A stretch of DNA of 64,000 bases from SAR92 clade bacterium (GTDB taxonomy: Bacteria; Pseudomonadota; Gammaproteobacteria; Pseudomonadales; Porticoccaceae): assembly GCA_014381985.1 (NCBI GenBank), contig JACNKP010000023.1, positions 62,001 through 126,000 on the forward strand. The letters are read 5' to 3'. This document shows, in pieces, positions 1-64,000 of this stretch. Every line of letters starts with the position of its first letter. Position 1 is the first letter of the stretch. The notes below the pieces were generated by a model that saw nothing but the letters and a program-made list of their open reading frames with translations, had not been told where the DNA came from and made no database searches. The position numbers and the translations under genes were made by a program.

Positions 1-1116
1 TCAAAGCACTAATTTAAGGGCATTAAGGCAAAAGTCGACATTTTTTTGGCTACTGGCGTGTCCCATGAGGCCAATACGCCACACCTTGCCAGCCAGTGAA
101 CCAAGCCCTGCACCAATCTCTAGGTCGTGCTCGTTTAGCAAGCGAGTGCGCACTAAAGCATCGTCGACACCCTCTGGAATCGTGACCGCATTTAACTGGG
201 GCAATCGGTCCTGTTCAGGAACGATAAAGTTAATACCCAATTGCTCAAGACCATCGCGCAGCGCTAAATGATTTTTGTGATGTCTTGCCCAGGAGTTTTC
301 CAAACCTTCCTCTTGGACAATTACCAACGATTCGTGAAGGCCATAGAGACAATTAACCGGCGCAGTATGGTGATAAGCTCGCTTACCCTCACCACCCCAG
401 TACCCCATCACCAAATTAAGGTCTAAAAACCAACTCTGCACTTTGCTGGTGCGGTTTTGAATCTTATCTGCTGCTCGCTGGTTAAAGCTAACAGGCGACA
501 AGCCCGGAGACGCCGATAAGCATTTTTGTGATCCTGAATAAATGGCATCAATGCCCCATTCATCAACTTTTAGAGGGGTCCCAGCAAGGCTCGTCACTGC
601 GTCAACGATAGTTAAGCAGTCGTATTTATGGGCCAGACCAACTAGGGTCTTGGCATCAGACTGAGCTCCGGTTGAAGTTTCTGCATGAACAAAAGCAAGC
701 AAACAGGCATCGGCGTGGGCAATCAAGGCTTCTTCCACTTTAACAGGATCTACGGCCGTCCCCCAATCATCCTGCACCATTACCGCGATGCCTCCACAGC
801 GCTCGACATTCTCTTTCATACGTCCGCCAAATACGCCATTTTGGCATACAATAACTTTGTCACCCCGCTCTATCAAATTAGCAAAGCAGCATTCCATTCC
901 AGCTGAACCCGGCGCAGATACTGCAAATGTGAGTTCATTTTGAGTTTGAAAGACATACTGTAATAATTGCTTAGTCTCATCCATCATACCAACGAAGCTA
1001 GGATCTAAGTGTCCTACCGTAGGCCGAGCCATAGCCTGAAGAACCCGATCACTCACGTCGGAGGGGCCTGGGCCCATCAATGTGCGGCGCGGCGGATGGA
1101 ATGAAGTAATAGTCAT
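1..1116 (-). CDS. Pyridoxal-phosphate aminotransferase class V (alanine/serine-glyoxylate aminotransferase family)
   Basis: ORF 1..1191; start likely the internal ATG giving MTITSFHPPRRTLMGPGPSDVSDRV; family motifs GPGPS, HAETSTGA, DAVTSLAG and the Lys motif SGSQKCLSASPGLSP. Confidence 0.85.
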   Translation of the reverse strand: MTITSFHPPRRTLMGPGPSDVSDRVLQAMARPTVGHLDPSFVGMMDETKQLLQYVFQTQNELTFAVSAPGSAGMECCFANLIERGDKVIVCQNGVFGGRMKENVERCGGIAVMVQDDWGTAVDPVKVEEALIAHADACLLAFVHAETSTGAQSDAKTLVGLAHKYDCLTIVDAVTSLAGTPLKVDEWGIDAIYSGSQKCLSASPGLSPVSFNQRAADKIQNRTSKVQSWFLDLNLVMGYWGGEGKRAYHHTAPVNCLYGLHESLVIVQEEGLENSWARHHKNHLALRDGLEQLGINFIVPEQDRLPQLNAVTIPEGVDDALVRTRLLNEHDLEIGAGLGSLAGKVWRIGLMGHASSQKNVDFCLNALKLVL

Positions 1117-1168
1117 AAAATTATCCAGATAGTTGGAGAAATGAATCGTTGTTTTAGTCAATTGAGAT

Positions 1169-2377
1169 TTAAGCTGAATCTGCCACCACACCGCTTGATT
1201 TCAAGGCGGCGATAGCACTAGAGTCCATACCTAAACCTGCAAGAATCTCATCGGTATGAGATGCCACTTCAGGTCCGGGCCACTCTGTGCCGCCAGGTGT
1301 GCCTGCAAGTTTAGGCATAATCGCAGGTATTTTAAGAGCTTCGCCATTAATTTCTACCTGCTCAAATAAACCGCGATAATTAAAATGCTCGTCCGCCATC
1401 ATTTCGGCTGCACTATAAACAGGGCCACAGGGGACACGATTAGCTTCTAGTGTAGTCATCGCCTCTTCCAGCGACTGTGTTTTACACCAGTCACTAAGAA
1501 CTTGGTCTAGTTCGGCTTCATGCACTACACGGCTAGCATTAGTAGCATATTTAGCATCCTCTGCCATGTCCGCCCTTCCTACCGCTTTCATTAGTCGCAT
1601 AAATATGGAATCGCCATTGCCACCGATGACAATAAATTTATCATCAGCACATTTATAGGTGTTGGTTGGGACTATTCCAGTCACGGTTGTGCCTGAAGGT
1701 TGCCTTACTACACCGGCGCCATCGTATTCAGGAATAACGGCCTCAAGAAGATTAAACATTGACTCATAAAGCGCGACATCAACCACTTGACCCCCACTTT
1801 TACCAACTTTGTTTGCCTCATCCTTAGCCCGCAATGCCATCAATATACCGATAACAGCATGTAATCCTGAAACTGTGTCCCCAATACTTAAGTTGGGTCG
1901 CACCGGCGCCTCACCTGGGTATCCATTTACAAAACGAAACCCGCTAATGGCTTCACAAGCTGAGGCAAACCCCGCTTTTTCTGAGTAGGGCCCGGTCTGT
2001 CCATAACCAGAAATACGTGCATAAATGAGGTCAGGGTTATCAGCTTGCAAGCTAACTGGGTCAAGACCCCAAGATTCAAGGACCCCGGGTCGAAAATTCT
2101 CCACGACGACATCGGCCGTTTTTAATAATTCCTTGACGATATCCCGTCCTGCTTCAGTTCTTAAATTTAACGAAATGCATTTTTTGTTACGTCCAAGGCT
2201 ACGCCACCATAGTGATGTGCCGTCTTTAACCTCACGCCAATTGCGAATAGGGTCCCCACCTGGAGGTTCAATCTTAATAACCTCAGCGCCGAAATAACCC
2301 AGCATGCAACCAGCAAATGGGCCCGCGAGTAACTGGCCTAATTCAATAACTCTCAACCCTTCTAATGGTTTACTCAT
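1169..2377 (-). CDS. Family III CoA-transferase (CaiB/BaiF-like)
   Basis: MSKPLEGLRVIELGQLLAGPFAGCMLGYFGAEVIKIEPPGGDPIR, NFRPGVLESWGL, YARISGYGQTGP are typical CaiB/BaiF motifs. Confidence 0.9.
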   Translation of the reverse strand: MSKPLEGLRVIELGQLLAGPFAGCMLGYFGAEVIKIEPPGGDPIRNWREVKDGTSLWWRSLGRNKKCISLNLRTEAGRDIVKELLKTADVVVENFRPGVLESWGLDPVSLQADNPDLIYARISGYGQTGPYSEKAGFASACEAISGFRFVNGYPGEAPVRPNLSIGDTVSGLHAVIGILMALRAKDEANKVGKSGGQVVDVALYESMFNLLEAVIPEYDGAGVVRQPSGTTVTGIVPTNTYKCADDKFIVIGGNGDSIFMRLMKAVGRADMAEDAKYATNASRVVHEAELDQVLSDWCKTQSLEEAMTTLEANRVPCGPVYSAAEMMADEHFNYRGLFEQVEINGEALKIPAIMPKLAGTPGGTEWPGPEVASHTDEILAGLGMDSSAIAALKSSGVVADSA

Positions 2378-2489
2378 AAATCTATTACCTTTGAAAAAAT
2401 GATCCCAATACCACCAGGTGCTGATTATGTCTTATAAACCCAAGTCTAATTTTCACTTCAAGCGCTGAGCGAAACACTTAAGCGTTGCT

Positions 2490-3071
2490 ATGATACGCAA
2501 CTCAATTATGATTGTAACATTGCCGGTAAAAATGGACTTTAATATGTTGTCAAAAATGCTCCGCATTATTGTGTTTTCATCTCTAGTGTTTTTACAATCA
2601 ACGAATGCTCAAACTGCTGAATCAGGCCCAAGTGAGCATCTTGTCGGTAAAGTTAATCTCGCTGAGTTCCAACAGCAACCCCATAAACAGTGGTTTGATC
2701 AACACTATGGCGCCCATACTCTTGATCTGGACATTCTAAAAGAAATTAAGCCCTTGTTAGCCGAGGTCTCGATTACTGTTTTTATGGGCACTTGGTGCCA
2801 TGATAGTCAGAGAGAAGTGCCAGCACTATTAAAGATACTCGATGCCCTCTCTTTTGATGAGACTAAACTGGATATTATTGCTCTGTCTTTTAACAAAGAC
2901 ACACCTAAAAAGATTGAACAATATTTTGATATTAAACGAACTCCCACCATTATTTTTAGTCGGCATCAAAAGGAGATAGGTCGGTTTGTTGAGTATCCCC
3001 AAAAAACACTAGACGAAGATATCCTGGCCATTCTTAAAGACAGCAATTACCGACACTCTTATGCCGATTAA
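2490..3071 (+). CDS. Secreted thioredoxin-fold protein with a monothiol WCHDS site
   Basis: FMGTWCHDSQREVPALLKIL thioredoxin-like active-site region; hydrophobic N-terminus; cis-Pro-like TPTIIF. Confidence 0.7.
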   Translation: MIRNSIMIVTLPVKMDFNMLSKMLRIIVFSSLVFLQSTNAQTAESGPSEHLVGKVNLAEFQQQPHKQWFDQHYGAHTLDLDILKEIKPLLAEVSITVFMGTWCHDSQREVPALLKILDALSFDETKLDIIALSFNKDTPKKIEQYFDIKRTPTIIFSRHQKEIGRFVEYPQKTLDEDILAILKDSNYRHSYAD

Positions 3072-3395
3072 TAAACGGGAACGTTGGCCTCACTTAATTG
3101 TCGTATAAAGATAGCGGCTAAGAGTTCGTTCTTGCATGATTATTAATAGAGTTTGGTGCCATCAATCTTAGTTTCTGTATGATTTAAGAGGGTTACATCA
3201 TAAAAAATGAATCCCTTGGCCTTGTTTCGTAGTATGTTTATAGGTGGAAGTGTTAGTTGGCAGTATTGTATTTTGGAATAAATGGCGTAGAGCTGAGTTA
3301 TCACTTAAATCATTGATACTTAAAGGTTGTCGTTGGAGAAGTAAATGTACAACATGGGTACAAGTAACTTATTAGCGTACAGACATAGTCTCACT

Positions 3396-4601
3396 ATGAT
3401 TAAGGGCTTTCTGTTCTTAGTGTTAATGTTGTTTTCCTTAATCTCTAGAGGCCAGGTCGAGCAGGATCAGACTGACACTATCGAGAGCTATTTAACAGCA
3501 ATCGACGACTTAGAAGCAGAACTTGGTGCCTACTCAACACAGTTGTCAGACTTATACCTAGGCCTTGGAAAATCTTACGCATCAAAAACAGAATATTCCG
3601 ACGCATTAGCCGCGTTTCAGCGTGGGATGCAAATAGAACGAGTTAATTTTGGCCTACACAGCCTATCCCAAACACCCTATCTAACGTCTATAGCGGATAC
3701 CGAGAGTAATCTTGGCAACCAAGAAAAATCATTGAAAGCACTTAACCAGGCCTATCAAATAAGTGTAAAAAACTATGGTGGTACGGACAAACGCATGGTC
3801 CCTGTGATCGATTCCTTGATCGACTGGCATATGAACATCTATCACCAACAACGACCAAAGGTAGGCTATAGCAATCTAGTTATGTCGGAAAAACTGGCCA
3901 ATAACATGAATTTTATTTTAGATGAAAATATCTCTCTTAATCATCCAGAGGGGCCTACTTACTACCGGCGTATCGCGGATCTTCATTTCGTGATTGCTAA
4001 TCATATTACTAAATATGGTGAGCCTAGGGAGACAGGGTTTACTGTATCTAGCGGCTTAGACTCAAGAAGAAGCAGTGAAGTTAGAACCTCGTACCGTCAC
4101 TTTCATCGCGGCAAGACAGCTTTAGAGAAAGTGATCCAATCGAGCATAGAGCAAGAGAACTCAACGCCTTATGATAAAGCAAACGTTATTGCCGATCTTG
4201 GCGACTGGCATTTACTGTTTGGTCAAAAGTTATCTGCTATCAAGACCTATCAACTGGCCGATGAAATATTAGATTTAGATGAAGATCCTGAAGATGCTCG
4301 TCAATCCTTGTTTGGTAAGCCAAAAATCATAGAATTCGGTATAAAGAAGCAGGATCAGGACACTATGCCGAGTGAGAATGAGTCTATGAGTGTGCAAGTC
4401 TCTATGCTTATTTCAGAGGGCGGCGTCGCTTCAGATTTTTATCTGGCCAATGAATCAGACTCTTTAACTGATAATGAAATGAAGCTGTTGAAAAAATATT
4501 TTAGCGGTAAGCGCTTTAGACCTCGTATTGTTGAACGTCAGCCGCAAGAAGCAACCCATATTGTTAATTATGACCGTCCAGCCAAAGGAGTTGAAGGTTG
4601 A
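3396..4601 (+). CDS. Secreted TPR protein, first gene of the putative envelope system
   Basis: ORF 3345..4601; internal ATG gives a signal-peptide-like N-terminus MIKGFLFLVLMLFSLISRGQ; TPR-like helical repeats (LYLGLGKSYASKTEYSDALAAFQRGMQIE). Confidence 0.6.
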   Translation: MIKGFLFLVLMLFSLISRGQVEQDQTDTIESYLTAIDDLEAELGAYSTQLSDLYLGLGKSYASKTEYSDALAAFQRGMQIERVNFGLHSLSQTPYLTSIADTESNLGNQEKSLKALNQAYQISVKNYGGTDKRMVPVIDSLIDWHMNIYHQQRPKVGYSNLVMSEKLANNMNFILDENISLNHPEGPTYYRRIADLHFVIANHITKYGEPRETGFTVSSGLDSRRSSEVRTSYRHFHRGKTALEKVIQSSIEQENSTPYDKANVIADLGDWHLLFGQKLSAIKTYQLADEILDLDEDPEDARQSLFGKPKIIEFGIKKQDQDTMPSENESMSVQVSMLISEGGVASDFYLANESDSLTDNEMKLLKKYFSGKRFRPRIVERQPQEATHIVNYDRPAKGVEG

Positions 4602-5335
4602 AAAAGACAGATTATACCGGCATTTGGAAGGCTGCTAACCGAGGAGTCTTGTTACAAACATTTGTCTTCGCGGCTGTGCTGACGCTACTTACATCTTGCC
4701 AGATGCCCTCGCCGCCTCAATCAAGCGGTTCGTCTGGGTCACCTCCATCGTCTGGATCACCTGGATCACCCGGATCACCTGGATCACCTGGATCACCTGG
4801 ATCACCTGGATCACCTGGATCGCCTGGATCGCCTGGATCGCCTGGATCGCCTGGATCGCCTGGATCGCCTGACGGTGGGGACTCTATTGGGGATCTCGAT
4901 CAATCACTGGATGATTCACTCGACGACTTTGATAGCACTGTCGCCGGTCAAGGATCATCTGACAAACCCGCGCAAATTGACATACTAAGCCCCAGTGGCG
5001 CTAGTAGCATTGAGTCTGATAGCGACCAACGCCCGTATGAAACGGCGGAAAGTATTGCGGAGGGTGATTCTGACATCGAGGAACGAGCGGCAACAGGCCC
5101 TGATTCAGACAGTGATGGTGAAGGCGCTGGTGATGGTGGCGGACAATCTTCAGGCAATAATAGCTCAGAATCTGGTGAAGCTATCGTCGTTCAACCCCTA
5201 CCAGATGATATCGATGACGGCCAAGGGGACGATATTGTTTTGCGCCAAATAAGGGCTGCCGCCACTCAAGAATCTGACCCCGTATTGCGAGAAAAATTGT
5301 GGGATGAATACCGACGAATCAAAGATGGAACCTAA
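4598..5335 (+). CDS. Putative lipoprotein with Gly-Ser-Pro tandem repeat and acidic low-complexity C-terminal half
   Basis: TTG start preceded by AAGGAG; lipobox-like LTLLTSC; (GSP)n tract; 4-bp overlap with the upstream gene. Confidence 0.65.
   Translation: MKKTDYTGIWKAANRGVLLQTFVFAAVLTLLTSCQMPSPPQSSGSSGSPPSSGSPGSPGSPGSPGSPGSPGSPGSPGSPGSPGSPGSPGSPDGGDSIGDLDQSLDDSLDDFDSTVAGQGSSDKPAQIDILSPSGASSIESDSDQRPYETAESIAEGDSDIEERAATGPDSDSDGEGAGDGGGQSSGNNSSESGEAIVVQPLPDDIDDGQGDDIVLRQIRAAATQESDPVLREKLWDEYRRIKDGT
4754..4870 (+). repeat. 13 tandem copies of a 9-bp unit GGATC(A/G)CC(T/C) encoding Gly-Ser-Pro
   Basis: Direct reading: seven units with TCA serine codons followed by six with TCG, in frame with the 4598 CDS. 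Confidence 0.95.
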
Positions 5336-5345
5336 GGGATAACCA

Positions 5346-6584
5346 ATGAAGTTTATGCCTCACCTTTTTACATGCTGTTATTTATCTAGGCGGTTGCCGT
5401 CTCGCCGGTTACTCGTCTCTATAGTGGCGTCTCTGGCATTAATAATTAACGCCCAAAGTACTTTCGCAGCTATCGATAAAGTTACCTCCTCTACGCCTCT
5501 GTCGATTAAAACGCCTTCGCGCCCTATGGCTGAAAGTTCTCTGCTTGATGTGGGAATACCTACACTAAATGACGGCCTTAGCCTAACCGACGAAGATGAC
5601 ACCGTATTCCCTGAAGTTCGTTTTGCTGAAGCAATTTATTTTTCTAATCAACTGGCAAAGGTTATGGAAAAAAGTGGGGCCTGGGGCGCTATTAGAGTCA
5701 CACCTAATGCTCAAGTCATTACTGACGTCTATATTACAGGTACTATTATTCAGTCAGATGGCGAGGCTTTAGAACTGGATGTTGAGGTAAAAGATACGAG
5801 CGGCAAAAAATGGTTTGCCAAGACCTATAAAAAGGTTGTGGGAAAATTAGCTTATGACAGAAAGGCGAAAACAAATATTGGTGATCCCTTCCAGAATGTT
5901 TTCATCCAAATAGCAAATGATGTCCTGACCTATCGAGAGAAATTTTCTGACAAGAAAGCGACTGAGCTGAGGACCATTTCCGAACTACGCTTTGCCCAGT
6001 TATTTTCCCCAGAGGCTTTTAATGAATACATTACACCTGGCCGAAACGGTATCTTGGAAATACAACGGTTACCCGCAGAAAATGACAGCTTGTTGGAGCG
6101 CGTAAAAAAGATAAGAGAACGTGATTACTTGTACATTGATACGATGCAAGATTATTACGATGGGTTCTCCCAGCAGATGCACTTTGCCTACCAAGAGTTC
6201 AGGCATTCCTCTTACGATTCGGTCGTCAAGGCACGGCAACTTAACCGACAAGGCAATCAACGTATTATTGCAGGTATTGGCTCTATTTTAGCGGGTATAT
6301 ACGGTCGAAGTCAGTCTGAAACATCTACCGAAGCCTATGCGAGCTCTGCCACTGCAGCGGCGGGTGGTTTTATCTTAAAATCAGGCCTAGAGAAAAAACA
6401 ACAGTCTGCTGCCTATGATGAAAGTGTCGCTGAAATGGGCTCATCGTTAGAGGCGGAAATTGCGCCTCAAGTGATCGCCTTAGAAGATCGCACCATAACT
6501 CTTACCGGCACGGTGCAAGCGCAGTACACGCAATGGCAGGAGCTTATGCAAAAGATCTACACACAGGAACGAGGCGCCCCCTAA
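5346..6584 (+). CDS. Secreted protein of unknown function
   Basis: 412-aa ORF with signal-like N-terminus (LVSIVASLALIINAQSTFA); no family recognised. Confidence 0.55.
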   Translation: MKFMPHLFTCCYLSRRLPSRRLLVSIVASLALIINAQSTFAAIDKVTSSTPLSIKTPSRPMAESSLLDVGIPTLNDGLSLTDEDDTVFPEVRFAEAIYFSNQLAKVMEKSGAWGAIRVTPNAQVITDVYITGTIIQSDGEALELDVEVKDTSGKKWFAKTYKKVVGKLAYDRKAKTNIGDPFQNVFIQIANDVLTYREKFSDKKATELRTISELRFAQLFSPEAFNEYITPGRNGILEIQRLPAENDSLLERVKKIRERDYLYIDTMQDYYDGFSQQMHFAYQEFRHSSYDSVVKARQLNRQGNQRIIAGIGSILAGIYGRSQSETSTEAYASSATAAAGGFILKSGLEKKQQSAAYDESVAEMGSSLEAEIAPQVIALEDRTITLTGTVQAQYTQWQELMQKIYTQERGAP

Positions 6585-6601
6585 GGCCTGATAGACAATA
6601 A

Positions 6602-8032
6602 ATGACCAATAAACCCCCAGTGAATAATCAAAATAAGACTCAAAAGTTAGTCATCATAACGCTCATCGTCTTAGTTGCGGCCGTTGTCATTGTGCTCCCG
6701 AACTACGTTTCTGAACCTTGGGTTGCGGATGCTAGCCAAACCGATTTTAGTCCGCCTGCGCCCGCAGTTAGTCCCTCTGCTGCTGCCGAAAAAACCAAGT
6801 ATCGTCAAGACGCTCAGTCGCTCTTAGCTGAGATCATCAATATTCGTGATCGGTTAAAAGACCAAGCGGTTGCACGCTGGGGAGACTTACAATTTCGCGT
6901 TGCCTTGCAAGGTGTGGATCAAGGAGATGAACAATATCGCTATGGCGACTATCAAAAGGCAATAGACACTTATCAATTATCTCTAGATCAAATGAAAAAT
7001 CTTGAGTCTGTTGCGCAATACGAACTCGTCGAGGCTAAAAAGATAAGTCTCACAGCGATCGAATCCGCTACTGTGGTCTCTGGTGCTGAGCTTGCTATTA
7101 ATAAGGCTGAACTGGCAATAGCCATAGCCCCCAATGATAAAGAAGCCCAGATATTGGTTAATAGAGCAAGTAAGCTCTCCCAGTTGATTACATTACTGGC
7201 TGAGGGCAGATACCACAGTGAGCAAAACGACTTGGAGTCTGCTAAAGCTGCCTATGAGAAAGCCGCCGCGCTAGACCCCCAACACATTGCCGCCGCGGCC
7301 GAGCTTCTCATCATAAAAAAATCGATCACTGAAGAAACCTTTAGGAGCCATATGAGCGATGGTTTCGTCGCCCTCAATAAAATCGACTTCGAGCAGGCAT
7401 TCGCAGCCTTTAATCGCGCTGGTGTTATTTACCCTAATCACCCAAGTGTACAACAAGCTCTAAATCAAGTGACCTCTGAGCAATCACAGTTGTTAGTAGA
7501 TCAACAAATGATCCAAGCTGACACGCTTGCCCAACAAGAACAATGGCAAGAGGCCTTAGCTATTTATCAGCGACTACTGCTAACCGACAATAGTCTGACA
7601 GAGGCTAAGGTTCGTAAAATTTCGGTCTCAGTGCGCGCTTCTCTTGATAGGCAGATTACCGCCCTTCTCGACGAGCCACTTTCGTTAACTGCATCGCCTG
7701 CTTTTTATAAAGGTAACAATTTACTTACTGATGCCAAAGGGTTTGCAAATCCGGGGCCACGCTTGCGACGCCAAATTGATCAATTAGATAAAGCTCTACG
7801 AGCTTCTCAGATACCGGTAACCGTCATTATTCAATCAGACAATCTCACCGAGATTAGCGTATATAAAGTCGCTAATTTAGGCACCTTGCAACAAGCTTCG
7901 ATTTCATTGAAGCCTGGCCTCTATATTGCTGCAGGACGACGTACTGGCTATCGAGATAGCCGAGTAGAATTTGAAGTTTCTGAGCAATCTCCACCCGGAC
8001 CCATCGTGGTTATTTGTTCAGAGAAAATATAA
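6602..8032 (+). CDS. Membrane-anchored periplasmic TPR protein
   Basis: N-terminal TM KLVIITLIVLVAAVVIVLPNYV; TPR-like repeats (AEGRYHSEQNDLESAKAAYEKAAALDPQHIAA, ALNKIDFEQAFAAFNRAGVIYPNHP). Confidence 0.7.
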   Translation: MTNKPPVNNQNKTQKLVIITLIVLVAAVVIVLPNYVSEPWVADASQTDFSPPAPAVSPSAAAEKTKYRQDAQSLLAEIINIRDRLKDQAVARWGDLQFRVALQGVDQGDEQYRYGDYQKAIDTYQLSLDQMKNLESVAQYELVEAKKISLTAIESATVVSGAELAINKAELAIAIAPNDKEAQILVNRASKLSQLITLLAEGRYHSEQNDLESAKAAYEKAAALDPQHIAAAAELLIIKKSITEETFRSHMSDGFVALNKIDFEQAFAAFNRAGVIYPNHPSVQQALNQVTSEQSQLLVDQQMIQADTLAQQEQWQEALAIYQRLLLTDNSLTEAKVRKISVSVRASLDRQITALLDEPLSLTASPAFYKGNNLLTDAKGFANPGPRLRRQIDQLDKALRASQIPVTVIIQSDNLTEISVYKVANLGTLQQASISLKPGLYIAAGRRTGYRDSRVEFEVSEQSPPGPIVVICSEKI

Positions 8033-8184
8033 GACTAAAGTACTCGGAAGCCTTCGGACCCTATCGCTTAGTGACTGTTACAAACAAAAGCTGGCATGTG
8101 AAACCTGTTTATTGCGTATACTTTAAATACCAAGAGTCGACCTTCTCTCCACAGGAACGTTGGTCTAACTAAGAACAATAAAAT

Positions 8185-10260
8185 ATGACGGATCAAGACA
8201 ATAAAAATAAGCCTATCAGTAGTGTCGATTTCAGTCCGATAGAGACGGGTTTGGAGCAAAAATCTGCTCCTATCTCCTTAGGAATGAAGATCCTAACGGG
8301 TCTCATGACAGCTGCCATTGTTATTATGGGCTACCTTTACTCAGCCAAAGCGGTTATTTTCAACGTTGATCCTATGGATGCAGATATTGAGATTAAAGGG
8401 CTATCATTTCACATTGGTGACAACTATTTACTGCTAAAAGGTGATTATGCCATTACGGCGACTCATCCTGGTTACTACCCTTTGAATTACCCACTGATGG
8501 TGAGCGACGAAGACAATCAAGAGGTCGCATTGGCACTGAGCCCACTTCCCGGCAATTTAGAGGTCACTTCTGAACTATCAACTATAAATGTCACTATGGA
8601 TGGGGCAACTCTAGCAACCGTTCCAGGATTACTCACGGGTATAAATCGTGGTCGTCACCGTTTTACGTTTAGCAAGCGTCGCTACTTTCCTCTTGTCAAA
8701 GAAGTTGATATTCAAGGGTTGGATATCACACAACAGATCAGCCTTGTATTGCAGCCAGCCTGGGGGCAGATGCTATTCACATCCAAACCGATAGGCGCTG
8801 CGGTGAGCATAGATGGAGAGATTGTAGGCAAAACACCGATGACAATAGAGGTTTTAGAAACCGGCAGTGAACTCACATTAGATTATCCTGGCTACAAAAC
8901 CTTCACCAAAGCCGTTACCCTCAAAGCGGGTACTACCGCTGAACACCCCCTAGTTTTATTAGATGTCTCAGATGGCACGCTCCAGATTGCAACGATGCCC
9001 GCGGGAGCAACCGTCACCTTAGATAAAATATTTTTAGGGCTTTCACCATTAAAGGTAGATGTCCCGCCCTTCAACGACCAAATCCTCGAGTTTTTCCTTG
9101 ATGGGTATTTAAAAGCCAGTAGGACGGTCAAGGCCGAACCGGAAAAGGTCTCGGTCATTGATCTTAGGTTAAAACCCAATATTGGCAGTATTTCTGTGAG
9201 GGTTAGCCCTGAGAATGCAAAAATAACAGTGAATGGACGCTCACTAGGGGCAGGCAGTCAGACACTCTCTTTACCTGCAAAACCGCATACATTAGAAGTG
9301 AGCATAGCCGGTTACGAAACGCAGATCGTGCAGATCACTCCACGCCCAGACCAACAGCAAGACCTAAATATTAAGCTACTAACACTACAGCAAGCCTACT
9401 GGTCATCACGGCCCTCGGTCATCAAGAGTACGGTGGGTTCTGAATTAAGGTTATTTCAACCTGACCAATCCTTTACTCTTGGCGCCCCCCGCAGACAACC
9501 AGGGCGTCGTGCTAACGAAGTTGAACGGTGGGTCCGATTAGAGCGTCCCTTTTATTTAGGTTCTAAAGAAATTAGCAATGCTCAGTTTCGCCTCTGGAAG
9601 GAGGAACATAGTTCAGGTGCCATAAGAGGCATGAGCCTAGATATGCGAGATCAACCCGCGGTCAAACTAAGTTGGGAAGACGCTGCCTTATTTTGTAATT
9701 GGCTCAGTAAGAAGGAAGGTTTGCCAAGCTTCTACCAAATTCAAGACGGAGAAGTCACAGGCTTTGATTGGCAGTCCCACGGTTATCGACTCCCCACTGA
9801 GGCCGAATGGGCTTGGGCCGCCAAGATTAATAATCAGGGCGACACTATCGTATTTCCTTGGGAAAATGGCCTCTACCCACCAACCAGTGCCGTCGCTAAT
9901 TACGCCGATAAAAGTGCGTTGGGTTTTCTTCCTTTTACCATCGCAAACTACAATGATAGCTATGCAGTATCCGCCAATATTGGTAGCTTTAGTCCCAATA
10001 TGAAAAGTCTCTACAATATGAGCGGTAATGTCGCAGAATGGGTGAATGATTATTATGAGGTACGACTTCATCGAGGAGAGCCTATAGTAGACCCAAGAGG
10101 AGCAGAGTCAGGGAGCAGGCACGTGATTCGCGGAGCGAGCTGGGCATTGGGTTCTCGCACAGACCTTCGCTTAAGTTTTCGTGAGGCTGGTAGTGATGGG
10201 CGAGTCGATGTAGGCTTTAGATTAGCGCGCTATGTTGATCAGCCAGGAGTCACACCATGA
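8185..10260 (+). CDS. Membrane-anchored protein with PEGA repeats and a C-terminal SUMF1/FGE-like domain
   Basis: N-terminal TM; at least four PEGA-like repeats (e.g. FTSKPIGAAVSIDGEIVGKTPMTIEV); SUMF1 motifs YRLPTEAEWAWAA, NMSGNVAEWVNDYY, RGASWALGS, VGFRLARY. Confidence 0.88.
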   Translation: MTDQDNKNKPISSVDFSPIETGLEQKSAPISLGMKILTGLMTAAIVIMGYLYSAKAVIFNVDPMDADIEIKGLSFHIGDNYLLLKGDYAITATHPGYYPLNYPLMVSDEDNQEVALALSPLPGNLEVTSELSTINVTMDGATLATVPGLLTGINRGRHRFTFSKRRYFPLVKEVDIQGLDITQQISLVLQPAWGQMLFTSKPIGAAVSIDGEIVGKTPMTIEVLETGSELTLDYPGYKTFTKAVTLKAGTTAEHPLVLLDVSDGTLQIATMPAGATVTLDKIFLGLSPLKVDVPPFNDQILEFFLDGYLKASRTVKAEPEKVSVIDLRLKPNIGSISVRVSPENAKITVNGRSLGAGSQTLSLPAKPHTLEVSIAGYETQIVQITPRPDQQQDLNIKLLTLQQAYWSSRPSVIKSTVGSELRLFQPDQSFTLGAPRRQPGRRANEVERWVRLERPFYLGSKEISNAQFRLWKEEHSSGAIRGMSLDMRDQPAVKLSWEDAALFCNWLSKKEGLPSFYQIQDGEVTGFDWQSHGYRLPTEAEWAWAAKINNQGDTIVFPWENGLYPPTSAVANYADKSALGFLPFTIANYNDSYAVSANIGSFSPNMKSLYNMSGNVAEWVNDYYEVRLHRGEPIVDPRGAESGSRHVIRGASWALGSRTDLRLSFREAGSDGRVDVGFRLARYVDQPGVTP

Positions 10261-10475
10261 GACTAGCATTAGCACTCTTAATGTTGCCTTTGTTGGGTTT
10301 TAGCCAGCAACCCACTGAACCCTCCGACCCCTTGGTGGTTGTCGATTCAGCAGCGACAACTCTAGAGGTGCCGGATAAAGAGGTATCGTCAGATGAAGAC
10401 CAGGAAGCTGCTGACTTTAAACCGACTGAGGAGATTTCAGAAGATTTCCCAATCCCACTTCCTTATGATATTTAA
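10257..10475 (+). CDS. Small secreted acidic protein
   Basis: 72-aa ORF with signal-like start MRLALALLMLPLLGFSQ; overlaps the upstream stop by 4 bp (ATGA). Confidence 0.5.
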   Translation: MRLALALLMLPLLGFSQQPTEPSDPLVVVDSAATTLEVPDKEVSSDEDQEAADFKPTEEISEDFPIPLPYDI

Positions 10476-10522
10476 CCCCAAGAAGATAAATTTCACAGCC
10501 ACGAGAAATAAGGGAATAGCCA

Positions 10523-11329
10523 ATGAAAAGCCCGACAGATAAAACAACCAACGAAATGTTTTTCCAGCTAATTGCATTGCTGTTGTCGATTATTATTATC
10601 CATACTATTTTCGTTACCGTGGTCAGACCCAATGCTGAGAGCACGATACAACGTCACGCAGAAATGGCTGCAGCGGGAGAAGAGTATGAAGTGCCACGGT
10701 CTTTCTTTATTGTGATCAAAGATTTAGAACAGGAGTCCTGTTTTATTTTAATGTTTTGGGCTCTGTCTATTATGGGCTATAAAACTCGCACTGCTGTTCG
10801 AGAAAAAGCGATGCTTAATTTACCGCTTGTGAGTATTGCCGAGGGCACCAGGGTATTGCCAGATGATGCAGGTCAACTGGCACGGCCGTTGCAGTCCCTG
10901 CCGTCAACACAGCGCGGTTATCTTCTACCTCGCGCTCTTCAAACCGCGCTCTCTCGATTTGAAGTGACCGATAGTGTGCAATTTGCGGCTGAGGCGGTCA
11001 GTAATGTTTGTGATACGGAAAATGACCGGCTTGACTCAGAGTTATCAATGGTTCGTTATATCACCTGGGCCATACCGTCTATCGGCTTCATCGGCACGGT
11101 ACGTGGAATCGGTGCTGCACTAGGGCAGGCCCATGAGGCCATGCAAGGTAATATCGCTGGCGTCACCAGCAGCCTAGGAGTGGCCTTTAACTCAACGTTT
11201 ATTGCTCTTCTAATCAGTATGGTTGTGATGTTCTATATGCACCAGCTGCAGTTGATACAGGAGCGTCTGGTGCTAGATTCCCAATCCTATTGCGAAAACA
11301 ATTTACTTCGTTTTTTAAAAGCTAAATAA
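10523..11329 (+). CDS. MotA/TolQ/ExbB-like proton channel family protein
   Basis: About four TM segments; characteristic C-terminal pair ITWAIPSIGFIGTVRGIGAAL ... GVTSSLGVAFNSTFIALLISMVVMF. Confidence 0.85.
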   Translation: MKSPTDKTTNEMFFQLIALLLSIIIIHTIFVTVVRPNAESTIQRHAEMAAAGEEYEVPRSFFIVIKDLEQESCFILMFWALSIMGYKTRTAVREKAMLNLPLVSIAEGTRVLPDDAGQLARPLQSLPSTQRGYLLPRALQTALSRFEVTDSVQFAAEAVSNVCDTENDRLDSELSMVRYITWAIPSIGFIGTVRGIGAALGQAHEAMQGNIAGVTSSLGVAFNSTFIALLISMVVMFYMHQLQLIQERLVLDSQSYCENNLLRFLKAK

Positions 11330-11343
11330 GTATCGGATCACAG

Positions 11344-12633
11344 ATGTCACTAGCTGTTTTAGAACTCAACGATCAGGCGTTGCTCATTCATACTGAGCAG
11401 GGCCAAAGCATCAGTGAGCCCGGTTTTGCCCAATTAACAAGCAAAGGCATTGAAACCGGTGAAGTCGCTCGAAGCATAGCGTGGCGGTCACCCCAGTCGA
11501 GTTTTAATCAGTATTGGCGTCAACTTAATCAACTTCCACTGCCTAGCAACCAACGCTGGGCACGACATAACGCTGATATCGCATTCGCTCAAATTGAGCA
11601 GCTCTTAAATGCTACCGCTGCGCCGGAAAAATTAATTCTTAGTGTTCCTGGTAGTTTCTCCGACGAACAAATGTCATTAGTAACAGGATTAATCGACGCA
11701 TCTTCAAGTCAACTGTACGCCGTAATCGATAGTGCTCTAGCCGCTGGATTGGATTGTCAGAATCAGACTTGGATCGTAGAATTACAGCTTCATCAAACAG
11801 TTGTGAGTCTTATCCAACCTCAAGATAAGGGTACTCAGGGTTCAATTGAAGTCGTGCAACAAGAGCTTATTCCCGATCTAGGCATCATGACAATTTACAA
11901 CTCAGTTGCCCGACATATCAGTAACAGCTTAGTCACCGATTACCGCTATGACCCCTTACACAATTCCGAGGGCGAGCAAACTATTTATGACCAAATACCC
12001 ACTTGGCTATCGACTTTAACAGTTAAGCCGGAGGTCACCATTAGCATAAGTTCCCCCAAGGGAGAGCTTCCCTTGGTATTACGTAAACATAAAATAGAAG
12101 AATTAATTGAAGGTCGGTTGGCTAAACTGACTGAAATTCTTGAAAGCACTGAAAAAAATGATGTGGTTTTTACGCATAGTGGAGCCATTATTGGCCGGCT
12201 AGTATCTCGCTTTGCAACTGCGCGGCTACTTAGTGCTGATCAGGGATGCCGAAATTGTTTTTCAGTCCAACAGGAAATCGCTTTAGAAAGTGAGCAATTG
12301 CATCGTATTAGATCATTAAAGACGGGCTTATTATTAGACGGAATAACGACCAATCAAACCCATCAGTCAGCCTATGCAACTCACTTGCTATATAACAATC
12401 AGGCATGGCCGCTGGCAGCAGCGATTAGCATTTATCTAAAGAATGATCAGCTTTCTTTAAAGTCCGGGGCAGATAAAGACGCGACTCTAGCGCTCATGAT
12501 TACAGATTCAGAATTAGGTGTACTTTACCAGCAACCCGGCAACGAGGTACTACTCCCTAAGAGCTCTCAGCCCGGTGGTTCAATTGTCATTGCAGGCCAT
12601 AAAGTTAAATTAATCGAGGTTAATAATGGCTAG
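11344..12633 (+). CDS. Hsp70/actin-fold (ASKHA)-like protein
   Basis: SLAVLELNDQALLIHTEQG start and overall Hsp70-like organisation (LILSVPGSFSDEQ, VIDSALAAGLD); remote similarity only. Confidence 0.5.
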   Translation: MSLAVLELNDQALLIHTEQGQSISEPGFAQLTSKGIETGEVARSIAWRSPQSSFNQYWRQLNQLPLPSNQRWARHNADIAFAQIEQLLNATAAPEKLILSVPGSFSDEQMSLVTGLIDASSSQLYAVIDSALAAGLDCQNQTWIVELQLHQTVVSLIQPQDKGTQGSIEVVQQELIPDLGIMTIYNSVARHISNSLVTDYRYDPLHNSEGEQTIYDQIPTWLSTLTVKPEVTISISSPKGELPLVLRKHKIEELIEGRLAKLTEILESTEKNDVVFTHSGAIIGRLVSRFATARLLSADQGCRNCFSVQQEIALESEQLHRIRSLKTGLLLDGITTNQTHQSAYATHLLYNNQAWPLAAAISIYLKNDQLSLKSGADKDATLALMITDSELGVLYQQPGNEVLLPKSSQPGGSIVIAGHKVKLIEVNNG

Positions 12634-13681
12634 AAAACGGCGCAATATCGCCTTTAGCTTGTCCTTTCTCGATATTATGGCCTGCGGTTTTGGTGCTGTG
12701 ACACTCCTATTTTTGATCCTACGCCACAACGCCACTGAAGTAATAACCCCAGATGAAAGCCTCGCAGCTGAGGTTGATCTATTACAAATGGATATTCAGC
12801 AAGCCACGGAGGAAAGAGCTGTATTACTCAATAGTTTAGATAAGATTAAATTAGACCTTGTGCAAGCACAGGGCTTGTCCGCAAGAGTCATTACAGAGCT
12901 GGAGGAGCAAGAGAATAGCATCCAAGAAGACCCTAATAATATGGACAAGCTTCGCCAGCAAGTTGAACAGTTAGAGGAAGAAACTGCTCAGATGGAAGAG
13001 ATTGAATTTGGTGACACAGTACGAAAATTTAGTGGCGATGGAGTCAGGCAATATCTTACCGGCCTCAAATTAGGCGGCGAGCGGGTACTTATCTTAGTGG
13101 ACGGCTCTGCCAGTATGTTAGCCGATACAGTGGTAAATGCACTGCGAAGACGAAATATGGACGACGACCAAAAACAACAATCAGTGAAATGGCAGTGGAC
13201 AATGCGTACGGTAGAATGGTTACTGGCACAGTTGCCGCCAAGTAGTCGCTATCAAGTCTATATTTTTAATGCTGAAGCAACTCCAGTTAGCCCAGATACA
13301 GATGGTATATGGCTTGATGCTGCAGACTCGTTGGCCCTTGAAACTTCAGTGCGCGACCTTAGCAATCATGCCCCTAACTCCGGCACCAGTTTAGTCAATG
13401 CGTTTAGTGTCTTAGCCGAGTTTGATGATCAGCCTGATAATATTTTTCTACTCACAGACGGTCTGCCAACAATGAGTGAAACCGCCCCCAAAAAATATAT
13501 GGTTACTGGCGGTCAAAGACGTAAGCATTTTAACGTTGCGCTGACGAAGATCCCTGCGGGTATTTCGGTTAATACTATTTTATTTCCCATGGAAGGTGAC
13601 CCTGAGGCCGCGGCACTTTATTGGCAGTTAGCTTTAGATACTGAAGGTGCGTTTATAGCGCCATCAAGAGATTGGCCATAA
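12626..13681 (+). CDS. VWA-domain protein with N-terminal TM anchor (VWA-1)
   Basis: TM SFLDIMACGFGAVTLLFLIL; coiled-coil; MIDAS ILVDGSAS, NSGTS, LLTDGLP. Confidence 0.85.
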   Translation: MARKRRNIAFSLSFLDIMACGFGAVTLLFLILRHNATEVITPDESLAAEVDLLQMDIQQATEERAVLLNSLDKIKLDLVQAQGLSARVITELEEQENSIQEDPNNMDKLRQQVEQLEEETAQMEEIEFGDTVRKFSGDGVRQYLTGLKLGGERVLILVDGSASMLADTVVNALRRRNMDDDQKQQSVKWQWTMRTVEWLLAQLPPSSRYQVYIFNAEATPVSPDTDGIWLDAADSLALETSVRDLSNHAPNSGTSLVNAFSVLAEFDDQPDNIFLLTDGLPTMSETAPKKYMVTGGQRRKHFNVALTKIPAGISVNTILFPMEGDPEAAALYWQLALDTEGAFIAPSRDWP

Positions 13682-14670
13682 TGAGAAAACAACGCCGAGA
13701 GTTGCAAGAAGCCAGCATTTCCTTTCTAGATGTCATTAGCTGTGGTTTTGGCGCTATCGTGCTGTTGTTAGTCATCGCCAAAGTGGGTGATCCTTCGGCT
13801 CTAGAAGATGCGGAGAAAAAGTTACTCGGGTCAGTCAAAAGTCATCAAGAGCGCTTATTTGAAATAAGGGGTGAATCGGTCATTTTGGATCAGCGTTTAC
13901 AATCCCGTAAACAGCAACTTTCCGAACTTTCCGAACGCGTTGCCCGATTGAAGGAAAAACTAGCCAGTGTGGCTAAACAGTCTGACCAACTGTCGCAATC
14001 CAAAATCAGAGAAAGAGAGCAATTGCAGCTTGTGCTGCAGGTGTTAACCGAAGAGATGCAAAGACTTCTTGGGCCTGAATTTCAAAAGAAGAACAAACTC
14101 GTAGGCGGCATCCCAGCAGACAGTGACTACATTATATTTGTGATTGACACCTCCGGCAGCATGCAAAGTGCTGCCTGGCAAAAAGTTCAAATTGAGATGC
14201 TCAATATCCTTGACGTGTACCCTGAAGTTAAGGGCATTCAAGTTTTAAATGATATGGGCCAATATATGTTTAGCGCCTATAAAAACCAATGGATTCCAGA
14301 TAGCCCTAAAATGAGAACTAATATTACAACCAAACTGGCGACCTGGGCACCTTTTAGTAACTCAAGTCCCGTAGAAGGAATAGAGAGTGCCATAAAAGTG
14401 TTTTATAAACCTGGCAGACGCATTAGTATTTATACCTTAGGTGATGACTTTCAAGGAAGTTCGATCAGAAGAGTTGTCAAAGAAATTGATCGACTGAATA
14501 AAGCCAATCGCGGTAGTGATAGACTGGTTCGTATACACGCGATTGGATTTCCAGTTCATTTAAGGCCCGGGGTTTCACCAAGTACCTCCGCGATGCGCTT
14601 TGCTGCTTTAATGAGAGAATTAAGTTACAACAATGGTGGGACCTTTATCGGTTTAAATAGTCTGCAATAA
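13681..14670 (+). CDS. VWA-domain protein with N-terminal TM anchor (VWA-2)
   Basis: TM SFLDVISCGFGAIVLLLVIA; coiled-coil; MIDAS FVIDTSGSM; TAATG overlap with the VWA-1 stop. Confidence 0.85.
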   Translation: MRKQRRELQEASISFLDVISCGFGAIVLLLVIAKVGDPSALEDAEKKLLGSVKSHQERLFEIRGESVILDQRLQSRKQQLSELSERVARLKEKLASVAKQSDQLSQSKIREREQLQLVLQVLTEEMQRLLGPEFQKKNKLVGGIPADSDYIIFVIDTSGSMQSAAWQKVQIEMLNILDVYPEVKGIQVLNDMGQYMFSAYKNQWIPDSPKMRTNITTKLATWAPFSNSSPVEGIESAIKVFYKPGRRISIYTLGDDFQGSSIRRVVKEIDRLNKANRGSDRLVRIHAIGFPVHLRPGVSPSTSAMRFAALMRELSYNNGGTFIGLNSLQ

Positions 14671-14699
14671 ACTAAAAATAACACGGGTGTTGTTTTAAT

Positions 14700-15320
14700 A
14701 TGGGAGCATTAGATATGAAGAAAATAGGCGGCCTAATTCTAATCGTGCTTTTAGCGGGTTGCAGTTCGTCGGCATCTGTAAAAATAACGAGCTCATTCCC
14801 ATCAGTTTTGTCCGAACCTAAGCCCATCGATGCATCCATTCTTATCGAAGATAGCTTCGCCACCTACGTCGGCACACCTAACAAAAATACTACAATCGAT
14901 ATAGGTGCAAGCCAAGTTAATTTGCTCAATAGCGCCTTCTCTGGGCTGTTCGACAATGTTGATTTTGTGACATCTCTAGACCAAGTCACAGCAGAAACCG
15001 ATCTGATAATTACACCCTCTGTTATTGAGGTTCAGCTATCAACCCCTTCTGACAACTATCTCAACGTATTTGAAGTATGGATTAAATATAATCTGGATAT
15101 TCAAGCAAAAGATGGCGCTCTAATAACCAATTGGTTTATGCCCGCCTATGGGAAAACGCCAGATTCATTTATGGCAGACAAAGAGAAGGCCATTGAGCTG
15201 GCAACAATAATCGCATTACGTGATGCCGGGGCCAAACTGATGCTCGATTTTTATCGTATCCCCGCTATAAACGACTGGTTGTCGAGGCAAAATATTAATC
15301 AGGAGTCGCAGTCATTATGA
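14700..15320 (+). CDS. Putative lipoprotein of unknown function
   Basis: Lipobox-like IVLLAGCSSSAS; 206 aa. Confidence 0.65.
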   Translation: MGALDMKKIGGLILIVLLAGCSSSASVKITSSFPSVLSEPKPIDASILIEDSFATYVGTPNKNTTIDIGASQVNLLNSAFSGLFDNVDFVTSLDQVTAETDLIITPSVIEVQLSTPSDNYLNVFEVWIKYNLDIQAKDGALITNWFMPAYGKTPDSFMADKEKAIELATIIALRDAGAKLMLDFYRIPAINDWLSRQNINQESQSL

Positions 15321-15985
15321 CAAAGACGATAGGTAAGCTTGGCGGCCAACTAGGGCTCCTTATAATGCTTCTTAGCGGTTGCTCAGCGACCACAACAATC
15401 GACGAGTACCGCCCCACAGATCAACCTATTGTTTTAAGTGGCGATGAAAAAGTGGTTATTCTGGGTCGGCGAGATGCAGGCCATTATGAAACAGATCGAG
15501 AATTCATTGAATGTGTAAGCGATGAGGTTACGAGCGGCGGCATTAAGGTACTTCCCGAACAGCAGTTTATTGATGCTATCTATCCATGGTTCGAACCACG
15601 AACAGCCCCCAAAGGACTGCCACGTTTAAAGCGGTTAATACAGCAGAATAACGTCAAGGCTAAAATAGATTCACTGTCTATACGTTATCTGGTGTGGTTG
15701 GATGGATCTACCGAAACAACGGGTAAAGGTGGCTCTATGAGTTGCGCTATTGGCCCTGGCGGTGGCGGATGCTTTGGCTTTGCTCAATGGGATAAACTCT
15801 CTGTTTACGAGGCAACAGTCTGGGATCTTGATGAGCTCGTTGAGAAAGGAAAATTACGCGTAGATTCTGAAGGCACCTCCTATTTAATTGGTGTTGTCGC
15901 TCCTATACCACTGTTAACCCCAGTAAAAAATGATGCCTGTGGCAGCCTAGGCAATCAGCTTAAGTTATTTTTCTCGATTAAATAG
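15317..15985 (+). CDS. Putative lipoprotein of unknown function with Gly-rich Cys segment
   Basis: Lipobox-like IMLLSGCSATT; SCAIGPGGGGCFGFAQW; 4-bp overlap with the upstream gene. Confidence 0.65.
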   Translation: MTKTIGKLGGQLGLLIMLLSGCSATTTIDEYRPTDQPIVLSGDEKVVILGRRDAGHYETDREFIECVSDEVTSGGIKVLPEQQFIDAIYPWFEPRTAPKGLPRLKRLIQQNNVKAKIDSLSIRYLVWLDGSTETTGKGGSMSCAIGPGGGGCFGFAQWDKLSVYEATVWDLDELVEKGKLRVDSEGTSYLIGVVAPIPLLTPVKNDACGSLGNQLKLFFSIK

Positions 15986-15993
15986 ATAACATA

Positions 15994-17427
15994 ATGAAAC
16001 TAATCTTCAGGTTACACCCACCCCTGACAATTCTAGTCACTGCGCTGCTGGCGTTATGTTTAACATATTCCTCGATAAGTCAGGCAAAAGTGACTGGAGC
16101 TGATATCTATGAAACAACCCTAAAAAGCACTCCCATTTATAAGGATCCAGCACTCGAAGCTTATATAAAGTCGCTGGGAGAAGAAATCGTTGCGGTGTCT
16201 GAAATGGCCGGCGAGAAATTCACCTTTACCTTACTTGATGATGAGGCCCTCAACGCTTTTGCAACGAGAGATAACTATATTTATGTCAATCGTGGACTTC
16301 TTAATTATGTCAGCAATGAGGCTCAGTTAGTGTCAGTTCTGGCTCACGAAGTCGGTCATGTAACCCGTGGTCACGTCACTGGCCAAGAAGAGCGAATGAC
16401 CGGCGCGAAAATTCTTTCCACCTTGGCTGCGGTACTGTCCAATAGCAATGAAGTTTACGAGGCTACTATGGCATATGCCAATTCCATGATTCAAAGCCAT
16501 GGCCGTCGCAATGAACTGGAGGCTGATGAGGCTGGGGCTGAATATATGGCAAAGCTCGGTTATGACCCCACTGAAATGTTAAGCATGCTGTCGATCATGA
16601 AGGACAATGAGTCGTCGCAAAAAAAGCGCGCACAGGGCCAAGGCGTATCTAAACCAACCTATCATGGTGTTTTTTCTTCACACCCTCGAAATGATGCGCG
16701 CCTGCGGACGGTTGTGACCAAAGCCAAATCGCTTAAATCTGATAATCAGCGCGGCAATGGGGCAGACGTCTATCGAGGCCTTACTGATGGTCTGGTATGG
16801 GGGGTTAACTTCCTCGCAAAAACTACTGCACCTGAACGATATTCCGACATGAACCTAAAGATTCGTCTCAATTTCCCCAAAGACTGGACACTAACAGAAG
16901 ATAATAACAAACGGTCAGTTTCAGCCTCACCAGAGGGAGGCGCAGCAACCTTAAGCCTGCAACCAATAGCTCGAACGTCACAGAGCCCTGAGGAATATTT
17001 GTACAACTATCTCAGCGTTCCTATTCTCGCCGAAGGTGAATCAATTTCACCGGCGCGGTTAAAAGGATTTACCGGAATACTAAATACTGACAACCCAAAA
17101 ACTTCGACACGGATAGCGGTAATTTATTACAAATTAAATGCCTATATTTTAAAAGGCGAGGTTCTAAATTCAGATGACTTCGAGGAGTTTGATCCGCTTT
17201 TCTTGACCGCCATTAATACATTTCGTCCCATTTCTCGAGCAGAGATAGCCGGACAAAAACCAAAAGTAGTAAAATATGTTAGGGCGACACAAGCGACCAC
17301 CTATGATGTCTTAGCTAAATCATTAGGTATCAGTGTCGCTGATATAGATACCCTACGTATTATTAATGGGCATTACCCCAGTGGAGAACCCACGGCTGGT
17401 GATTGGCTTAAAATTTTTGAACAATAA
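15994..17427 (+). CDS. Secreted M48-family zinc metalloprotease
   Basis: Signal-like N-terminus; VLAHEVGHVTRGH zinc motif and downstream NELEADEAGAEYM glutamate motif; LysM-like C-terminus. Confidence 0.88.
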   Translation: MKLIFRLHPPLTILVTALLALCLTYSSISQAKVTGADIYETTLKSTPIYKDPALEAYIKSLGEEIVAVSEMAGEKFTFTLLDDEALNAFATRDNYIYVNRGLLNYVSNEAQLVSVLAHEVGHVTRGHVTGQEERMTGAKILSTLAAVLSNSNEVYEATMAYANSMIQSHGRRNELEADEAGAEYMAKLGYDPTEMLSMLSIMKDNESSQKKRAQGQGVSKPTYHGVFSSHPRNDARLRTVVTKAKSLKSDNQRGNGADVYRGLTDGLVWGVNFLAKTTAPERYSDMNLKIRLNFPKDWTLTEDNNKRSVSASPEGGAATLSLQPIARTSQSPEEYLYNYLSVPILAEGESISPARLKGFTGILNTDNPKTSTRIAVIYYKLNAYILKGEVLNSDDFEEFDPLFLTAINTFRPISRAEIAGQKPKVVKYVRATQATTYDVLAKSLGISVADIDTLRIINGHYPSGEPTAGDWLKIFEQ

Positions 17428-17433
17428 TGTCTG

Positions 17434-18174
17434 TTGCAATTCCATGTGCCGAGCGAAATGAAAACCATGATTCAAAAAATATCGTTACTACTGGTACTTG
17501 CCACGATTGGTATTGGGTTCTACTGGCTACTAATACCCGCACAGCAAGTTGATGAGACTGATAGCGACAACAGTGAACAGTACAGGCCTAATGTTGCCTC
17601 AATTAATCAGCAGGTTGCTGACAAGTTCCTCAAAACTCTAACCGTAGATGCTACTGATATTGGCCCTGATATCGACCCTCAACCAAAGGCCTCATCTATG
17701 AAAGCAAAACTATCAGGCGCTATTAAGGCTATTACGACCAATCAAAATCCAACAGCTAAGCAGCTCAATGCCTTCTATGAGGCCCATAAATCTGATTACA
17801 CAGAAACGGCACAATTCACCTTTGTTTACCGCGTTTTTTACACGGCTAAGTATGGCGGCCAAGCCACTGCCACTGCAAAAAAGGCCCTTGACGATAGAAT
17901 AGCTGAGGGTGTACCTCTTTTACGAGACACCATGCTACCCCAAGACGTTTACATGCGCGCTGACTCTGTTGAAATTGATGAGGTATTCGGTGTTGGTTTT
18001 GCTGACAAACTAGACGCTTTAAGTAATGCGACAGCCTTACCCTGTTGGGCCGGCCCAATTAGTTCTAAGTCCGGCGCGCATCTGGTATGCGTAAAGGCTT
18101 ATCAACCTGGCCGTACTCCAGTATTGTCGGAAATTGAAAATGAAGTTATCAATGATTGGCGTTTATCGCTATGA
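17434..18174 (+). CDS. Membrane-anchored parvulin-type peptidylprolyl isomerase-like protein
   Basis: N-terminal TM; FYEAHKSDYTETAQFTFVYRVF and WAGPISSKSGAHLVCVKAYQPGRTPVLSEIENEVINDW resemble the PpiC/SurA family. Confidence 0.65.
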   Translation: MQFHVPSEMKTMIQKISLLLVLATIGIGFYWLLIPAQQVDETDSDNSEQYRPNVASINQQVADKFLKTLTVDATDIGPDIDPQPKASSMKAKLSGAIKAITTNQNPTAKQLNAFYEAHKSDYTETAQFTFVYRVFYTAKYGGQATATAKKALDDRIAEGVPLLRDTMLPQDVYMRADSVEIDEVFGVGFADKLDALSNATALPCWAGPISSKSGAHLVCVKAYQPGRTPVLSEIENEVINDWRLSL

Positions 18175-18200
18175 GTATGGTTTCTGTCAAAATAATGACT

Positions 18201-18968
18201 TCAGGCCATTAGCTCGGCAAAAAACACTTTTAGACCCTCAGCACCGGAGGATTCCCAGGTTTTAAGGGCAGCGGTTCCCACTATAGCGAGGTCTGCAGTG
18301 CCGCGTAAAAAGTCCATATCGGCCTTGCAACTAACACCAAAGCCCACGCCAATAGGCAACTCGGTATGTTGCCGACACCTAGCTATAAGACTTAGCACAT
18401 CATCACCCATCGTCGTTTTTGAACCTGTAACGCCCTTGCGTGCTACCACATAGACCATTCCGCGGCTGGCCGCTCCTAGTTTTGCAAGACGCCCATCGGT
18501 GCTGGTCGGAGTCATTAACACAATAGGCTCAATTCCCTCTTGTTCAGATAAACGATGAAGGTTAGCGAACTCCTCCACAGGCAGATCAGGCAAAATATAA
18601 CCCACTCCACCTGCCTCTTTAATACGTTTTACAAAAACCTCTTCGCCCATTTTAAACGCAGTGTTGTAATAACCCATCATCAAAATCTTAAACGGAAAGC
18701 GTTGACTAGCCTGATGCATAAATTCAAAACATTGATCAATCGTTGTTCCCGATTTCAAAGATGCTTCATTGGCTCTCACAAAAAGAGGGCCGTCTGCACT
18801 GGGCTCAGAGAAAGGAAACTGAAGCTCCACCAAATCAACACCAGCTTCAGCCATGATTTCTAGCTCTTTCATGTTGTCTGCAAAAGAGGGATAACCGCAC
18901 ACCACGTGGGCCATCACTAGTAAGTCTTTGTCTTTTTTGCGTTCAGTAATGTAGGTTTGCAGTCCCAT
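18201..18968 (-). CDS. trpA: Tryptophan synthase alpha subunit (divergent type)
   Basis: VDLVELQFPFSEPSADGPLFVRANEASL retains the catalytic Glu/Asp context; start at MGLQTYI overlaps the trpB end. Confidence 0.9.
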   Translation of the reverse strand: MGLQTYITERKKDKDLLVMAHVVCGYPSFADNMKELEIMAEAGVDLVELQFPFSEPSADGPLFVRANEASLKSGTTIDQCFEFMHQASQRFPFKILMMGYYNTAFKMGEEVFVKRIKEAGGVGYILPDLPVEEFANLHRLSEQEGIEPIVLMTPTSTDGRLAKLGAASRGMVYVVARKGVTGSKTTMGDDVLSLIARCRQHTELPIGVGFGVSCKADMDFLRGTADLAIVGTAALKTWESSGAEGLKVFFAELMA

Positions 18969-20227
18969 TATTTTTTCTCCGACCGATACTGATCGGCTTT
19001 GCCAGCAATAAATGTTTTCCATTTAGAGTCATCAAGGGCATCCGCGATCGTAAAGATATCCTTATCACCACGACCAGACTGGTTAATCAAGATAATCTCA
19101 TCCTTGCCCATGCTTGGTGCTTCTTTTATGGCAGTGACAAATGCGTGTGTACTTTCAAGGGCAGGTATAAGCCCCTCGGTTCGCATGGTCAATGTTAAAG
19201 CCTCTTTGACCTCAATGTCTGTGGCCGCCTCAAAGCGCACCTTACCTTGCTCCCAGAGATGGGCAAAAATAGGGTTGATACCAATATAATCTAAACCAGC
19301 GGCGACAGAATGAGTTTCATTCATATTGCCTTCATCATTCTGCAAAAAATATGTCTTGTAACCCTGGGCAACACCCACAGAGGCATCGTCATAGGCTAAT
19401 CTTGCTGAATGCATGTAAGAACCAACTCCATGTCCACCGGCTTCACAGCCAATTAATTCAACGTTATCGTCATCAAAAAAGCCCTGGAAAATACCCATAG
19501 CATTAGACCCACCGCCAACGCAGGCATAGACACGGTCAGGTAATTTTCCCGCTTGTTTTAATATCTGTTCGCGCGCCTCCAGACCGATAATAGATTGAAA
19601 CCAACTCACCATTTCTGGAAACGGGTGTGGACCACAAGCAGTACCCAAAATATAGTGAGTGTCAGCCATATTGGTTACCCAATCTCGCATGCATTCATTA
19701 ACAGCATCTTTTAATGTCTTCTGGCCATCTTCAACCGCAATGACTTCGGCTCCGAGGTTTTCCATCCAAAAAACGTTTGGGCGCTGTCGAGCGACATCAA
19801 CAGCTCCCATGTAGATTTTGCAATCAAAGCCAAATTTGGCAGCCATGGTCGCAGTGGCAAACCCATGTTGGCCTGCTCCGGTCTCAGCGATGACTCGACG
19901 TTTGCCTAATCTTTGGCATAGTAAACCTTGCCCCATAACATTATTAATTTTGTGGGAACCCGTATGATTAAGGTCATCTCGCTTAACGTAAATTTGCGCA
20001 CCACCAAGCTTTCGAGACAAGTTTTCTAGATGAGTAATCGGTGTGGGGCGGCCAGAATAATTTTGCAGCAGGGCAACATAATCTTGCCAAAACTTTGGAT
20101 CAGCTTTGCATTCACGAAAACAGGCCAGCAGCTCCTCGATAGTTGCATGTAGGATTTCCGGAAGAAAAACGCCGCCATACTCTCCGTAGTAGCCTTCGCG
20201 GCCATCAGAGAAATCGAAAATATCCAT
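18968..20227 (-). CDS. trpB: Tryptophan synthase beta subunit
   Basis: NHTGSHKINN PLP-Lys motif, ETGAGQHGFATA, GGGSNAMGIF; start at MDIFDFSDGREGYYGEYGG. Confidence 0.93.
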   Translation of the reverse strand: MDIFDFSDGREGYYGEYGGVFLPEILHATIEELLACFRECKADPKFWQDYVALLQNYSGRPTPITHLENLSRKLGGAQIYVKRDDLNHTGSHKINNVMGQGLLCQRLGKRRVIAETGAGQHGFATATMAAKFGFDCKIYMGAVDVARQRPNVFWMENLGAEVIAVEDGQKTLKDAVNECMRDWVTNMADTHYILGTACGPHPFPEMVSWFQSIIGLEAREQILKQAGKLPDRVYACVGGGSNAMGIFQGFFDDDNVELIGCEAGGHGVGSYMHSARLAYDDASVGVAQGYKTYFLQNDEGNMNETHSVAAGLDYIGINPIFAHLWEQGKVRFEAATDIEVKEALTLTMRTEGLIPALESTHAFVTAIKEAPSMGKDEIILINQSGRGDKDIFTIADALDDSKWKTFIAGKADQYRSEKK

Positions 20228-20442
20228 TAAAAACCTCAAGAGAACGCGGAGACTGCTTTTATCCCCGCTGTTTGAAAGAAAACTAATCAGCCGTCCATTT
20301 TAGCCAAGTCATGGACAACGCACAACGATTGTACGTTTTACGCTCCTAGTAGGTGTTGCGTAAAAAAACCCCAATCGTGACCCATTTGCCTAGTATAGTC
20401 AGAAAACCCAACAACCCCAGTATGTATCGTTGCTAGGACGAT

Positions 20443-20451
20443 TTATCCACA
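20443..20451 (+). promoter_or_regulatory. Consensus DnaA box TTATCCACA
   Basis: Exact TTATCCACA in the intergenic region upstream of nrdJ. Confidence 0.5.
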
Positions 20452-20500
20452 ACTTTTGCAGGCACTTATGAAATCAAAATAGGATTAAAAGTGCAAATAA

Positions 20501-20547
20501 ACACAAGATGTAGTGGATTAACACTTGCAAGACACACCATGTAGGAT
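20501..20547 (+). promoter_or_regulatory. Putative pair of NrdR boxes upstream of nrdJ
   Basis: ACACAAGATGTAGTGG (20501) and ACACACCATGTAGGAT (20532), 31 bp apart; first matches the NrdR-type core acaCwAtATaTwGtgt reasonably, second more weakly. Confidence 0.6.
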
Positions 20548-20676
20548 AAACTCACTTAACAGTTTCAAGGATGAATCTGGAATATTTTCAATACAAATTC
20601 AGGTGATCTGGTTAAAAAATTGGCCTAATAATAATTGTTAGGCAGTTTTAGCTAGTCAAGCATTAAAGGGCACACA

Positions 20677-22827
20677 ATGAGCGCACCAAAACTAAAAACA
20701 ATTAAGCCAACAAAAAACTCTCAAGAAATCGTTATGCAGGCTGCATCTTTGGATATTTGGGATAAAAAATATCGCCTTAAAGATAAGCAGTCAAATCCCA
20801 TTGATGCTGATATAGATGCAACCTACATGAGAGTTGCCAAGGCATTATCGGATGTTGAGGACGAAGCTCAACGCGAAAAATGGCAAGAACGTTTTGTTTG
20901 GGCTCTCCAGCATGGTGCCATTCCAGCAGGCCGTATTATTTCAAATGCAGGTGCGCGAGCTTACAAACCTGCGACCTCGACGATTAACTGTACAGTGTCA
21001 GGCACAGTGCCTGATTCAATGCTCGGCATTTTAGAGCGCAATCTAGAAGCAGGCTTAACCTTGAAAGCCGGTTGCGGTATTGGTTACGAATTCTCTACGT
21101 TGCGCCCTAAAGGAGCCTACGTATCTGGCGCTGGTGCCTATACGTCTGGCCCGTTATCGTTCATGGATATCTACGACAAAATGTGTTTCACCGTGTCCTC
21201 CGCAGGCGGCAGAAGGGGCGCTCAGATGGCAACCTTTGATGTTAGCCATCCCGATGTGTTCGATTTTGTTCGCGCCAAACGTGAAGACGGTCGTTTGCGC
21301 CAATTTAATCTATCTCTATTGATTACTGAAGAGTTTATTGCAGCGGTGCGTGCAGACGGCGATTGGGATCTAACATTCCCTATCAGTGCCAAGGAAGTCG
21401 ATGGCGGCATTGACATGAAAGGGGATAATGTCGTTTGGAAACATTTCCCCACGACAGACGGTTATGTAACTAATGAACAAGGCTTGGTGGCCTGCCGTAT
21501 TTACGAAACAATCCGCGCTCAAAAGTTATGGAATGCGATCATGTCATCAACCTATGACTATGCTGAGCCAGGTTTTATTCTTATCGATCAGGTCAACAAG
21601 AATAATAACAACTGGTTCTGCGAAGATATTCGCGCGACAAATCCCTGTGGTGAACAGCCTCTTCCTCCCTACGGTAGCTGTCTGCTAGGATCTGTCAATT
21701 TGACCAAGTTTGTACGCAACGCATTTACCGAAGATGCATTTTTTGACTGGGACGAATACGCAGAGGTGGTCGGTGTATTCACGCGGATGCTTGATAACGT
21801 TGTCGAAATTAACGGTCTACCCCTTGAAGAGCAGCGCAAAGAAATTGAATACAAGCGACGTCACGGTATGGGCTTTTTAGGATTAGGCTCAGCGATGACT
21901 ATGCTACGCATGAAATATGGTGAGCCAGACTCATTAGAGTTCACTGAGCGTGTGGCTCAAGATATGGCCGTGGCAGGACTTTATGCAGGTTTAGAGCTGG
22001 CGCGTGAAAAAGGCCCGGCGCCAATTATGGAAGATGAGTTTGATGTCACCGCTGCACTCTTATTTAAACAACCGGACTTAGCAAAGGATGGCATTAAGGT
22101 TGGCGATAAAATTAAGGGTAAGGTACTAATAGGCAAGTATAGTCGGTATATGCAACAGGTAGCCAAGGCTGATCCCAAACTTATTGAGTCTATTATTGAA
22201 GATGGCTGTCGCTTTAGTCATCATTCATCCATTGCCCCAACTGGCACTATATCTCTGTCGTTGGCGAACAACGTTAGTAATGGCATAGAGCCAAGTTTTG
22301 CTCACCACTATTCTCGTAATGTTATCCGTGAGGGCAAGAAGTCTAAAGAAAAAGTCGACGTTTTTTCCTATGAGCTACTATCTTACCGCACGCTGGTGAA
22401 CTCTAAGGCCATGCCCTTTAGTACAGATGCCGAAGAAGCCTTGCCTGAGTACTTCCTGAGTTCAGAGAACATTGAACCTAAAGCGCATGTTGACGTTCAA
22501 GCTGCGGCACAAAAGTGGGTTGATTCTTCAATCTCCAAAACTATTAATGTACCAACCGATTGCGAATACGAAGCGTTTAAAGACATCTATCTGTATGCGG
22601 CAGAAAAAGGACTTAAAGGCTGCACCACCTTCCGCTTTAACCCAGAGGCATTCCAGGGTGTATTGGTAAAGGAAAGTGATTTGGAAAATACCACTTACAG
22701 CTTTACCCTTGAAGATGGCTCTACCGTAGAATTTAAAGGTAACGAAGAAGTTGAGTACGACGGTGAAACCCATACCGCCGCCAATCTATTCGATGCGCTG
22801 AAAGAAGGTTACTACGGTAAATTCTAA
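20677..22827 (+). CDS. nrdJ: Adenosylcobalamin-dependent (class II) ribonucleoside-diphosphate reductase, catalytic chain
   Basis: PAGRIISNAGA, INCTVSGTVPDSM, NPCGEQPLPPYGSCLLGSVNL, SSIAPTGTISL motifs. Confidence 0.93.
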   Translation: MSAPKLKTIKPTKNSQEIVMQAASLDIWDKKYRLKDKQSNPIDADIDATYMRVAKALSDVEDEAQREKWQERFVWALQHGAIPAGRIISNAGARAYKPATSTINCTVSGTVPDSMLGILERNLEAGLTLKAGCGIGYEFSTLRPKGAYVSGAGAYTSGPLSFMDIYDKMCFTVSSAGGRRGAQMATFDVSHPDVFDFVRAKREDGRLRQFNLSLLITEEFIAAVRADGDWDLTFPISAKEVDGGIDMKGDNVVWKHFPTTDGYVTNEQGLVACRIYETIRAQKLWNAIMSSTYDYAEPGFILIDQVNKNNNNWFCEDIRATNPCGEQPLPPYGSCLLGSVNLTKFVRNAFTEDAFFDWDEYAEVVGVFTRMLDNVVEINGLPLEEQRKEIEYKRRHGMGFLGLGSAMTMLRMKYGEPDSLEFTERVAQDMAVAGLYAGLELAREKGPAPIMEDEFDVTAALLFKQPDLAKDGIKVGDKIKGKVLIGKYSRYMQQVAKADPKLIESIIEDGCRFSHHSSIAPTGTISLSLANNVSNGIEPSFAHHYSRNVIREGKKSKEKVDVFSYELLSYRTLVNSKAMPFSTDAEEALPEYFLSSENIEPKAHVDVQAAAQKWVDSSISKTINVPTDCEYEAFKDIYLYAAEKGLKGCTTFRFNPEAFQGVLVKESDLENTTYSFTLEDGSTVEFKGNEEVEYDGETHTAANLFDALKEGYYGKF

Positions 22828-22867
22828 TTAACTAAAACTACATCCGCAGAGCACTGCGAGGACAATA

Positions 22868-23548
22868 ATGAACAAGAAAATTGAGAAAAAGATCGTCGGC
22901 TATAAAGTCGTTACAGCGAAAGATGTAGCGGCAGAGACTGCCGTAGAAGCAGATAGTAATATTATTCAGATGCACGAAAAGGTGTCACGCCCCGAAGCCT
23001 TGGCAGGTAGCACTTATAAAATAAAAACGCCGATGTCAGATCACGCTATGTATCTCACTATCAATGATATTGTTTTAAATGAAGGTACCGACCATGAGTT
23101 GCGTCGACCTTTTGAGATATTTTTAAACTCCAAAAACATGGATCAGTTTCAATGGATTGCGGCCTTAACGAGAGTTATCTCTGCCGTGTTCCGTAAAGGT
23201 GGCGACTGCACCTTCCTTGTCGAAGAGTTGAAAGCCATCTTTGACCCCCAAGGAGGGTACTTTAAATCGGGTGGGCGTTTTATGCCATCACTGGTGGCAG
23301 AAATAGGCTGGGCAATCGAAGACCACTTGCAAAAGATCGGAATGATGACAAAACCCGAGATCCCTGAGCATCAGCAGAAAATTATGGATGAAAAGCGCGC
23401 TGACTTTGAACAGGCTAGTGCTGCGCCACAAGAAGCTAACGACTTCCCACCTACAGCTGAGGTGTGTAAAAAATGTAGCGTCAAAGCTACCATTTTGATG
23501 GATGGCTGCATGACCTGCCTGAACTGCGGCGAATCAAAGTGTGGCTAA
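22868..23548 (+). CDS. NrdJb-like TSCPD-domain class II RNR partner with C-terminal Cys motif
   Basis: RPEALAGSTYKIKTPMSDHAMYLTIND, RPFEIFLNSKNMDQFQWIAALTRVISAVFRKGG; C-terminal CKKC...CMTCLNCGESKCG. Confidence 0.85.
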   Translation: MNKKIEKKIVGYKVVTAKDVAAETAVEADSNIIQMHEKVSRPEALAGSTYKIKTPMSDHAMYLTINDIVLNEGTDHELRRPFEIFLNSKNMDQFQWIAALTRVISAVFRKGGDCTFLVEELKAIFDPQGGYFKSGGRFMPSLVAEIGWAIEDHLQKIGMMTKPEIPEHQQKIMDEKRADFEQASAAPQEANDFPPTAEVCKKCSVKATILMDGCMTCLNCGESKCG

Positions 23549-23569
23549 AACCCTAGTTTTAGTAGTATA

Positions 23570-23600
23570 AAAAAAGCGGCCCTAGGGTCGCTTTTTTTAT
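23570..23600 (+). terminator. Rho-independent terminator after nrdJ/nrdJb
   Basis: AAAAAGCGgCCCTAGGGtCGCTTTTTTT hairpin with T-run. Confidence 0.85.
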
Positions 23601-23632
23601 TTCCTATTATTTTTACTATATGCCGAAAGTAA

Positions 23633-24256
23633 CTAATCTGCCTTGACCAGCATCATTTTCATCATTTTCTTTAAGCCATTATGAAGAGAGCGGATCTCTT
23701 CGATATTTTCTGCGTCACTCATCCACTGGTAGACAATGCCAATGACCGCCGCGCTAAACTGATCTGCTATTAATTTTGGTGATACCAATGGTGCTATTAA
23801 GCCCTCCTTAATGCCCTGCTCTATCCAGCCCATAACATCCCTGTGTCGACGACCATGAATACCCATAATCACCGGTCTAAGTGGCGATTTTGGCGCCAAA
23901 GATTCAAACCATAAACGATAAAAGGCCTCAACATGCTTAGGCGCGTCTTCACAAAATTTACTGTGCGCATCTAGAGCAGCCGCAATAGCCTGGTAGCCGC
24001 TTTTATGGTTGGTCACCGAGGTCAATTCAGCTAACCATTCATCGCCCACAGAGCGTAATACAAAATCAAATAACCCCGCCTTGTTGCCAAACCGATAACC
24101 CGCTAAGCCTCTTGAATAACCAGCCCGCTCACCCACATCCTTTAATGTTAACTGTGCAGTGCCCCGCTCAATAATTAAGTCGATCGCTACTTCTAACATC
24201 TTAGTATCAGATATTTCCTTACGTTCAACCTGGGTTAGGCGCAGCGGTTTAGTCAT
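23633..24256 (-). CDS. TetR-family transcriptional regulator
   Basis: N-terminal HTH: TLKDVGERAGYSRGLAGYRFGNKAGLFDFVL. Confidence 0.88.
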   Translation of the reverse strand: MTKPLRLTQVERKEISDTKMLEVAIDLIIERGTAQLTLKDVGERAGYSRGLAGYRFGNKAGLFDFVLRSVGDEWLAELTSVTNHKSGYQAIAAALDAHSKFCEDAPKHVEAFYRLWFESLAPKSPLRPVIMGIHGRRHRDVMGWIEQGIKEGLIAPLVSPKLIADQFSAAVIGIVYQWMSDAENIEEIRSLHNGLKKMMKMMLVKAD

Positions 24257-24291
24257 GCTCTTTTCCTATACATGTATCAAGTTAACAGTAT

Positions 24292-27200
24292 TTACATATT
24301 ACGGCGATATTGTCCGCCGACATCAAACAGCGCATTAGTAATCTGGCCCAAAGAACAACAGCGTACCGCATCCATTAGTAATTCAAACCCATTATCACCA
24401 CGGCGGACTGCATCCTGAAGTCGTTTAAGCACCTGCTCAGATGACGCCTCATGCTCACTGTGGAATGCTCTCAAACGCTTAATTTGGCTTTGCTTTTCAT
24501 CATCTGTGGATCGTGCCAGCTTAATTTCCACTTCTTGTTCTTCCGCTTCACTAATAAAGGTATTAACGCCCACAATAGGCAGAGATCCATCGTGCTTTTT
24601 GTGCTCATAGAACATCGACTCCTCCTGGATTTTTCCTCTCTGGTAACCCGTTTCCATGGCACCTAAGACACCACCTCGATCAGAGATTTTCTCAAACTCT
24701 TGCAACACTGCCTCTTCTACTAAAGCGGTGAGTTCGTCAATAATAAAAGCTCCTTGACTTGGGTTTTCGTTTTTGGCTAGACCCCACTCTTGATTGATAA
24801 TCAGCTGGATAGCCAAGGCTCTGCGCACCGACTCCTCTGTAGGTGTGGTAATAGCTTCATCGTAGGCATTTGTATGCAGGCTATTACAATTATCATAAAT
24901 GGCGATCAAGGCTTGTAAGGTCGTGCGAATATCATTGAAATTCATTTCTTGGGCATGAAGAGAACGACCTGACGTTTGAATATGATATTTGAGCTTTTGA
25001 CTTCGTGGGTTAGCCGCGTAACGATCTCGCATAGCCGTTGCCCAAATACGTCGTGCCACTCGCCCCATCACCGTGTACTCAGGGTCCATGCCGTTAGAAA
25101 AGAAGAATGACAGATTAGGCGCAAAATCGTCAATATCCATGCCTCTGGCCAGATAAGCCTCCACAAAGGTAAAACCGTTAGACAGTGTAAAGGCCAATTG
25201 CGAAATAGGATTAGCTCCTGCTTCTGCAATATGGTATCCAGAGATCGAGACTGAATAGAAATTCCGAATGGCCTTATCGATAAAATACTGCTGCATATCA
25301 CCCATCATACGCAGACTAAACTCGGTAGAAAAAATACAAGTGTTCTGCCCTTGATCTTCCTTAAGAATATCTGCCTGTACCGTTCCTCGTACAGCGCTCA
25401 GAGCATTAGCGCGCAAGCTCTCATATTCATTATCATTGGGCTGACGCTTATGCTCACTAGCAAACTTATCCACCTGCTGGTCAATGGCGGTATTAAGAAA
25501 CATAGCCAGCACTGTTGGTGCCGGGCCGTTTATTGTCATAGACACCGATGTCCGAGGGTCACAAAGATCAAACCCATCATAGAGTGCCTTCATGTCATCC
25601 AAGGTACAGATAGAAACCCCCGCGTTGCCCACTTTGCCATAGATATCAGGGCGCTCACCTGGATCCCACCCATAAAGTGTGACTGAGTCAAAGGCGGTAG
25701 ACAGTCTTTTCGCTTCACTGTGTTCAGAAAGAGCTTTAAATCTCCGATTAGTTTTAAACGCATCCCCCTCACCAGCGAACATTCGAGCTGGGTCTTCTCC
25801 CTCACGCTTAAATGGGAAAACGCCCGCCGTGTAAGGAAATTCACCAGGAAGATTGTCCAGCATCAACCATGTTAATAAATCTCCATGGTCCTTCAATCGC
25901 GGCAATGAAACTCGAGAAATCTTGTTTCCAGAAAGAGAGATACTATTTAACGCGGTCCTCACTTGCTTACCATTTGCCAAGGTGTCTATTTTTTCATCAC
26001 CAGAATAAGCTTCAACCACTGCAGGCCAATTCTCTAATAGTGCAGCAGCTCGGCCATCCATCGTTTTTTCCCGGTCCTTAATAAGCTCATCAATTTCTAA
26101 AGGTGCCTTAGCACCTGATTCATTAAGCATACCCTTGGTCGCAGCCAACTGTTGTTTTTGCCGTGCCAAGGTTGCTTGCTTCTCAACATGCTGGTGATAA
26201 TTACGCACCGTATCTGCAATCTCGGCTAAATAACGCTGACGGTCAGCCGGCACTACCGCTGATTTTTCAGACGACATTCGGCAACTGACAGGCTCAAGGT
26301 GCTGGTCAAATTGACAGAGGCCTCTGTCCTGCAGTAATTTTAGCAATTCTTGGTAGGCTGCAGTCACTCCATCATCATTAAAGTGTGATGCGATCGAACC
26401 AAACACTGGCATAGAATCTGGAAGCTCAGTCCAGGCTTCGCGGTTGCGCTGCATCTGCTTGCACACATCACGATAGGCGTCTTCACTGCCTTTGCGGTCA
26501 AATTTATTGATAACCACAAGCTCAGCATAATCCAGCATATCTATTTTTTCTAACTGGCTCTGGGCGCCAAACTCTGGGGTCATTACATAAATAGGGACAT
26601 CAACATAGGGAACAATACCCGCATCACCCTGCCCTATACCGGGTGTTTCAACAACTACCAAATCAAATCCGCTAAGACGCATTGCGCTAATAATGTCGGT
26701 AAGAGACTCTGGCACCTCACCTACCGCACCGCGAGTACCTATGGAACGCATGTAGATATTTGGATGATAGATCGCATTCATACGAATACGGTCTCCTAAG
26801 AGCGCGCCACCAGTTTTACGCCGAGTGGGATCAATAGCCAACACTCCAATCTTTAGTTGATCTGCACTGTCCTGCCGAAAACGACGAATCAACTCGTCAG
26901 TTAGTGAAGACTTACCCGCTCCACCGGTACCAGTAATACCAAGGACCGGCACAGTGTTGGTTAAAAACTGTGCCTGCTCTCGCAATGAATTTAAATCGCT
27001 CTCACTCAACTCATCACGCTCAATAGCCGTGATTAAAGTCGCTAAATTACGCTGACCTTCATCAGCGACGTTAAGATCTTTGGATTGAACTGTGATCGGT
27101 GACCCTGAACTGAGAGAGCATCGCTCAATCATATCCTCGATCATGCCAACTAAGCCTATATTTTGACCATCGTGGGGCGAATAAATACGCTCTACACCAT

Positions 27201-27582
27201 AATTTTGTAACTCCGCAATCTCAGAGGGAACTATCACACCACCACCACCACCAAAAATACGAATATGCTCAGCACCCGCTTCTTTAAGTAGGTCCACGGC
27301 ATACTTAAAGTACTCCACATGACCACCCTGATAGGAACTAATGGCTATACCTTGCGCATCTTCCTGCAAAGCCGTTGCGACGACCTCAGCAACCGAGCGA
27401 TTATGAGCTAGGTGAATGACCTCCACCCCTGCCCCCTGAAGAATACGGCGCATAATATTAATAGAAGCATCGTGACCATCAAATAGACTGGCAGCAGTAA
27501 CGAACCGAAGAGGCACTAATTTTTGTGGATTTGATTTACCCACAGTCTGTATAGTTGTATCACGCTTAGAAGTAACTGACAT
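24292..27582 (-). CDS. icmF: Fused isobutyryl-CoA mutase (B12-binding domain, G-protein chaperone, mutase)
   Basis: 1096 aa; N-terminal B12-binding (DGHDASINIMRRIL), MeaB-like P-loop GITGTGGAGKSSLTDEL, C-terminal acyl-CoA mutase (SISGYHIAEAGANPISQLAFTL). Confidence 0.93.
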   Translation of the reverse strand: MSVTSKRDTTIQTVGKSNPQKLVPLRFVTAASLFDGHDASINIMRRILQGAGVEVIHLAHNRSVAEVVATALQEDAQGIAISSYQGGHVEYFKYAVDLLKEAGAEHIRIFGGGGGVIVPSEIAELQNYGVERIYSPHDGQNIGLVGMIEDMIERCSLSSGSPITVQSKDLNVADEGQRNLATLITAIERDELSESDLNSLREQAQFLTNTVPVLGITGTGGAGKSSLTDELIRRFRQDSADQLKIGVLAIDPTRRKTGGALLGDRIRMNAIYHPNIYMRSIGTRGAVGEVPESLTDIISAMRLSGFDLVVVETPGIGQGDAGIVPYVDVPIYVMTPEFGAQSQLEKIDMLDYAELVVINKFDRKGSEDAYRDVCKQMQRNREAWTELPDSMPVFGSIASHFNDDGVTAAYQELLKLLQDRGLCQFDQHLEPVSCRMSSEKSAVVPADRQRYLAEIADTVRNYHQHVEKQATLARQKQQLAATKGMLNESGAKAPLEIDELIKDREKTMDGRAAALLENWPAVVEAYSGDEKIDTLANGKQVRTALNSISLSGNKISRVSLPRLKDHGDLLTWLMLDNLPGEFPYTAGVFPFKREGEDPARMFAGEGDAFKTNRRFKALSEHSEAKRLSTAFDSVTLYGWDPGERPDIYGKVGNAGVSICTLDDMKALYDGFDLCDPRTSVSMTINGPAPTVLAMFLNTAIDQQVDKFASEHKRQPNDNEYESLRANALSAVRGTVQADILKEDQGQNTCIFSTEFSLRMMGDMQQYFIDKAIRNFYSVSISGYHIAEAGANPISQLAFTLSNGFTFVEAYLARGMDIDDFAPNLSFFFSNGMDPEYTVMGRVARRIWATAMRDRYAANPRSQKLKYHIQTSGRSLHAQEMNFNDIRTTLQALIAIYDNCNSLHTNAYDEAITTPTEESVRRALAIQLIINQEWGLAKNENPSQGAFIIDELTALVEEAVLQEFEKISDRGGVLGAMETGYQRGKIQEESMFYEHKKHDGSLPIVGVNTFISEAEEQEVEIKLARSTDDEKQSQIKRLRAFHSEHEASSEQVLKRLQDAVRRGDNGFELLMDAVRCCSLGQITNALFDVGGQYRRNM

Positions 27583-27756
27583 GGCGCATTCCTAGGTTAT
27601 AAGGGACATAGTGATTAGTGAAAATGTTGCTTAGCGGGTAATTTTAATAAACTTGCTTGTCACACGCAAGTAAATAAAGCTTTGCTGATCACTGAAGCGT
27701 AACTAGGGTCGCTTCGAAAATAGTTTTACTGCGCTTATCTGGGCTAGATAATGGTC

Positions 27757-28956
27757 CTATGGAAGAAAAATCTTAGCAATATTAAAGAGACCCAGAGCCG
27801 CAACAGTGGTCACCACTGCACCACCAATGATATTAGCAGTCCATTTGTTGCGGTGATCACCTAGCAAGTCGCCTCGATTCATAATAATGAGCAAGAACAC
27901 AGCGATAATAGGCAATAGCAGGCCGTTGGCGGCCTGAGCAAAGAGTATGGCGGCTATTGGCTTTGTTCCCACAGCGGCAAACAGAGTTCCAGTGGTAAGC
28001 ACCGTTAACCAGATACCGCGGAAGCGGCGGTCTGCAAAATCACACGGCCAGCCCAATGCTCCACTGACAGCATAGGCTGCGGCTAGGGGGGCTGTAATAG
28101 CACTGGTTAAACCCGCCGCCACAAGACCAAGGGCGAAGAAATAATTAGCTCCACTACCCAGTACTGGCTCTAATTGAGTCGCCAAAGACTGGGCCGAGAA
28201 TGTATTATCCGTCTGAAAAAACGCGACCGCTGCTGTGCTCATCACAGCAAGGGTAATCAATCCGCCTAGACCGATCGAAACCATCGTGTCTTTCCGAGAT
28301 TGTGCAAGAGCAGTTTCCAGAGCCACACCCCGCCATTTTTCTTGTACCGCGTTGGCGTGGAGAAATAGATTGTATGGCACAACTGTAGTTCCAATAAGGG
28401 CAATAATCGTCCGTGCTGATCCCTCAGGTATTTGTGGGGTTACTAACCCGCGGAATAGCGCACCATAGTCAACATCTACTAGCACCATGGTCACCACAAA
28501 GACGCTACTCATTGTGAGCACTAAAATAATCAATACCGGCTCTAATATTTTGTAGCCTCCCGTACCGAGTAACAGCGCACTAAGGATGCCAATAACAAGA
28601 GCACACCAAGCGGCCGGTAAGGGTGTGATGGTTGCCAATCCAAGCGCTGCTCCTGATATATTACCCGCCTCATAGGCGGCGTTGCCAACACCAATTGCAG
28701 AAACCACTAGAACGACTGCACAACGGCTTATAATGGGGCTGCTAAAGGTACTGCGCAGGGCCTGAGATAGACCTGAGCCAGAGACCAAACCTAGCCTAGC
28801 GGCCATTTCTTGCAAGACGATGGTAGCAATAAGAGAAAACAGCAAGGCCCAAAGTAGTACAAAACCAAAATTTGCCCCTGCCACACTGGCAGTAGCGATA
28901 CTACCCGGCCCAATAAAGGCCGCGGTAACTAAAAACCCCGGTCCAAACCCTTTCAT
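27757..28956 (-). CDS. Nramp-family divalent metal (Mn2+/Fe2+) transporter
   Basis: GFGPGFLVTAAFIGPGSIATASVAGANFGF; NRAMP motif region TTVVPYNLFLHANAVQEKW; ~11 TM. Confidence 0.88.
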   Translation of the reverse strand: MKGFGPGFLVTAAFIGPGSIATASVAGANFGFVLLWALLFSLIATIVLQEMAARLGLVSGSGLSQALRSTFSSPIISRCAVVLVVSAIGVGNAAYEAGNISGAALGLATITPLPAAWCALVIGILSALLLGTGGYKILEPVLIILVLTMSSVFVVTMVLVDVDYGALFRGLVTPQIPEGSARTIIALIGTTVVPYNLFLHANAVQEKWRGVALETALAQSRKDTMVSIGLGGLITLAVMSTAAVAFFQTDNTFSAQSLATQLEPVLGSGANYFFALGLVAAGLTSAITAPLAAAYAVSGALGWPCDFADRRFRGIWLTVLTTGTLFAAVGTKPIAAILFAQAANGLLLPIIAVFLLIIMNRGDLLGDHRNKWTANIIGGAVVTTVAALGLFNIAKIFLP

Positions 28957-29276
28957 ACTGTCTCCATTAATTGCGCAGGGGTTACCTGTAGGTAGCAAGT
29001 CTAATTAACTTGCTTGTTCCATGCAAAGCAATTGATGCACCTAAAAAAAGAACCAAGCAGGCTCTTCTGTGGACTATGATGATTAGCATTCATTAGACTA
29101 CAGGTGTCACAAATAAAAATTTAACTACAGGTAATTGTTCGAATGTCCAATACTGGCGTCGACGATTTTTACGTTGGATGCCGACTTATCAATTCCAAAC
29201 CACCACGTCGCTGACAGACTGTTATACTGTCGCATCCCAAATTTTTAACCATCCACCAAATAACTCTGGATTTCCC

Positions 29277-30656
29277 GTGACCCATACTCTATTTTCCTCG
29301 GTGGGCTTGCCACCCGCCCAAATCGACAACCTAGCGTCATTGGGTTATCTCCATATGACCCCGATACAAGCGTTGAGCCTACCCGCTGCACTAGCCGGAA
29401 AGGATTTAATCGCCCAGGCCAAGACCGGCAGCGGTAAGACCGCTGCTTTTGCACTGCCGCTACTCACCAAACTGAATCCTCGTGATTTTGGTACGCAAGC
29501 ATTAGTGCTCTGCCCTACGCGTGAATTGGCCACACAGGTGGCGACGGAAATTCGTCGTCTGGCGCGCTATCAACCCAATATAAAAGTAGTCACCCTTTGC
29601 GGAGGTGTCTCCATCGGCCCTCAGATAGGATCATTAGAGCACGGTGCCCACATCGTGGTGGGCACCCCCGGTCGAATCAAAGATCACTTATCTAAAGAAA
29701 CCCTTTCGCTGGCGCGAACTAGCACGGTGGTATTAGACGAGGCAGATCGCATGCTTGAGATGGGTTTTATCGATGACATGGTGAGTATTCTCGAAGAGAC
29801 CCCAACAGACCGGCAGACCTTGCTGTTTTCGGCCACATACCCCAAGGATATTGCCGCTATCAGCGCTCGCTTTCAACATTCGCCGGTGCAAATCGCGGTT
29901 GAAGCCAGTGACGACGACAATACTATCGAGCAAAAGATGTTTGTTTGTAGTAAGCAACAACGCCTAGATGGACTGGTTAAGCTATTAACTCACTTTAAAC
30001 CGCACACCGCTGTTATTTTTTGCAACACAAAACTACTGGTGCGTGATGTCGGAGAACATTTAAATGCATGCGGAATCTATACCGCCGTGCTTCATGGAGA
30101 TCTCGAACAACGGGATCGAGACCACGTCTTAGTGCAGTTTCGGCAACAGAGCTGCCGTATATTAGTTGCAACGGATGTCGCTGCTCGGGGTTTAGACATA
30201 GATGATCTCGCCGCAGTAATTAATTTCGAACTGCCTCACGATGCTGAAACTTATGTGCACCGTATCGGTAGAACAGGGCGCGCTGGCAAATCAGGTCTTG
30301 CTCTCACCCTCTTCACAGAAGCGGAGCGTTTCAAGATCGAACGTATCGCTAACTACCTGAAGTATGATCTTCCATTTGTTTCGCTTGAAACACTCCCAAT
30401 GAGTGATACCAGACTACCGGCACCAGAATTTTTGACTCTATGTATTGCTGGTGGCCGAAAAGCCAAGGTGCGCCCTGGCGATATTCTCGGGGCACTTACC
30501 GGTCCTGGCGGTGTTGATGGAAAGGCCGTAGGGAAAATTGACATTAACGACCACGCCGCTTTTGTTGCTATTCAGCGCAACCTAGCGAACAAGGCTTTAA
30601 CGTGTTTGCAAGAGGGTAAAATCAAGGGCCGAAAATTTCGCGTCACGAAAATGTGA
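29277..30656 (+). CDS. dbpA: DEAD-box ATP-dependent RNA helicase DbpA
   Basis: ORF 29178..30656, in-frame GTG at 29277 fits family start; AQAKTGSGKTAAF, DEAD (VVLDEADRML), SAT, HRIGRTGRAG; C-terminal DbpA RNA-binding domain. Confidence 0.88.
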   Translation: MTHTLFSSVGLPPAQIDNLASLGYLHMTPIQALSLPAALAGKDLIAQAKTGSGKTAAFALPLLTKLNPRDFGTQALVLCPTRELATQVATEIRRLARYQPNIKVVTLCGGVSIGPQIGSLEHGAHIVVGTPGRIKDHLSKETLSLARTSTVVLDEADRMLEMGFIDDMVSILEETPTDRQTLLFSATYPKDIAAISARFQHSPVQIAVEASDDDNTIEQKMFVCSKQQRLDGLVKLLTHFKPHTAVIFCNTKLLVRDVGEHLNACGIYTAVLHGDLEQRDRDHVLVQFRQQSCRILVATDVAARGLDIDDLAAVINFELPHDAETYVHRIGRTGRAGKSGLALTLFTEAERFKIERIANYLKYDLPFVSLETLPMSDTRLPAPEFLTLCIAGGRKAKVRPGDILGALTGPGGVDGKAVGKIDINDHAAFVAIQRNLANKALTCLQEGKIKGRKFRVTKM

Positions 30657-30682
30657 CCCTAGCACATCTCGAACTATTTAGT

Positions 30683-30706
30683 GAAGAGCCGTTAAGGCTC
30701 TTTTTA
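30683..30706 (+). terminator. Rho-independent terminator after dbpA
   Basis: AAGAGCCgttaaGGCTCTTTTTAA. Confidence 0.8.
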
Positions 30707-30808
30707 ATAGCACCAAAAAGTCATGTGGCGGTGTTGAATATTGTGACTTTGCACGTTTCCCGCCTGAATAAAACAGACACATCGCTGTACCTAGCACCAA
30801 TGAATAAT

Positions 30809-31426
30809 TTAGTTGACGGGGGTTAATTTTCCTGTTTTGACGTCAAAAATAAAGCCGAAAATATTAATATGACTAGGGACAAGTTCATGCTGTCGGATAG
30901 TACTCATATCTTTTAATACACTTTCTTTTAAGTCAGTAAAGGTGTACCAGTCGATAGCTTTACCCGCCGCAGAACCCGGCTTTGTGTTGACGGTTGAATC
31001 TCTCTTAGGGTTAATCCAGACACCGTCTTCAATCACCGCGGTTTCTAAATCATCCTCTAATAATTCACCAATAATGTCTTCGGTCACTAACGTCATACCG
31101 CAATTGGTGTGGTGAATAACAAACCAGTCAAGCGTACCTAAAAACTTATGGGAAATAATCAACGAGCGAATTGCATCCTCTGTAGCCCTGCCGCCGGCAT
31201 TACGAATAATATGGGCTTCGCCATCCAGTAAGCCTGCAAATTTATAGGGGTCCATTCGGGAATCCATGCAAGTTAAAATGGATATATGCCGCGTTGGTTG
31301 GGGTTGCAACTCAGACTGACTAAATGACTTACTGTAATGAGTGTTGGCTTCAATAATTGAAGTAAGATTTGCAGTCTCTCTGGTATTTTCAGGCATAGGG
31401 TCAACTTTTAATAATATTTTGGACAA
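30809..31426 (-). CDS. Beta-type carbonic anhydrase
   Basis: Zn motifs CMDSRMDP and HHTNCGM; HIIRNAGG. Confidence 0.88.
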   Translation of the reverse strand: MSKILLKVDPMPENTRETANLTSIIEANTHYSKSFSQSELQPQPTRHISILTCMDSRMDPYKFAGLLDGEAHIIRNAGGRATEDAIRSLIISHKFLGTLDWFVIHHTNCGMTLVTEDIIGELLEDDLETAVIEDGVWINPKRDSTVNTKPGSAAGKAIDWYTFTDLKESVLKDMSTIRQHELVPSHINIFGFIFDVKTGKLTPVN

Positions 31427-31435
31427 AGTATAAAC

Positions 31436-32419
31436 TTAATCTATTTTTTTATAAGACTCAACCAGTCTTTGGGCCGCAATGGTGGCCGGCAACGTTCCTT
31501 CTAATACTGCAGTCTCCAATTTAGGGACTAACTTTTTAATCTCAGGATTAGCCTTTAAGTCTGCGATAAGAGATTCAGCCGTTTCAGACCACATCCAAGC
31601 CTTGGACTGTTGCGCACGAAGTTTCGCTAATTGCCCTTTTTCAGACAGCGCAAAATTGAACTCAGTTACCTTAGCCCAAACAGCTTCAACCCCTTGATTT
31701 TTCAATGCAGAACATGTCATGACTGGCGGTTGCCAGTGGTCAAATCGTGATTTCATAAAATGAATGGCAGACCTATAGTCAGATTGTGTTTGAGCGGCCG
31801 CTGCAGTTTGGTGACCATCCGCTTTATTAACCAACACTAAATCGGCCAACTCCATAATACCGCGTTTAATTCCCTGTAATTCGTCGCCTCCAGAGGGAGA
31901 CAACAGCAACAAAAACATATCTGTCATATCCGCCACGGCTGTCTCTGACTGTCCGACCCCAACAGTTTCGACTAAGACAACATCAAATCCGGCTGCTTCA
32001 CAGATCAGCATGGACTCTCGGGTTCGCCGTGTCACACCGCCTAAGGTTTTTCCTGCAGGTGAAGGTCTCACAAACGCTTGCTCTGCAAACGCTAAAGTCT
32101 CCATCCTCGTTTTATCACCAAGAATAGATCCGCCAGTGACGGCAGACGATGGATCTACTGCCAATACCGCCACACTGTGTCCCTGCTCTATAATATGATT
32201 GCCAAACACTTCAATAAATGTTGATTTACCTGTCCCTGGCGCCCCAGAGATACCCACACGGACAGAATCACCCGAATAAGGCATTAGGGCTTCAAGTAAG
32301 CTGGACGCCTGTTCTCTGTGATCTTTTCTTGTCGACTCAACCAAGGTAATCGCTTTTGCTAAGGCACGGCGATCGCCGGCTCGAACCTGCTCTGCTAAAG
32401 ATCGGGATTTATCTGTCAT
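31436..32419 (-). CDS. meaB: Methylmalonyl-CoA mutase-associated GTPase MeaB/ArgK
   Basis: RVGISGAPGTGKSTFIEVFG, VLAVDPSSAVTGGSILGDKTRM, VETVGVGQSE, LVNKADG. Confidence 0.93.
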   Translation of the reverse strand: MTDKSRSLAEQVRAGDRRALAKAITLVESTRKDHREQASSLLEALMPYSGDSVRVGISGAPGTGKSTFIEVFGNHIIEQGHSVAVLAVDPSSAVTGGSILGDKTRMETLAFAEQAFVRPSPAGKTLGGVTRRTRESMLICEAAGFDVVLVETVGVGQSETAVADMTDMFLLLLSPSGGDELQGIKRGIMELADLVLVNKADGHQTAAAAQTQSDYRSAIHFMKSRFDHWQPPVMTCSALKNQGVEAVWAKVTEFNFALSEKGQLAKLRAQQSKAWMWSETAESLIADLKANPEIKKLVPKLETAVLEGTLPATIAAQRLVESYKKID

Positions 32420-32426
32420 TCAGCCA

Positions 32427-34409
32427 CTACTCAAACTCTAAAATAATTTCATCAACCATTAAACTGCCACCCTCCACAGCTGATATTTTACCCACAATAC
32501 CATCTTGGACAGCACGAAGGCTATTTTCCATTTTCATGGCTTCAACGACGGCTAGCTCCTCACCCTCTTTAACTTCTTGCCCCTCTTTAACAGCCATTTT
32601 TACCAGTAAGCCAGGCATTGGTGAAAGTAAAAATTTCGACATGTCAGCAGGAGCTTTGTAAACCATATGGGCGGAAAGCACTGCAGCCTTTGGAGAGAGT
32701 ATCTGAGCGTTGATCTCCGCACCTCGGTATAACAACCTATAACCCTTAGCGCTGCGCTCTACCTGTACTGAGATATCTTTACCGTTAACATCTGCCTTAA
32801 AAAGGGGTTCACCCAAACTCCAGTTTGTCTCGACCTGATAGTCTAAATTACCCAAACTTACCAAATATCCGCTCTCTGTAAGCTCAACACTCACCGTTGA
32901 CTGTTGATCTCCAACCACCACTACCCAATCTCGGTTTGCTACATGCTCATGACCTGTTAGCTGGTTAGACAGCAAGCTAGCTCGTTCCTCTTCAAGCTGA
33001 TTAACAGCACCTAGGACAACCAACGCAATAGCTGGGTCAGCCTGCGGGACTAAGTCAGCATTAAAACCATCAGGAAATTCGTCGGCAATAAAATTAGTGC
33101 TCAGGTCACCAGCAATAAAACGCGGGTGCACCATTAGAGCGTTCAAGAAACTTATATTGTGATTCACACCACGAATATAATAATTATCCAGGGCATCCAC
33201 CATACGATCGATTGACTGACTACGGTCTTCACCATAGGTGATTAACTTCGCAATCATTGGGTCATAGAATATAGACACTTCGCCTCCTTCATAGACCCCA
33301 CTATCAACTCGAACACCCTCCCCTTCAGGCTCAGAATAACGAACTAGGCGGCCAACGGAAGGTAAGAAGTTGCGGAACGGGTCTTCAGCATAGACTCGCG
33401 ACTCCATCGCCCAGCCAGTTAAACTAACATCCTGCTGAGTCAGTGGAAGTTCCTCACCCGCAGCCACTCTAATCATTAACTCTACCAAATCTTGACCGGT
33501 AACTAACTCGGTCACCGGATGCTCTACCTGAAGCCTAGTATTCATTTCCAAGAAATAGAAGTTCATGTCAGCATCTGCTATAAACTCGACCGTTCCCGCA
33601 GACTGATAGTCTACCGCACGCGCTAGGGCACAGCTCTGCTCTCCCATCTTTTGCCGTGTTTCTTCGTTTAGGAATGGCGAAGGAGCCTCTTCTATCACTT
33701 TTTGGTGTCGCCGCTGAATAGAACACTCTCGTTCGCCTAAATAAATCACACTGCCATGGCCATCTGCCATCACTTGGATCTCAATATGACGAGGTTGCTG
33801 AATATATTTTTCGATAAAGATACGCGTGTCACCAAAACTAGAACGCGCTTCGTTGGTAGCACGCTCAAACCCATCGCGGCATTCATCTTCATTCATCGCT
33901 ACGCGCATACCTTTACCACCGCCGCCGGCAGAGGCTTTAAGCATCACTGGATAGCCTATTTCAGCACAGACCTCAAGCGCATGATCAGCATCGCGAACAA
34001 CATCTGTGTAACCGGGGATACAATTAACTCCCGCCTTTTGCGCAATAAGCTTGGAGGTGATCTTGTCACCCATAGATTCAATGGCCTTTTTACCTGGACC
34101 AATAAATATGATTCCCGCAGCATCTAAGGCATCGCGAAATTTGCTGTTCTCAGACAAGAAACCGTACCCAGGGTGCACCGCATCGGCACCGGTGTCCAAA
34201 CAAGCCTGAACAATTTTGTCGATCACCAGATAACTTTCGGCGGAGACGGAAGGCCCTATATGGACAGCCTCATCAGCCATTTGTACATGCAGCGCGTCTC
34301 GGTCCGCATCAGAATAGACCGCGACCGTAGCAATACCCATTTTTTTAGCAGTAGCAAAAACGCGACAGGCAATTTCACCCCTATTCGCCACTAGAATTTT
34401 TTTCAACAT
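32427..34409 (-). CDS. pccA: Acyl-CoA (propionyl-CoA) carboxylase, biotin carboxylase / biotin carrier subunit
   Basis: KILVANRGEIACRVF, KASAGGGGKGMR, EMNTRLQVEHPVTE; C-terminal biotinyl motif VVEAMKMEN. Confidence 0.9.
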   Translation of the reverse strand: MLKKILVANRGEIACRVFATAKKMGIATVAVYSDADRDALHVQMADEAVHIGPSVSAESYLVIDKIVQACLDTGADAVHPGYGFLSENSKFRDALDAAGIIFIGPGKKAIESMGDKITSKLIAQKAGVNCIPGYTDVVRDADHALEVCAEIGYPVMLKASAGGGGKGMRVAMNEDECRDGFERATNEARSSFGDTRIFIEKYIQQPRHIEIQVMADGHGSVIYLGERECSIQRRHQKVIEEAPSPFLNEETRQKMGEQSCALARAVDYQSAGTVEFIADADMNFYFLEMNTRLQVEHPVTELVTGQDLVELMIRVAAGEELPLTQQDVSLTGWAMESRVYAEDPFRNFLPSVGRLVRYSEPEGEGVRVDSGVYEGGEVSIFYDPMIAKLITYGEDRSQSIDRMVDALDNYYIRGVNHNISFLNALMVHPRFIAGDLSTNFIADEFPDGFNADLVPQADPAIALVVLGAVNQLEEERASLLSNQLTGHEHVANRDWVVVVGDQQSTVSVELTESGYLVSLGNLDYQVETNWSLGEPLFKADVNGKDISVQVERSAKGYRLLYRGAEINAQILSPKAAVLSAHMVYKAPADMSKFLLSPMPGLLVKMAVKEGQEVKEGEELAVVEAMKMENSLRAVQDGIVGKISAVEGGSLMVDEIILEFE

Positions 34410-34433
34410 AGCTCTGTTCTCATCAATGAGGTT

Positions 34434-35966
34434 TTATAGCGGAATATTGCCGTGCTTTCGCCAAGGGTTTTCGACGCTTTTATTTCTAAGCATTGCCAGA
34501 GACCTTGCCACCCGCTTTCGAGTGCTGTGAGGCATAATGACATCGTCGATATAACCGCGTTTACCTGCAATAAACGGGTTGGCAAATTTCTTGCGATATT
34601 CTTCCGTACGCGCAGCGATCTTTTTCTCATCACCGATATCTTTACGAAAGATGATTTCTACCGCACCCTTGGGGCCCATGACGGCGATTTCTGCCGTAGG
34701 CCATGCTAAATTGGCATCGCCGCGCAAATGCTTAGACGACATTACGTCATAGGCTCCACCGTAGGCTTTACGAGTAATAACCGTTACTTTGGGCACAGTG
34801 CATTCGGCGTAAGCGTACAACAACTTGGCACCATGCTTAATAATGCCACCGTATTCCTGACTAGTGCCCGGCATAAAGCCTGGGACGTCCACAAACGTTA
34901 GTACAGGGATGTTGAAGGCATCACAGAAACGGATGAACCGCGCCGCCTTTTTTGATGCATCTATGTCCAAACAACCCGCCAACACCAGGGGTTGATTAGC
35001 CACTACACCAACACTTGAGCCTTCGATGCGAATAAACCCAGTGATAATATTTTTCGCATAGTTAACCTGCGTTTCAAAGAAAACCCCTTCATCAGCCACC
35101 TTTAAAATGACCTCTTTCATGTCATAGGGTTTATTGGGATCGCTTGGAATAATGGTATCCAGGGACATTTCAATTCTGTCGGCCGGGTCTACCGTGGGCC
35201 AGACCGGTGGTTTCTCTTTGTTATTGGCTGGCAGGTAATTGAAAAAATGGCGTAGTTTGGCAAGAGCATCTACATCATTTGCAAAGGCAAGATCGGCTAC
35301 ACCTGACTTGCTGGAATGGGTAAGCGCCCCGCCCAACTCTTCAGCTGTAACCGTTTCATGAGTCACTGTTTTAACGACATCCGGGCCGGTGACAAACATA
35401 TATGAGCTGTCTTGTACCATGAAGATAAAGTCAGTTATCGCTGGAGAATAAACCGCACCACCAGCGCAGGGGCCCATAACCATTGATATTTGAGGTATGA
35501 CCCCCGATGCCATAACATTTCGCTGAAACACCTCAGCATAGCCGCCCAGAGAAGCCACTCCTTCTTGGATACGGGCGCCTCCTGAGTCATTGAGACCTAT
35601 AATGGGAGCGCCTACTTTCATCGCTTGATCCATTAACTTACATATTTTTTCCGCATGGGCTTCAGAGAGTGCGCCGCCAAAAACCGTAAAGTCTTGGCTA
35701 AAAACGAAGACTAACCTGCCATTGATAGTGCCATAACCAATAATCACCCCATCGCCAGGAACATGTTGTTTGTCCATATCAAAGTCAGTGCATCGGTGCT
35801 CAACAAACATATCCCATTCTTCAAAACTATTATCATCAAGTAATAGGTCTAGTCGCTCACGAGCTGTCAGCTTGCCCTTAGCATGCTGAGCGTCAATACG
35901 TTTTTGTCCCCCGCCCAAGCGAGCAAGGCGTCGTTTTTCTTCCAATTCTTCGAGAATCTCATGCAT
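34434..35966 (-). CDS. pccB: Propionyl-CoA carboxylase, carboxyltransferase (beta) subunit
   Basis: [83 protein letters not shown]. Confidence 0.93.
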
Positions 35967-35989
35967 TTTTTCTGCCTCGCAGACGTCAA

Positions 35990-38137
35990 TTATTGAATAA
36001 GGTCTAATACTTTTTCAGCTGCGTCAGGAATATTAGTTCCCGGACCAAAGATCGCAGCCACACCAATCGCTGTCAGTTCGTCATAGTCCTTGGGGGGTAT
36101 CACCCCACCACAAACCACTATAATTTCTCCTGCACCCTGGCTTTTAAGTGACTCAATCATTTGTGGCACTAATGTTTTATGTCCAGCCGCTTGAGATGAT
36201 ACCCCCACCACATGTACATCATTTTCAATAGCTTGCCTAGCGGCTTCCTCTGGCGTCTGAAACATGGGGCCGACATCCACGTCAAAACCTAAATCTGCAA
36301 AGGCCGTTGCTATCACTTTTGCACCCCGGTCATGACCATCCTGTCCCATCTTTACCACCAACATTCTGGGTCGTCGTCCCTGTTGCTCAGCAAAAGTTTC
36401 TACTTTTTGTTTGATTTTCATAAACCCCTCATCACCTTCATAGGCAGAATTATAAACACCACTTATCGATCGCGTTTGGGCTCTGTGTCGGCCCCATACT
36501 TCCTCTAGTGCATCACTTATTTCTCCAACGGTCGCCCTTTCTCTAGCCGCCTCAACCGCTAGAGTTAATAAGTTCCCTTTGCCTGTTTTTGCCGACTCAG
36601 TAAGCGCTGCAAGTCTCGCATTGCAAGAAACTGAATTTCGATCAGCGCGCAAGCGATTAAGTCGCTCAATCTGGGCAGCGCGCACAGACGAATTATCTAT
36701 ATCCCGCACATCAATCTCAGGCTCTTCACTCAATTGATATTTATTAACCCCAACAATCACTTCGTTTCCACGATCAATGGCCACTTGACGCAATGCCGCG
36801 GCCTCTTCGATACGTAATTTAGGCATCCCCGACTCAACCGCCTTAGTCATACCACCCAAATCTTCAACTTCATTGATAAGAACAAGAGCCGCTTTCACTA
36901 ATTCATTAGTAAGGCTTTCGATATAATAAGAACCCGCTAGTGGATCGACCACATTGGTGATGCCCGTTTCTTCTTGAATCACTAATTGTGTATTTCGAGC
37001 GATGCGTGCGGCAAACTCAGTGGGTAACCCAAGTGCCTCATCAAAAGAGTTGGTATGCAACGACTGAGTGCCACCCAAGACTGCAGACATACCCTCAATC
37101 GTGGTACGCATAATATTGTTGTAAGGGTCTTTACTGGTCAAGCTAACCCCGGATGTTTGACAGTGGGTACGCAACATTAATGAGCGCTGATCTTTCGGCG
37201 AGAACTTCTCAGCCATTAAGGTTGACCACAAAATACGAGCCGCCCTAAGCTTTGCAATCTCCATAAAGAAATTCATACCAATAGCAAAGAAAAAGGAAAG
37301 CCGTGGCGCAAATTTGTCCACGTCCATACCGCTATCGATCGCGGTGCGCACATATTCAATACCGTCGGCAATCGTATAAGCCAACTCTTGAACGTTAGTC
37401 GCACCGGCCTCTTGCATATGGTAACCAGAAATAGAAATAGAGTTGAACTTAGGCATAAATTCAGCACTGTAACTGATGATGTCGGATACGATTCGCATGG
37501 AGGGTTCTGGTGGATAGATGTACGTATTGCGCACCATAAACTCTTTCAGAATATCATTCTGCAAGGTGCCAGCGAGCTGTTTAGGGGCAACACCCTGCTC
37601 CTGAGCGGCAACGATAAAGCTTGCCATCACTGGCAGCACTGCGCCATTCATTGTCATGGACACAGATACCTTATCAAGCGGAATACTATCGAAGAGTATT
37701 TTCATATCTTCAACAGAGTCAATAGCAACACCAGCTTTACCCACGTCACCCTCTACGCGAGTATGATCAGAGTCATATCCACGATGAGTAGCTAGATCAA
37801 AAGCCACCGACAAACCCTGCTGCCCAGCCTCTAGGTTTTTTCGATAAAAAACATTAGATTCTTCTGCCGTGGAAAACCCAGCATATTGACGCACAGTCCA
37901 AGGCCGCCCTGCATACATGGTCGCCTTGGGACCACGCTTATAAGGCGCAAAACCAGGCAAATTATCCATATGGGCAAGGCCAGCGGTATCTTCAGCCGTA
38001 TAAAGGGGTTTTATCTTAATACCTTCTGGGGTCTGCCAAATCATGTCATCAGCCGAGCGACCTTTGGTCTCTTTTTCGGCTAAATTTTCCCAATCTTTGA
38101 CTGTAGGACCTTTTTTATCGGTCATTGCTCTGTCCAT
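35990..38137 (-). CDS. Methylmalonyl-CoA mutase, single-chain with C-terminal B12-binding domain
   Basis: [41 protein letters not shown]12 motif [16 protein letters not shown]. Confidence 0.94.
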
Positions 38138-38347
38138 CCTTTAAATCTATTGGTTACCGCTAGAGTACAGTTAACTTTCTAAACTGCACTATGCCGTAGC
38201 CCAGAGGCAAATAGTAGGTCTATTTGCAACACAAAAAATCACATTTATTGCCATATAGTTAGGTATTTTATTGATTTTTTGTAATAATATGGAACTAAAC
38301 TCACAATTTATTTATTTTAAACCGCTCTAATCGACTAGGTTATTTAT

Positions 38348-39352
38348 ATGGCGACCATTTGCCAACATCATGTTGTTGCCTGCCTACATGGGATCCGTGA
38401 GCATCGCCTTGCACAGCGTCCAATTTTGGAGCGCGCAGGGATCAATCCCAAGGTCCTAACCCGAGATGGACAACGTGTGCACACCGAGCAGGTGGCTCGA
38501 CTATTCAAAGGCGTCCAAGAATGTCTAGATGACGAGTTCATGGGTTTTACTCAGAATGGCTGTAAGGTCGGTTTATTCGCTACCATGGGAGAATTGGTTA
38601 GCCGTTGCGCAACCTTGGGTGAGCTATTGGAGAAAGCTGTCGATTTTTATAATTTAATCAGCAGCGATATCCCCATGCAGTTAACGGAATCGGACGGAAG
38701 CGCAATACTGGGCTTCAACATGGACCAGCCCCATCTAGACCCCGAGAACTTTATGACAGAGTTTTGGTTGGTCATCTGGCATAGGTTCCCTAGTTGGTAT
38801 ATTGGTGAACCGATAAGACTGCGGGAAACGCATTTCACCTTTAGTCCACCACAACATAGAGATGAGTTACAGATCATGTTTCCCTCTGAACTGCATTTTA
38901 ATAGTTTTTCCAATCGCCTCGTTTTTGATCGTCACTACCTAGATAAACCACTAGTAAGATCAGATCAAGAATTAGCTAACTATGTTGAAAATGCCCCCGC
39001 AGATGTAATGACCATTCCAGGGTCCGATACTATTTTAGAGGCGAAAATTGAACGTATTATTACTCAGAGACACCCCGATCGCTTAGTTTTTGCCAGCATT
39101 CATACGTTGGCGAAGGAACTCGGAATGAGCTCTCAAACTCTACATCGGCGGCTAAAAGAGAGTGCTACCAGTTATCAAAAAATAAAAGATAATTTGCGCA
39201 GAGAGGTCGCGATACATAAATTAATTCACGAGAAATTATCCGTTGAAAAAGTCTCTGAGGCCGTTGGCTTTAGTGAATCTCGCTCCTTTACTCGAGCCTT
39301 TAAGCATTGGACAGGGCTGCCGCCACGAGAATATTGTAAGCAAAACTCATGA
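38348..39352 (+). CDS. AraC-family transcriptional regulator
   Basis: C-terminal double HTH: LAKELGMSSQTLHRRLKESATSYQKIKDNLRREVAIHKL ... KVSEAVGFSESRSFTRAFKHWTGLPPREY. Confidence 0.92.
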   Translation: MATICQHHVVACLHGIREHRLAQRPILERAGINPKVLTRDGQRVHTEQVARLFKGVQECLDDEFMGFTQNGCKVGLFATMGELVSRCATLGELLEKAVDFYNLISSDIPMQLTESDGSAILGFNMDQPHLDPENFMTEFWLVIWHRFPSWYIGEPIRLRETHFTFSPPQHRDELQIMFPSELHFNSFSNRLVFDRHYLDKPLVRSDQELANYVENAPADVMTIPGSDTILEAKIERIITQRHPDRLVFASIHTLAKELGMSSQTLHRRLKESATSYQKIKDNLRREVAIHKLIHEKLSVEKVSEAVGFSESRSFTRAFKHWTGLPPREYCKQNS

Positions 39353-39406
39353 CCTTGCCGAACAAACCAAGTACCCTGTGAAATCGTCAACCAATAGCGA
39401 CATGCA

Positions 39407-40453
39407 ATGACTTCTAAAATTAGACTCACCCAATTTAGCCACGGTGCTGGCTGCGGTTGCAAAATTGCCCCTAGCCTGCTTGAACAATTCTTAAAGACTG
39501 ACTTTGTTGCACCACAGGATGACAACCTTTTGGTAGGCAATAGCACTAAAGATGATGCTGCGGTTTATGACCTGGGGGATGGCTCTGGGATAATTAGCAC
39601 CACTGACTTTTTTATGCCCATTGTGGATGATGCTTTTGAATTTGGCCGTATTGCTGCTGCCAATGCGATTAGTGATGTCTATGCCATGGGTGGAACCCCT
39701 ATGATGGCGATTGCAATACTCGGTTGGCCCGTTGATAAATTGGGTCCTGAGGTAGCACAACAGGTTTTAGAAGGCGGCCGCCATGCCTGTAAAGATGCGG
39801 GTATTCATCTTGCAGGTGGCCATTCTATTGACACCCAAGAACCTATTTTTGGCTTGGCCGTCACCGGCAGAGTTGATTTGTGTAACCTTAAACAAAACAG
39901 TACAGCGCAGAGTGGCGATAAACTATTTTTGACTAAACCCATCGGTGTGGGTGTGCTAACCACCGCTGAAAAGCAGGGTAAACTGAAACCTCAACACAGC
40001 CGTTTGGCGGTGGAGAATATGATGCGTTTGAATACCATTGGCGCTATTTTGGGTGCTGTCCCGGGTGTTAGCGCCATGACCGATGTCACCGGTTTCGGCC
40101 TATTAGGTCACCTGTTAGAAATGTGTCAGGGCAGTAATCTTAGTGCCTCGATTGATGTATCTGCAGTGCCGGTGTTAGACGCAGCTGTGACTGACTACAT
40201 TGAGGCGGGTTGTGTACCCGGTGGTAGCCAGCGCAACTGGCAAAGTATTGCGCAACATATTAGCACCATTAGCGTTGAGAGCCAGGCGCTACTGTGTGAT
40301 CCGCAGACTAGCGGTGGCCTGCTCATTGCAGTCAATCCAGTGGCCGCAGACGAAGTTTCTAGCCTTTTGCAAGAGGCAGGCTGTTATTGCCAGTCCATTG
40401 GTACACTAGCGGATTATGACCCTAGCCAACCTACTATTGAGGTGAAGACTTGA
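39407..40453 (+). CDS. selD: Selenide, water dikinase
   Basis: [18 protein letters not shown] with catalytic Cys/Lys; [31 protein letters not shown]. Confidence 0.95.
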
Positions 40454-41550
40454 CCGCCGCGGCGCTACCATTGACCAACGATTACCAACGTTTGCTGTTA
40501 GATCGTGTACCAATGATTGATGTGCGCGCACCCATTGAGTTTCAAGCAGGCGCCCTGCCGTTTGCCACCAACTTACCCTTAATGGCCGATGATGAACGTC
40601 ATCAGGTGGGCATTTGCTACAAAGAGCAGGGTCAGAAAGAGGCCATAGCTCTGGGCCACGAGTTGGTCTGTGGCGCGATTAAAGCGGCGCGTGTTGATGC
40701 TTGGAGGGCATTTTTTGTCACTAACCCAACGTCTGTGTTGTATTGTGCCCGCGGTGGTTTGCGCTCTCAGTTAAGCCAGCAGTGGTTGACCGATGTAGGC
40801 ATTAGCCGCCCACGTATCGAGGGTGGCTATAAGTCACTACGACAGTTTATGTTGCAGTATTTGGCTGACGCTTGTGAAACGCAAAGCTTTGTTCTGCTGT
40901 CTGGTATGACGGGTACGGGGAAAACAGACATTATAAAAACTCTGGACACTAGTATCGATTTGGAAGGTGCGGCGAATCACAAGGGTTCTAGTTTTGGCCG
41001 GCCCTTAGATGAACAGCCCGCCCAAATTGATTTTGAAAACCAAATAATACTGGACCTAATGCAGGTTCAACATAAATACCCAGGACGCCGTATTATTTTA
41101 GAAGATGAGAGCCGCAATATTGGTGGTCGCCACATTTTGAGGCCTCTAACCGTTGCTATGGCAGAAAGTCCTATGGCGGTCATTGAACTACCTTTTGAAG
41201 AACGCATTGATAAACTTTGGCAGGAATATGTTGTCGAGCGATATCAACAAACCATGGACTACCATTTAGAAAATGGTGAACAAGCCTTTGCCGATTACTT
41301 AGTTGATAGTTTGTTGCGCGTTAAAAAACGGCTTGGTGGACAGCGCACTAAAGAAATACTCGCCCTCATGGAGGGCGCGATTAAACAACAGCATAATGAT
41401 CAGTTTGCCAGTCATCGTGGTTGGCTAGAAGCCATTACTGCAGATTATTATGACCCTATGTACCTTTATCAATTAGAGAAGCGTAACCAACGCATTGCCT
41501 TTCGCGGCAATCACCAAGACGTTATTCAATGGCTGCACGAGAAGCCATAA
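40450..41550 (+). CDS. mnmH: tRNA 2-selenouridine synthase
   Basis: Rhodanese DVRAPIEF...[11 protein letters not shown]-loop [16 protein letters not shown] start overlapping the selD stop. Confidence 0.93.
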
Positions 41551-41553
41551 TGT

Positions 41554-42327
41554 CTAGCGTGGTTGCATTCTTACTCCACCATCTAGGCGGATAGTCTCGC
41601 CGTTCAGGTAGCTATTTTCAATAATGTGGACGACCAACTGACCAAATTCAGAAGGTGCTCCCAAGCGCTGCGGAAAAGGAATATTGGCAACAATGCCGTC
41701 TTGAACGTTTTGTGGGGCCGCTAGCATAAGCGGTGTCGCCATGACGCCCGGCGCGATGGTGTTAACGCGAATACCCGATTTAGACAAGTCTCTGGCCATG
41801 GGTAAAGTCATACCGACGATGCCACCTTTAGTTGCAGAGTATGCAACCTGACCCATCTGTCCATCGAATGCGGCAATAGAGGCCGTGTTCACAATAACGC
41901 CTCGTTCAGTTTTCTCGTCTGGCTCATTTTTTGACATAGCAGCCGCAGCACAGCGAGACACGTTAAAGGTACCAATTAAATTGACCTCAATGACTTTACG
42001 ATACAAGTCAAGATCGTGGGGCTGTCCTTCACGATTGACGGTCTTGGCCGCAATTCCGATACCCGCACAATTAATGCAGACATCAACTCGGCCAAAATCT
42101 GCAAGAATCACCTCAAAGGCACTCTCAACGTCAGGCCCATTGGATACGTCAAGCTGCATGTATCGCGCAGACTTAGCTCCTAATTCATCAACCGCCTGTT
42201 GTCCGGCACTCGCGTTCATGTCAAATATTACGACCTGCGCGCCGGCATCGACGAGCAACTGAGTCGCTGCACGTCCAAGTCCAGAGGCTCCTCCGGTCAC
42301 TACTGCCACTTTATCTTGTAGATTCAT
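41554..42327 (-). CDS. Short-chain dehydrogenase (3-hydroxyacyl-CoA dehydrogenase, HSD17B10-like)
   Basis: VAVVTGGASGLGRA, NCAGIG, YSATKGG, IRVNTIAPG. Confidence 0.88.
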   Translation of the reverse strand: MNLQDKVAVVTGGASGLGRAATQLLVDAGAQVVIFDMNASAGQQAVDELGAKSARYMQLDVSNGPDVESAFEVILADFGRVDVCINCAGIGIAAKTVNREGQPHDLDLYRKVIEVNLIGTFNVSRCAAAAMSKNEPDEKTERGVIVNTASIAAFDGQMGQVAYSATKGGIVGMTLPMARDLSKSGIRVNTIAPGVMATPLMLAAPQNVQDGIVANIPFPQRLGAPSEFGQLVVHIIENSYLNGETIRLDGGVRMQPR

Positions 42328-42347
42328 AATCTTTCCTATACTCCCTA

Positions 42348-42659
42348 TTATGTTGATTTTTGCACTAAAACAAAGGGCGGAATCACGACCGCCCAGTGCT
42401 CAGTCGTACTCTCATACCAGTCTAGCGCTTGCTCATCATTAATTTCAAATAGTGTCTTGTCAGCCAACCAAGCCTGTACCTTAGCGGTGTCGTCTTGATG
42501 AAAAGCCACAGCTACCTTAATCAAGTCTGCGGTTTCAGCAACTGCCAATAGGTTGCCCGCAGCGTAGTGCTTTTGCAAATCGTGCCAATTGATCTTGGCC
42601 GTCTCTGCATTTAGTCGCTGTACTAAGGCGTCTTTTTTGTTTAAGGATTGTGTCGGCAT
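42348..42659 (-). CDS. Small DUF2288-like protein
   Basis: 103 aa; INWHDLQKHYAAGNLLAVAETADLIKVAVAFHQDDTAKVQAWL. Confidence 0.65.
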   Translation of the reverse strand: MPTQSLNKKDALVQRLNAETAKINWHDLQKHYAAGNLLAVAETADLIKVAVAFHQDDTAKVQAWLADKTLFEINDEQALDWYESTTEHWAVVIPPFVLVQKST

Positions 42660-42736
42660 AGTTGTTGTTCAAACTTGTTTTAGAGCGGCTAGGGTAAAGC
42701 CTTGAGGGTGATATATCAACTGCCGATCGTGAGGAC

Positions 42737-43387
42737 TTAGACGGTCCAGTTAACAAAATTTCGTAACAGTTGTAAGCCCGCGTCAGCACTTTTTTCAGGA
42801 TGGAATTGCACGGCGAACAAGTTGTTGAGGCTTAAAGCCGCGGCAAAGTCCACACCGTAAGTGCAGGTTCCCGCTACATGAGGATTATCAGCTAAGGCTG
42901 CGTAGTAGCTGTGCACAAAATAAAATTGACTGTCCTGCTTTATACCCTGCCAGAGCGGATGGTCAATAGTTTGTTGCACATTATTCCAACCCATGTGCGG
43001 CACCTTAAGTCTATCGCCTTGCTTATCTTTATGATTCTGACCGAAGAACTTAACATTGCCTGGCAATAGCCCGAGACAATCAACGCCTTTGTTTTCTTCA
43101 CTGTGCTGCAGCAATGCCTGCATCCCTACGCAGATACCTAACACTGGCTTCTCTTTAGCTGCCTCGCTGACGACATCACCAACCTTTAGCCGTTGGATCT
43201 CAGACATACAGTCACGAATTGCGCCGACACCTGGAAACACTACCCTATCGGCTCTGGATACCACATTGGCGTCTGATGTGACAGACACATGCGCTTTGGG
43301 ACACACGTGCTCTAGAGCTTTGGCAACGGAATGAAGATTACCCATTCCGTAGTCAATGACAGCGATATGGTTAGACGATGTGCTCAT
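42737..43387 (-). CDS. hisH: Imidazole glycerol phosphate synthase glutaminase subunit
   Basis: [51 protein letters not shown]. Confidence 0.95.
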
Positions 43388-43434
43388 AAGTATCTCAACA
43401 CTGTGGTTACAGTAAACAACCTTAAGCTGTTAGC

Positions 43435-44028
43435 TTATAGGTGTCCCTTGGTTGAAGGCAACACTCCCGCCATGCGCTCATCCGCAGAAGCAGCCATACG
43501 TATGGCTCGACCAAAGGCCTTAAAGATAGTCTCAACCTGATGGTGAGCATTGGCACCCCTAAGGTTGTCGATATGCAAAGTGACTAGGGCATGATTAACA
43601 AACCCTTGAAAAAATTCACGGGTTAAATCAACATCGAAACCGCCGACTTGGCTACGCACAAAATCAGCTTTCATGATTAGACCGGGACGGCCTGAAAAAT
43701 CCAAGACAACTCTCGATAAGGCTTCATCTAAAGGTACATAAGCGTGCCCATAACGCGTCAATCCTTTTTTATCACCAATGGCCTCGGCGATGGCCATACC
43801 CAAAGTAATGCCAATATCTTCTACCGTGTGATGATCATCAATGTGGGTATCACCGGTAGCTTGAATATCTAGATCTATCAAACCATGACGAGCAATCTGA
43901 TCGAGCATATGATTTAAAAATGGCACTGGTGTTTCAAGGTTTGCTTTGCCCGTGCCGTCCAAATTAACACTAATGGTAATCTGTGATTCCAGTGTATTAC
44001 GCGTCACAGTAGCAGTACGCTGAGTCAT
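43435..44028 (-). CDS. hisB: Imidazoleglycerol-phosphate dehydratase
   Basis: [54 protein letters not shown]. Confidence 0.96.
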
Positions 44029-44196
44029 CTAATACTCCAGTTTGATGTTTTAAGGCGCGCAGTATACCTGAAAGGAACCTCTTTTTTCGACCTATTAGTA
44101 CCTTTTAGGGCTTCTAGACTGATTAGCAGTCGGGACACAAACATCGCATTAAGGTACCATACCGCCTGTATTTACTGTGGCGGAAGATACCACTGC

Positions 44197-46089
44197 ATGG
44201 AGAAATCTAGCTTGTCTAAACTGACTAAATGGTTATTGGCCGCGGGCCTGACATTGGCTGCTGCAGCAGCCTTGTTAACGCTGGTGTTAAACAGCTTAGT
44301 TGACCCCAACGACTACAAATCTGATATAGAGAATGCGGCCAAACAAAACGGCATTACCTTGTCCATTGAGGGCAATATAGTACTTAACGTTTTCCCAAAG
44401 TTAGGGGTTACTGTTGAGAGCATTAACTTCTCAGACGGGCAAAGTATCGCAGGAAAAATACCCAAATTAGACGTCACATTTAGTTGGTTGGCATTATTAG
44501 GCGGCAATATCAGCGAAACAAACCTGCCCATTGATTCCATCAGTCTGGCAAAGGGGACCTTGCAATATTCCCCTGACACCCCAGTGCCAGTTCAGTTTGA
44601 CCAGATCGAATTGAGTATTAATGATCTTTCGCTTAACGGTAATGATTTTCAAATCAACCTGTCAGCCCAAGCGCTAAACGGCTTAAACCTGTCACTTAGA
44701 ACAACTGCTCAAGTTAATATTCAGGACCAAAAGTTAAGCCGTATCGCGGGTCGTAACTTCACGTTTATAGTCGATCAAATTACGCTAAAAGGCGACGTTG
44801 ATGCTGACCTTACGACTCAAGAAATTAAAGGCAGCCTCACCAGTTCTTCAATAAACCTGCGGCAACAGATCTCTAGAATTCAAAAGCGCCTGCCCATTTT
44901 TATGGTGCCTTCAATGTCCAGCGACAAGGCCCTCAGTGATGTTAGTTTTAATAGTGAATTCAATGTTAACCCTTGGGGTTACTCCCGCTATGTGCATAAA
45001 CTGGTGCTGGATGGGCAAACATTTGCTATCGATATTACTGCCGATCAAAGCACTAACAAGATGTCTATGTCTCTTAAGGGTGATAGCCTTAGTTTAGCTG
45101 ACTATCTGCCAAAATCGTCTGAAAACTCTGAGGACATCAACCAAGCACCAGTGGCTATTTTTGCCCCTCTGGCCTTGCCATTTATGTTGTGGCGCGGTGA
45201 AAGCAATATAGAACTGGCCATCAATAGTATTCAGTTAGATTCCTTCACCGTCAGTAATGTCTATGCCAATGCATCTGGTTACCTTAAGGTACTAGAACTA
45301 ACCTCCTTTAATGCCGATCTATTTGGTGGCAACGTTAATGCTGTTGCAACGCTTGACCTAAATGCCTCCACACCCAGCTTCAACCTAGAGTCCGCGATTT
45401 ACGATATTGATCTAGCTCAGGCGTTTCAAGCGCTGTCAGAAACCCAGGACTTCACTGGCTATTTCAATATGGACGTGTCCTTGGAAGGTTCGGGCACAAA
45501 TATTTATGATATTCAAAAATCTTTGGTAGGTAATGGTCAATTTAAGGTGGTAACGCCCTCCTATGGCGGAGTTAACATCGAGGAAACTATTTGCCAGGCT
45601 ACTGCCTTGTTCGGTAACGACAGCAATTCACCTCAACAATGGCCTAAAGGAACACAGCTAAATGATATTGACGGTGTCCTAGGGTTTACTAACGGAAAAA
45701 TAATGCTAGGTAATATGACAACCGGCACTGGCAATCTAAATATTACCGGCCAGAGTCAAGTTCAGATGGTGGAACAAACCTACACACTAAACGCCAAAGC
45801 TGTGCTAACAAGCGCCACTAGCAGCAATAACGGGTGTTCGGTCAACAAGCGCTTACAAAATCAAGTTATTCCGTTTTCCTGTAAGGGTAGCTTCGGTGAT
45901 AACAATAGCTCAACACAATCTAGCTGCGCCCCAGATCAGAAAGTCATTAGTGGATTATTAAAAAACACCCTAATACAGCAGCTCGGTGAAAAGTATTTCA
46001 CAACGCCCAACAATGAGGCGCCCGTTAATGGCGACTCAATCCAAAACGCGTTAAAAGGCTTCTTTAAGAAAAAATTAGGCGACTCGTGA
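44197..46089 (+). CDS. AsmA-family protein
   Basis: N-terminal TM then VDPNDYKSDIENAAKQNGITLSIEGNI; long C-terminal AsmA-like region. Confidence 0.85.
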   Translation: MEKSSLSKLTKWLLAAGLTLAAAAALLTLVLNSLVDPNDYKSDIENAAKQNGITLSIEGNIVLNVFPKLGVTVESINFSDGQSIAGKIPKLDVTFSWLALLGGNISETNLPIDSISLAKGTLQYSPDTPVPVQFDQIELSINDLSLNGNDFQINLSAQALNGLNLSLRTTAQVNIQDQKLSRIAGRNFTFIVDQITLKGDVDADLTTQEIKGSLTSSSINLRQQISRIQKRLPIFMVPSMSSDKALSDVSFNSEFNVNPWGYSRYVHKLVLDGQTFAIDITADQSTNKMSMSLKGDSLSLADYLPKSSENSEDINQAPVAIFAPLALPFMLWRGESNIELAINSIQLDSFTVSNVYANASGYLKVLELTSFNADLFGGNVNAVATLDLNASTPSFNLESAIYDIDLAQAFQALSETQDFTGYFNMDVSLEGSGTNIYDIQKSLVGNGQFKVVTPSYGGVNIEETICQATALFGNDSNSPQQWPKGTQLNDIDGVLGFTNGKIMLGNMTTGTGNLNITGQSQVQMVEQTYTLNAKAVLTSATSSNNGCSVNKRLQNQVIPFSCKGSFGDNNSSTQSSCAPDQKVISGLLKNTLIQQLGEKYFTTPNNEAPVNGDSIQNALKGFFKKKLGDS

Positions 46090-47141
46090 GTCCTAGTGAT
46101 TTTCAGACAGCGGTTCTTAATTGGTTCGACCAACATGGCCGCACACATCTACCTTGGCAACAGGACATCTCTGCTTACCGAGTATGGGTATCTGAAATCA
46201 TGTTACAACAAACGCAGGTAAGTACAGTTATTCCCTATTATTTGCGGTTTATGAAAAGTTTCCCCAGCGTTCAAGATCTAGCTGCAGCATCGTTGGACGA
46301 AGTACTGCATCATTGGACAGGTCTGGGTTATTACGCTCGCGCCCGTAACCTGCACAAAACCGCTCAGCAGGTTAGTAGCGACTTAAAGGGCAAATTCCCA
46401 AATACGGTTGACCAACTATGTGAGCTGCCCGGCATTGGTCGCTCCACTGCAGGCGCCATTAGTGCCATCGCGTTTCATCAACAAGCTGCCATATTAGATG
46501 GTAATGTAAAGCGCGTACTTGCGCGCTTTGCTGCCATTAGTGGATGGCCCGGTAAACCCAACGTGATGGATACGCTCTGGACCCTAGCCGAAAGAAACAC
46601 CCCAGACCAGAGGATGGCGGATTATACTCAGGCAATGATGGACCTTGGGGCCACACTCTGCAAAAGCTCATCTCCTAATTGCCCAGCTTGCCCACTTAGC
46701 AAAACATGCGTTGCCTATCACCAAGGTAACCCTCAAGACTATCCCGGCAAAAAGCCTAAGAAAACGATTCCTGTTAGAAAGACATGCTTCCTCATGATTA
46801 ATAATAAAAAAGGCGAGTTCTTACTGCAGCAAAACCCGCCAACGGGTATCTGGGGCAGTCTCTGGGTGTTTCCCCAGTGTGACAACACAGATGATATTAA
46901 TCAGACTTTAGAGGAACTTGGCATTACCACCAAAGGGTACAGCGTGCTAGACGTAAAACGTCATACCTTCAGCCACTTCCATCTTGACTATCAGCCCATT
47001 CAAATGATTTTGGCCACCGCTGGCATTATTCCAAATAAGGTCTCCGAGAAAGACAATCAGGTCTGGTATAACCCACAAAAGCCTATATCATTAGGCATGC
47101 CTGCACCCATTAAAGCGTTATTCAACGGCCTTAATCTGTAG
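46086..47141 (+). CDS. mutY: A/G-specific adenine glycosylase
   Basis: [44 protein letters not shown], Fe-S Cys C-x6-C-x2-C-x5-C, C-terminal NUDIX-like domain. Confidence 0.95.
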
Positions 47142-47170
47142 GCATATCAAGATTATCAAATGAGGTTGTT

Positions 47171-47443
47171 ATGGCGCGCACTATTTTATGTCGCAAACTA
47201 GAAAAAGAACTCCCGGGGCTAGACATGCCCCCCTTCCCTGGTCCCAAGGGTGAGGAAATATTTAACACCATCTCTAAAGAGGCTTGGGCTGAGTGGATGA
47301 CTCATCAGACAACCCTGATCAATGAATTACGCCTTAATATGATGGACGTATCAGCCCGAACCTACCTCTCAGAACAGCGAGAAAAGTTCTTTAATGGCGA
47401 AGAAGTGGATCAAGCCGAAGGATACGTCCCACCGACCGAATAA
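47171..47443 (+). CDS. yggX: Probable Fe(2+)-trafficking protein
   Basis: [39 protein letters not shown]. Confidence 0.95.
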
Positions 47444-47512
47444 TTCCTTGACGAACAGCAGATCAAACGCTTTAATACGCGCCTCTCGCGCAAGCGCCAG
47501 AAGTGTTGTAAT

Positions 47513-47588
47513 GCCCAGATAGCTCAGTTGGTAGAGCAAAGGATTGAAAATCCTTGTGTCCCTGGTTCGATTCCAGGTCTGGGCACCA
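47513..47588 (+). tRNA. tRNA-Phe (GAA)
   Basis: Acceptor GCCCAGA/TCTGGGC-A-CCA; anticodon loop TTGAAAA; T-arm CCTGG-TTCGATT-CCAGG. Confidence 0.95.
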
Positions 47589-47596
47589 TTACCAAC

Positions 47597-47626
47597 AAAG
47601 CCTTAGCAACTGCTGGGGCTTTTTTG
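47597..47626 (+). terminator. Terminator after tRNA-Phe
   Basis: AAAGCCttagcaactgctggGGCTTTTTT. Confidence 0.7.
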
Positions 47627-47701
47627 TTTCTCTTGTAACCATTCTGCTTCGGACTTACTATTTGACAATCTTAGCGATGTCGAATCGCCTAAACATCGCA
47701 A

Positions 47702-48532
47702 ATGTATGTGGAGTATTTAGTGAAGACTGTCGAATACGGCACTAAGACGGGTGCATTAGTTGTATATTTTCATGGCGCTCCTGGTGCTATTAAAGAGTGC
47801 GCAGTGTTTGATAAACATGCACAAGAAAACAACCTTAGAATTGTCAGCTTAGATAGATTTGCGGTAAAAGACGCAGTGGATCAGGATTGTTATTACCAGC
47901 AAATAGCAAGCCAGATTAAGCGTATTATTGGCGATGAGCCATTAGATATCATTGGCTTTTCCATAGGCACTCATGTGGCCCTTGAGGTTGGCGCAATTTT
48001 GCGGAATCAGGTTCGTAATATCCACTTGATTTCATCTGTTGCTCCCCTGCACAAGGGAGACTTTATAGATCATATGGCAGGTGGATCGGTCTTTACATTG
48101 GCCAAGGAAAGTCCCGTTGTTTTCAAGTTATTAACCTTCTGTCAAAAAGTAATGGCGATGCTAGCACCGTCGTTGCTTGTACGCCTACTCTTCGCAAGCG
48201 CTACTGGACAAGATCGTGAACTTATTAAACAGCCTGAATTTATAAGCTACATCACCTCTGTCATAAAACACTGCTTTCAAGCTGGCACTGCGGGTTACAT
48301 GCGCGATATAAAGCAGTATGTCACTTGGCCAGGTTATTTTGATGCGTACACAAGCAATGTGCAGATATGGCACGGTACCGACGATAATTGGTCGCCATTC
48401 TCCATGGCGACCACACTCAAACAATCTATACCCGGTGAGACTAAGCTTGAGGCGATGCAAGGTTTATCACACTATTCATGTTTGTTTTCTGCCGCACCAA
48501 AAATATGCACACAATTGCGAAAGGCTAGCTAG
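47702..48532 (+). CDS. Alpha/beta hydrolase
   Basis: VVYFHGAPGA oxyanion region, nucleophile elbow GFSIGTH, IWHGTDDNWSP, LSHYS histidine. Confidence 0.75.
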   Translation: MYVEYLVKTVEYGTKTGALVVYFHGAPGAIKECAVFDKHAQENNLRIVSLDRFAVKDAVDQDCYYQQIASQIKRIIGDEPLDIIGFSIGTHVALEVGAILRNQVRNIHLISSVAPLHKGDFIDHMAGGSVFTLAKESPVVFKLLTFCQKVMAMLAPSLLVRLLFASATGQDRELIKQPEFISYITSVIKHCFQAGTAGYMRDIKQYVTWPGYFDAYTSNVQIWHGTDDNWSPFSMATTLKQSIPGETKLEAMQGLSHYSCLFSAAPKICTQLRKAS

Positions 48533-48696
48533 ACGCTCTTTGGTGATTCTAATTGGGGTCATCTGACAATTCTCGCAAAAACCAAAACTATAAGTGCTCT
48601 GAAAGCGCCTTTAAACTGTCCGCATGGCTAAAGACTAAACAGCTAAAACATAGTGCATATGGGGCCTACAGCGCGCCTATGATTAGTAGCATTACA

Positions 48697-48755
48697 ATCC
48701 AGGTATGGGCACCATATTGAAAAAGCCTCAGTAATTGCTGGGGCTTTTTACTTTC
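48697..48755 (+). repeat. Degenerate second copy of tRNA-Phe 3' end plus its terminator
   Basis: CCAGGTaTGGGCACCAT...AAAGCCTcAGtAAtTGCTGGGGCTTTTT mirrors 47571-47630. Confidence 0.75.
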
Positions 48756-48784
48756 TGGTGTTTTTGTTGAATCAGCAATTAGAC

Positions 48785-50545
48785 TTAATGGCTAATAGGT
48801 ATGCTTAGCTTGCCTGAGAAAACGGTACCATAAACCTTTATATCTTTAATTGTTTGAGGCTCTACCCGCATTGGGTTTTTGTCCAAAATAACGAAATTAG
48901 CTTTTTTCCCAACCTTGATGGAACCAATCTTATGCTCTTGGTTTATGGTTCTAGCGGCGCCAATAGTAATTGCTTTTAACGCTGTATACACGTCTATTTT
49001 CTGATCGGCCGAATAGGCTAAGCCTTCTGAAGCAATACGGTTCACGGCGGTCCAGACTAGAGTGAGTGGCTCGATAGGCGCCATGGAGAAGTCTGAATGA
49101 AAGGAGACCGGCACGTTGCGGTCTGTTAGAGATTTAATGCGCACTAGATTATGTGCGCGCTCATCACCTAAGCCAAATTCGCCGTATTTATCTGCCAATG
49201 CCCATAGATAAAATGGATTTACCGATGCCTCAATGCCTAGGCTGGCAATTTGAGCTGCCTGTTGGTCGTCAAAATAACCCATGTGATGCAATGTCAGTCG
49301 GTGGTCTTGACGTGGGTCGCTTTTCTGCAAGGCGGCCACCGTATCTATAACCTGTTGAATGCCTTTGTCCCCATTAGCATGGATGTGCAGTTTGTAACCG
49401 GCGCGCCAGTAATCTGTAATCTGTTGAGTTAGGTCCTCAAGCGGGGTCATCCACTCGCCATGATGACCATCTAAGTAACCCTCTTTCATTTGCATTAACT
49501 GAGAGTAAATAGCACCGTCGGCAAATAATTTAACTTGCTTTGGTAGAAACTCAATGTTGTCGGTATTGTATTGGGTTGGCAGTTTATCGATCCAGTCCAT
49601 GGCTTTTTGGTTATCGCTAAAGCCACGATAAAGTTTAGTGCCGTTGGCTATAAGATACACATTAAAAGGGGGCTGCTGGGCCATATAATGACTTAAAAGC
49701 CCATATTCTGTTTTAAAGTCTGTTCCAGGAAAGCCAGGTTCGGCAATAGTTGTGATGCCATTTTTTTGGATGAGCTGCGACATTAGATCAAGCCCTACCA
49801 TGTATTTTTTCGAGCCAACCAAAAAGGGGGCCACTCTAGGCGCAATGGTCATCCAGCCATTTTCGAAGAAATGGCCTTTCCTCCAGTTGACCTGAGGGTT
49901 GCCTTTAAAACTTTCTTCCTGGAGCCCTATCAGTTCAATAGCCCTGTCGTTAAAGAAAATCTCATGAAATGATCGATGTATAACCGCCACCGGCTTGTCT
50001 GGTGCCAACTGATTTAGAAGTTGGCGGCTGAGATCACCGTGCCACAATTGGTGATAGCCCCAAATCATAAATAGATTTTTGCTGTCAATTTGGCTGCTAT
50101 TAATACTTTGCTCTAGGCGCTTCTTGTAACCCGCAGGGTCTCTAACCCCTTTTTTGACGCCGTTTGGGAACACCCAGTCATAGGGAGCTATGATTTCACT
50201 GGGCAGCACTAGCGCTGCAATAGATGGATGTACGTGAGGTTCGATAAACCCAGGCATTAGGGTTTTACCTTTTAGGTCGAACTGACTGGCTTTAGCAAAC
50301 CCTTGCCTTGCCTCAGTAAGGGTGCCGGTAAAAACAATATTTCCGTCTTGCTCAGCTACAGCCTCGACTTGGCTGAAGGATTCGCCGGCCATGGTGATAA
50401 TATCACCACCATGATAAATAACGCCTGCTGCATTTTCAGCGCTTGTGGTCGGCAATTGTTGTTGACCGTCACAACCGACCAACCAAAGAACAGAGGCCAA
50501 GGAAAATAAAAGCTGTGACTTACGCCTCAAACCCACACTCTTCAT
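48785..50545 (-). CDS. Amidohydrolase-family lipoprotein (YtcJ-like)
   Basis: Lipobox VLWLVGCDG; GKTLMPGFIEPHVHP; LHIHANGDKGIQQVIDT; GSIKVGKKANFVILDKNP. Confidence 0.88.
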   Translation of the reverse strand: MKSVGLRRKSQLLFSLASVLWLVGCDGQQQLPTTSAENAAGVIYHGGDIITMAGESFSQVEAVAEQDGNIVFTGTLTEARQGFAKASQFDLKGKTLMPGFIEPHVHPSIAALVLPSEIIAPYDWVFPNGVKKGVRDPAGYKKRLEQSINSSQIDSKNLFMIWGYHQLWHGDLSRQLLNQLAPDKPVAVIHRSFHEIFFNDRAIELIGLQEESFKGNPQVNWRKGHFFENGWMTIAPRVAPFLVGSKKYMVGLDLMSQLIQKNGITTIAEPGFPGTDFKTEYGLLSHYMAQQPPFNVYLIANGTKLYRGFSDNQKAMDWIDKLPTQYNTDNIEFLPKQVKLFADGAIYSQLMQMKEGYLDGHHGEWMTPLEDLTQQITDYWRAGYKLHIHANGDKGIQQVIDTVAALQKSDPRQDHRLTLHHMGYFDDQQAAQIASLGIEASVNPFYLWALADKYGEFGLGDERAHNLVRIKSLTDRNVPVSFHSDFSMAPIEPLTLVWTAVNRIASEGLAYSADQKIDVYTALKAITIGAARTINQEHKIGSIKVGKKANFVILDKNPMRVEPQTIKDIKVYGTVFSGKLSIPISH

Positions 50546-50581
50546 GAGCTCGTTCCTGTAGTATTTCTTATGTTTTCTTAC

Positions 50582-51685
50582 TCAAACATCAAGCTCTGAT
50601 ATTGCTTGTGCCCCAGCAGCTGGGTCTGCCTCTATACGCTTACCCGCTCCCAGCATAATACCTATCCACCGGGTCTCAGTTTGATTTTCTAAGGCAATTT
50701 TTAACATAATAGTGAGCGGAATAGATAGCAACATACCTACTGGGCCCAGCACCCAACCCCAAAGTACCAGTGAGACAAATACCACCAGAGGCGAAAGGTT
50801 AAGACCTCGGCCCATCCAGCGCGGTTCAACCACATTACCCATAATAAGGTTCACCGTTACAAAACCTATCAAGGTTAGTCCTGCCTCAAACAGTCCAAGC
50901 TGAACCAAAGCAAGTAACACAGCTGGCACTGCGGCGATAAAGGATCCAACGGTGGGTATGAAGTTCAGTAAAAAGGCTATAAGGCCCCATAGCACAGCGT
51001 AATCAACGCCCAGTATACTCAACCAGATAAAGATGATGAGACCTGTTAAAAAGCTGATGGCAGCTTTGATCGCTAGGTAGCTGTGCACGCTGTCTGAAAA
51101 TTTGCTCAACCATTCATGAGAATCAGCACTGCCCCTGGCACTGCGAAGTTTTTCGCCAAAACTAACATTTTCAGCAAGAATGAAGATCACTGTTAATAGA
51201 ATCATAAGAGTGTTGGTCATGACATTGCCAAAGGATGCCAGCGTGCTCCCGACTATACCCATCACCGCACCAGGATCGAAACTACTGCTCCATTGTTCTG
51301 CGCCAATGGCGATGCCGCGCGCACTCAGCCATTGCTGTATATCCTCACTCATAACTGATAGTTTAGCAGCGTATATAGGGCTATCTTGGCGAAAGTTGTC
51401 AACTGATGAACCTATCACCGCGGCTAAGATAAGGCCCACGGCTAACACTAAGCTAATAACCAAGAAAATCGCTATGCCTGAGGGGATACGGAAGCTTTTC
51501 AGCCAGCCTAAAACAGGCGACACGATCATGGCAATGAACACCGCCAATAAGAACGGCACTAAAAGGGGCCCTGCCATCTTCAGCCCCGACACTACTATGA
51601 CAAATGCAGCGGCAACGACTAGAAATCGGGAAAACGGGGGTGTCTTTTCATCCATCAGGCAACTCCAGCTAATAAGAAAATTCAA
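50582..51685 (-). CDS. AI-2E family (PerM-like) transporter
   Basis: Multi-TM; LLNFIPTVGSFIAAVPAVLLAL; NVVEPRWMGRGLNLSPLVVFVSLVLWGWVLGPVGMLLSIPLT. Confidence 0.88.
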   Translation of the reverse strand: MNFLISWSCLMDEKTPPFSRFLVVAAAFVIVVSGLKMAGPLLVPFLLAVFIAMIVSPVLGWLKSFRIPSGIAIFLVISLVLAVGLILAAVIGSSVDNFRQDSPIYAAKLSVMSEDIQQWLSARGIAIGAEQWSSSFDPGAVMGIVGSTLASFGNVMTNTLMILLTVIFILAENVSFGEKLRSARGSADSHEWLSKFSDSVHSYLAIKAAISFLTGLIIFIWLSILGVDYAVLWGLIAFLLNFIPTVGSFIAAVPAVLLALVQLGLFEAGLTLIGFVTVNLIMGNVVEPRWMGRGLNLSPLVVFVSLVLWGWVLGPVGMLLSIPLTIMLKIALENQTETRWIGIMLGAGKRIEADPAAGAQAISELDV

Positions 51686-51895
51686 GCGTTACAACCAATA
51701 TTCATTTGCGACTATAACATTACCAACCATTGGCTTTGTATAATCATAACGTCAATCTTAATTATAAATCTCGGTAATTGATATCCAGTATCGAGTTTGA
51801 GCTAATCAATACATCAAGGCTAGATTTTTTTACTGGCGTTATGTATACAGTAATCTAGGTTTTGACTATAATCCGCGCCTCCATTGTTAGATGGA

Positions 51896-52045
51896 AATTC
51901 TCAGGGCGGGGTGCAAGTCCCCACCGGCGGTAATCCTTGACGTTAAGGTAGCCCGCGGGCGCTTTAGGTACTCTTTGTACTTGAAGGACAAGCAGATTTG
52001 GTGCGATTCCAAAGCCGACAGTTAAAGTCTGGTTATGAGAATGAG
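51896..52045 (+). ncRNA. FMN riboswitch (RFN element)
   Basis: TCAGGGCGGGGTGCAAGTCCCCACCGGCGGTAA ... AGCCCGCGGGCGC ... GGTGCGATTCCAAAGCCGACAGTTAAAGTCTGGTTATGAGAATGA. Confidence 0.93.
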
Positions 52046-52193
52046 GTATAGACTTTAGTCGAGTCACCACTCGGATCTTTAGAGCAATTCGCCTTAGCTT
52101 TGGCTGGATAATGCGCGTCTTCCCTTGTTTGCCCTCAACCCAATTTATTGGTGGCTTTGATAGCCCCTAAATTAAAATTGATTTGAGTCTTTT

Positions 52194-52658
52194 ATGAATA
52201 AAACTAGTCAAGAAATAGTAGCTCGCGGCCACATTGCGTTCGTTCAAGCCACCTGGCACAAAGACATCGTTGATCAGCTGCGAGATTCGTTTAGACTCGA
52301 ATTTTCGACGATAAGCGACAAGAAGATCACGTTCTTCGAAGTGCCTGGCGCATACGAAATTCCCGTTTTTGCAAAAGCACTCGCTGAAACTGGAAAATAC
52401 GCGGCTGTTGTAGCCGCTGGTCTGGTCGTGGATGGAGGTATTTATCGCCACGAATTTGTTGCATCCGCTGTCATAGATAATCTTATGCGAGTTCAGATGG
52501 ATACGGCGATGCCCGTGTTTTCTGCGGTTTTAACACCCCAGAACTTTGATGGAGGCGAAGAACACACCGCTTATTTTAAAAAGCATTTCATCGAAAAGGG
52601 GCAAGAGGTAGCACAGGCTTGCGCAAACACATTAGAAGCCCTGAGTAATATCAGCTAA
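52194..52658 (+). CDS. 6,7-dimethyl-8-ribityllumazine synthase, type II (RibH2-like)
   Basis: HIAFVQATWHKDIVDQ, FFEVPGAYEIPVFAKAL, AAGLVVDGGIYRHEFVASAVIDNLMRVQMDT; immediately downstream of the RFN element. Confidence 0.92.
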   Translation: MNKTSQEIVARGHIAFVQATWHKDIVDQLRDSFRLEFSTISDKKITFFEVPGAYEIPVFAKALAETGKYAAVVAAGLVVDGGIYRHEFVASAVIDNLMRVQMDTAMPVFSAVLTPQNFDGGEEHTAYFKKHFIEKGQEVAQACANTLEALSNIS

Positions 52659-52707
52659 TCAAGGTCCTCAAAATGGTAGTGGCTTAACGACTGAAGTAAC
52701 AGAGGTA

Positions 52708-53460
52708 CTACGGAAAGAATAGTAGCTTGAGTGCCACCAATACCGTCACTACCGTTATGATTGGCTGTACTAATCCAGACCCTCGTGTCATAACTAAATT
52801 AGACCCAAGCCTGGCACCTACTATCTGCGCTAGTGCCATAGGCAATGCCAGTTCCCACAACACAAAGCCATTGAAAATAAAGATAGCGGCCGACGTACCG
52901 TTGACAGCTAAAATCATTAACTTAGTCTCAGCGGTGGCCTTAACTAAATTATGACCGAGCAGCCATACGAATAAAAATGGCATAATTGATCCCATTCCTG
53001 GGCCAAAAAAGCCACCGTAGAACCCCATACCAAGCGCCGCCGTACAAGCGAACCAGTTAAATCCTAGCATTGGTACTCTATCAACTGGGCTAACCTTCGG
53101 TGATAACAGGAAATAAATGCCAATACCCAGCAACAAGAGGGGGATTAATCGGTTCAGTGTTCCCCCATCAAGCGCTTGAACCGTTAAAGTCCCCACTATT
53201 GAACCCAAAACCGCCATTAAAACAGACACTAGGAGAGGCTTTATCTCGAGATGTCCTTTGCGGAAAAAATTCCACGTTGATGACAGAGTGCCCACTGAAC
53301 TTTGGACCTTGTTTGTCGCCAAAGCTGTTAAAGGTGCCAGCCCAACCCACAATAATGCTGGCAATGTCAGTACCCCACCAGAACCTGCAATAGAAGAAAT
53401 CAACCCAGCAAAAAAGGCAACAGCGACTAATACCATCTGCGTTAAGAAACTTAACTCCAT
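52708..53460 (-). CDS. TauE/SafE-family membrane protein
   Basis: AFFAGLISSIAGSGGVLTLPALLWVGL; GFYGGFFGPGMGSIMPFL. Confidence 0.9.
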   Translation of the reverse strand: MELSFLTQMVLVAVAFFAGLISSIAGSGGVLTLPALLWVGLAPLTALATNKVQSSVGTLSSTWNFFRKGHLEIKPLLVSVLMAVLGSIVGTLTVQALDGGTLNRLIPLLLLGIGIYFLLSPKVSPVDRVPMLGFNWFACTAALGMGFYGGFFGPGMGSIMPFLFVWLLGHNLVKATAETKLMILAVNGTSAAIFIFNGFVLWELALPMALAQIVGARLGSNLVMTRGSGLVQPIITVVTVLVALKLLFFP

Positions 53461-53507
53461 TCAAATCTCATCATGAAGTGAATACTTACTTTTAGTTATA
53501 TTGCTAG

Positions 53508-54113
53508 TTAGGCTTTGCTGGGATGCCTGCCGATATATTGTTTATAGTACGCTCTAATAAATGCCAAATCCGCCTCATTATCGCCCGTTGGCTGAAAGAG
53601 ATCACCAATAACCAGTCGCTTGCCGGCAAAATCAAAGCCAAACAGCAAGATCTCACAATCTAGGTCATGAGCTAAACGTAAGAAGCCTGTTTTCCATTTA
53701 ACTACCTTCTTACGCGTTCCTTCAGGGGCCAACCCGATGGCGACTCCGCCTTCTTTTTTTGACAAGGCTACAACCTTCTCAATAATACCCTTGGGGTCAG
53801 CGCGATCTATAGGTATACCGCCCAGCCATTCCATAAACCAGACAACGCCAGGTTTAAAGATAGTGTGTTTACCAAGCCAGCGTATACGCAAGTTCAGGCC
53901 CAAAACTGCAGCCATAGCGAAGACAAAATCCCAGTTGGATGTATGAGGAGCTGCGATAATCAAAACACGCTTAACATCGGGAATAACACCCTCAACACGC
54001 CAACCAAAAAGACCGAGGACGGTCCGGCCAAACCAGCGGCTAAAAAGACTTCGGTTTCCTCGTAGATGCTCAGGTATTTGATCTGGATGCACTCGGTATT
54101 GATGCTGCTTCAT
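53508..54113 (-). CDS. Lysophospholipid acyltransferase family protein (copy 1)
   Basis: HX4D motif APHTSNWDFV; LAPEGTRKKVVKWKTGFLRLA. Confidence 0.85.
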   Translation of the reverse strand: MKQHQYRVHPDQIPEHLRGNRSLFSRWFGRTVLGLFGWRVEGVIPDVKRVLIIAAPHTSNWDFVFAMAAVLGLNLRIRWLGKHTIFKPGVVWFMEWLGGIPIDRADPKGIIEKVVALSKKEGGVAIGLAPEGTRKKVVKWKTGFLRLAHDLDCEILLFGFDFAGKRLVIGDLFQPTGDNEADLAFIRAYYKQYIGRHPSKA

Positions 54114-54303
54114 TATGCTAACCTTTGATTTTTGACTATTTTTATTATTTTTATTAGCTTAGCGTATCTTATCGGTTTTTGTACGGATGAAAATAAAAGC
54201 AGGCTATTCCACCAAGACCTGAAATTAAATCTAATTAGCAATTCCATTCTCGAGGACCAAGACTCTTTAAATTTATCGTCAGAAAGAGACTTTTGATTTA
54301 AGT

Positions 54304-54327
54304 ATAAAAGTGAATGTTCACTTTTAT
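54304..54327 (-). terminator. Inverted repeat, likely terminator downstream of 54350..54967
   Basis: ATAAAAGTGAA-TG-TTCACTTTTAT, 11-bp perfect arms with A/T flanks. Confidence 0.5.
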
Positions 54328-54349
54328 TTTCGGGCTTTTGCTCTTATGG

Positions 54350-54967
54350 TTAGAACTGATCCTTATGTATCCCCTGAAATTGATCGTAGTATTGCTTAAT
54401 AGCTACTAAATCGTAATTATTATCGCCACTGGGATGATAAAGATCACCGATCACAATTGTCTTGGTAGGGAAGTTAATAGCCACCATAAGAATAGGACAA
54501 TCTAACGCCTTAGCAAGCCTCAGAAAGCCTGTCTTCCATTTAAGCGCTTTTTTACGGGTCCCCTCTGGCGTTATACCAATGACAACGCCTTTGCCTTTTC
54601 TTGCCAGCCGCGCAACTCTTTCAACTATTGCTTGAGGCTGGGTCCGATCAGTTGGTATTCCACCCAACCACTCCATGAACCAAACAACGCCTCGCTTGAA
54701 AATAGTATGCTTGGCCAACCAACGCATTCGCAGGTTAAGACCCAAGATGGTTGCCATAGCTAAGACAAAATCCCAGTTTGAGGTATGAGGCGCTCCGATC
54801 ACTAACAATCGTTTCAAGTCTGGTATCTGACCCTCAACCCTCCAACCCAAAACACGTAGAACGGTACGACCCAACCAACGGGATACCGCGCCACGATTGG
54901 CTCGTAAATGCACCGGCGTTTGATCTTGGTGAACAGTAGGTGTCTTGATACCCATAATTGACCTCAA
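54350..54967 (-). CDS. Lysophospholipid acyltransferase family protein (copy 2)
   Basis: HX4D motif APHTSNWDFV; ITPEGTRKKALKWKTGFLRLAKALDCPIL; clearly paralogous to 53508..54113. Confidence 0.85.
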   Translation of the reverse strand: MRSIMGIKTPTVHQDQTPVHLRANRGAVSRWLGRTVLRVLGWRVEGQIPDLKRLLVIGAPHTSNWDFVLAMATILGLNLRMRWLAKHTIFKRGVVWFMEWLGGIPTDRTQPQAIVERVARLARKGKGVVIGITPEGTRKKALKWKTGFLRLAKALDCPILMVAINFPTKTIVIGDLYHPSGDNNYDLVAIKQYYDQFQGIHKDQF

Positions 54968-54998
54968 CTAGCTAAGATAAATTTACACGCAAATCAAG

Positions 54999-56603
54999 TT
55001 AGTGTTCGCGAGTGGCTCGAAATGCAATATCTGGATGACGCTCTTCTGCAAGAGCTAGATTGACCCTGGTGGGCGCCAAATAAGTCAGATGACCGCCCCC
55101 ATCAACGGCTAGGTTATCTTCTGCTTTATTGCGAAAGGCCTCTAGGGTCTTGTGATCATCAGATTCAGTCCATCGAGCTGTATGCACATTAACTGACTCA
55201 TACACGGCTTCTACGCCATATTCTTCTCGAAGCCGATAAGCTACCACATCAAATTGCAACTGGCCAACCGCCCCAACGATGACATCATTGTTACGAAAGG
55301 GAAAGAAAACCTGAGTACTACCTTCTTCCGATAATTGCCGAATGCCATTTTGCAACTGCTTGGCTCTTAATGGATCTCTAAGACGAATGCGCTTAAATAA
55401 TTCGGGCGCGAAATGGGGGATACCACTGAATTTGAGCGTCTCCCCTTCAGTAAAAGTGTCACCAATCTGTATTGACCCATGATTATGTAACCCGATAATG
55501 TCGCCCGCTACTGCTTCGTCAACAGAAATTCTCTCGCCCGCTTTAAAGCTAAAGGCATCTGCGATACGCACATCTTTACCGGTACGAACATGTTTCATTT
55601 TCATACCTTTAGTATATTTACCTGAGCAGATTCGTAAAAAAGCGATTCGATCTCGGTGCTTCGGGTCCATATTGGCTTGAATTTTAAAAACAAAGCCGCT
55701 GAATTTTTCTTCATCTGCCACAACTTCTCGCTCTGCGGCCTGTCGCGGTTGAGGGGACGGCGCCCAACGCACAAAATAGTCAAGCATTTCACGAATGCCG
55801 AAGTTACCCAAAGCAGTGCCAAAGAACACCGGTGCGAGCCGGCCAGATAAGAATTCATTCATATCGAAAAGGTTAGTCGCGCCTTTTACCAGCTCTAGTT
55901 CTTCCAAAACATCATCGGCATAGGCGCCCAAGGCCTCTCGCGCCTCGGGGGAATCTAGTCCATGCACCTGAACGTCACCGGTCAATGTATGACCTTTCCC
56001 CTGCACATAAACATGGATAGTGTCAGTGTAAAAATTGTATACGCCACGGAATTCGCGGCCCATCCCAATCGGCCAATTAATCGGCGCAGCTTTAATTTTA
56101 AGCACCGCTTCAATTTCGTCCAATAAATCAATGGGGTCTCGAATATCACGGTCCATCTTGTTTACAAAGGTTAAGATCGGCGTGTCACGCAAACGACAGA
56201 CGTCCATTAGTTTAATGGTGCGGGCCTCTACACCTTTAGCCCCATCGATAACCATGAGAGATGAATCCACCGCGGTGAGGGTGCGATAGGTATCTTCAGA
56301 GAAGTCTTCGTGCCCAGGGGTATCCAGTAAATTAACCATGCAGCCTTGATAGGGAAATTGCATGACCGATGATGTCACAGAAATACCACGCTCTTTTTCC
56401 ATTGCCATCCAATCGGAAGTAGCATGACGGTCGCTTTTACGCCCTTTGACCGTACCCGCCACCTGAATAAGATTACCGAGCAATAATAGTTTTTCGGTAA
56501 TGGTGGTTTTACCTGCATCGGGGTGCGAAATAATAGCGAATGTGCGCCTATCTGAAACGTGGTGACTCATGGGCTTTTTTACGTATCTATAAAAGTTCGG
56601 CAT
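54999..56603 (-). CDS. prfC: Peptide chain release factor 3
   Basis: [47 protein letters not shown]3-specific [13 protein letters not shown]. Confidence 0.95.
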
Positions 56604-56782
56604 TATAGCTTTGTAAGCGTCTTGGGTCAGCTACTAATAGCCTAGGATTAAAATCAATCTCATCTATTTGATGTCGCGTATAATACACAATGAACCACCT
56701 ACACACCGTTAACGCAAGATAGCGCTTTACCCACCCAATTCCACATTATTAATGTGTAAAGACATCAAAGGCCGCAAATCAA

Positions 56783-57802
56783 ATGCAGTATAAAGGTCAA
56801 ACAGACTACGATCACAAAGGTCCCTCACCAAAGCAAGGCGTGATACTTTGCAACTTAGGGACGCCAGATGCACCACAAACATCTGACCTACGCCGTTATT
56901 TAAAACAATTTTTAAGCGATCCACGGGTTGTAGAAGTTCCTAGATTACTTTGGTGGCTAATCCTTAATTTGGTAATCTTGCGGCTTCGGCCTCGGCGTTC
57001 AGCCAAGCTCTATCGTAGCGTGTGGACAGAAAAGGGGTCTCCATTGCTGGTTAATACGCAAGCGCAAGTCGATGGCGTTCGAAAACTGTTGGCCGCAAAG
57101 CACGGAAAGGAAGTGCCAGTGGTTCTGGGAATGCGCTACGGCAACCCCTCAATTGAGTCGGCCATTAATGAGCTTAGCGCCCAGAATGTACGAAACATTA
57201 CCGTGTTGCCGCTTTACCCCCAATATTCTGGGGCTACCACAGGCTCAACCTTTGACGCTATCGCTGAAGTTTTCAAACGAACGCGGTGGGTTCCCGAATT
57301 ACATTTTGTTGGCGGCTATCACCAATCTGAGGCATTTATTAATGCTCTATGCTCGAGCATTAGCCGGCATATCGACGCCCATGGTCATCCGGATAAACTT
57401 ATTTTTTCTTATCATGGCACCCCTGAACGATACCTCAAAAAGGGAGACCCGTATCATTGCCTTTGTCACCAGACCACTCGTATGGTTGCTGAAAAAATGA
57501 ACTTGGCTGAAGATAATATTATGACCACTTTTCAGTCACGCTTTGGCCGCGAGCCTTGGTTGCAACCCTACACTGACAAAACGCTGGGGGCCCTCCCAAA
57601 CACAGGGATTTACCGTGTGGCTGTTATCTGCCCCGGTTTTTCATCAGATTGCCTAGAAACTATCGAAGAGATCAACATTGAAGCCCGTGAAATTTTCTCG
57701 AACGCTGGCGGAAAGGAGTTTCATTATATTCCTTGCCTCAATGACGACCCAGAACATATAGAAGCCCTAGCTCAAATTGTGAATCAACATCTCAATATTT
57801 AA
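56783..57802 (+). CDS. hemH: Ferrochelatase
   Basis: GVILCNLGTPDAPQTSDLRRYLKQFLSDPRVVE, ALCSSI...FSYHGTPERY, YRVAVICPGFSSDCLETIEEI. Confidence 0.95.
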   Translation: MQYKGQTDYDHKGPSPKQGVILCNLGTPDAPQTSDLRRYLKQFLSDPRVVEVPRLLWWLILNLVILRLRPRRSAKLYRSVWTEKGSPLLVNTQAQVDGVRKLLAAKHGKEVPVVLGMRYGNPSIESAINELSAQNVRNITVLPLYPQYSGATTGSTFDAIAEVFKRTRWVPELHFVGGYHQSEAFINALCSSISRHIDAHGHPDKLIFSYHGTPERYLKKGDPYHCLCHQTTRMVAEKMNLAEDNIMTTFQSRFGREPWLQPYTDKTLGALPNTGIYRVAVICPGFSSDCLETIEEINIEAREIFSNAGGKEFHYIPCLNDDPEHIEALAQIVNQHLNI

Positions 57803-57908
57803 GGGATATTCTGCAGGTAGAAGCCAAAAAGCCATTTTTTCCTGAAAATGATGACTTTATCCCTCCCCTCCGCGGAAAATCGGGAATTATAGTCGCGCTA
57901 GACGTATA

Positions 57909-59225
57909 ATGCTGAAAATGAATACAGCCAGTTTTCCTAATCAAACGCCGTGCAAAATATTGAAAAAAAATAACATCAAAGCCTACATGGAAGCCGTTGG
58001 AGTTGCCGCTCTTGAGTCATCAAGAGTCATAGCCCGCGCGCCCACAGAGACGAAAAATCAAGCCCTAACGGCTATTGCAAGGCGTCTTAGTGATGACCGT
58101 CAAATGGTGTTGTCGGCAAATCTTATCGATATGGAGAACGGCCTTACCAACGGGCTAGATGCCTCTCTATTAGACCGGCTAGAACTTAACAATGAACGCA
58201 TTGAAGCTATGATCGAAGGCTTGCATCAAGTTGCGGCGCTACCCGATCCTGTCGGTGAAATGACAGACTTAGGTGTCCGCCCTAGCGGGATTAGGTTGGG
58301 AAAAATGCGCGCGCCTATCGGTGTCATCGGCATCATTTACGAATCACGCCCCAATGTCACTATTGATGCTGCGAGTCTTTGTTTAAAAGCTGGAAACGCG
58401 ACTATTTTACGCGGTGGAAGTGAGGCTATTCACTCCAATCAAGCTATTGCTGCCTGCATTAAAAAGGGTCTAGCTGATGCAAATTTACCTCAAACTGTAG
58501 TTCAGGTTATCAGCACGCCTGACCGCGATGCGGTAGCAGAGCTAATAACCATGACCGATTATTTGGATGTGATTATTCCTCGAGGAGGTAAGGGTCTGAT
58601 AAAAAGACTTATAACTGACGCCCGAGTACCTATCATTAAACATTTAGATGGTAACTGTCATGTCTACATTGATGATCATGCCGATTTAAAAAAGGCGGTA
58701 GATATTGCAATTAACTCCAAAACCCATCGCTACGGTGTGTGCAATGCCATGGAATCACTGGTTATCGCCAAGTCTGTTGCTGACGAAATATTACCTAAAC
58801 TCGCAGCTATGTATACGGAAAAACAAGTTGAATTACGGGGTTGTGAAAAATCACGAGCTATCGTAGCCACCATAAATGAGGCCAGCGAAGAAGACTGGGG
58901 CGAAGAATTTCTGGCACCTATTTTGGCGATTAAAATCGTAGACGGCCTCGACGAGGCTATCAACCATATCAATCACTACAGTTCTAAGCATACCGAATCT
59001 ATCGTCACTGAAGACGATCAGAACAGTCGCAGGTTTTTAGCTGAAATTGATTCAAGTTCAGTGATAATTAACGCATCGACACGGTTTGCCGACGGCTTCG
59101 AATATGGTTTGGGCGCTGAAATAGGTATTTCGACCGATAAAATTCATGCCCGAGGCCCTGTAGGCTTAGAGGGCCTTACCTGTCAAAAATGGGTGGTGTT
59201 TGGCGATGGACAAATCCGACAATAG
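57909..59225 (+). CDS. proA: Gamma-glutamyl phosphate reductase
   Basis: [57 protein letters not shown]; true start probably the internal ATG (MEAVGVAAL). Confidence 0.95.
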
Positions 59226-59226
59226 C

Positions 59227-59862
59227 ATGGCAGTGGCTATATTTGGTGGGACCTTTGACCCTATTCATAATGGCCATTTAACCATTGCGAGCGATCTAGC
59301 TCAGTTACTCGATGTTAGTGAAGTAAGAATGGTACCATGCGCTTACCCGCCTCATCGCGGCGAGCCAAATGTGTCAACTGAGCATAGGCGAGCAATGCTG
59401 GCAACTGCCTTGAGTCATACTGACTCGCCGCTGATCATTGATGACATCGAATTACGTCGATCAGCGCCAAGTTATAGTATTAATACTGTTAAACTGCTGC
59501 GCCAGGAAATTGGGGCCGACGCTCCTCTGTTTATGTGTATTGGCATGGACGCTCTGAGTAAACTAGATAGCTGGCATCAGTGGCAGCAGATTTTAGATTT
59601 TTGCCACATTGCTGTTTCGTCACGGCCCGGTTACGAGCAGCCTCAAGCAGGCCCTCTAGTTAAATGGATTGCTTGTCACCGCAGCGACGATTTGAGTGAA
59701 ATAAAGAGGAAGCCAAGTGGGTGCATCTATTTTTGCGACTTATCCATGTTAGATATTTCATCTACCAATATTAGAGTAAAGGTAGCCAAAGGGGATGATG
59801 TCCACCTTATGCTGCCTGACTCTGTCATTAGCTATATCCAAAAAAACCGTTTATATGAGTAA
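59227..59862 (+). CDS. nadD: Nicotinate-nucleotide adenylyltransferase
   Basis: AVAIFGGTFDPIHNGHLTIA; SSTNIRVKVAKGDDVHLMLPDSVISYIQKNRLY. Confidence 0.93.
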   Translation: MAVAIFGGTFDPIHNGHLTIASDLAQLLDVSEVRMVPCAYPPHRGEPNVSTEHRRAMLATALSHTDSPLIIDDIELRRSAPSYSINTVKLLRQEIGADAPLFMCIGMDALSKLDSWHQWQQILDFCHIAVSSRPGYEQPQAGPLVKWIACHRSDDLSEIKRKPSGCIYFCDLSMLDISSTNIRVKVAKGDDVHLMLPDSVISYIQKNRLYE

Positions 59863-59871
59863 CCTTGTACT

Positions 59872-60261
59872 ATGAAAAAAGATCTCCACGAAATAATTAT
59901 CTCTGCCCTTGAAGACGTTAAAGCTCAAGATATTGTAAGCATTGATGTTACAAAATTAACTGGCATTATGGACACAATGGTAGTCGCAAGCGGCAACTCT
60001 AGCCGGCAAGTAAAATCTCTGGCTAATAATGTAGCTGTCGACGCCAAAAAGGCTGGATTCAGGGTGATTGGAATGGAGGGTGATGACGTTTCAGAATGGA
60101 TATTGGTCGATTTTGGCGATGTTATTGTGCATGTCATGTTACCCAAAACTCGGGCATTCTATGATTTAGAAAAATTATGGTCTTTGCGCCCAGATGATCG
60201 CCCTTTAAACGCGGAGGCCGAGGCCGCAATGTTGGGTTCGCCGCCGATTGGTCAGGATTAA
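59872..60261 (+). CDS. rsfS: Ribosomal silencing factor RsfS
   Basis: DIVSIDVTKLTGIMDTMVVASGNSSRQVKSLA; DVIVHVMLPKTRAFYDLEKLW. Confidence 0.95.
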   Translation: MKKDLHEIIISALEDVKAQDIVSIDVTKLTGIMDTMVVASGNSSRQVKSLANNVAVDAKKAGFRVIGMEGDDVSEWILVDFGDVIVHVMLPKTRAFYDLEKLWSLRPDDRPLNAEAEAAMLGSPPIGQD

Positions 60262-60262
60262 T

Positions 60263-60733
60263 TTGAAACTCCGTATTCTGGCTGTCGGTACGCGAATGCC
60301 TGCATGGGTAGAAACGGGATGTCTTGAATATAGTAAACGTATGCCGCCTGAACTGCGCATCCAAACCACTGAAATAGCGCTTGGCCAGCGAGGTAAAAGT
60401 CAGTCATCAACCAAAGCAACAGAAATCGAAGGCCAATCAATTTTAAAGTCTCTACCCGATAAAGATTTCGTCATTGCGCTTGATGTGCTGGGCAAAACCA
60501 TGACTACCGAAAAATTAGCCAGTAATTTAGCCAGCTGGCAAATGGATGGTCGAGATGTTAACTTACTGATTGGTGGCCCAGATGGTCTCTCGCCTGATTG
60601 TATAGCTAGGGCTAATATGCGTTGGTCTCTATCGGATTTAACGCTTCCCCACCCCCTAGTACGCATTGTGCTAATGGAGCAGCTTTATAGGGCATGGACG
60701 ATTAATGCTAACCACCCATACCATCGCAATTAG
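60263..60733 (+). CDS. rlmH: 23S rRNA pseudouridine-1915 N3-methyltransferase
   Basis: LKLRILAVGTRMPAWVETGCLEYSKRMP; LLIGGPDGLSPDC; YRAWTINANHPYHRN. Confidence 0.93.
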   Translation: MKLRILAVGTRMPAWVETGCLEYSKRMPPELRIQTTEIALGQRGKSQSSTKATEIEGQSILKSLPDKDFVIALDVLGKTMTTEKLASNLASWQMDGRDVNLLIGGPDGLSPDCIARANMRWSLSDLTLPHPLVRIVLMEQLYRAWTINANHPYHRN

Positions 60734-60751
60734 GTGTTTGGATAGATAATA

Positions 60752-62674
60752 ATGATACATAAGGAAGCTTTCTCAGACCCTGCTCGCGAAAGAAGAATAT
60801 TTGCTAGGCGGCTTATATTCTCTATGTTTATCATGTTGGTCATGGGACTGACCCTTATTTCTAGGTACGTTGACCTGCAGGTCAATCAGTTTCAAAATTT
60901 TGCAACGGACTCGGATAATAACCGTGTGCATGTGCGACCAGCGGCGCCCACTCGAGGTGTTATCTATGATCGAAACGGGGAGATTCTCGCCGACAACAGG
61001 CCCACATCCAATCTCTCTATTATTCGAGAGCGCACTGACGATCTAGGCCAATTAATCAATAAAGTTGGCTCATTAATAACCCTTACCGACAATGATATTA
61101 CGCGTTTTTATAGTCGATTAAAAAGACGAAAGCCCTTTGAACCGACGCCACTAAAGTTTAACTTAACTGAAAAAGAACAGGCGATTTTAGCTGTCAACCA
61201 GCACATCCTTGACGGCACCAAGGTCAGCGCCAGATTGACTCGGTTTTATCCCAAGCGTGATCTTTTTACTCATGTCGTAGGCTATGTTGGCCGGATTAAC
61301 GACCGTGAAAGTAAAATAATTAATCCTATCAATTACAGCGGTACCGACTCCATTGGCAAAATTGGTATCGAGAAATTTTACGAGGAATCTCTGCTCGGCG
61401 AAGTGGGAAGCGATCATGTAGAAACTAATGCCCGGGGTCGCGTGATGCGAGTTATTGATCATGTAAGCCCTGTTGCTGGTAACGATCTTAAACTGCATCT
61501 TGACAGCCGTTTGCAGAAGGTGGCCTATGAGGCATTTTCGGGCGAACGTGGGTCGCTGGTCGCAATAGAAATAGAAACCGGCGGCGTTCTCGCTATGGTT
61601 AGCGCGCCAAGCTATGACGCCAATCCATTTGTCTCGGGCATTAGCCAAAAGGCTTATGGCGCTCTTCTTAACTCAGAAGATAAACCCATGTTTAACCGCT
61701 CTATTAGGGGCCAATATCCTCCAGGTTCAACCATTAAACCTTTGTTCGGGTTAATCGGTCTTCAAAGTCAAAGTATTACAACGGATACTAAGATAGAAGA
61801 TCCTGGCTATTTTCTTATGGAGGGTATTGAGCGCCCTTGGCGAGACCATAATTCAGAACGGGGCGGGCATGGAAAGGGCGTTGATTTAGCAAAGGCAATC
61901 ATCGAATCCTGCGACGTGTTCTTTTACAAGATGGGCGTAAAGATCGGCATAGACACTTTGGCAACCAGTAGCGAAGCATTTGGCCTAGGTAAAAAAACTA
62001 ATATCGATTTACCTGGAGAGCGCTCGGGCATAATGCCCTCTAGAATATGGAAGAAAAATGCTCGTGGAGCATCCTGGTTTGACGGCGATACTATCAACGT
62101 GAGTATTGGCCAAGGTTTTATGCTCACCACACCATTGCAACTCGCCGTTATGACCGCTAGCATCGCCTCTCGAGGTGACCTGATTCAGCCACAAATAGTT
62201 AAATCTATTAATGGTGTGGAAAACCCTACGATTAAAGTTACCGAAAGCTCTAAGATTAGTGATAAACATTGGAATTATATCCACGAGTCAATGCGTGATG
62301 TTGTGCACTCGAATCGAGGCACGGCAAGAGGCATCAACAAGGATTTGACCTACAACATAGCGGGCAAAACTGGCACAGCCCAAGTCATCAGCATTAATGC
62401 CAGCGACGAGTATGATCGGTCAAAGATTAGCGAGCGACAGTGGGATCATGCGCTGTTCGTCGCTTTCGCTCCCGCTGAAGATCCAAAGATAGCCGTAGCC
62501 TTAATTGTTGAAAATGGCGAGCACGGCAGCTCTGCAGCTGCTCCTATTGCCAGAACTGTCATAGATACATACATCAAATCTGTGATGAGCAACAATGACG
62601 CTCAAAACCTAACAGCAACTAACGCTTCTTACTTAAATTCTTTGCAAGGTTATGACGCTTATGCAGAACAATGA
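60752..62674 (+). CDS. mrdA: Penicillin-binding protein 2
   Basis: APTRGVIYDRNGEILADNRP; YPPGSTIKP (SxxK); KTGTAQV (KTG). Confidence 0.95.
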   Translation: MIHKEAFSDPARERRIFARRLIFSMFIMLVMGLTLISRYVDLQVNQFQNFATDSDNNRVHVRPAAPTRGVIYDRNGEILADNRPTSNLSIIRERTDDLGQLINKVGSLITLTDNDITRFYSRLKRRKPFEPTPLKFNLTEKEQAILAVNQHILDGTKVSARLTRFYPKRDLFTHVVGYVGRINDRESKIINPINYSGTDSIGKIGIEKFYEESLLGEVGSDHVETNARGRVMRVIDHVSPVAGNDLKLHLDSRLQKVAYEAFSGERGSLVAIEIETGGVLAMVSAPSYDANPFVSGISQKAYGALLNSEDKPMFNRSIRGQYPPGSTIKPLFGLIGLQSQSITTDTKIEDPGYFLMEGIERPWRDHNSERGGHGKGVDLAKAIIESCDVFFYKMGVKIGIDTLATSSEAFGLGKKTNIDLPGERSGIMPSRIWKKNARGASWFDGDTINVSIGQGFMLTTPLQLAVMTASIASRGDLIQPQIVKSINGVENPTIKVTESSKISDKHWNYIHESMRDVVHSNRGTARGINKDLTYNIAGKTGTAQVISINASDEYDRSKISERQWDHALFVAFAPAEDPKIAVALIVENGEHGSSAAAPIARTVIDTYIKSVMSNNDAQNLTATNASYLNSLQGYDAYAEQ

Positions 62675-63800
62675 TTTTGTTAGAAGGATGCAAAGCCCGG
62701 GCGGCGATCGAAAAAAGAGTGAGTCAACACATATCGATTTTCCATTATTAATATTACTGCTTGCGCTATGCACCCTCGGATTGATGGTGCTCTACAGTGC
62801 CGGAGATCAAAATCTTGCTTACGTAAAGCGTCAGGCAACTTTCATGGTTCTTGGATTTATAATCATGTTTGTAGTGGCCCAATTCGAAGTTCGCTATTGG
62901 GAGAAATGGGCGTTTGTATTTTATGGTCTAGGGCTGTTGTTACTCATTGCCGTATTATTCTTTGGTGTCGGCGCAAAAGGAGCGCAGCGATGGCTGGATG
63001 TTGGCTTTTCCCGGCTGCAGCCTGCAGAATTCATGAAGGTAGCAGTGCCTTTGATGTTAGCGTCCTACTTGAGCAAACGTTTTATTCCACCAACGTTAAA
63101 ACATATAAGTTGGGCGATGGTGATGATAATGATTCCAGTCGCTCTAATTATGAGGCAACCTGACTTAGGGACGGCGTTATTGATCTTCGTGTCGGGGTTT
63201 CTTACGTTGTTCTTGGCGGGCTTAGGCGTACGTTATTTAATAGGCACATTCTTAACCGGCATTGCTGCTGTTCCTGTTATGTGGAATTTTGTCCTTTTAG
63301 ATTATCAAAAACAAAGAATACTAACGTTACTTTCGCCTGAAAAAGACAAATTGGGTAGCGGGTGGAATATCGTTCAATCTAAAACGGCTATAGGCTCTGG
63401 AGGTCTAAATGGTAAAGGTTGGACCGAAGGCACTCAATCACAATTGAATTTTCTTCCTGAGAGCCATACTGACTTTATTATAGCGGTACTAGCCGAAGAA
63501 TTCGGTTTGATTGGCGTCCTTACTCTTCTCACGCTATATACATTAGTCATTGCCAGGTGCCTATTTATCTCTTTTAACGCTCAGTCTCAATTTGGTCGAT
63601 TACTCGCCGGCAGTTTAGGTTTAATCTTTTTTATCTATGTTTTCGTGAATATGGGTATGGTATCGGGTATATTGCCTGTAGTAGGAGCCCCGCTACCGAT
63701 GATCAGTTACGGTGGCACGGCTATTTTAACGCTATTTATTGGATTTGGTTTGCTCATGGCTATTAGCACAGAGCCCAACCGTATGAGGACAAACCTTTGA
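62652..63800 (+). CDS. mrdB: Rod shape-determining protein RodA (SEDS family)
   Basis: GWNIVQSKTAIGSGGLNGKGWTEGTQSQLNFLPESHTDFIIAVLAEEFG; GAPLPMISYGGTAIL. Confidence 0.95.
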   Translation: MTLMQNNDFVRRMQSPGGDRKKSESTHIDFPLLILLLALCTLGLMVLYSAGDQNLAYVKRQATFMVLGFIIMFVVAQFEVRYWEKWAFVFYGLGLLLLIAVLFFGVGAKGAQRWLDVGFSRLQPAEFMKVAVPLMLASYLSKRFIPPTLKHISWAMVMIMIPVALIMRQPDLGTALLIFVSGFLTLFLAGLGVRYLIGTFLTGIAAVPVMWNFVLLDYQKQRILTLLSPEKDKLGSGWNIVQSKTAIGSGGLNGKGWTEGTQSQLNFLPESHTDFIIAVLAEEFGLIGVLTLLTLYTLVIARCLFISFNAQSQFGRLLAGSLGLIFFIYVFVNMGMVSGILPVVGAPLPMISYGGTAILTLFIGFGLLMAISTEPNRMRTNL

Positions 63801-64000
63801 TGTCGACACTTAAATTAGTCATTTTGGGAGTGCTTTTATCTGTCTCTGTAACTGTCTTAGCCGACTATTCAAAACACCCTGAAGCATCAGATTTTATAAG
63901 TACCATGGTCAATAAGCATGATTTCGAAAAATCCCAAATTGAGACGTGGCTGGCAAGTGCAATGCACCAAAAAAGCATAGTAAAAGCCATGAGTCGCCCA
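63800..64000 (+). CDS. mltB: Lytic murein transglycosylase B, N-terminal part (truncated by window end)
   Basis: MSTLKLVILGVLLSVSVTVLADYSKHPEASDFISTMVNKHDFEKSQIETWLASAMHQKSIVKAMSRP; expected position after mrdA-mrdB. Confidence 0.7.
   Translation, partial: MSTLKLVILGVLLSVSVTVLADYSKHPEASDFISTMVNKHDFEKSQIETWLASAMHQKSIVKAMSRP

Follow-up and report, generated by a model that had tools for sequence, protein, structure and literature searches.

A conserved envelope gene cassette with a TolQ/ExbB/MotA-type channel and paired VWA proteins in a SAR92 clade bacterium

The window analysed here is a stretch of 64,000 nucleotides from the 2.5 Mb genome of a SAR92 clade bacterium (SAR92/Porticoccaceae group; contig JACNKP010000023.1). 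Positions 3345-18174 of this window are filled by 14 tightly packed genes of the + strand (Table 1), which had originally been predicted to form one undescribed envelope-spanning assembly. Do these genes belong together as one machine, and if so, which kind of machine would it be?

Layout and conservation of the cassette

Thirteen of the 14 genes are ORFs of at least 200 aa, and the remaining one (g5b, 72 codons, signal-peptide-like) shares 4 bases with the stop of the PEGA/FGE gene. From g1 to g13 the intergenic gaps are, in order, -4, 10, 17, 152, -4, 47, 14, -8, -10, 29, -4, 8 and 6 bases. The original prediction of 14 co-directional, overlapping or closely spaced genes was confirmed, the 72-aa gene being the fourteenth. 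That prediction had also seen no strong internal terminator, and a scan of the locus agreed with this: terminator-like sites were at chance level (14 found versus 14.8 expected), as were promoter-like sites (28 versus 27.4). With the detection of TPR, PEGA (four copies) plus FGE-sulfatase, MotA_ExbB, M48 and Rotamase_2 domains by Pfam, the TPR, PEGA/SUMF1, MotA/ExbB, M48 and parvulin assignments made earlier were borne out. Downstream, the cassette is bordered by trpB and trpA on the opposite strand, and a CoA-transferase-like gene lies upstream. In the window's species, a thioredoxin-like gene (2490-3071) is located in between; it was rejected as a cassette member because it is not conserved beside g1 in most relatives.

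Table 1. Genes of the cassette, with positions in the window
Gene	Position	Strand	Assignment	Basis
g1	3345..4601	+	Exported TPR protein, TonB_C-like C-terminal domain	TPR_12, E 3.7e-7
g2	4598..5335	+	Predicted lipoprotein, long low-complexity linker, conserved C-terminal motif	Lipobox, motif
g3	5346..6584	+	Envelope protein, TolB-D1/LptE-like fold plus 76-residue helix	AlphaFold pLDDT 83
g4	6602..8032	+	Inner-membrane-anchored periplasmic TPR protein	TPR_2, E 1.3e-10; N-terminal TM 16-34
g5	8185..10260	+	TM, four PEGA and FGE/SUMF1-fold domain	PEGA, E 2.5e-42; FGE-sulfatase, E 6.4e-34
g5b	10257..10475	+	72-aa exported protein, C-terminus ...SEDxxxxxPxDI-COOH	Signal-peptide-like, conserved end
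g6	10523..11329	+	MotA/TolQ/ExbB-type channel subunit, Thr192 and Thr225	MotA_ExbB, E 3.9e-13
g7	11344..12633	+	Hsp70 (ASKHA) fold, NBD and beta domain, cytosolic	AlphaFold pLDDT 92
g8 (VWA1)	12626..13681	+	Membrane helix with Asp16, coiled coil, VWA with intact MIDAS	
g9 (VWA2)	13672..14670	+	Membrane helix with Asp20, coiled coil, VWA domain	
g10	14700..15320	+	Predicted outer-membrane lipoprotein, no family found	Invariant lipobox Cys, +2 mostly Ser
g11	15317..15985	+	Predicted outer-membrane lipoprotein, no family found	Invariant lipobox Cys22
g12	15994..17427	+	M48 metalloprotease, intact HExxH	Peptidase_M48, E 9.2e-32
g13	17434..18174	+	Membrane-anchored parvulin-type PPIase, accessory	Rotamase_2, E 1.4e-7

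For each of the 13 larger proteins, a profile was run against the best 80 named loci, which came from a single scan covering 85,462 species genomes. These loci (VWA2 identity 48-98%) are the top-scoring among at least 577 candidates with VWA2-like sequence, and the sample accordingly leans to close relatives; the number of candidates itself indicates that the cassette is common. In all of the best 80 named loci, the genes present are co-directional and colinear, and each neighbouring gene pair, where both members are present, adjoins in every one of them. The gene-neighbourhood check suggested along with the original prediction was thereby carried out, and co-occurrence and gene order proved to be kept far beyond chance. 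At least five partner genes are locked to the TolQ/ExbB/MotA-type channel gene.

Among named organisms, the closest relatives are Porticoccaceae MAGs together with SAR92 isolates such as HTCC2207. The best named loci include organisms such as Porticoccus, Microbulbifer, Sessilibacter, Halieaceae, Pseudohongiella and Pseudoalteromonas denitrificans, as well as an Arenicellaceae MAG and MAGs labelled Lysobacterales and Xanthomonadales; cassette relatives were also observed in an Alteromonadales isolate. Within the window's order, a spread sample contained the cassette in 69/295 genomes (30/119 genera), and a phylum-wide sample in 16 of 399 genomes. Thirteen of these 16 belong to one family of another class, perhaps Zetaproteobacteria to judge from genome size and gene content. 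Several same-genus genomes of 1.2-1.4 Mb lack the VWA pair, implying that it is dispensable there. The cassette is carried by genomes both with and without MotB and is thus independent of flagella.

A minimal core could be recognized in the family of another class, consisting of g2-g3-g4-g5-g6-VWA1-VWA2 (g2 seen where the contig reaches), and a second, diverged copy in one same-genus relative of the window's organism shrinks to the same set (g2, g3-g6, VWA1 and VWA2). The genes g7, g10, g11 and g12 are additions across Gammaproteobacteria that are missing from the minimal cassettes, and g1 has a narrower distribution. Among the best 80 named loci, the M48 gene occurs in 71 and the parvulin gene in 18, the latter mainly near the window's lineage. 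Because the minimal cassettes lack M48 and only close relatives have the parvulin, both are add-ons outside the core.

The channel and the VWA pair

Against PF01618, g6 scored 49.7 bits (Pfam cut-off 22.9). Its Thr192 and Thr225 align with the two conserved pore Thr residues of the genome's own TolQ/ExbB proteins and were found in 84/84 homologues. In named loci g6, g7, VWA1 and VWA2 are adjacent, and all of the best 80 contain a heterologous pair of VWA genes. Both VWA proteins start with a short basic stretch, after which comes a single membrane helix with the pattern SFLD(I/V)(M/I)xCGFGA, and hhalign shows homology between the two N-termini (prob 99.5). The Asp within this helix is invariant in VWA1 (Asp16, 91/91 homologues) and in VWA2 (Asp20, numbered from the TTG at 13672; 93/93 homologues). 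Although the Pfam VWA scores fall below threshold in both proteins (20.9 and 16.3 bits versus a cut-off of 27), MIDAS residues are kept in both domains (VWA1: D159/S161/S163 in 92/92 and D278 in 93/93 homologues; VWA2: an invariant DTSGS motif), which upholds the twin VWA assignment of the original prediction. Thus, judging from the homologue alignments, the residues conserved in 5:2 motors are present in the channel and in both VWA proteins.

The cassette contains no ExbD/TolR gene, all three ExbD homologues of the genome being located on other contigs, and no MotB_plug match was found in the host genome. A Pfam search with the VWA N-termini alone gave no match. In HMM-HMM comparison with ExbD, the VWA helices were not significant (prob 13 and 1.2, with the Asp residues out of register), which would be expected for one helix; the comparison with MotB was not significant either and is uninformative since the MotB set consisted of one sequence. 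A sequence search of the PDB gave no match for g6, g3 and g10, and mainly coiled coils for VWA1. With ExbD/TolR absent from the cassette, the helix Asp invariant and the pore Thr residues present, the VWA pair would, by its position and helix Asp, fit the place of ExbD/TolR/MotB, any homology to ExbD being putative. The positive, cytosolic N-termini and the single TM would place the VWA heads in the periplasm. The anchoring of two VWA proteins by TM segments, as originally proposed, stands, but the original prediction overlooked a key link: both proteins resemble a MotB/ExbD-type partner of the channel.

A core of this kind has been predicted recently. The main text of PMC12204202 (Mol Biol Evol 2025) describes membrane-tethered vWA (TPH-vWA) proteins, mostly heterologous pairs, whose genes tightly co-occur with tolQ-like genes in the absence of tolR/exbD; AF3 models of such pairs put the Asp within the Thr ring of the channel, and a new motor family, with reference proteins from Idiomarina loihiensis, was predicted computationally, without a phenotype. 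The locus agrees with the features described there: a tolQ-like gene beside two heterologous vWA genes, no tolR/exbD/motB, the helix Asp and the channel Thr.

Envelope partners and additions

Several of the partner proteins resemble parts of known envelope systems. The C-terminus of g1 matched a TonB profile (hhalign prob 85.6; controls at most 0.4) with a P value of 5.6e-6, which is rough because the profile has 7 rows, at least one of them in a wrong frame; PF03544 also matches three g1 homologues at E ~2e-4. For the alpha/beta domain of g3, the top Foldseek matches were LptE and TolB domain 1 (E 2e-3 to 5e-2, prob 0.85-1.00). HMM-HMM comparison of the g3 N-domain with TolB was not significant; as far as the model goes, the TolB likeness is one of fold only. 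Formylglycine-generating enzymes have a catalytic Cys pair in the C-terminal segment, and this pair was not found in the g5 homologue alignment, where Cys501 is the sole conserved Cys; the FGE fold would thus be non-catalytic.

Two exported proteins combine a variable or low-complexity chain with a fixed end. The linker of g2 is rich in Ser/Gly/Pro/Gln and precedes the C-terminal motif DIPxGxDDDVVARQIREAA..DPxLREKLWEEYRKYK, which is common to the cassettes of another class. The ending SEDxxxxxPxDI of g5b is present in 73 of the 81 loci that hold g5 and g6, its middle being variable, and a short form (...SFPVDI) occurs in another class. That a disordered exported chain should keep its free C-terminus fixed suggests a docking peptide at the end of g5b, and composition and motif point to both g2 and g5b as putative tethers.

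The claim that several predicted lipoproteins are encoded also held: besides g10 and g11 with their invariant lipobox Cys, a lipobox is present in 53/71 homologues of g2, and g3 is a predicted lipoprotein in most homologues. No match was found for g10 in Pfam, NCBIfam or the PDB, nor for g11 in Pfam. The protease g12 has H107, E108 and H111 conserved. The ASKHA assignment of g7 found no Pfam match, yet its AlphaFold model resembles DnaK (Foldseek E 6e-17, TM 0.58-0.67; Ssz1 was also matched). Hsp70/ASKHA proteins bind phosphate through motifs of the GIDLGTT and DLGGGT type. In g7 the corresponding sites, placed by eye, read VLELNDQAL and VELQLHQTV instead of the canonical motifs, and with such degenerate motifs the protein is probably a poor ATPase.

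These partners are where the cassette differs from the published family. The text of PMC12204202 covers the motor core, and PEGA, sulfatase/SUMF, Hsp70, TolB-D1-like, TonB_C-like, lipoprotein and small-protein partners are not mentioned in its main text, a statement that concerns this text as distinct from the drawing in its Fig. 4c and the supplement, where partners may be shown; text searches of the literature retrieved no study of the full cassette besides this paper. Thus, the word "undescribed" in the original prediction was half right: the channel and twin-VWA core is a known prediction, whereas the full architecture, compared with that main text, appears to be new. The components that appear undescribed are the PEGA protein with a non-catalytic FGE fold, the degenerate Hsp70-fold protein, the TolB-D1/LptE-like lipoprotein, the TPR/TonB_C-like protein, and the two disordered exported, tether-like proteins with fixed C-terminal peptides (g2 and g5b).

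A candidate trans-envelope motor and its alternatives

The synteny in 80/80 of the best named loci and the motor residues together support one conserved, membrane-anchored multi-protein envelope assembly, as originally proposed, and the cassette is a real and widespread envelope machine. We consider it fairly probable that this machine is driven by the proton motive force and spans the envelope, with a 5:2 motor in which VWA1 and VWA2 form a heterodimeric axle. The stoichiometry, rotation, localisation, force transfer and purpose that we infer for it would be as follows. A g6 pentamer would sit in the inner membrane, and one VWA1 and one VWA2 would pass their Asp helices through its pore, as an axle instead of ExbD/TolR/MotB. 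Proton flow would make the axle turn or stroke, and the coiled coils would bring the adhesive-type, MIDAS-bearing VWA heads into the periplasm, toward the outer membrane. The inner-membrane-anchored g4 (TPR) and g5 (PEGA and non-catalytic FGE fold) may serve as a collar or stalk, with g3, g10 and g11 on the outer-membrane side. In addition, g2 and g5b may be flexible tethers that attach to the machine through their fixed C-terminal peptides, with g1 as a soluble coupler and g7 as a cytosolic scaffold or regulator; assembly would be served by M48, plus parvulin in the window's clade. Most likely the machine exerts force on a target in the outer membrane or at the surface, much as Tol/Ton do, and ion transport would not itself be the output; the closest parallels for this target would be envelope tethering of the Tol type or transport of the Ton type.

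One alternative is a specialised Ton/Tol-like system for uptake or for maintaining the outer membrane, in which the channel could energise an outer-membrane transporter or lipid/protein transfer and the VWA pair would play the part of TonB/TolA. The TonB_C-like end of g1, the TolB/LptE-like fold of g3 and the fact that the hosts are marine heterotrophs all fit this, and the cassette shares with Tol-Pal a TolQ-type channel, a TPR protein and outer-membrane lipoproteins, and with ExbBD-TonB the channel type. We nevertheless regard it as unlikely. A TonB-dependent receptor, Pal and TolA are all missing from the cassette, as are a TolR homologue, a beta-propeller and ExbD; in g1, a soluble TPR protein, no membrane helix occupies the position that it has in TonB; and the genome has its own tol locus, with canonical TolQ, TolR and TolB grouped on contig C28, in addition to other ExbBD sets. 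Moreover, the VWA helix is axle-like, unlike the side-binding SHLS type described in the main text of PMC12204202.

On the other hand, the locus might not encode one machine at all but an operon for quality control of the envelope or for lipoprotein biogenesis (Hsp70-fold protein, M48, parvulin and lipoproteins) plus an ion channel. It is in line with such a division that g7 and g10 to g13 are missing from the minimal cassette; however, what remains without these add-ons is a motor with periplasmic partners, whose motor residues are invariant, and we hold this division to be improbable. A motor for motility or secretion, as in gliding/T9SS, appears very improbable, although the g5 FGE domain matches GldK (E 1.9e-24), the FGE-fold protein lies beside a putative proton-driven inner-membrane motor as PorK/GldK does in the GldLM motor ring, and the VWA heads could bind surface adhesins. 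The GldK score of 86.7 bits is far under the curated cut-off of 350 and comes from the common FGE fold, g5 is TM-anchored with PEGA domains, GldL, GldM, GldN, Spr and secretion-signal genes are absent among the 14 genes, and no conserved secreted cargo gene adjoins the cassette. A Zorya-kind anti-phage system, i.e. a ZorAB motor with effectors, is extremely improbable: g6 weakly matches ZorA (E 0.024-0.026), but PADLOC gave no defence assignment for the cassette and no match for its other genes, no ZorC/ZorD-type effector is present, and a trp-adjacent position fixed within the genus with a conserved set of 12-14 genes is unlike a mobile defence island. With flagellar MotAB and ZorAB the cassette shares a MotA-type channel and a single-helix partner bearing an Asp; here this partner ends in a VWA and not in an OmpA-like peptidoglycan domain.

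The cassette is thus distinct from Tol-Pal, Zorya, T9SS and the flagellar stator, in line with the earlier view that it matches no named secretion, Tol/Ton, gliding, Zorya or T6SS locus. Starting from the preferred reading of a proton-driven motor with a VWA axle, we tentatively propose that such cassettes might constitute a separate trans-envelope class with a dedicated PEGA/FGE, TPR and TolB-D1-like core and two disordered exported docking-peptide proteins; this class would extend through Gammaproteobacteria into one or more further classes and operate beside Tol, Ton and flagella with a distinct job.

To our knowledge, the proton-driven motors that bridge the two membranes are few (flagellar stators, Tol, Ton, Agl, Gld and Zorya), and those that we know of all use peptidoglycan- or receptor-binding domains where the cassette has VWA. 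The cassette would add a common motor with a fixed parts list. Its two invariant Asp residues, MIDAS sites and two fixed C-terminal peptides would make the mechanism testable in cultured organisms, such as Microbulbifer and Pseudoalteromonas denitrificans.

The Hsp70-fold gene

In four cassettes (L025, L068, L125 and L133), g7, which encodes the Hsp70-fold protein, was either missing or unrecognised while the remaining cassette genes were intact, and thus g7 looks dispensable.

Variation of the cassette and its surroundings

One relative (G034) carries, besides a standard cassette, a diverged extra copy (L021, positions 989-8489 of contig C24) with the order g3-g4-g5-g6-VWA1-VWA2. This copy is without g7 and g10-g13, and the end of the contig is close by. 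Within the predicted lipoprotein g2, a (GSP)n repeat differs strongly in length and composition among species, whereas the C-terminal 35 residues are fixed. The exported thioredoxin-like protein immediately upstream of the cassette is conserved only among the nearest relatives.

Other features of the window

The FMN riboswitch listed below is an ordinary one.

Features of the window with their coordinates
Feature	Position	Strand
Exported thioredoxin-like protein	2490-3071	
g2, with (GSP)n repeat	4598-5335	+
B12-binding/MeaB/mutase fusion protein with an IcmF-like layout; genes for propionyl-CoA carboxylase and methylmalonyl-CoA mutase lie close by	24292-27582 and 31436-38137	-
FMN riboswitch, preceding the ORF at 52194	51893-52046	+
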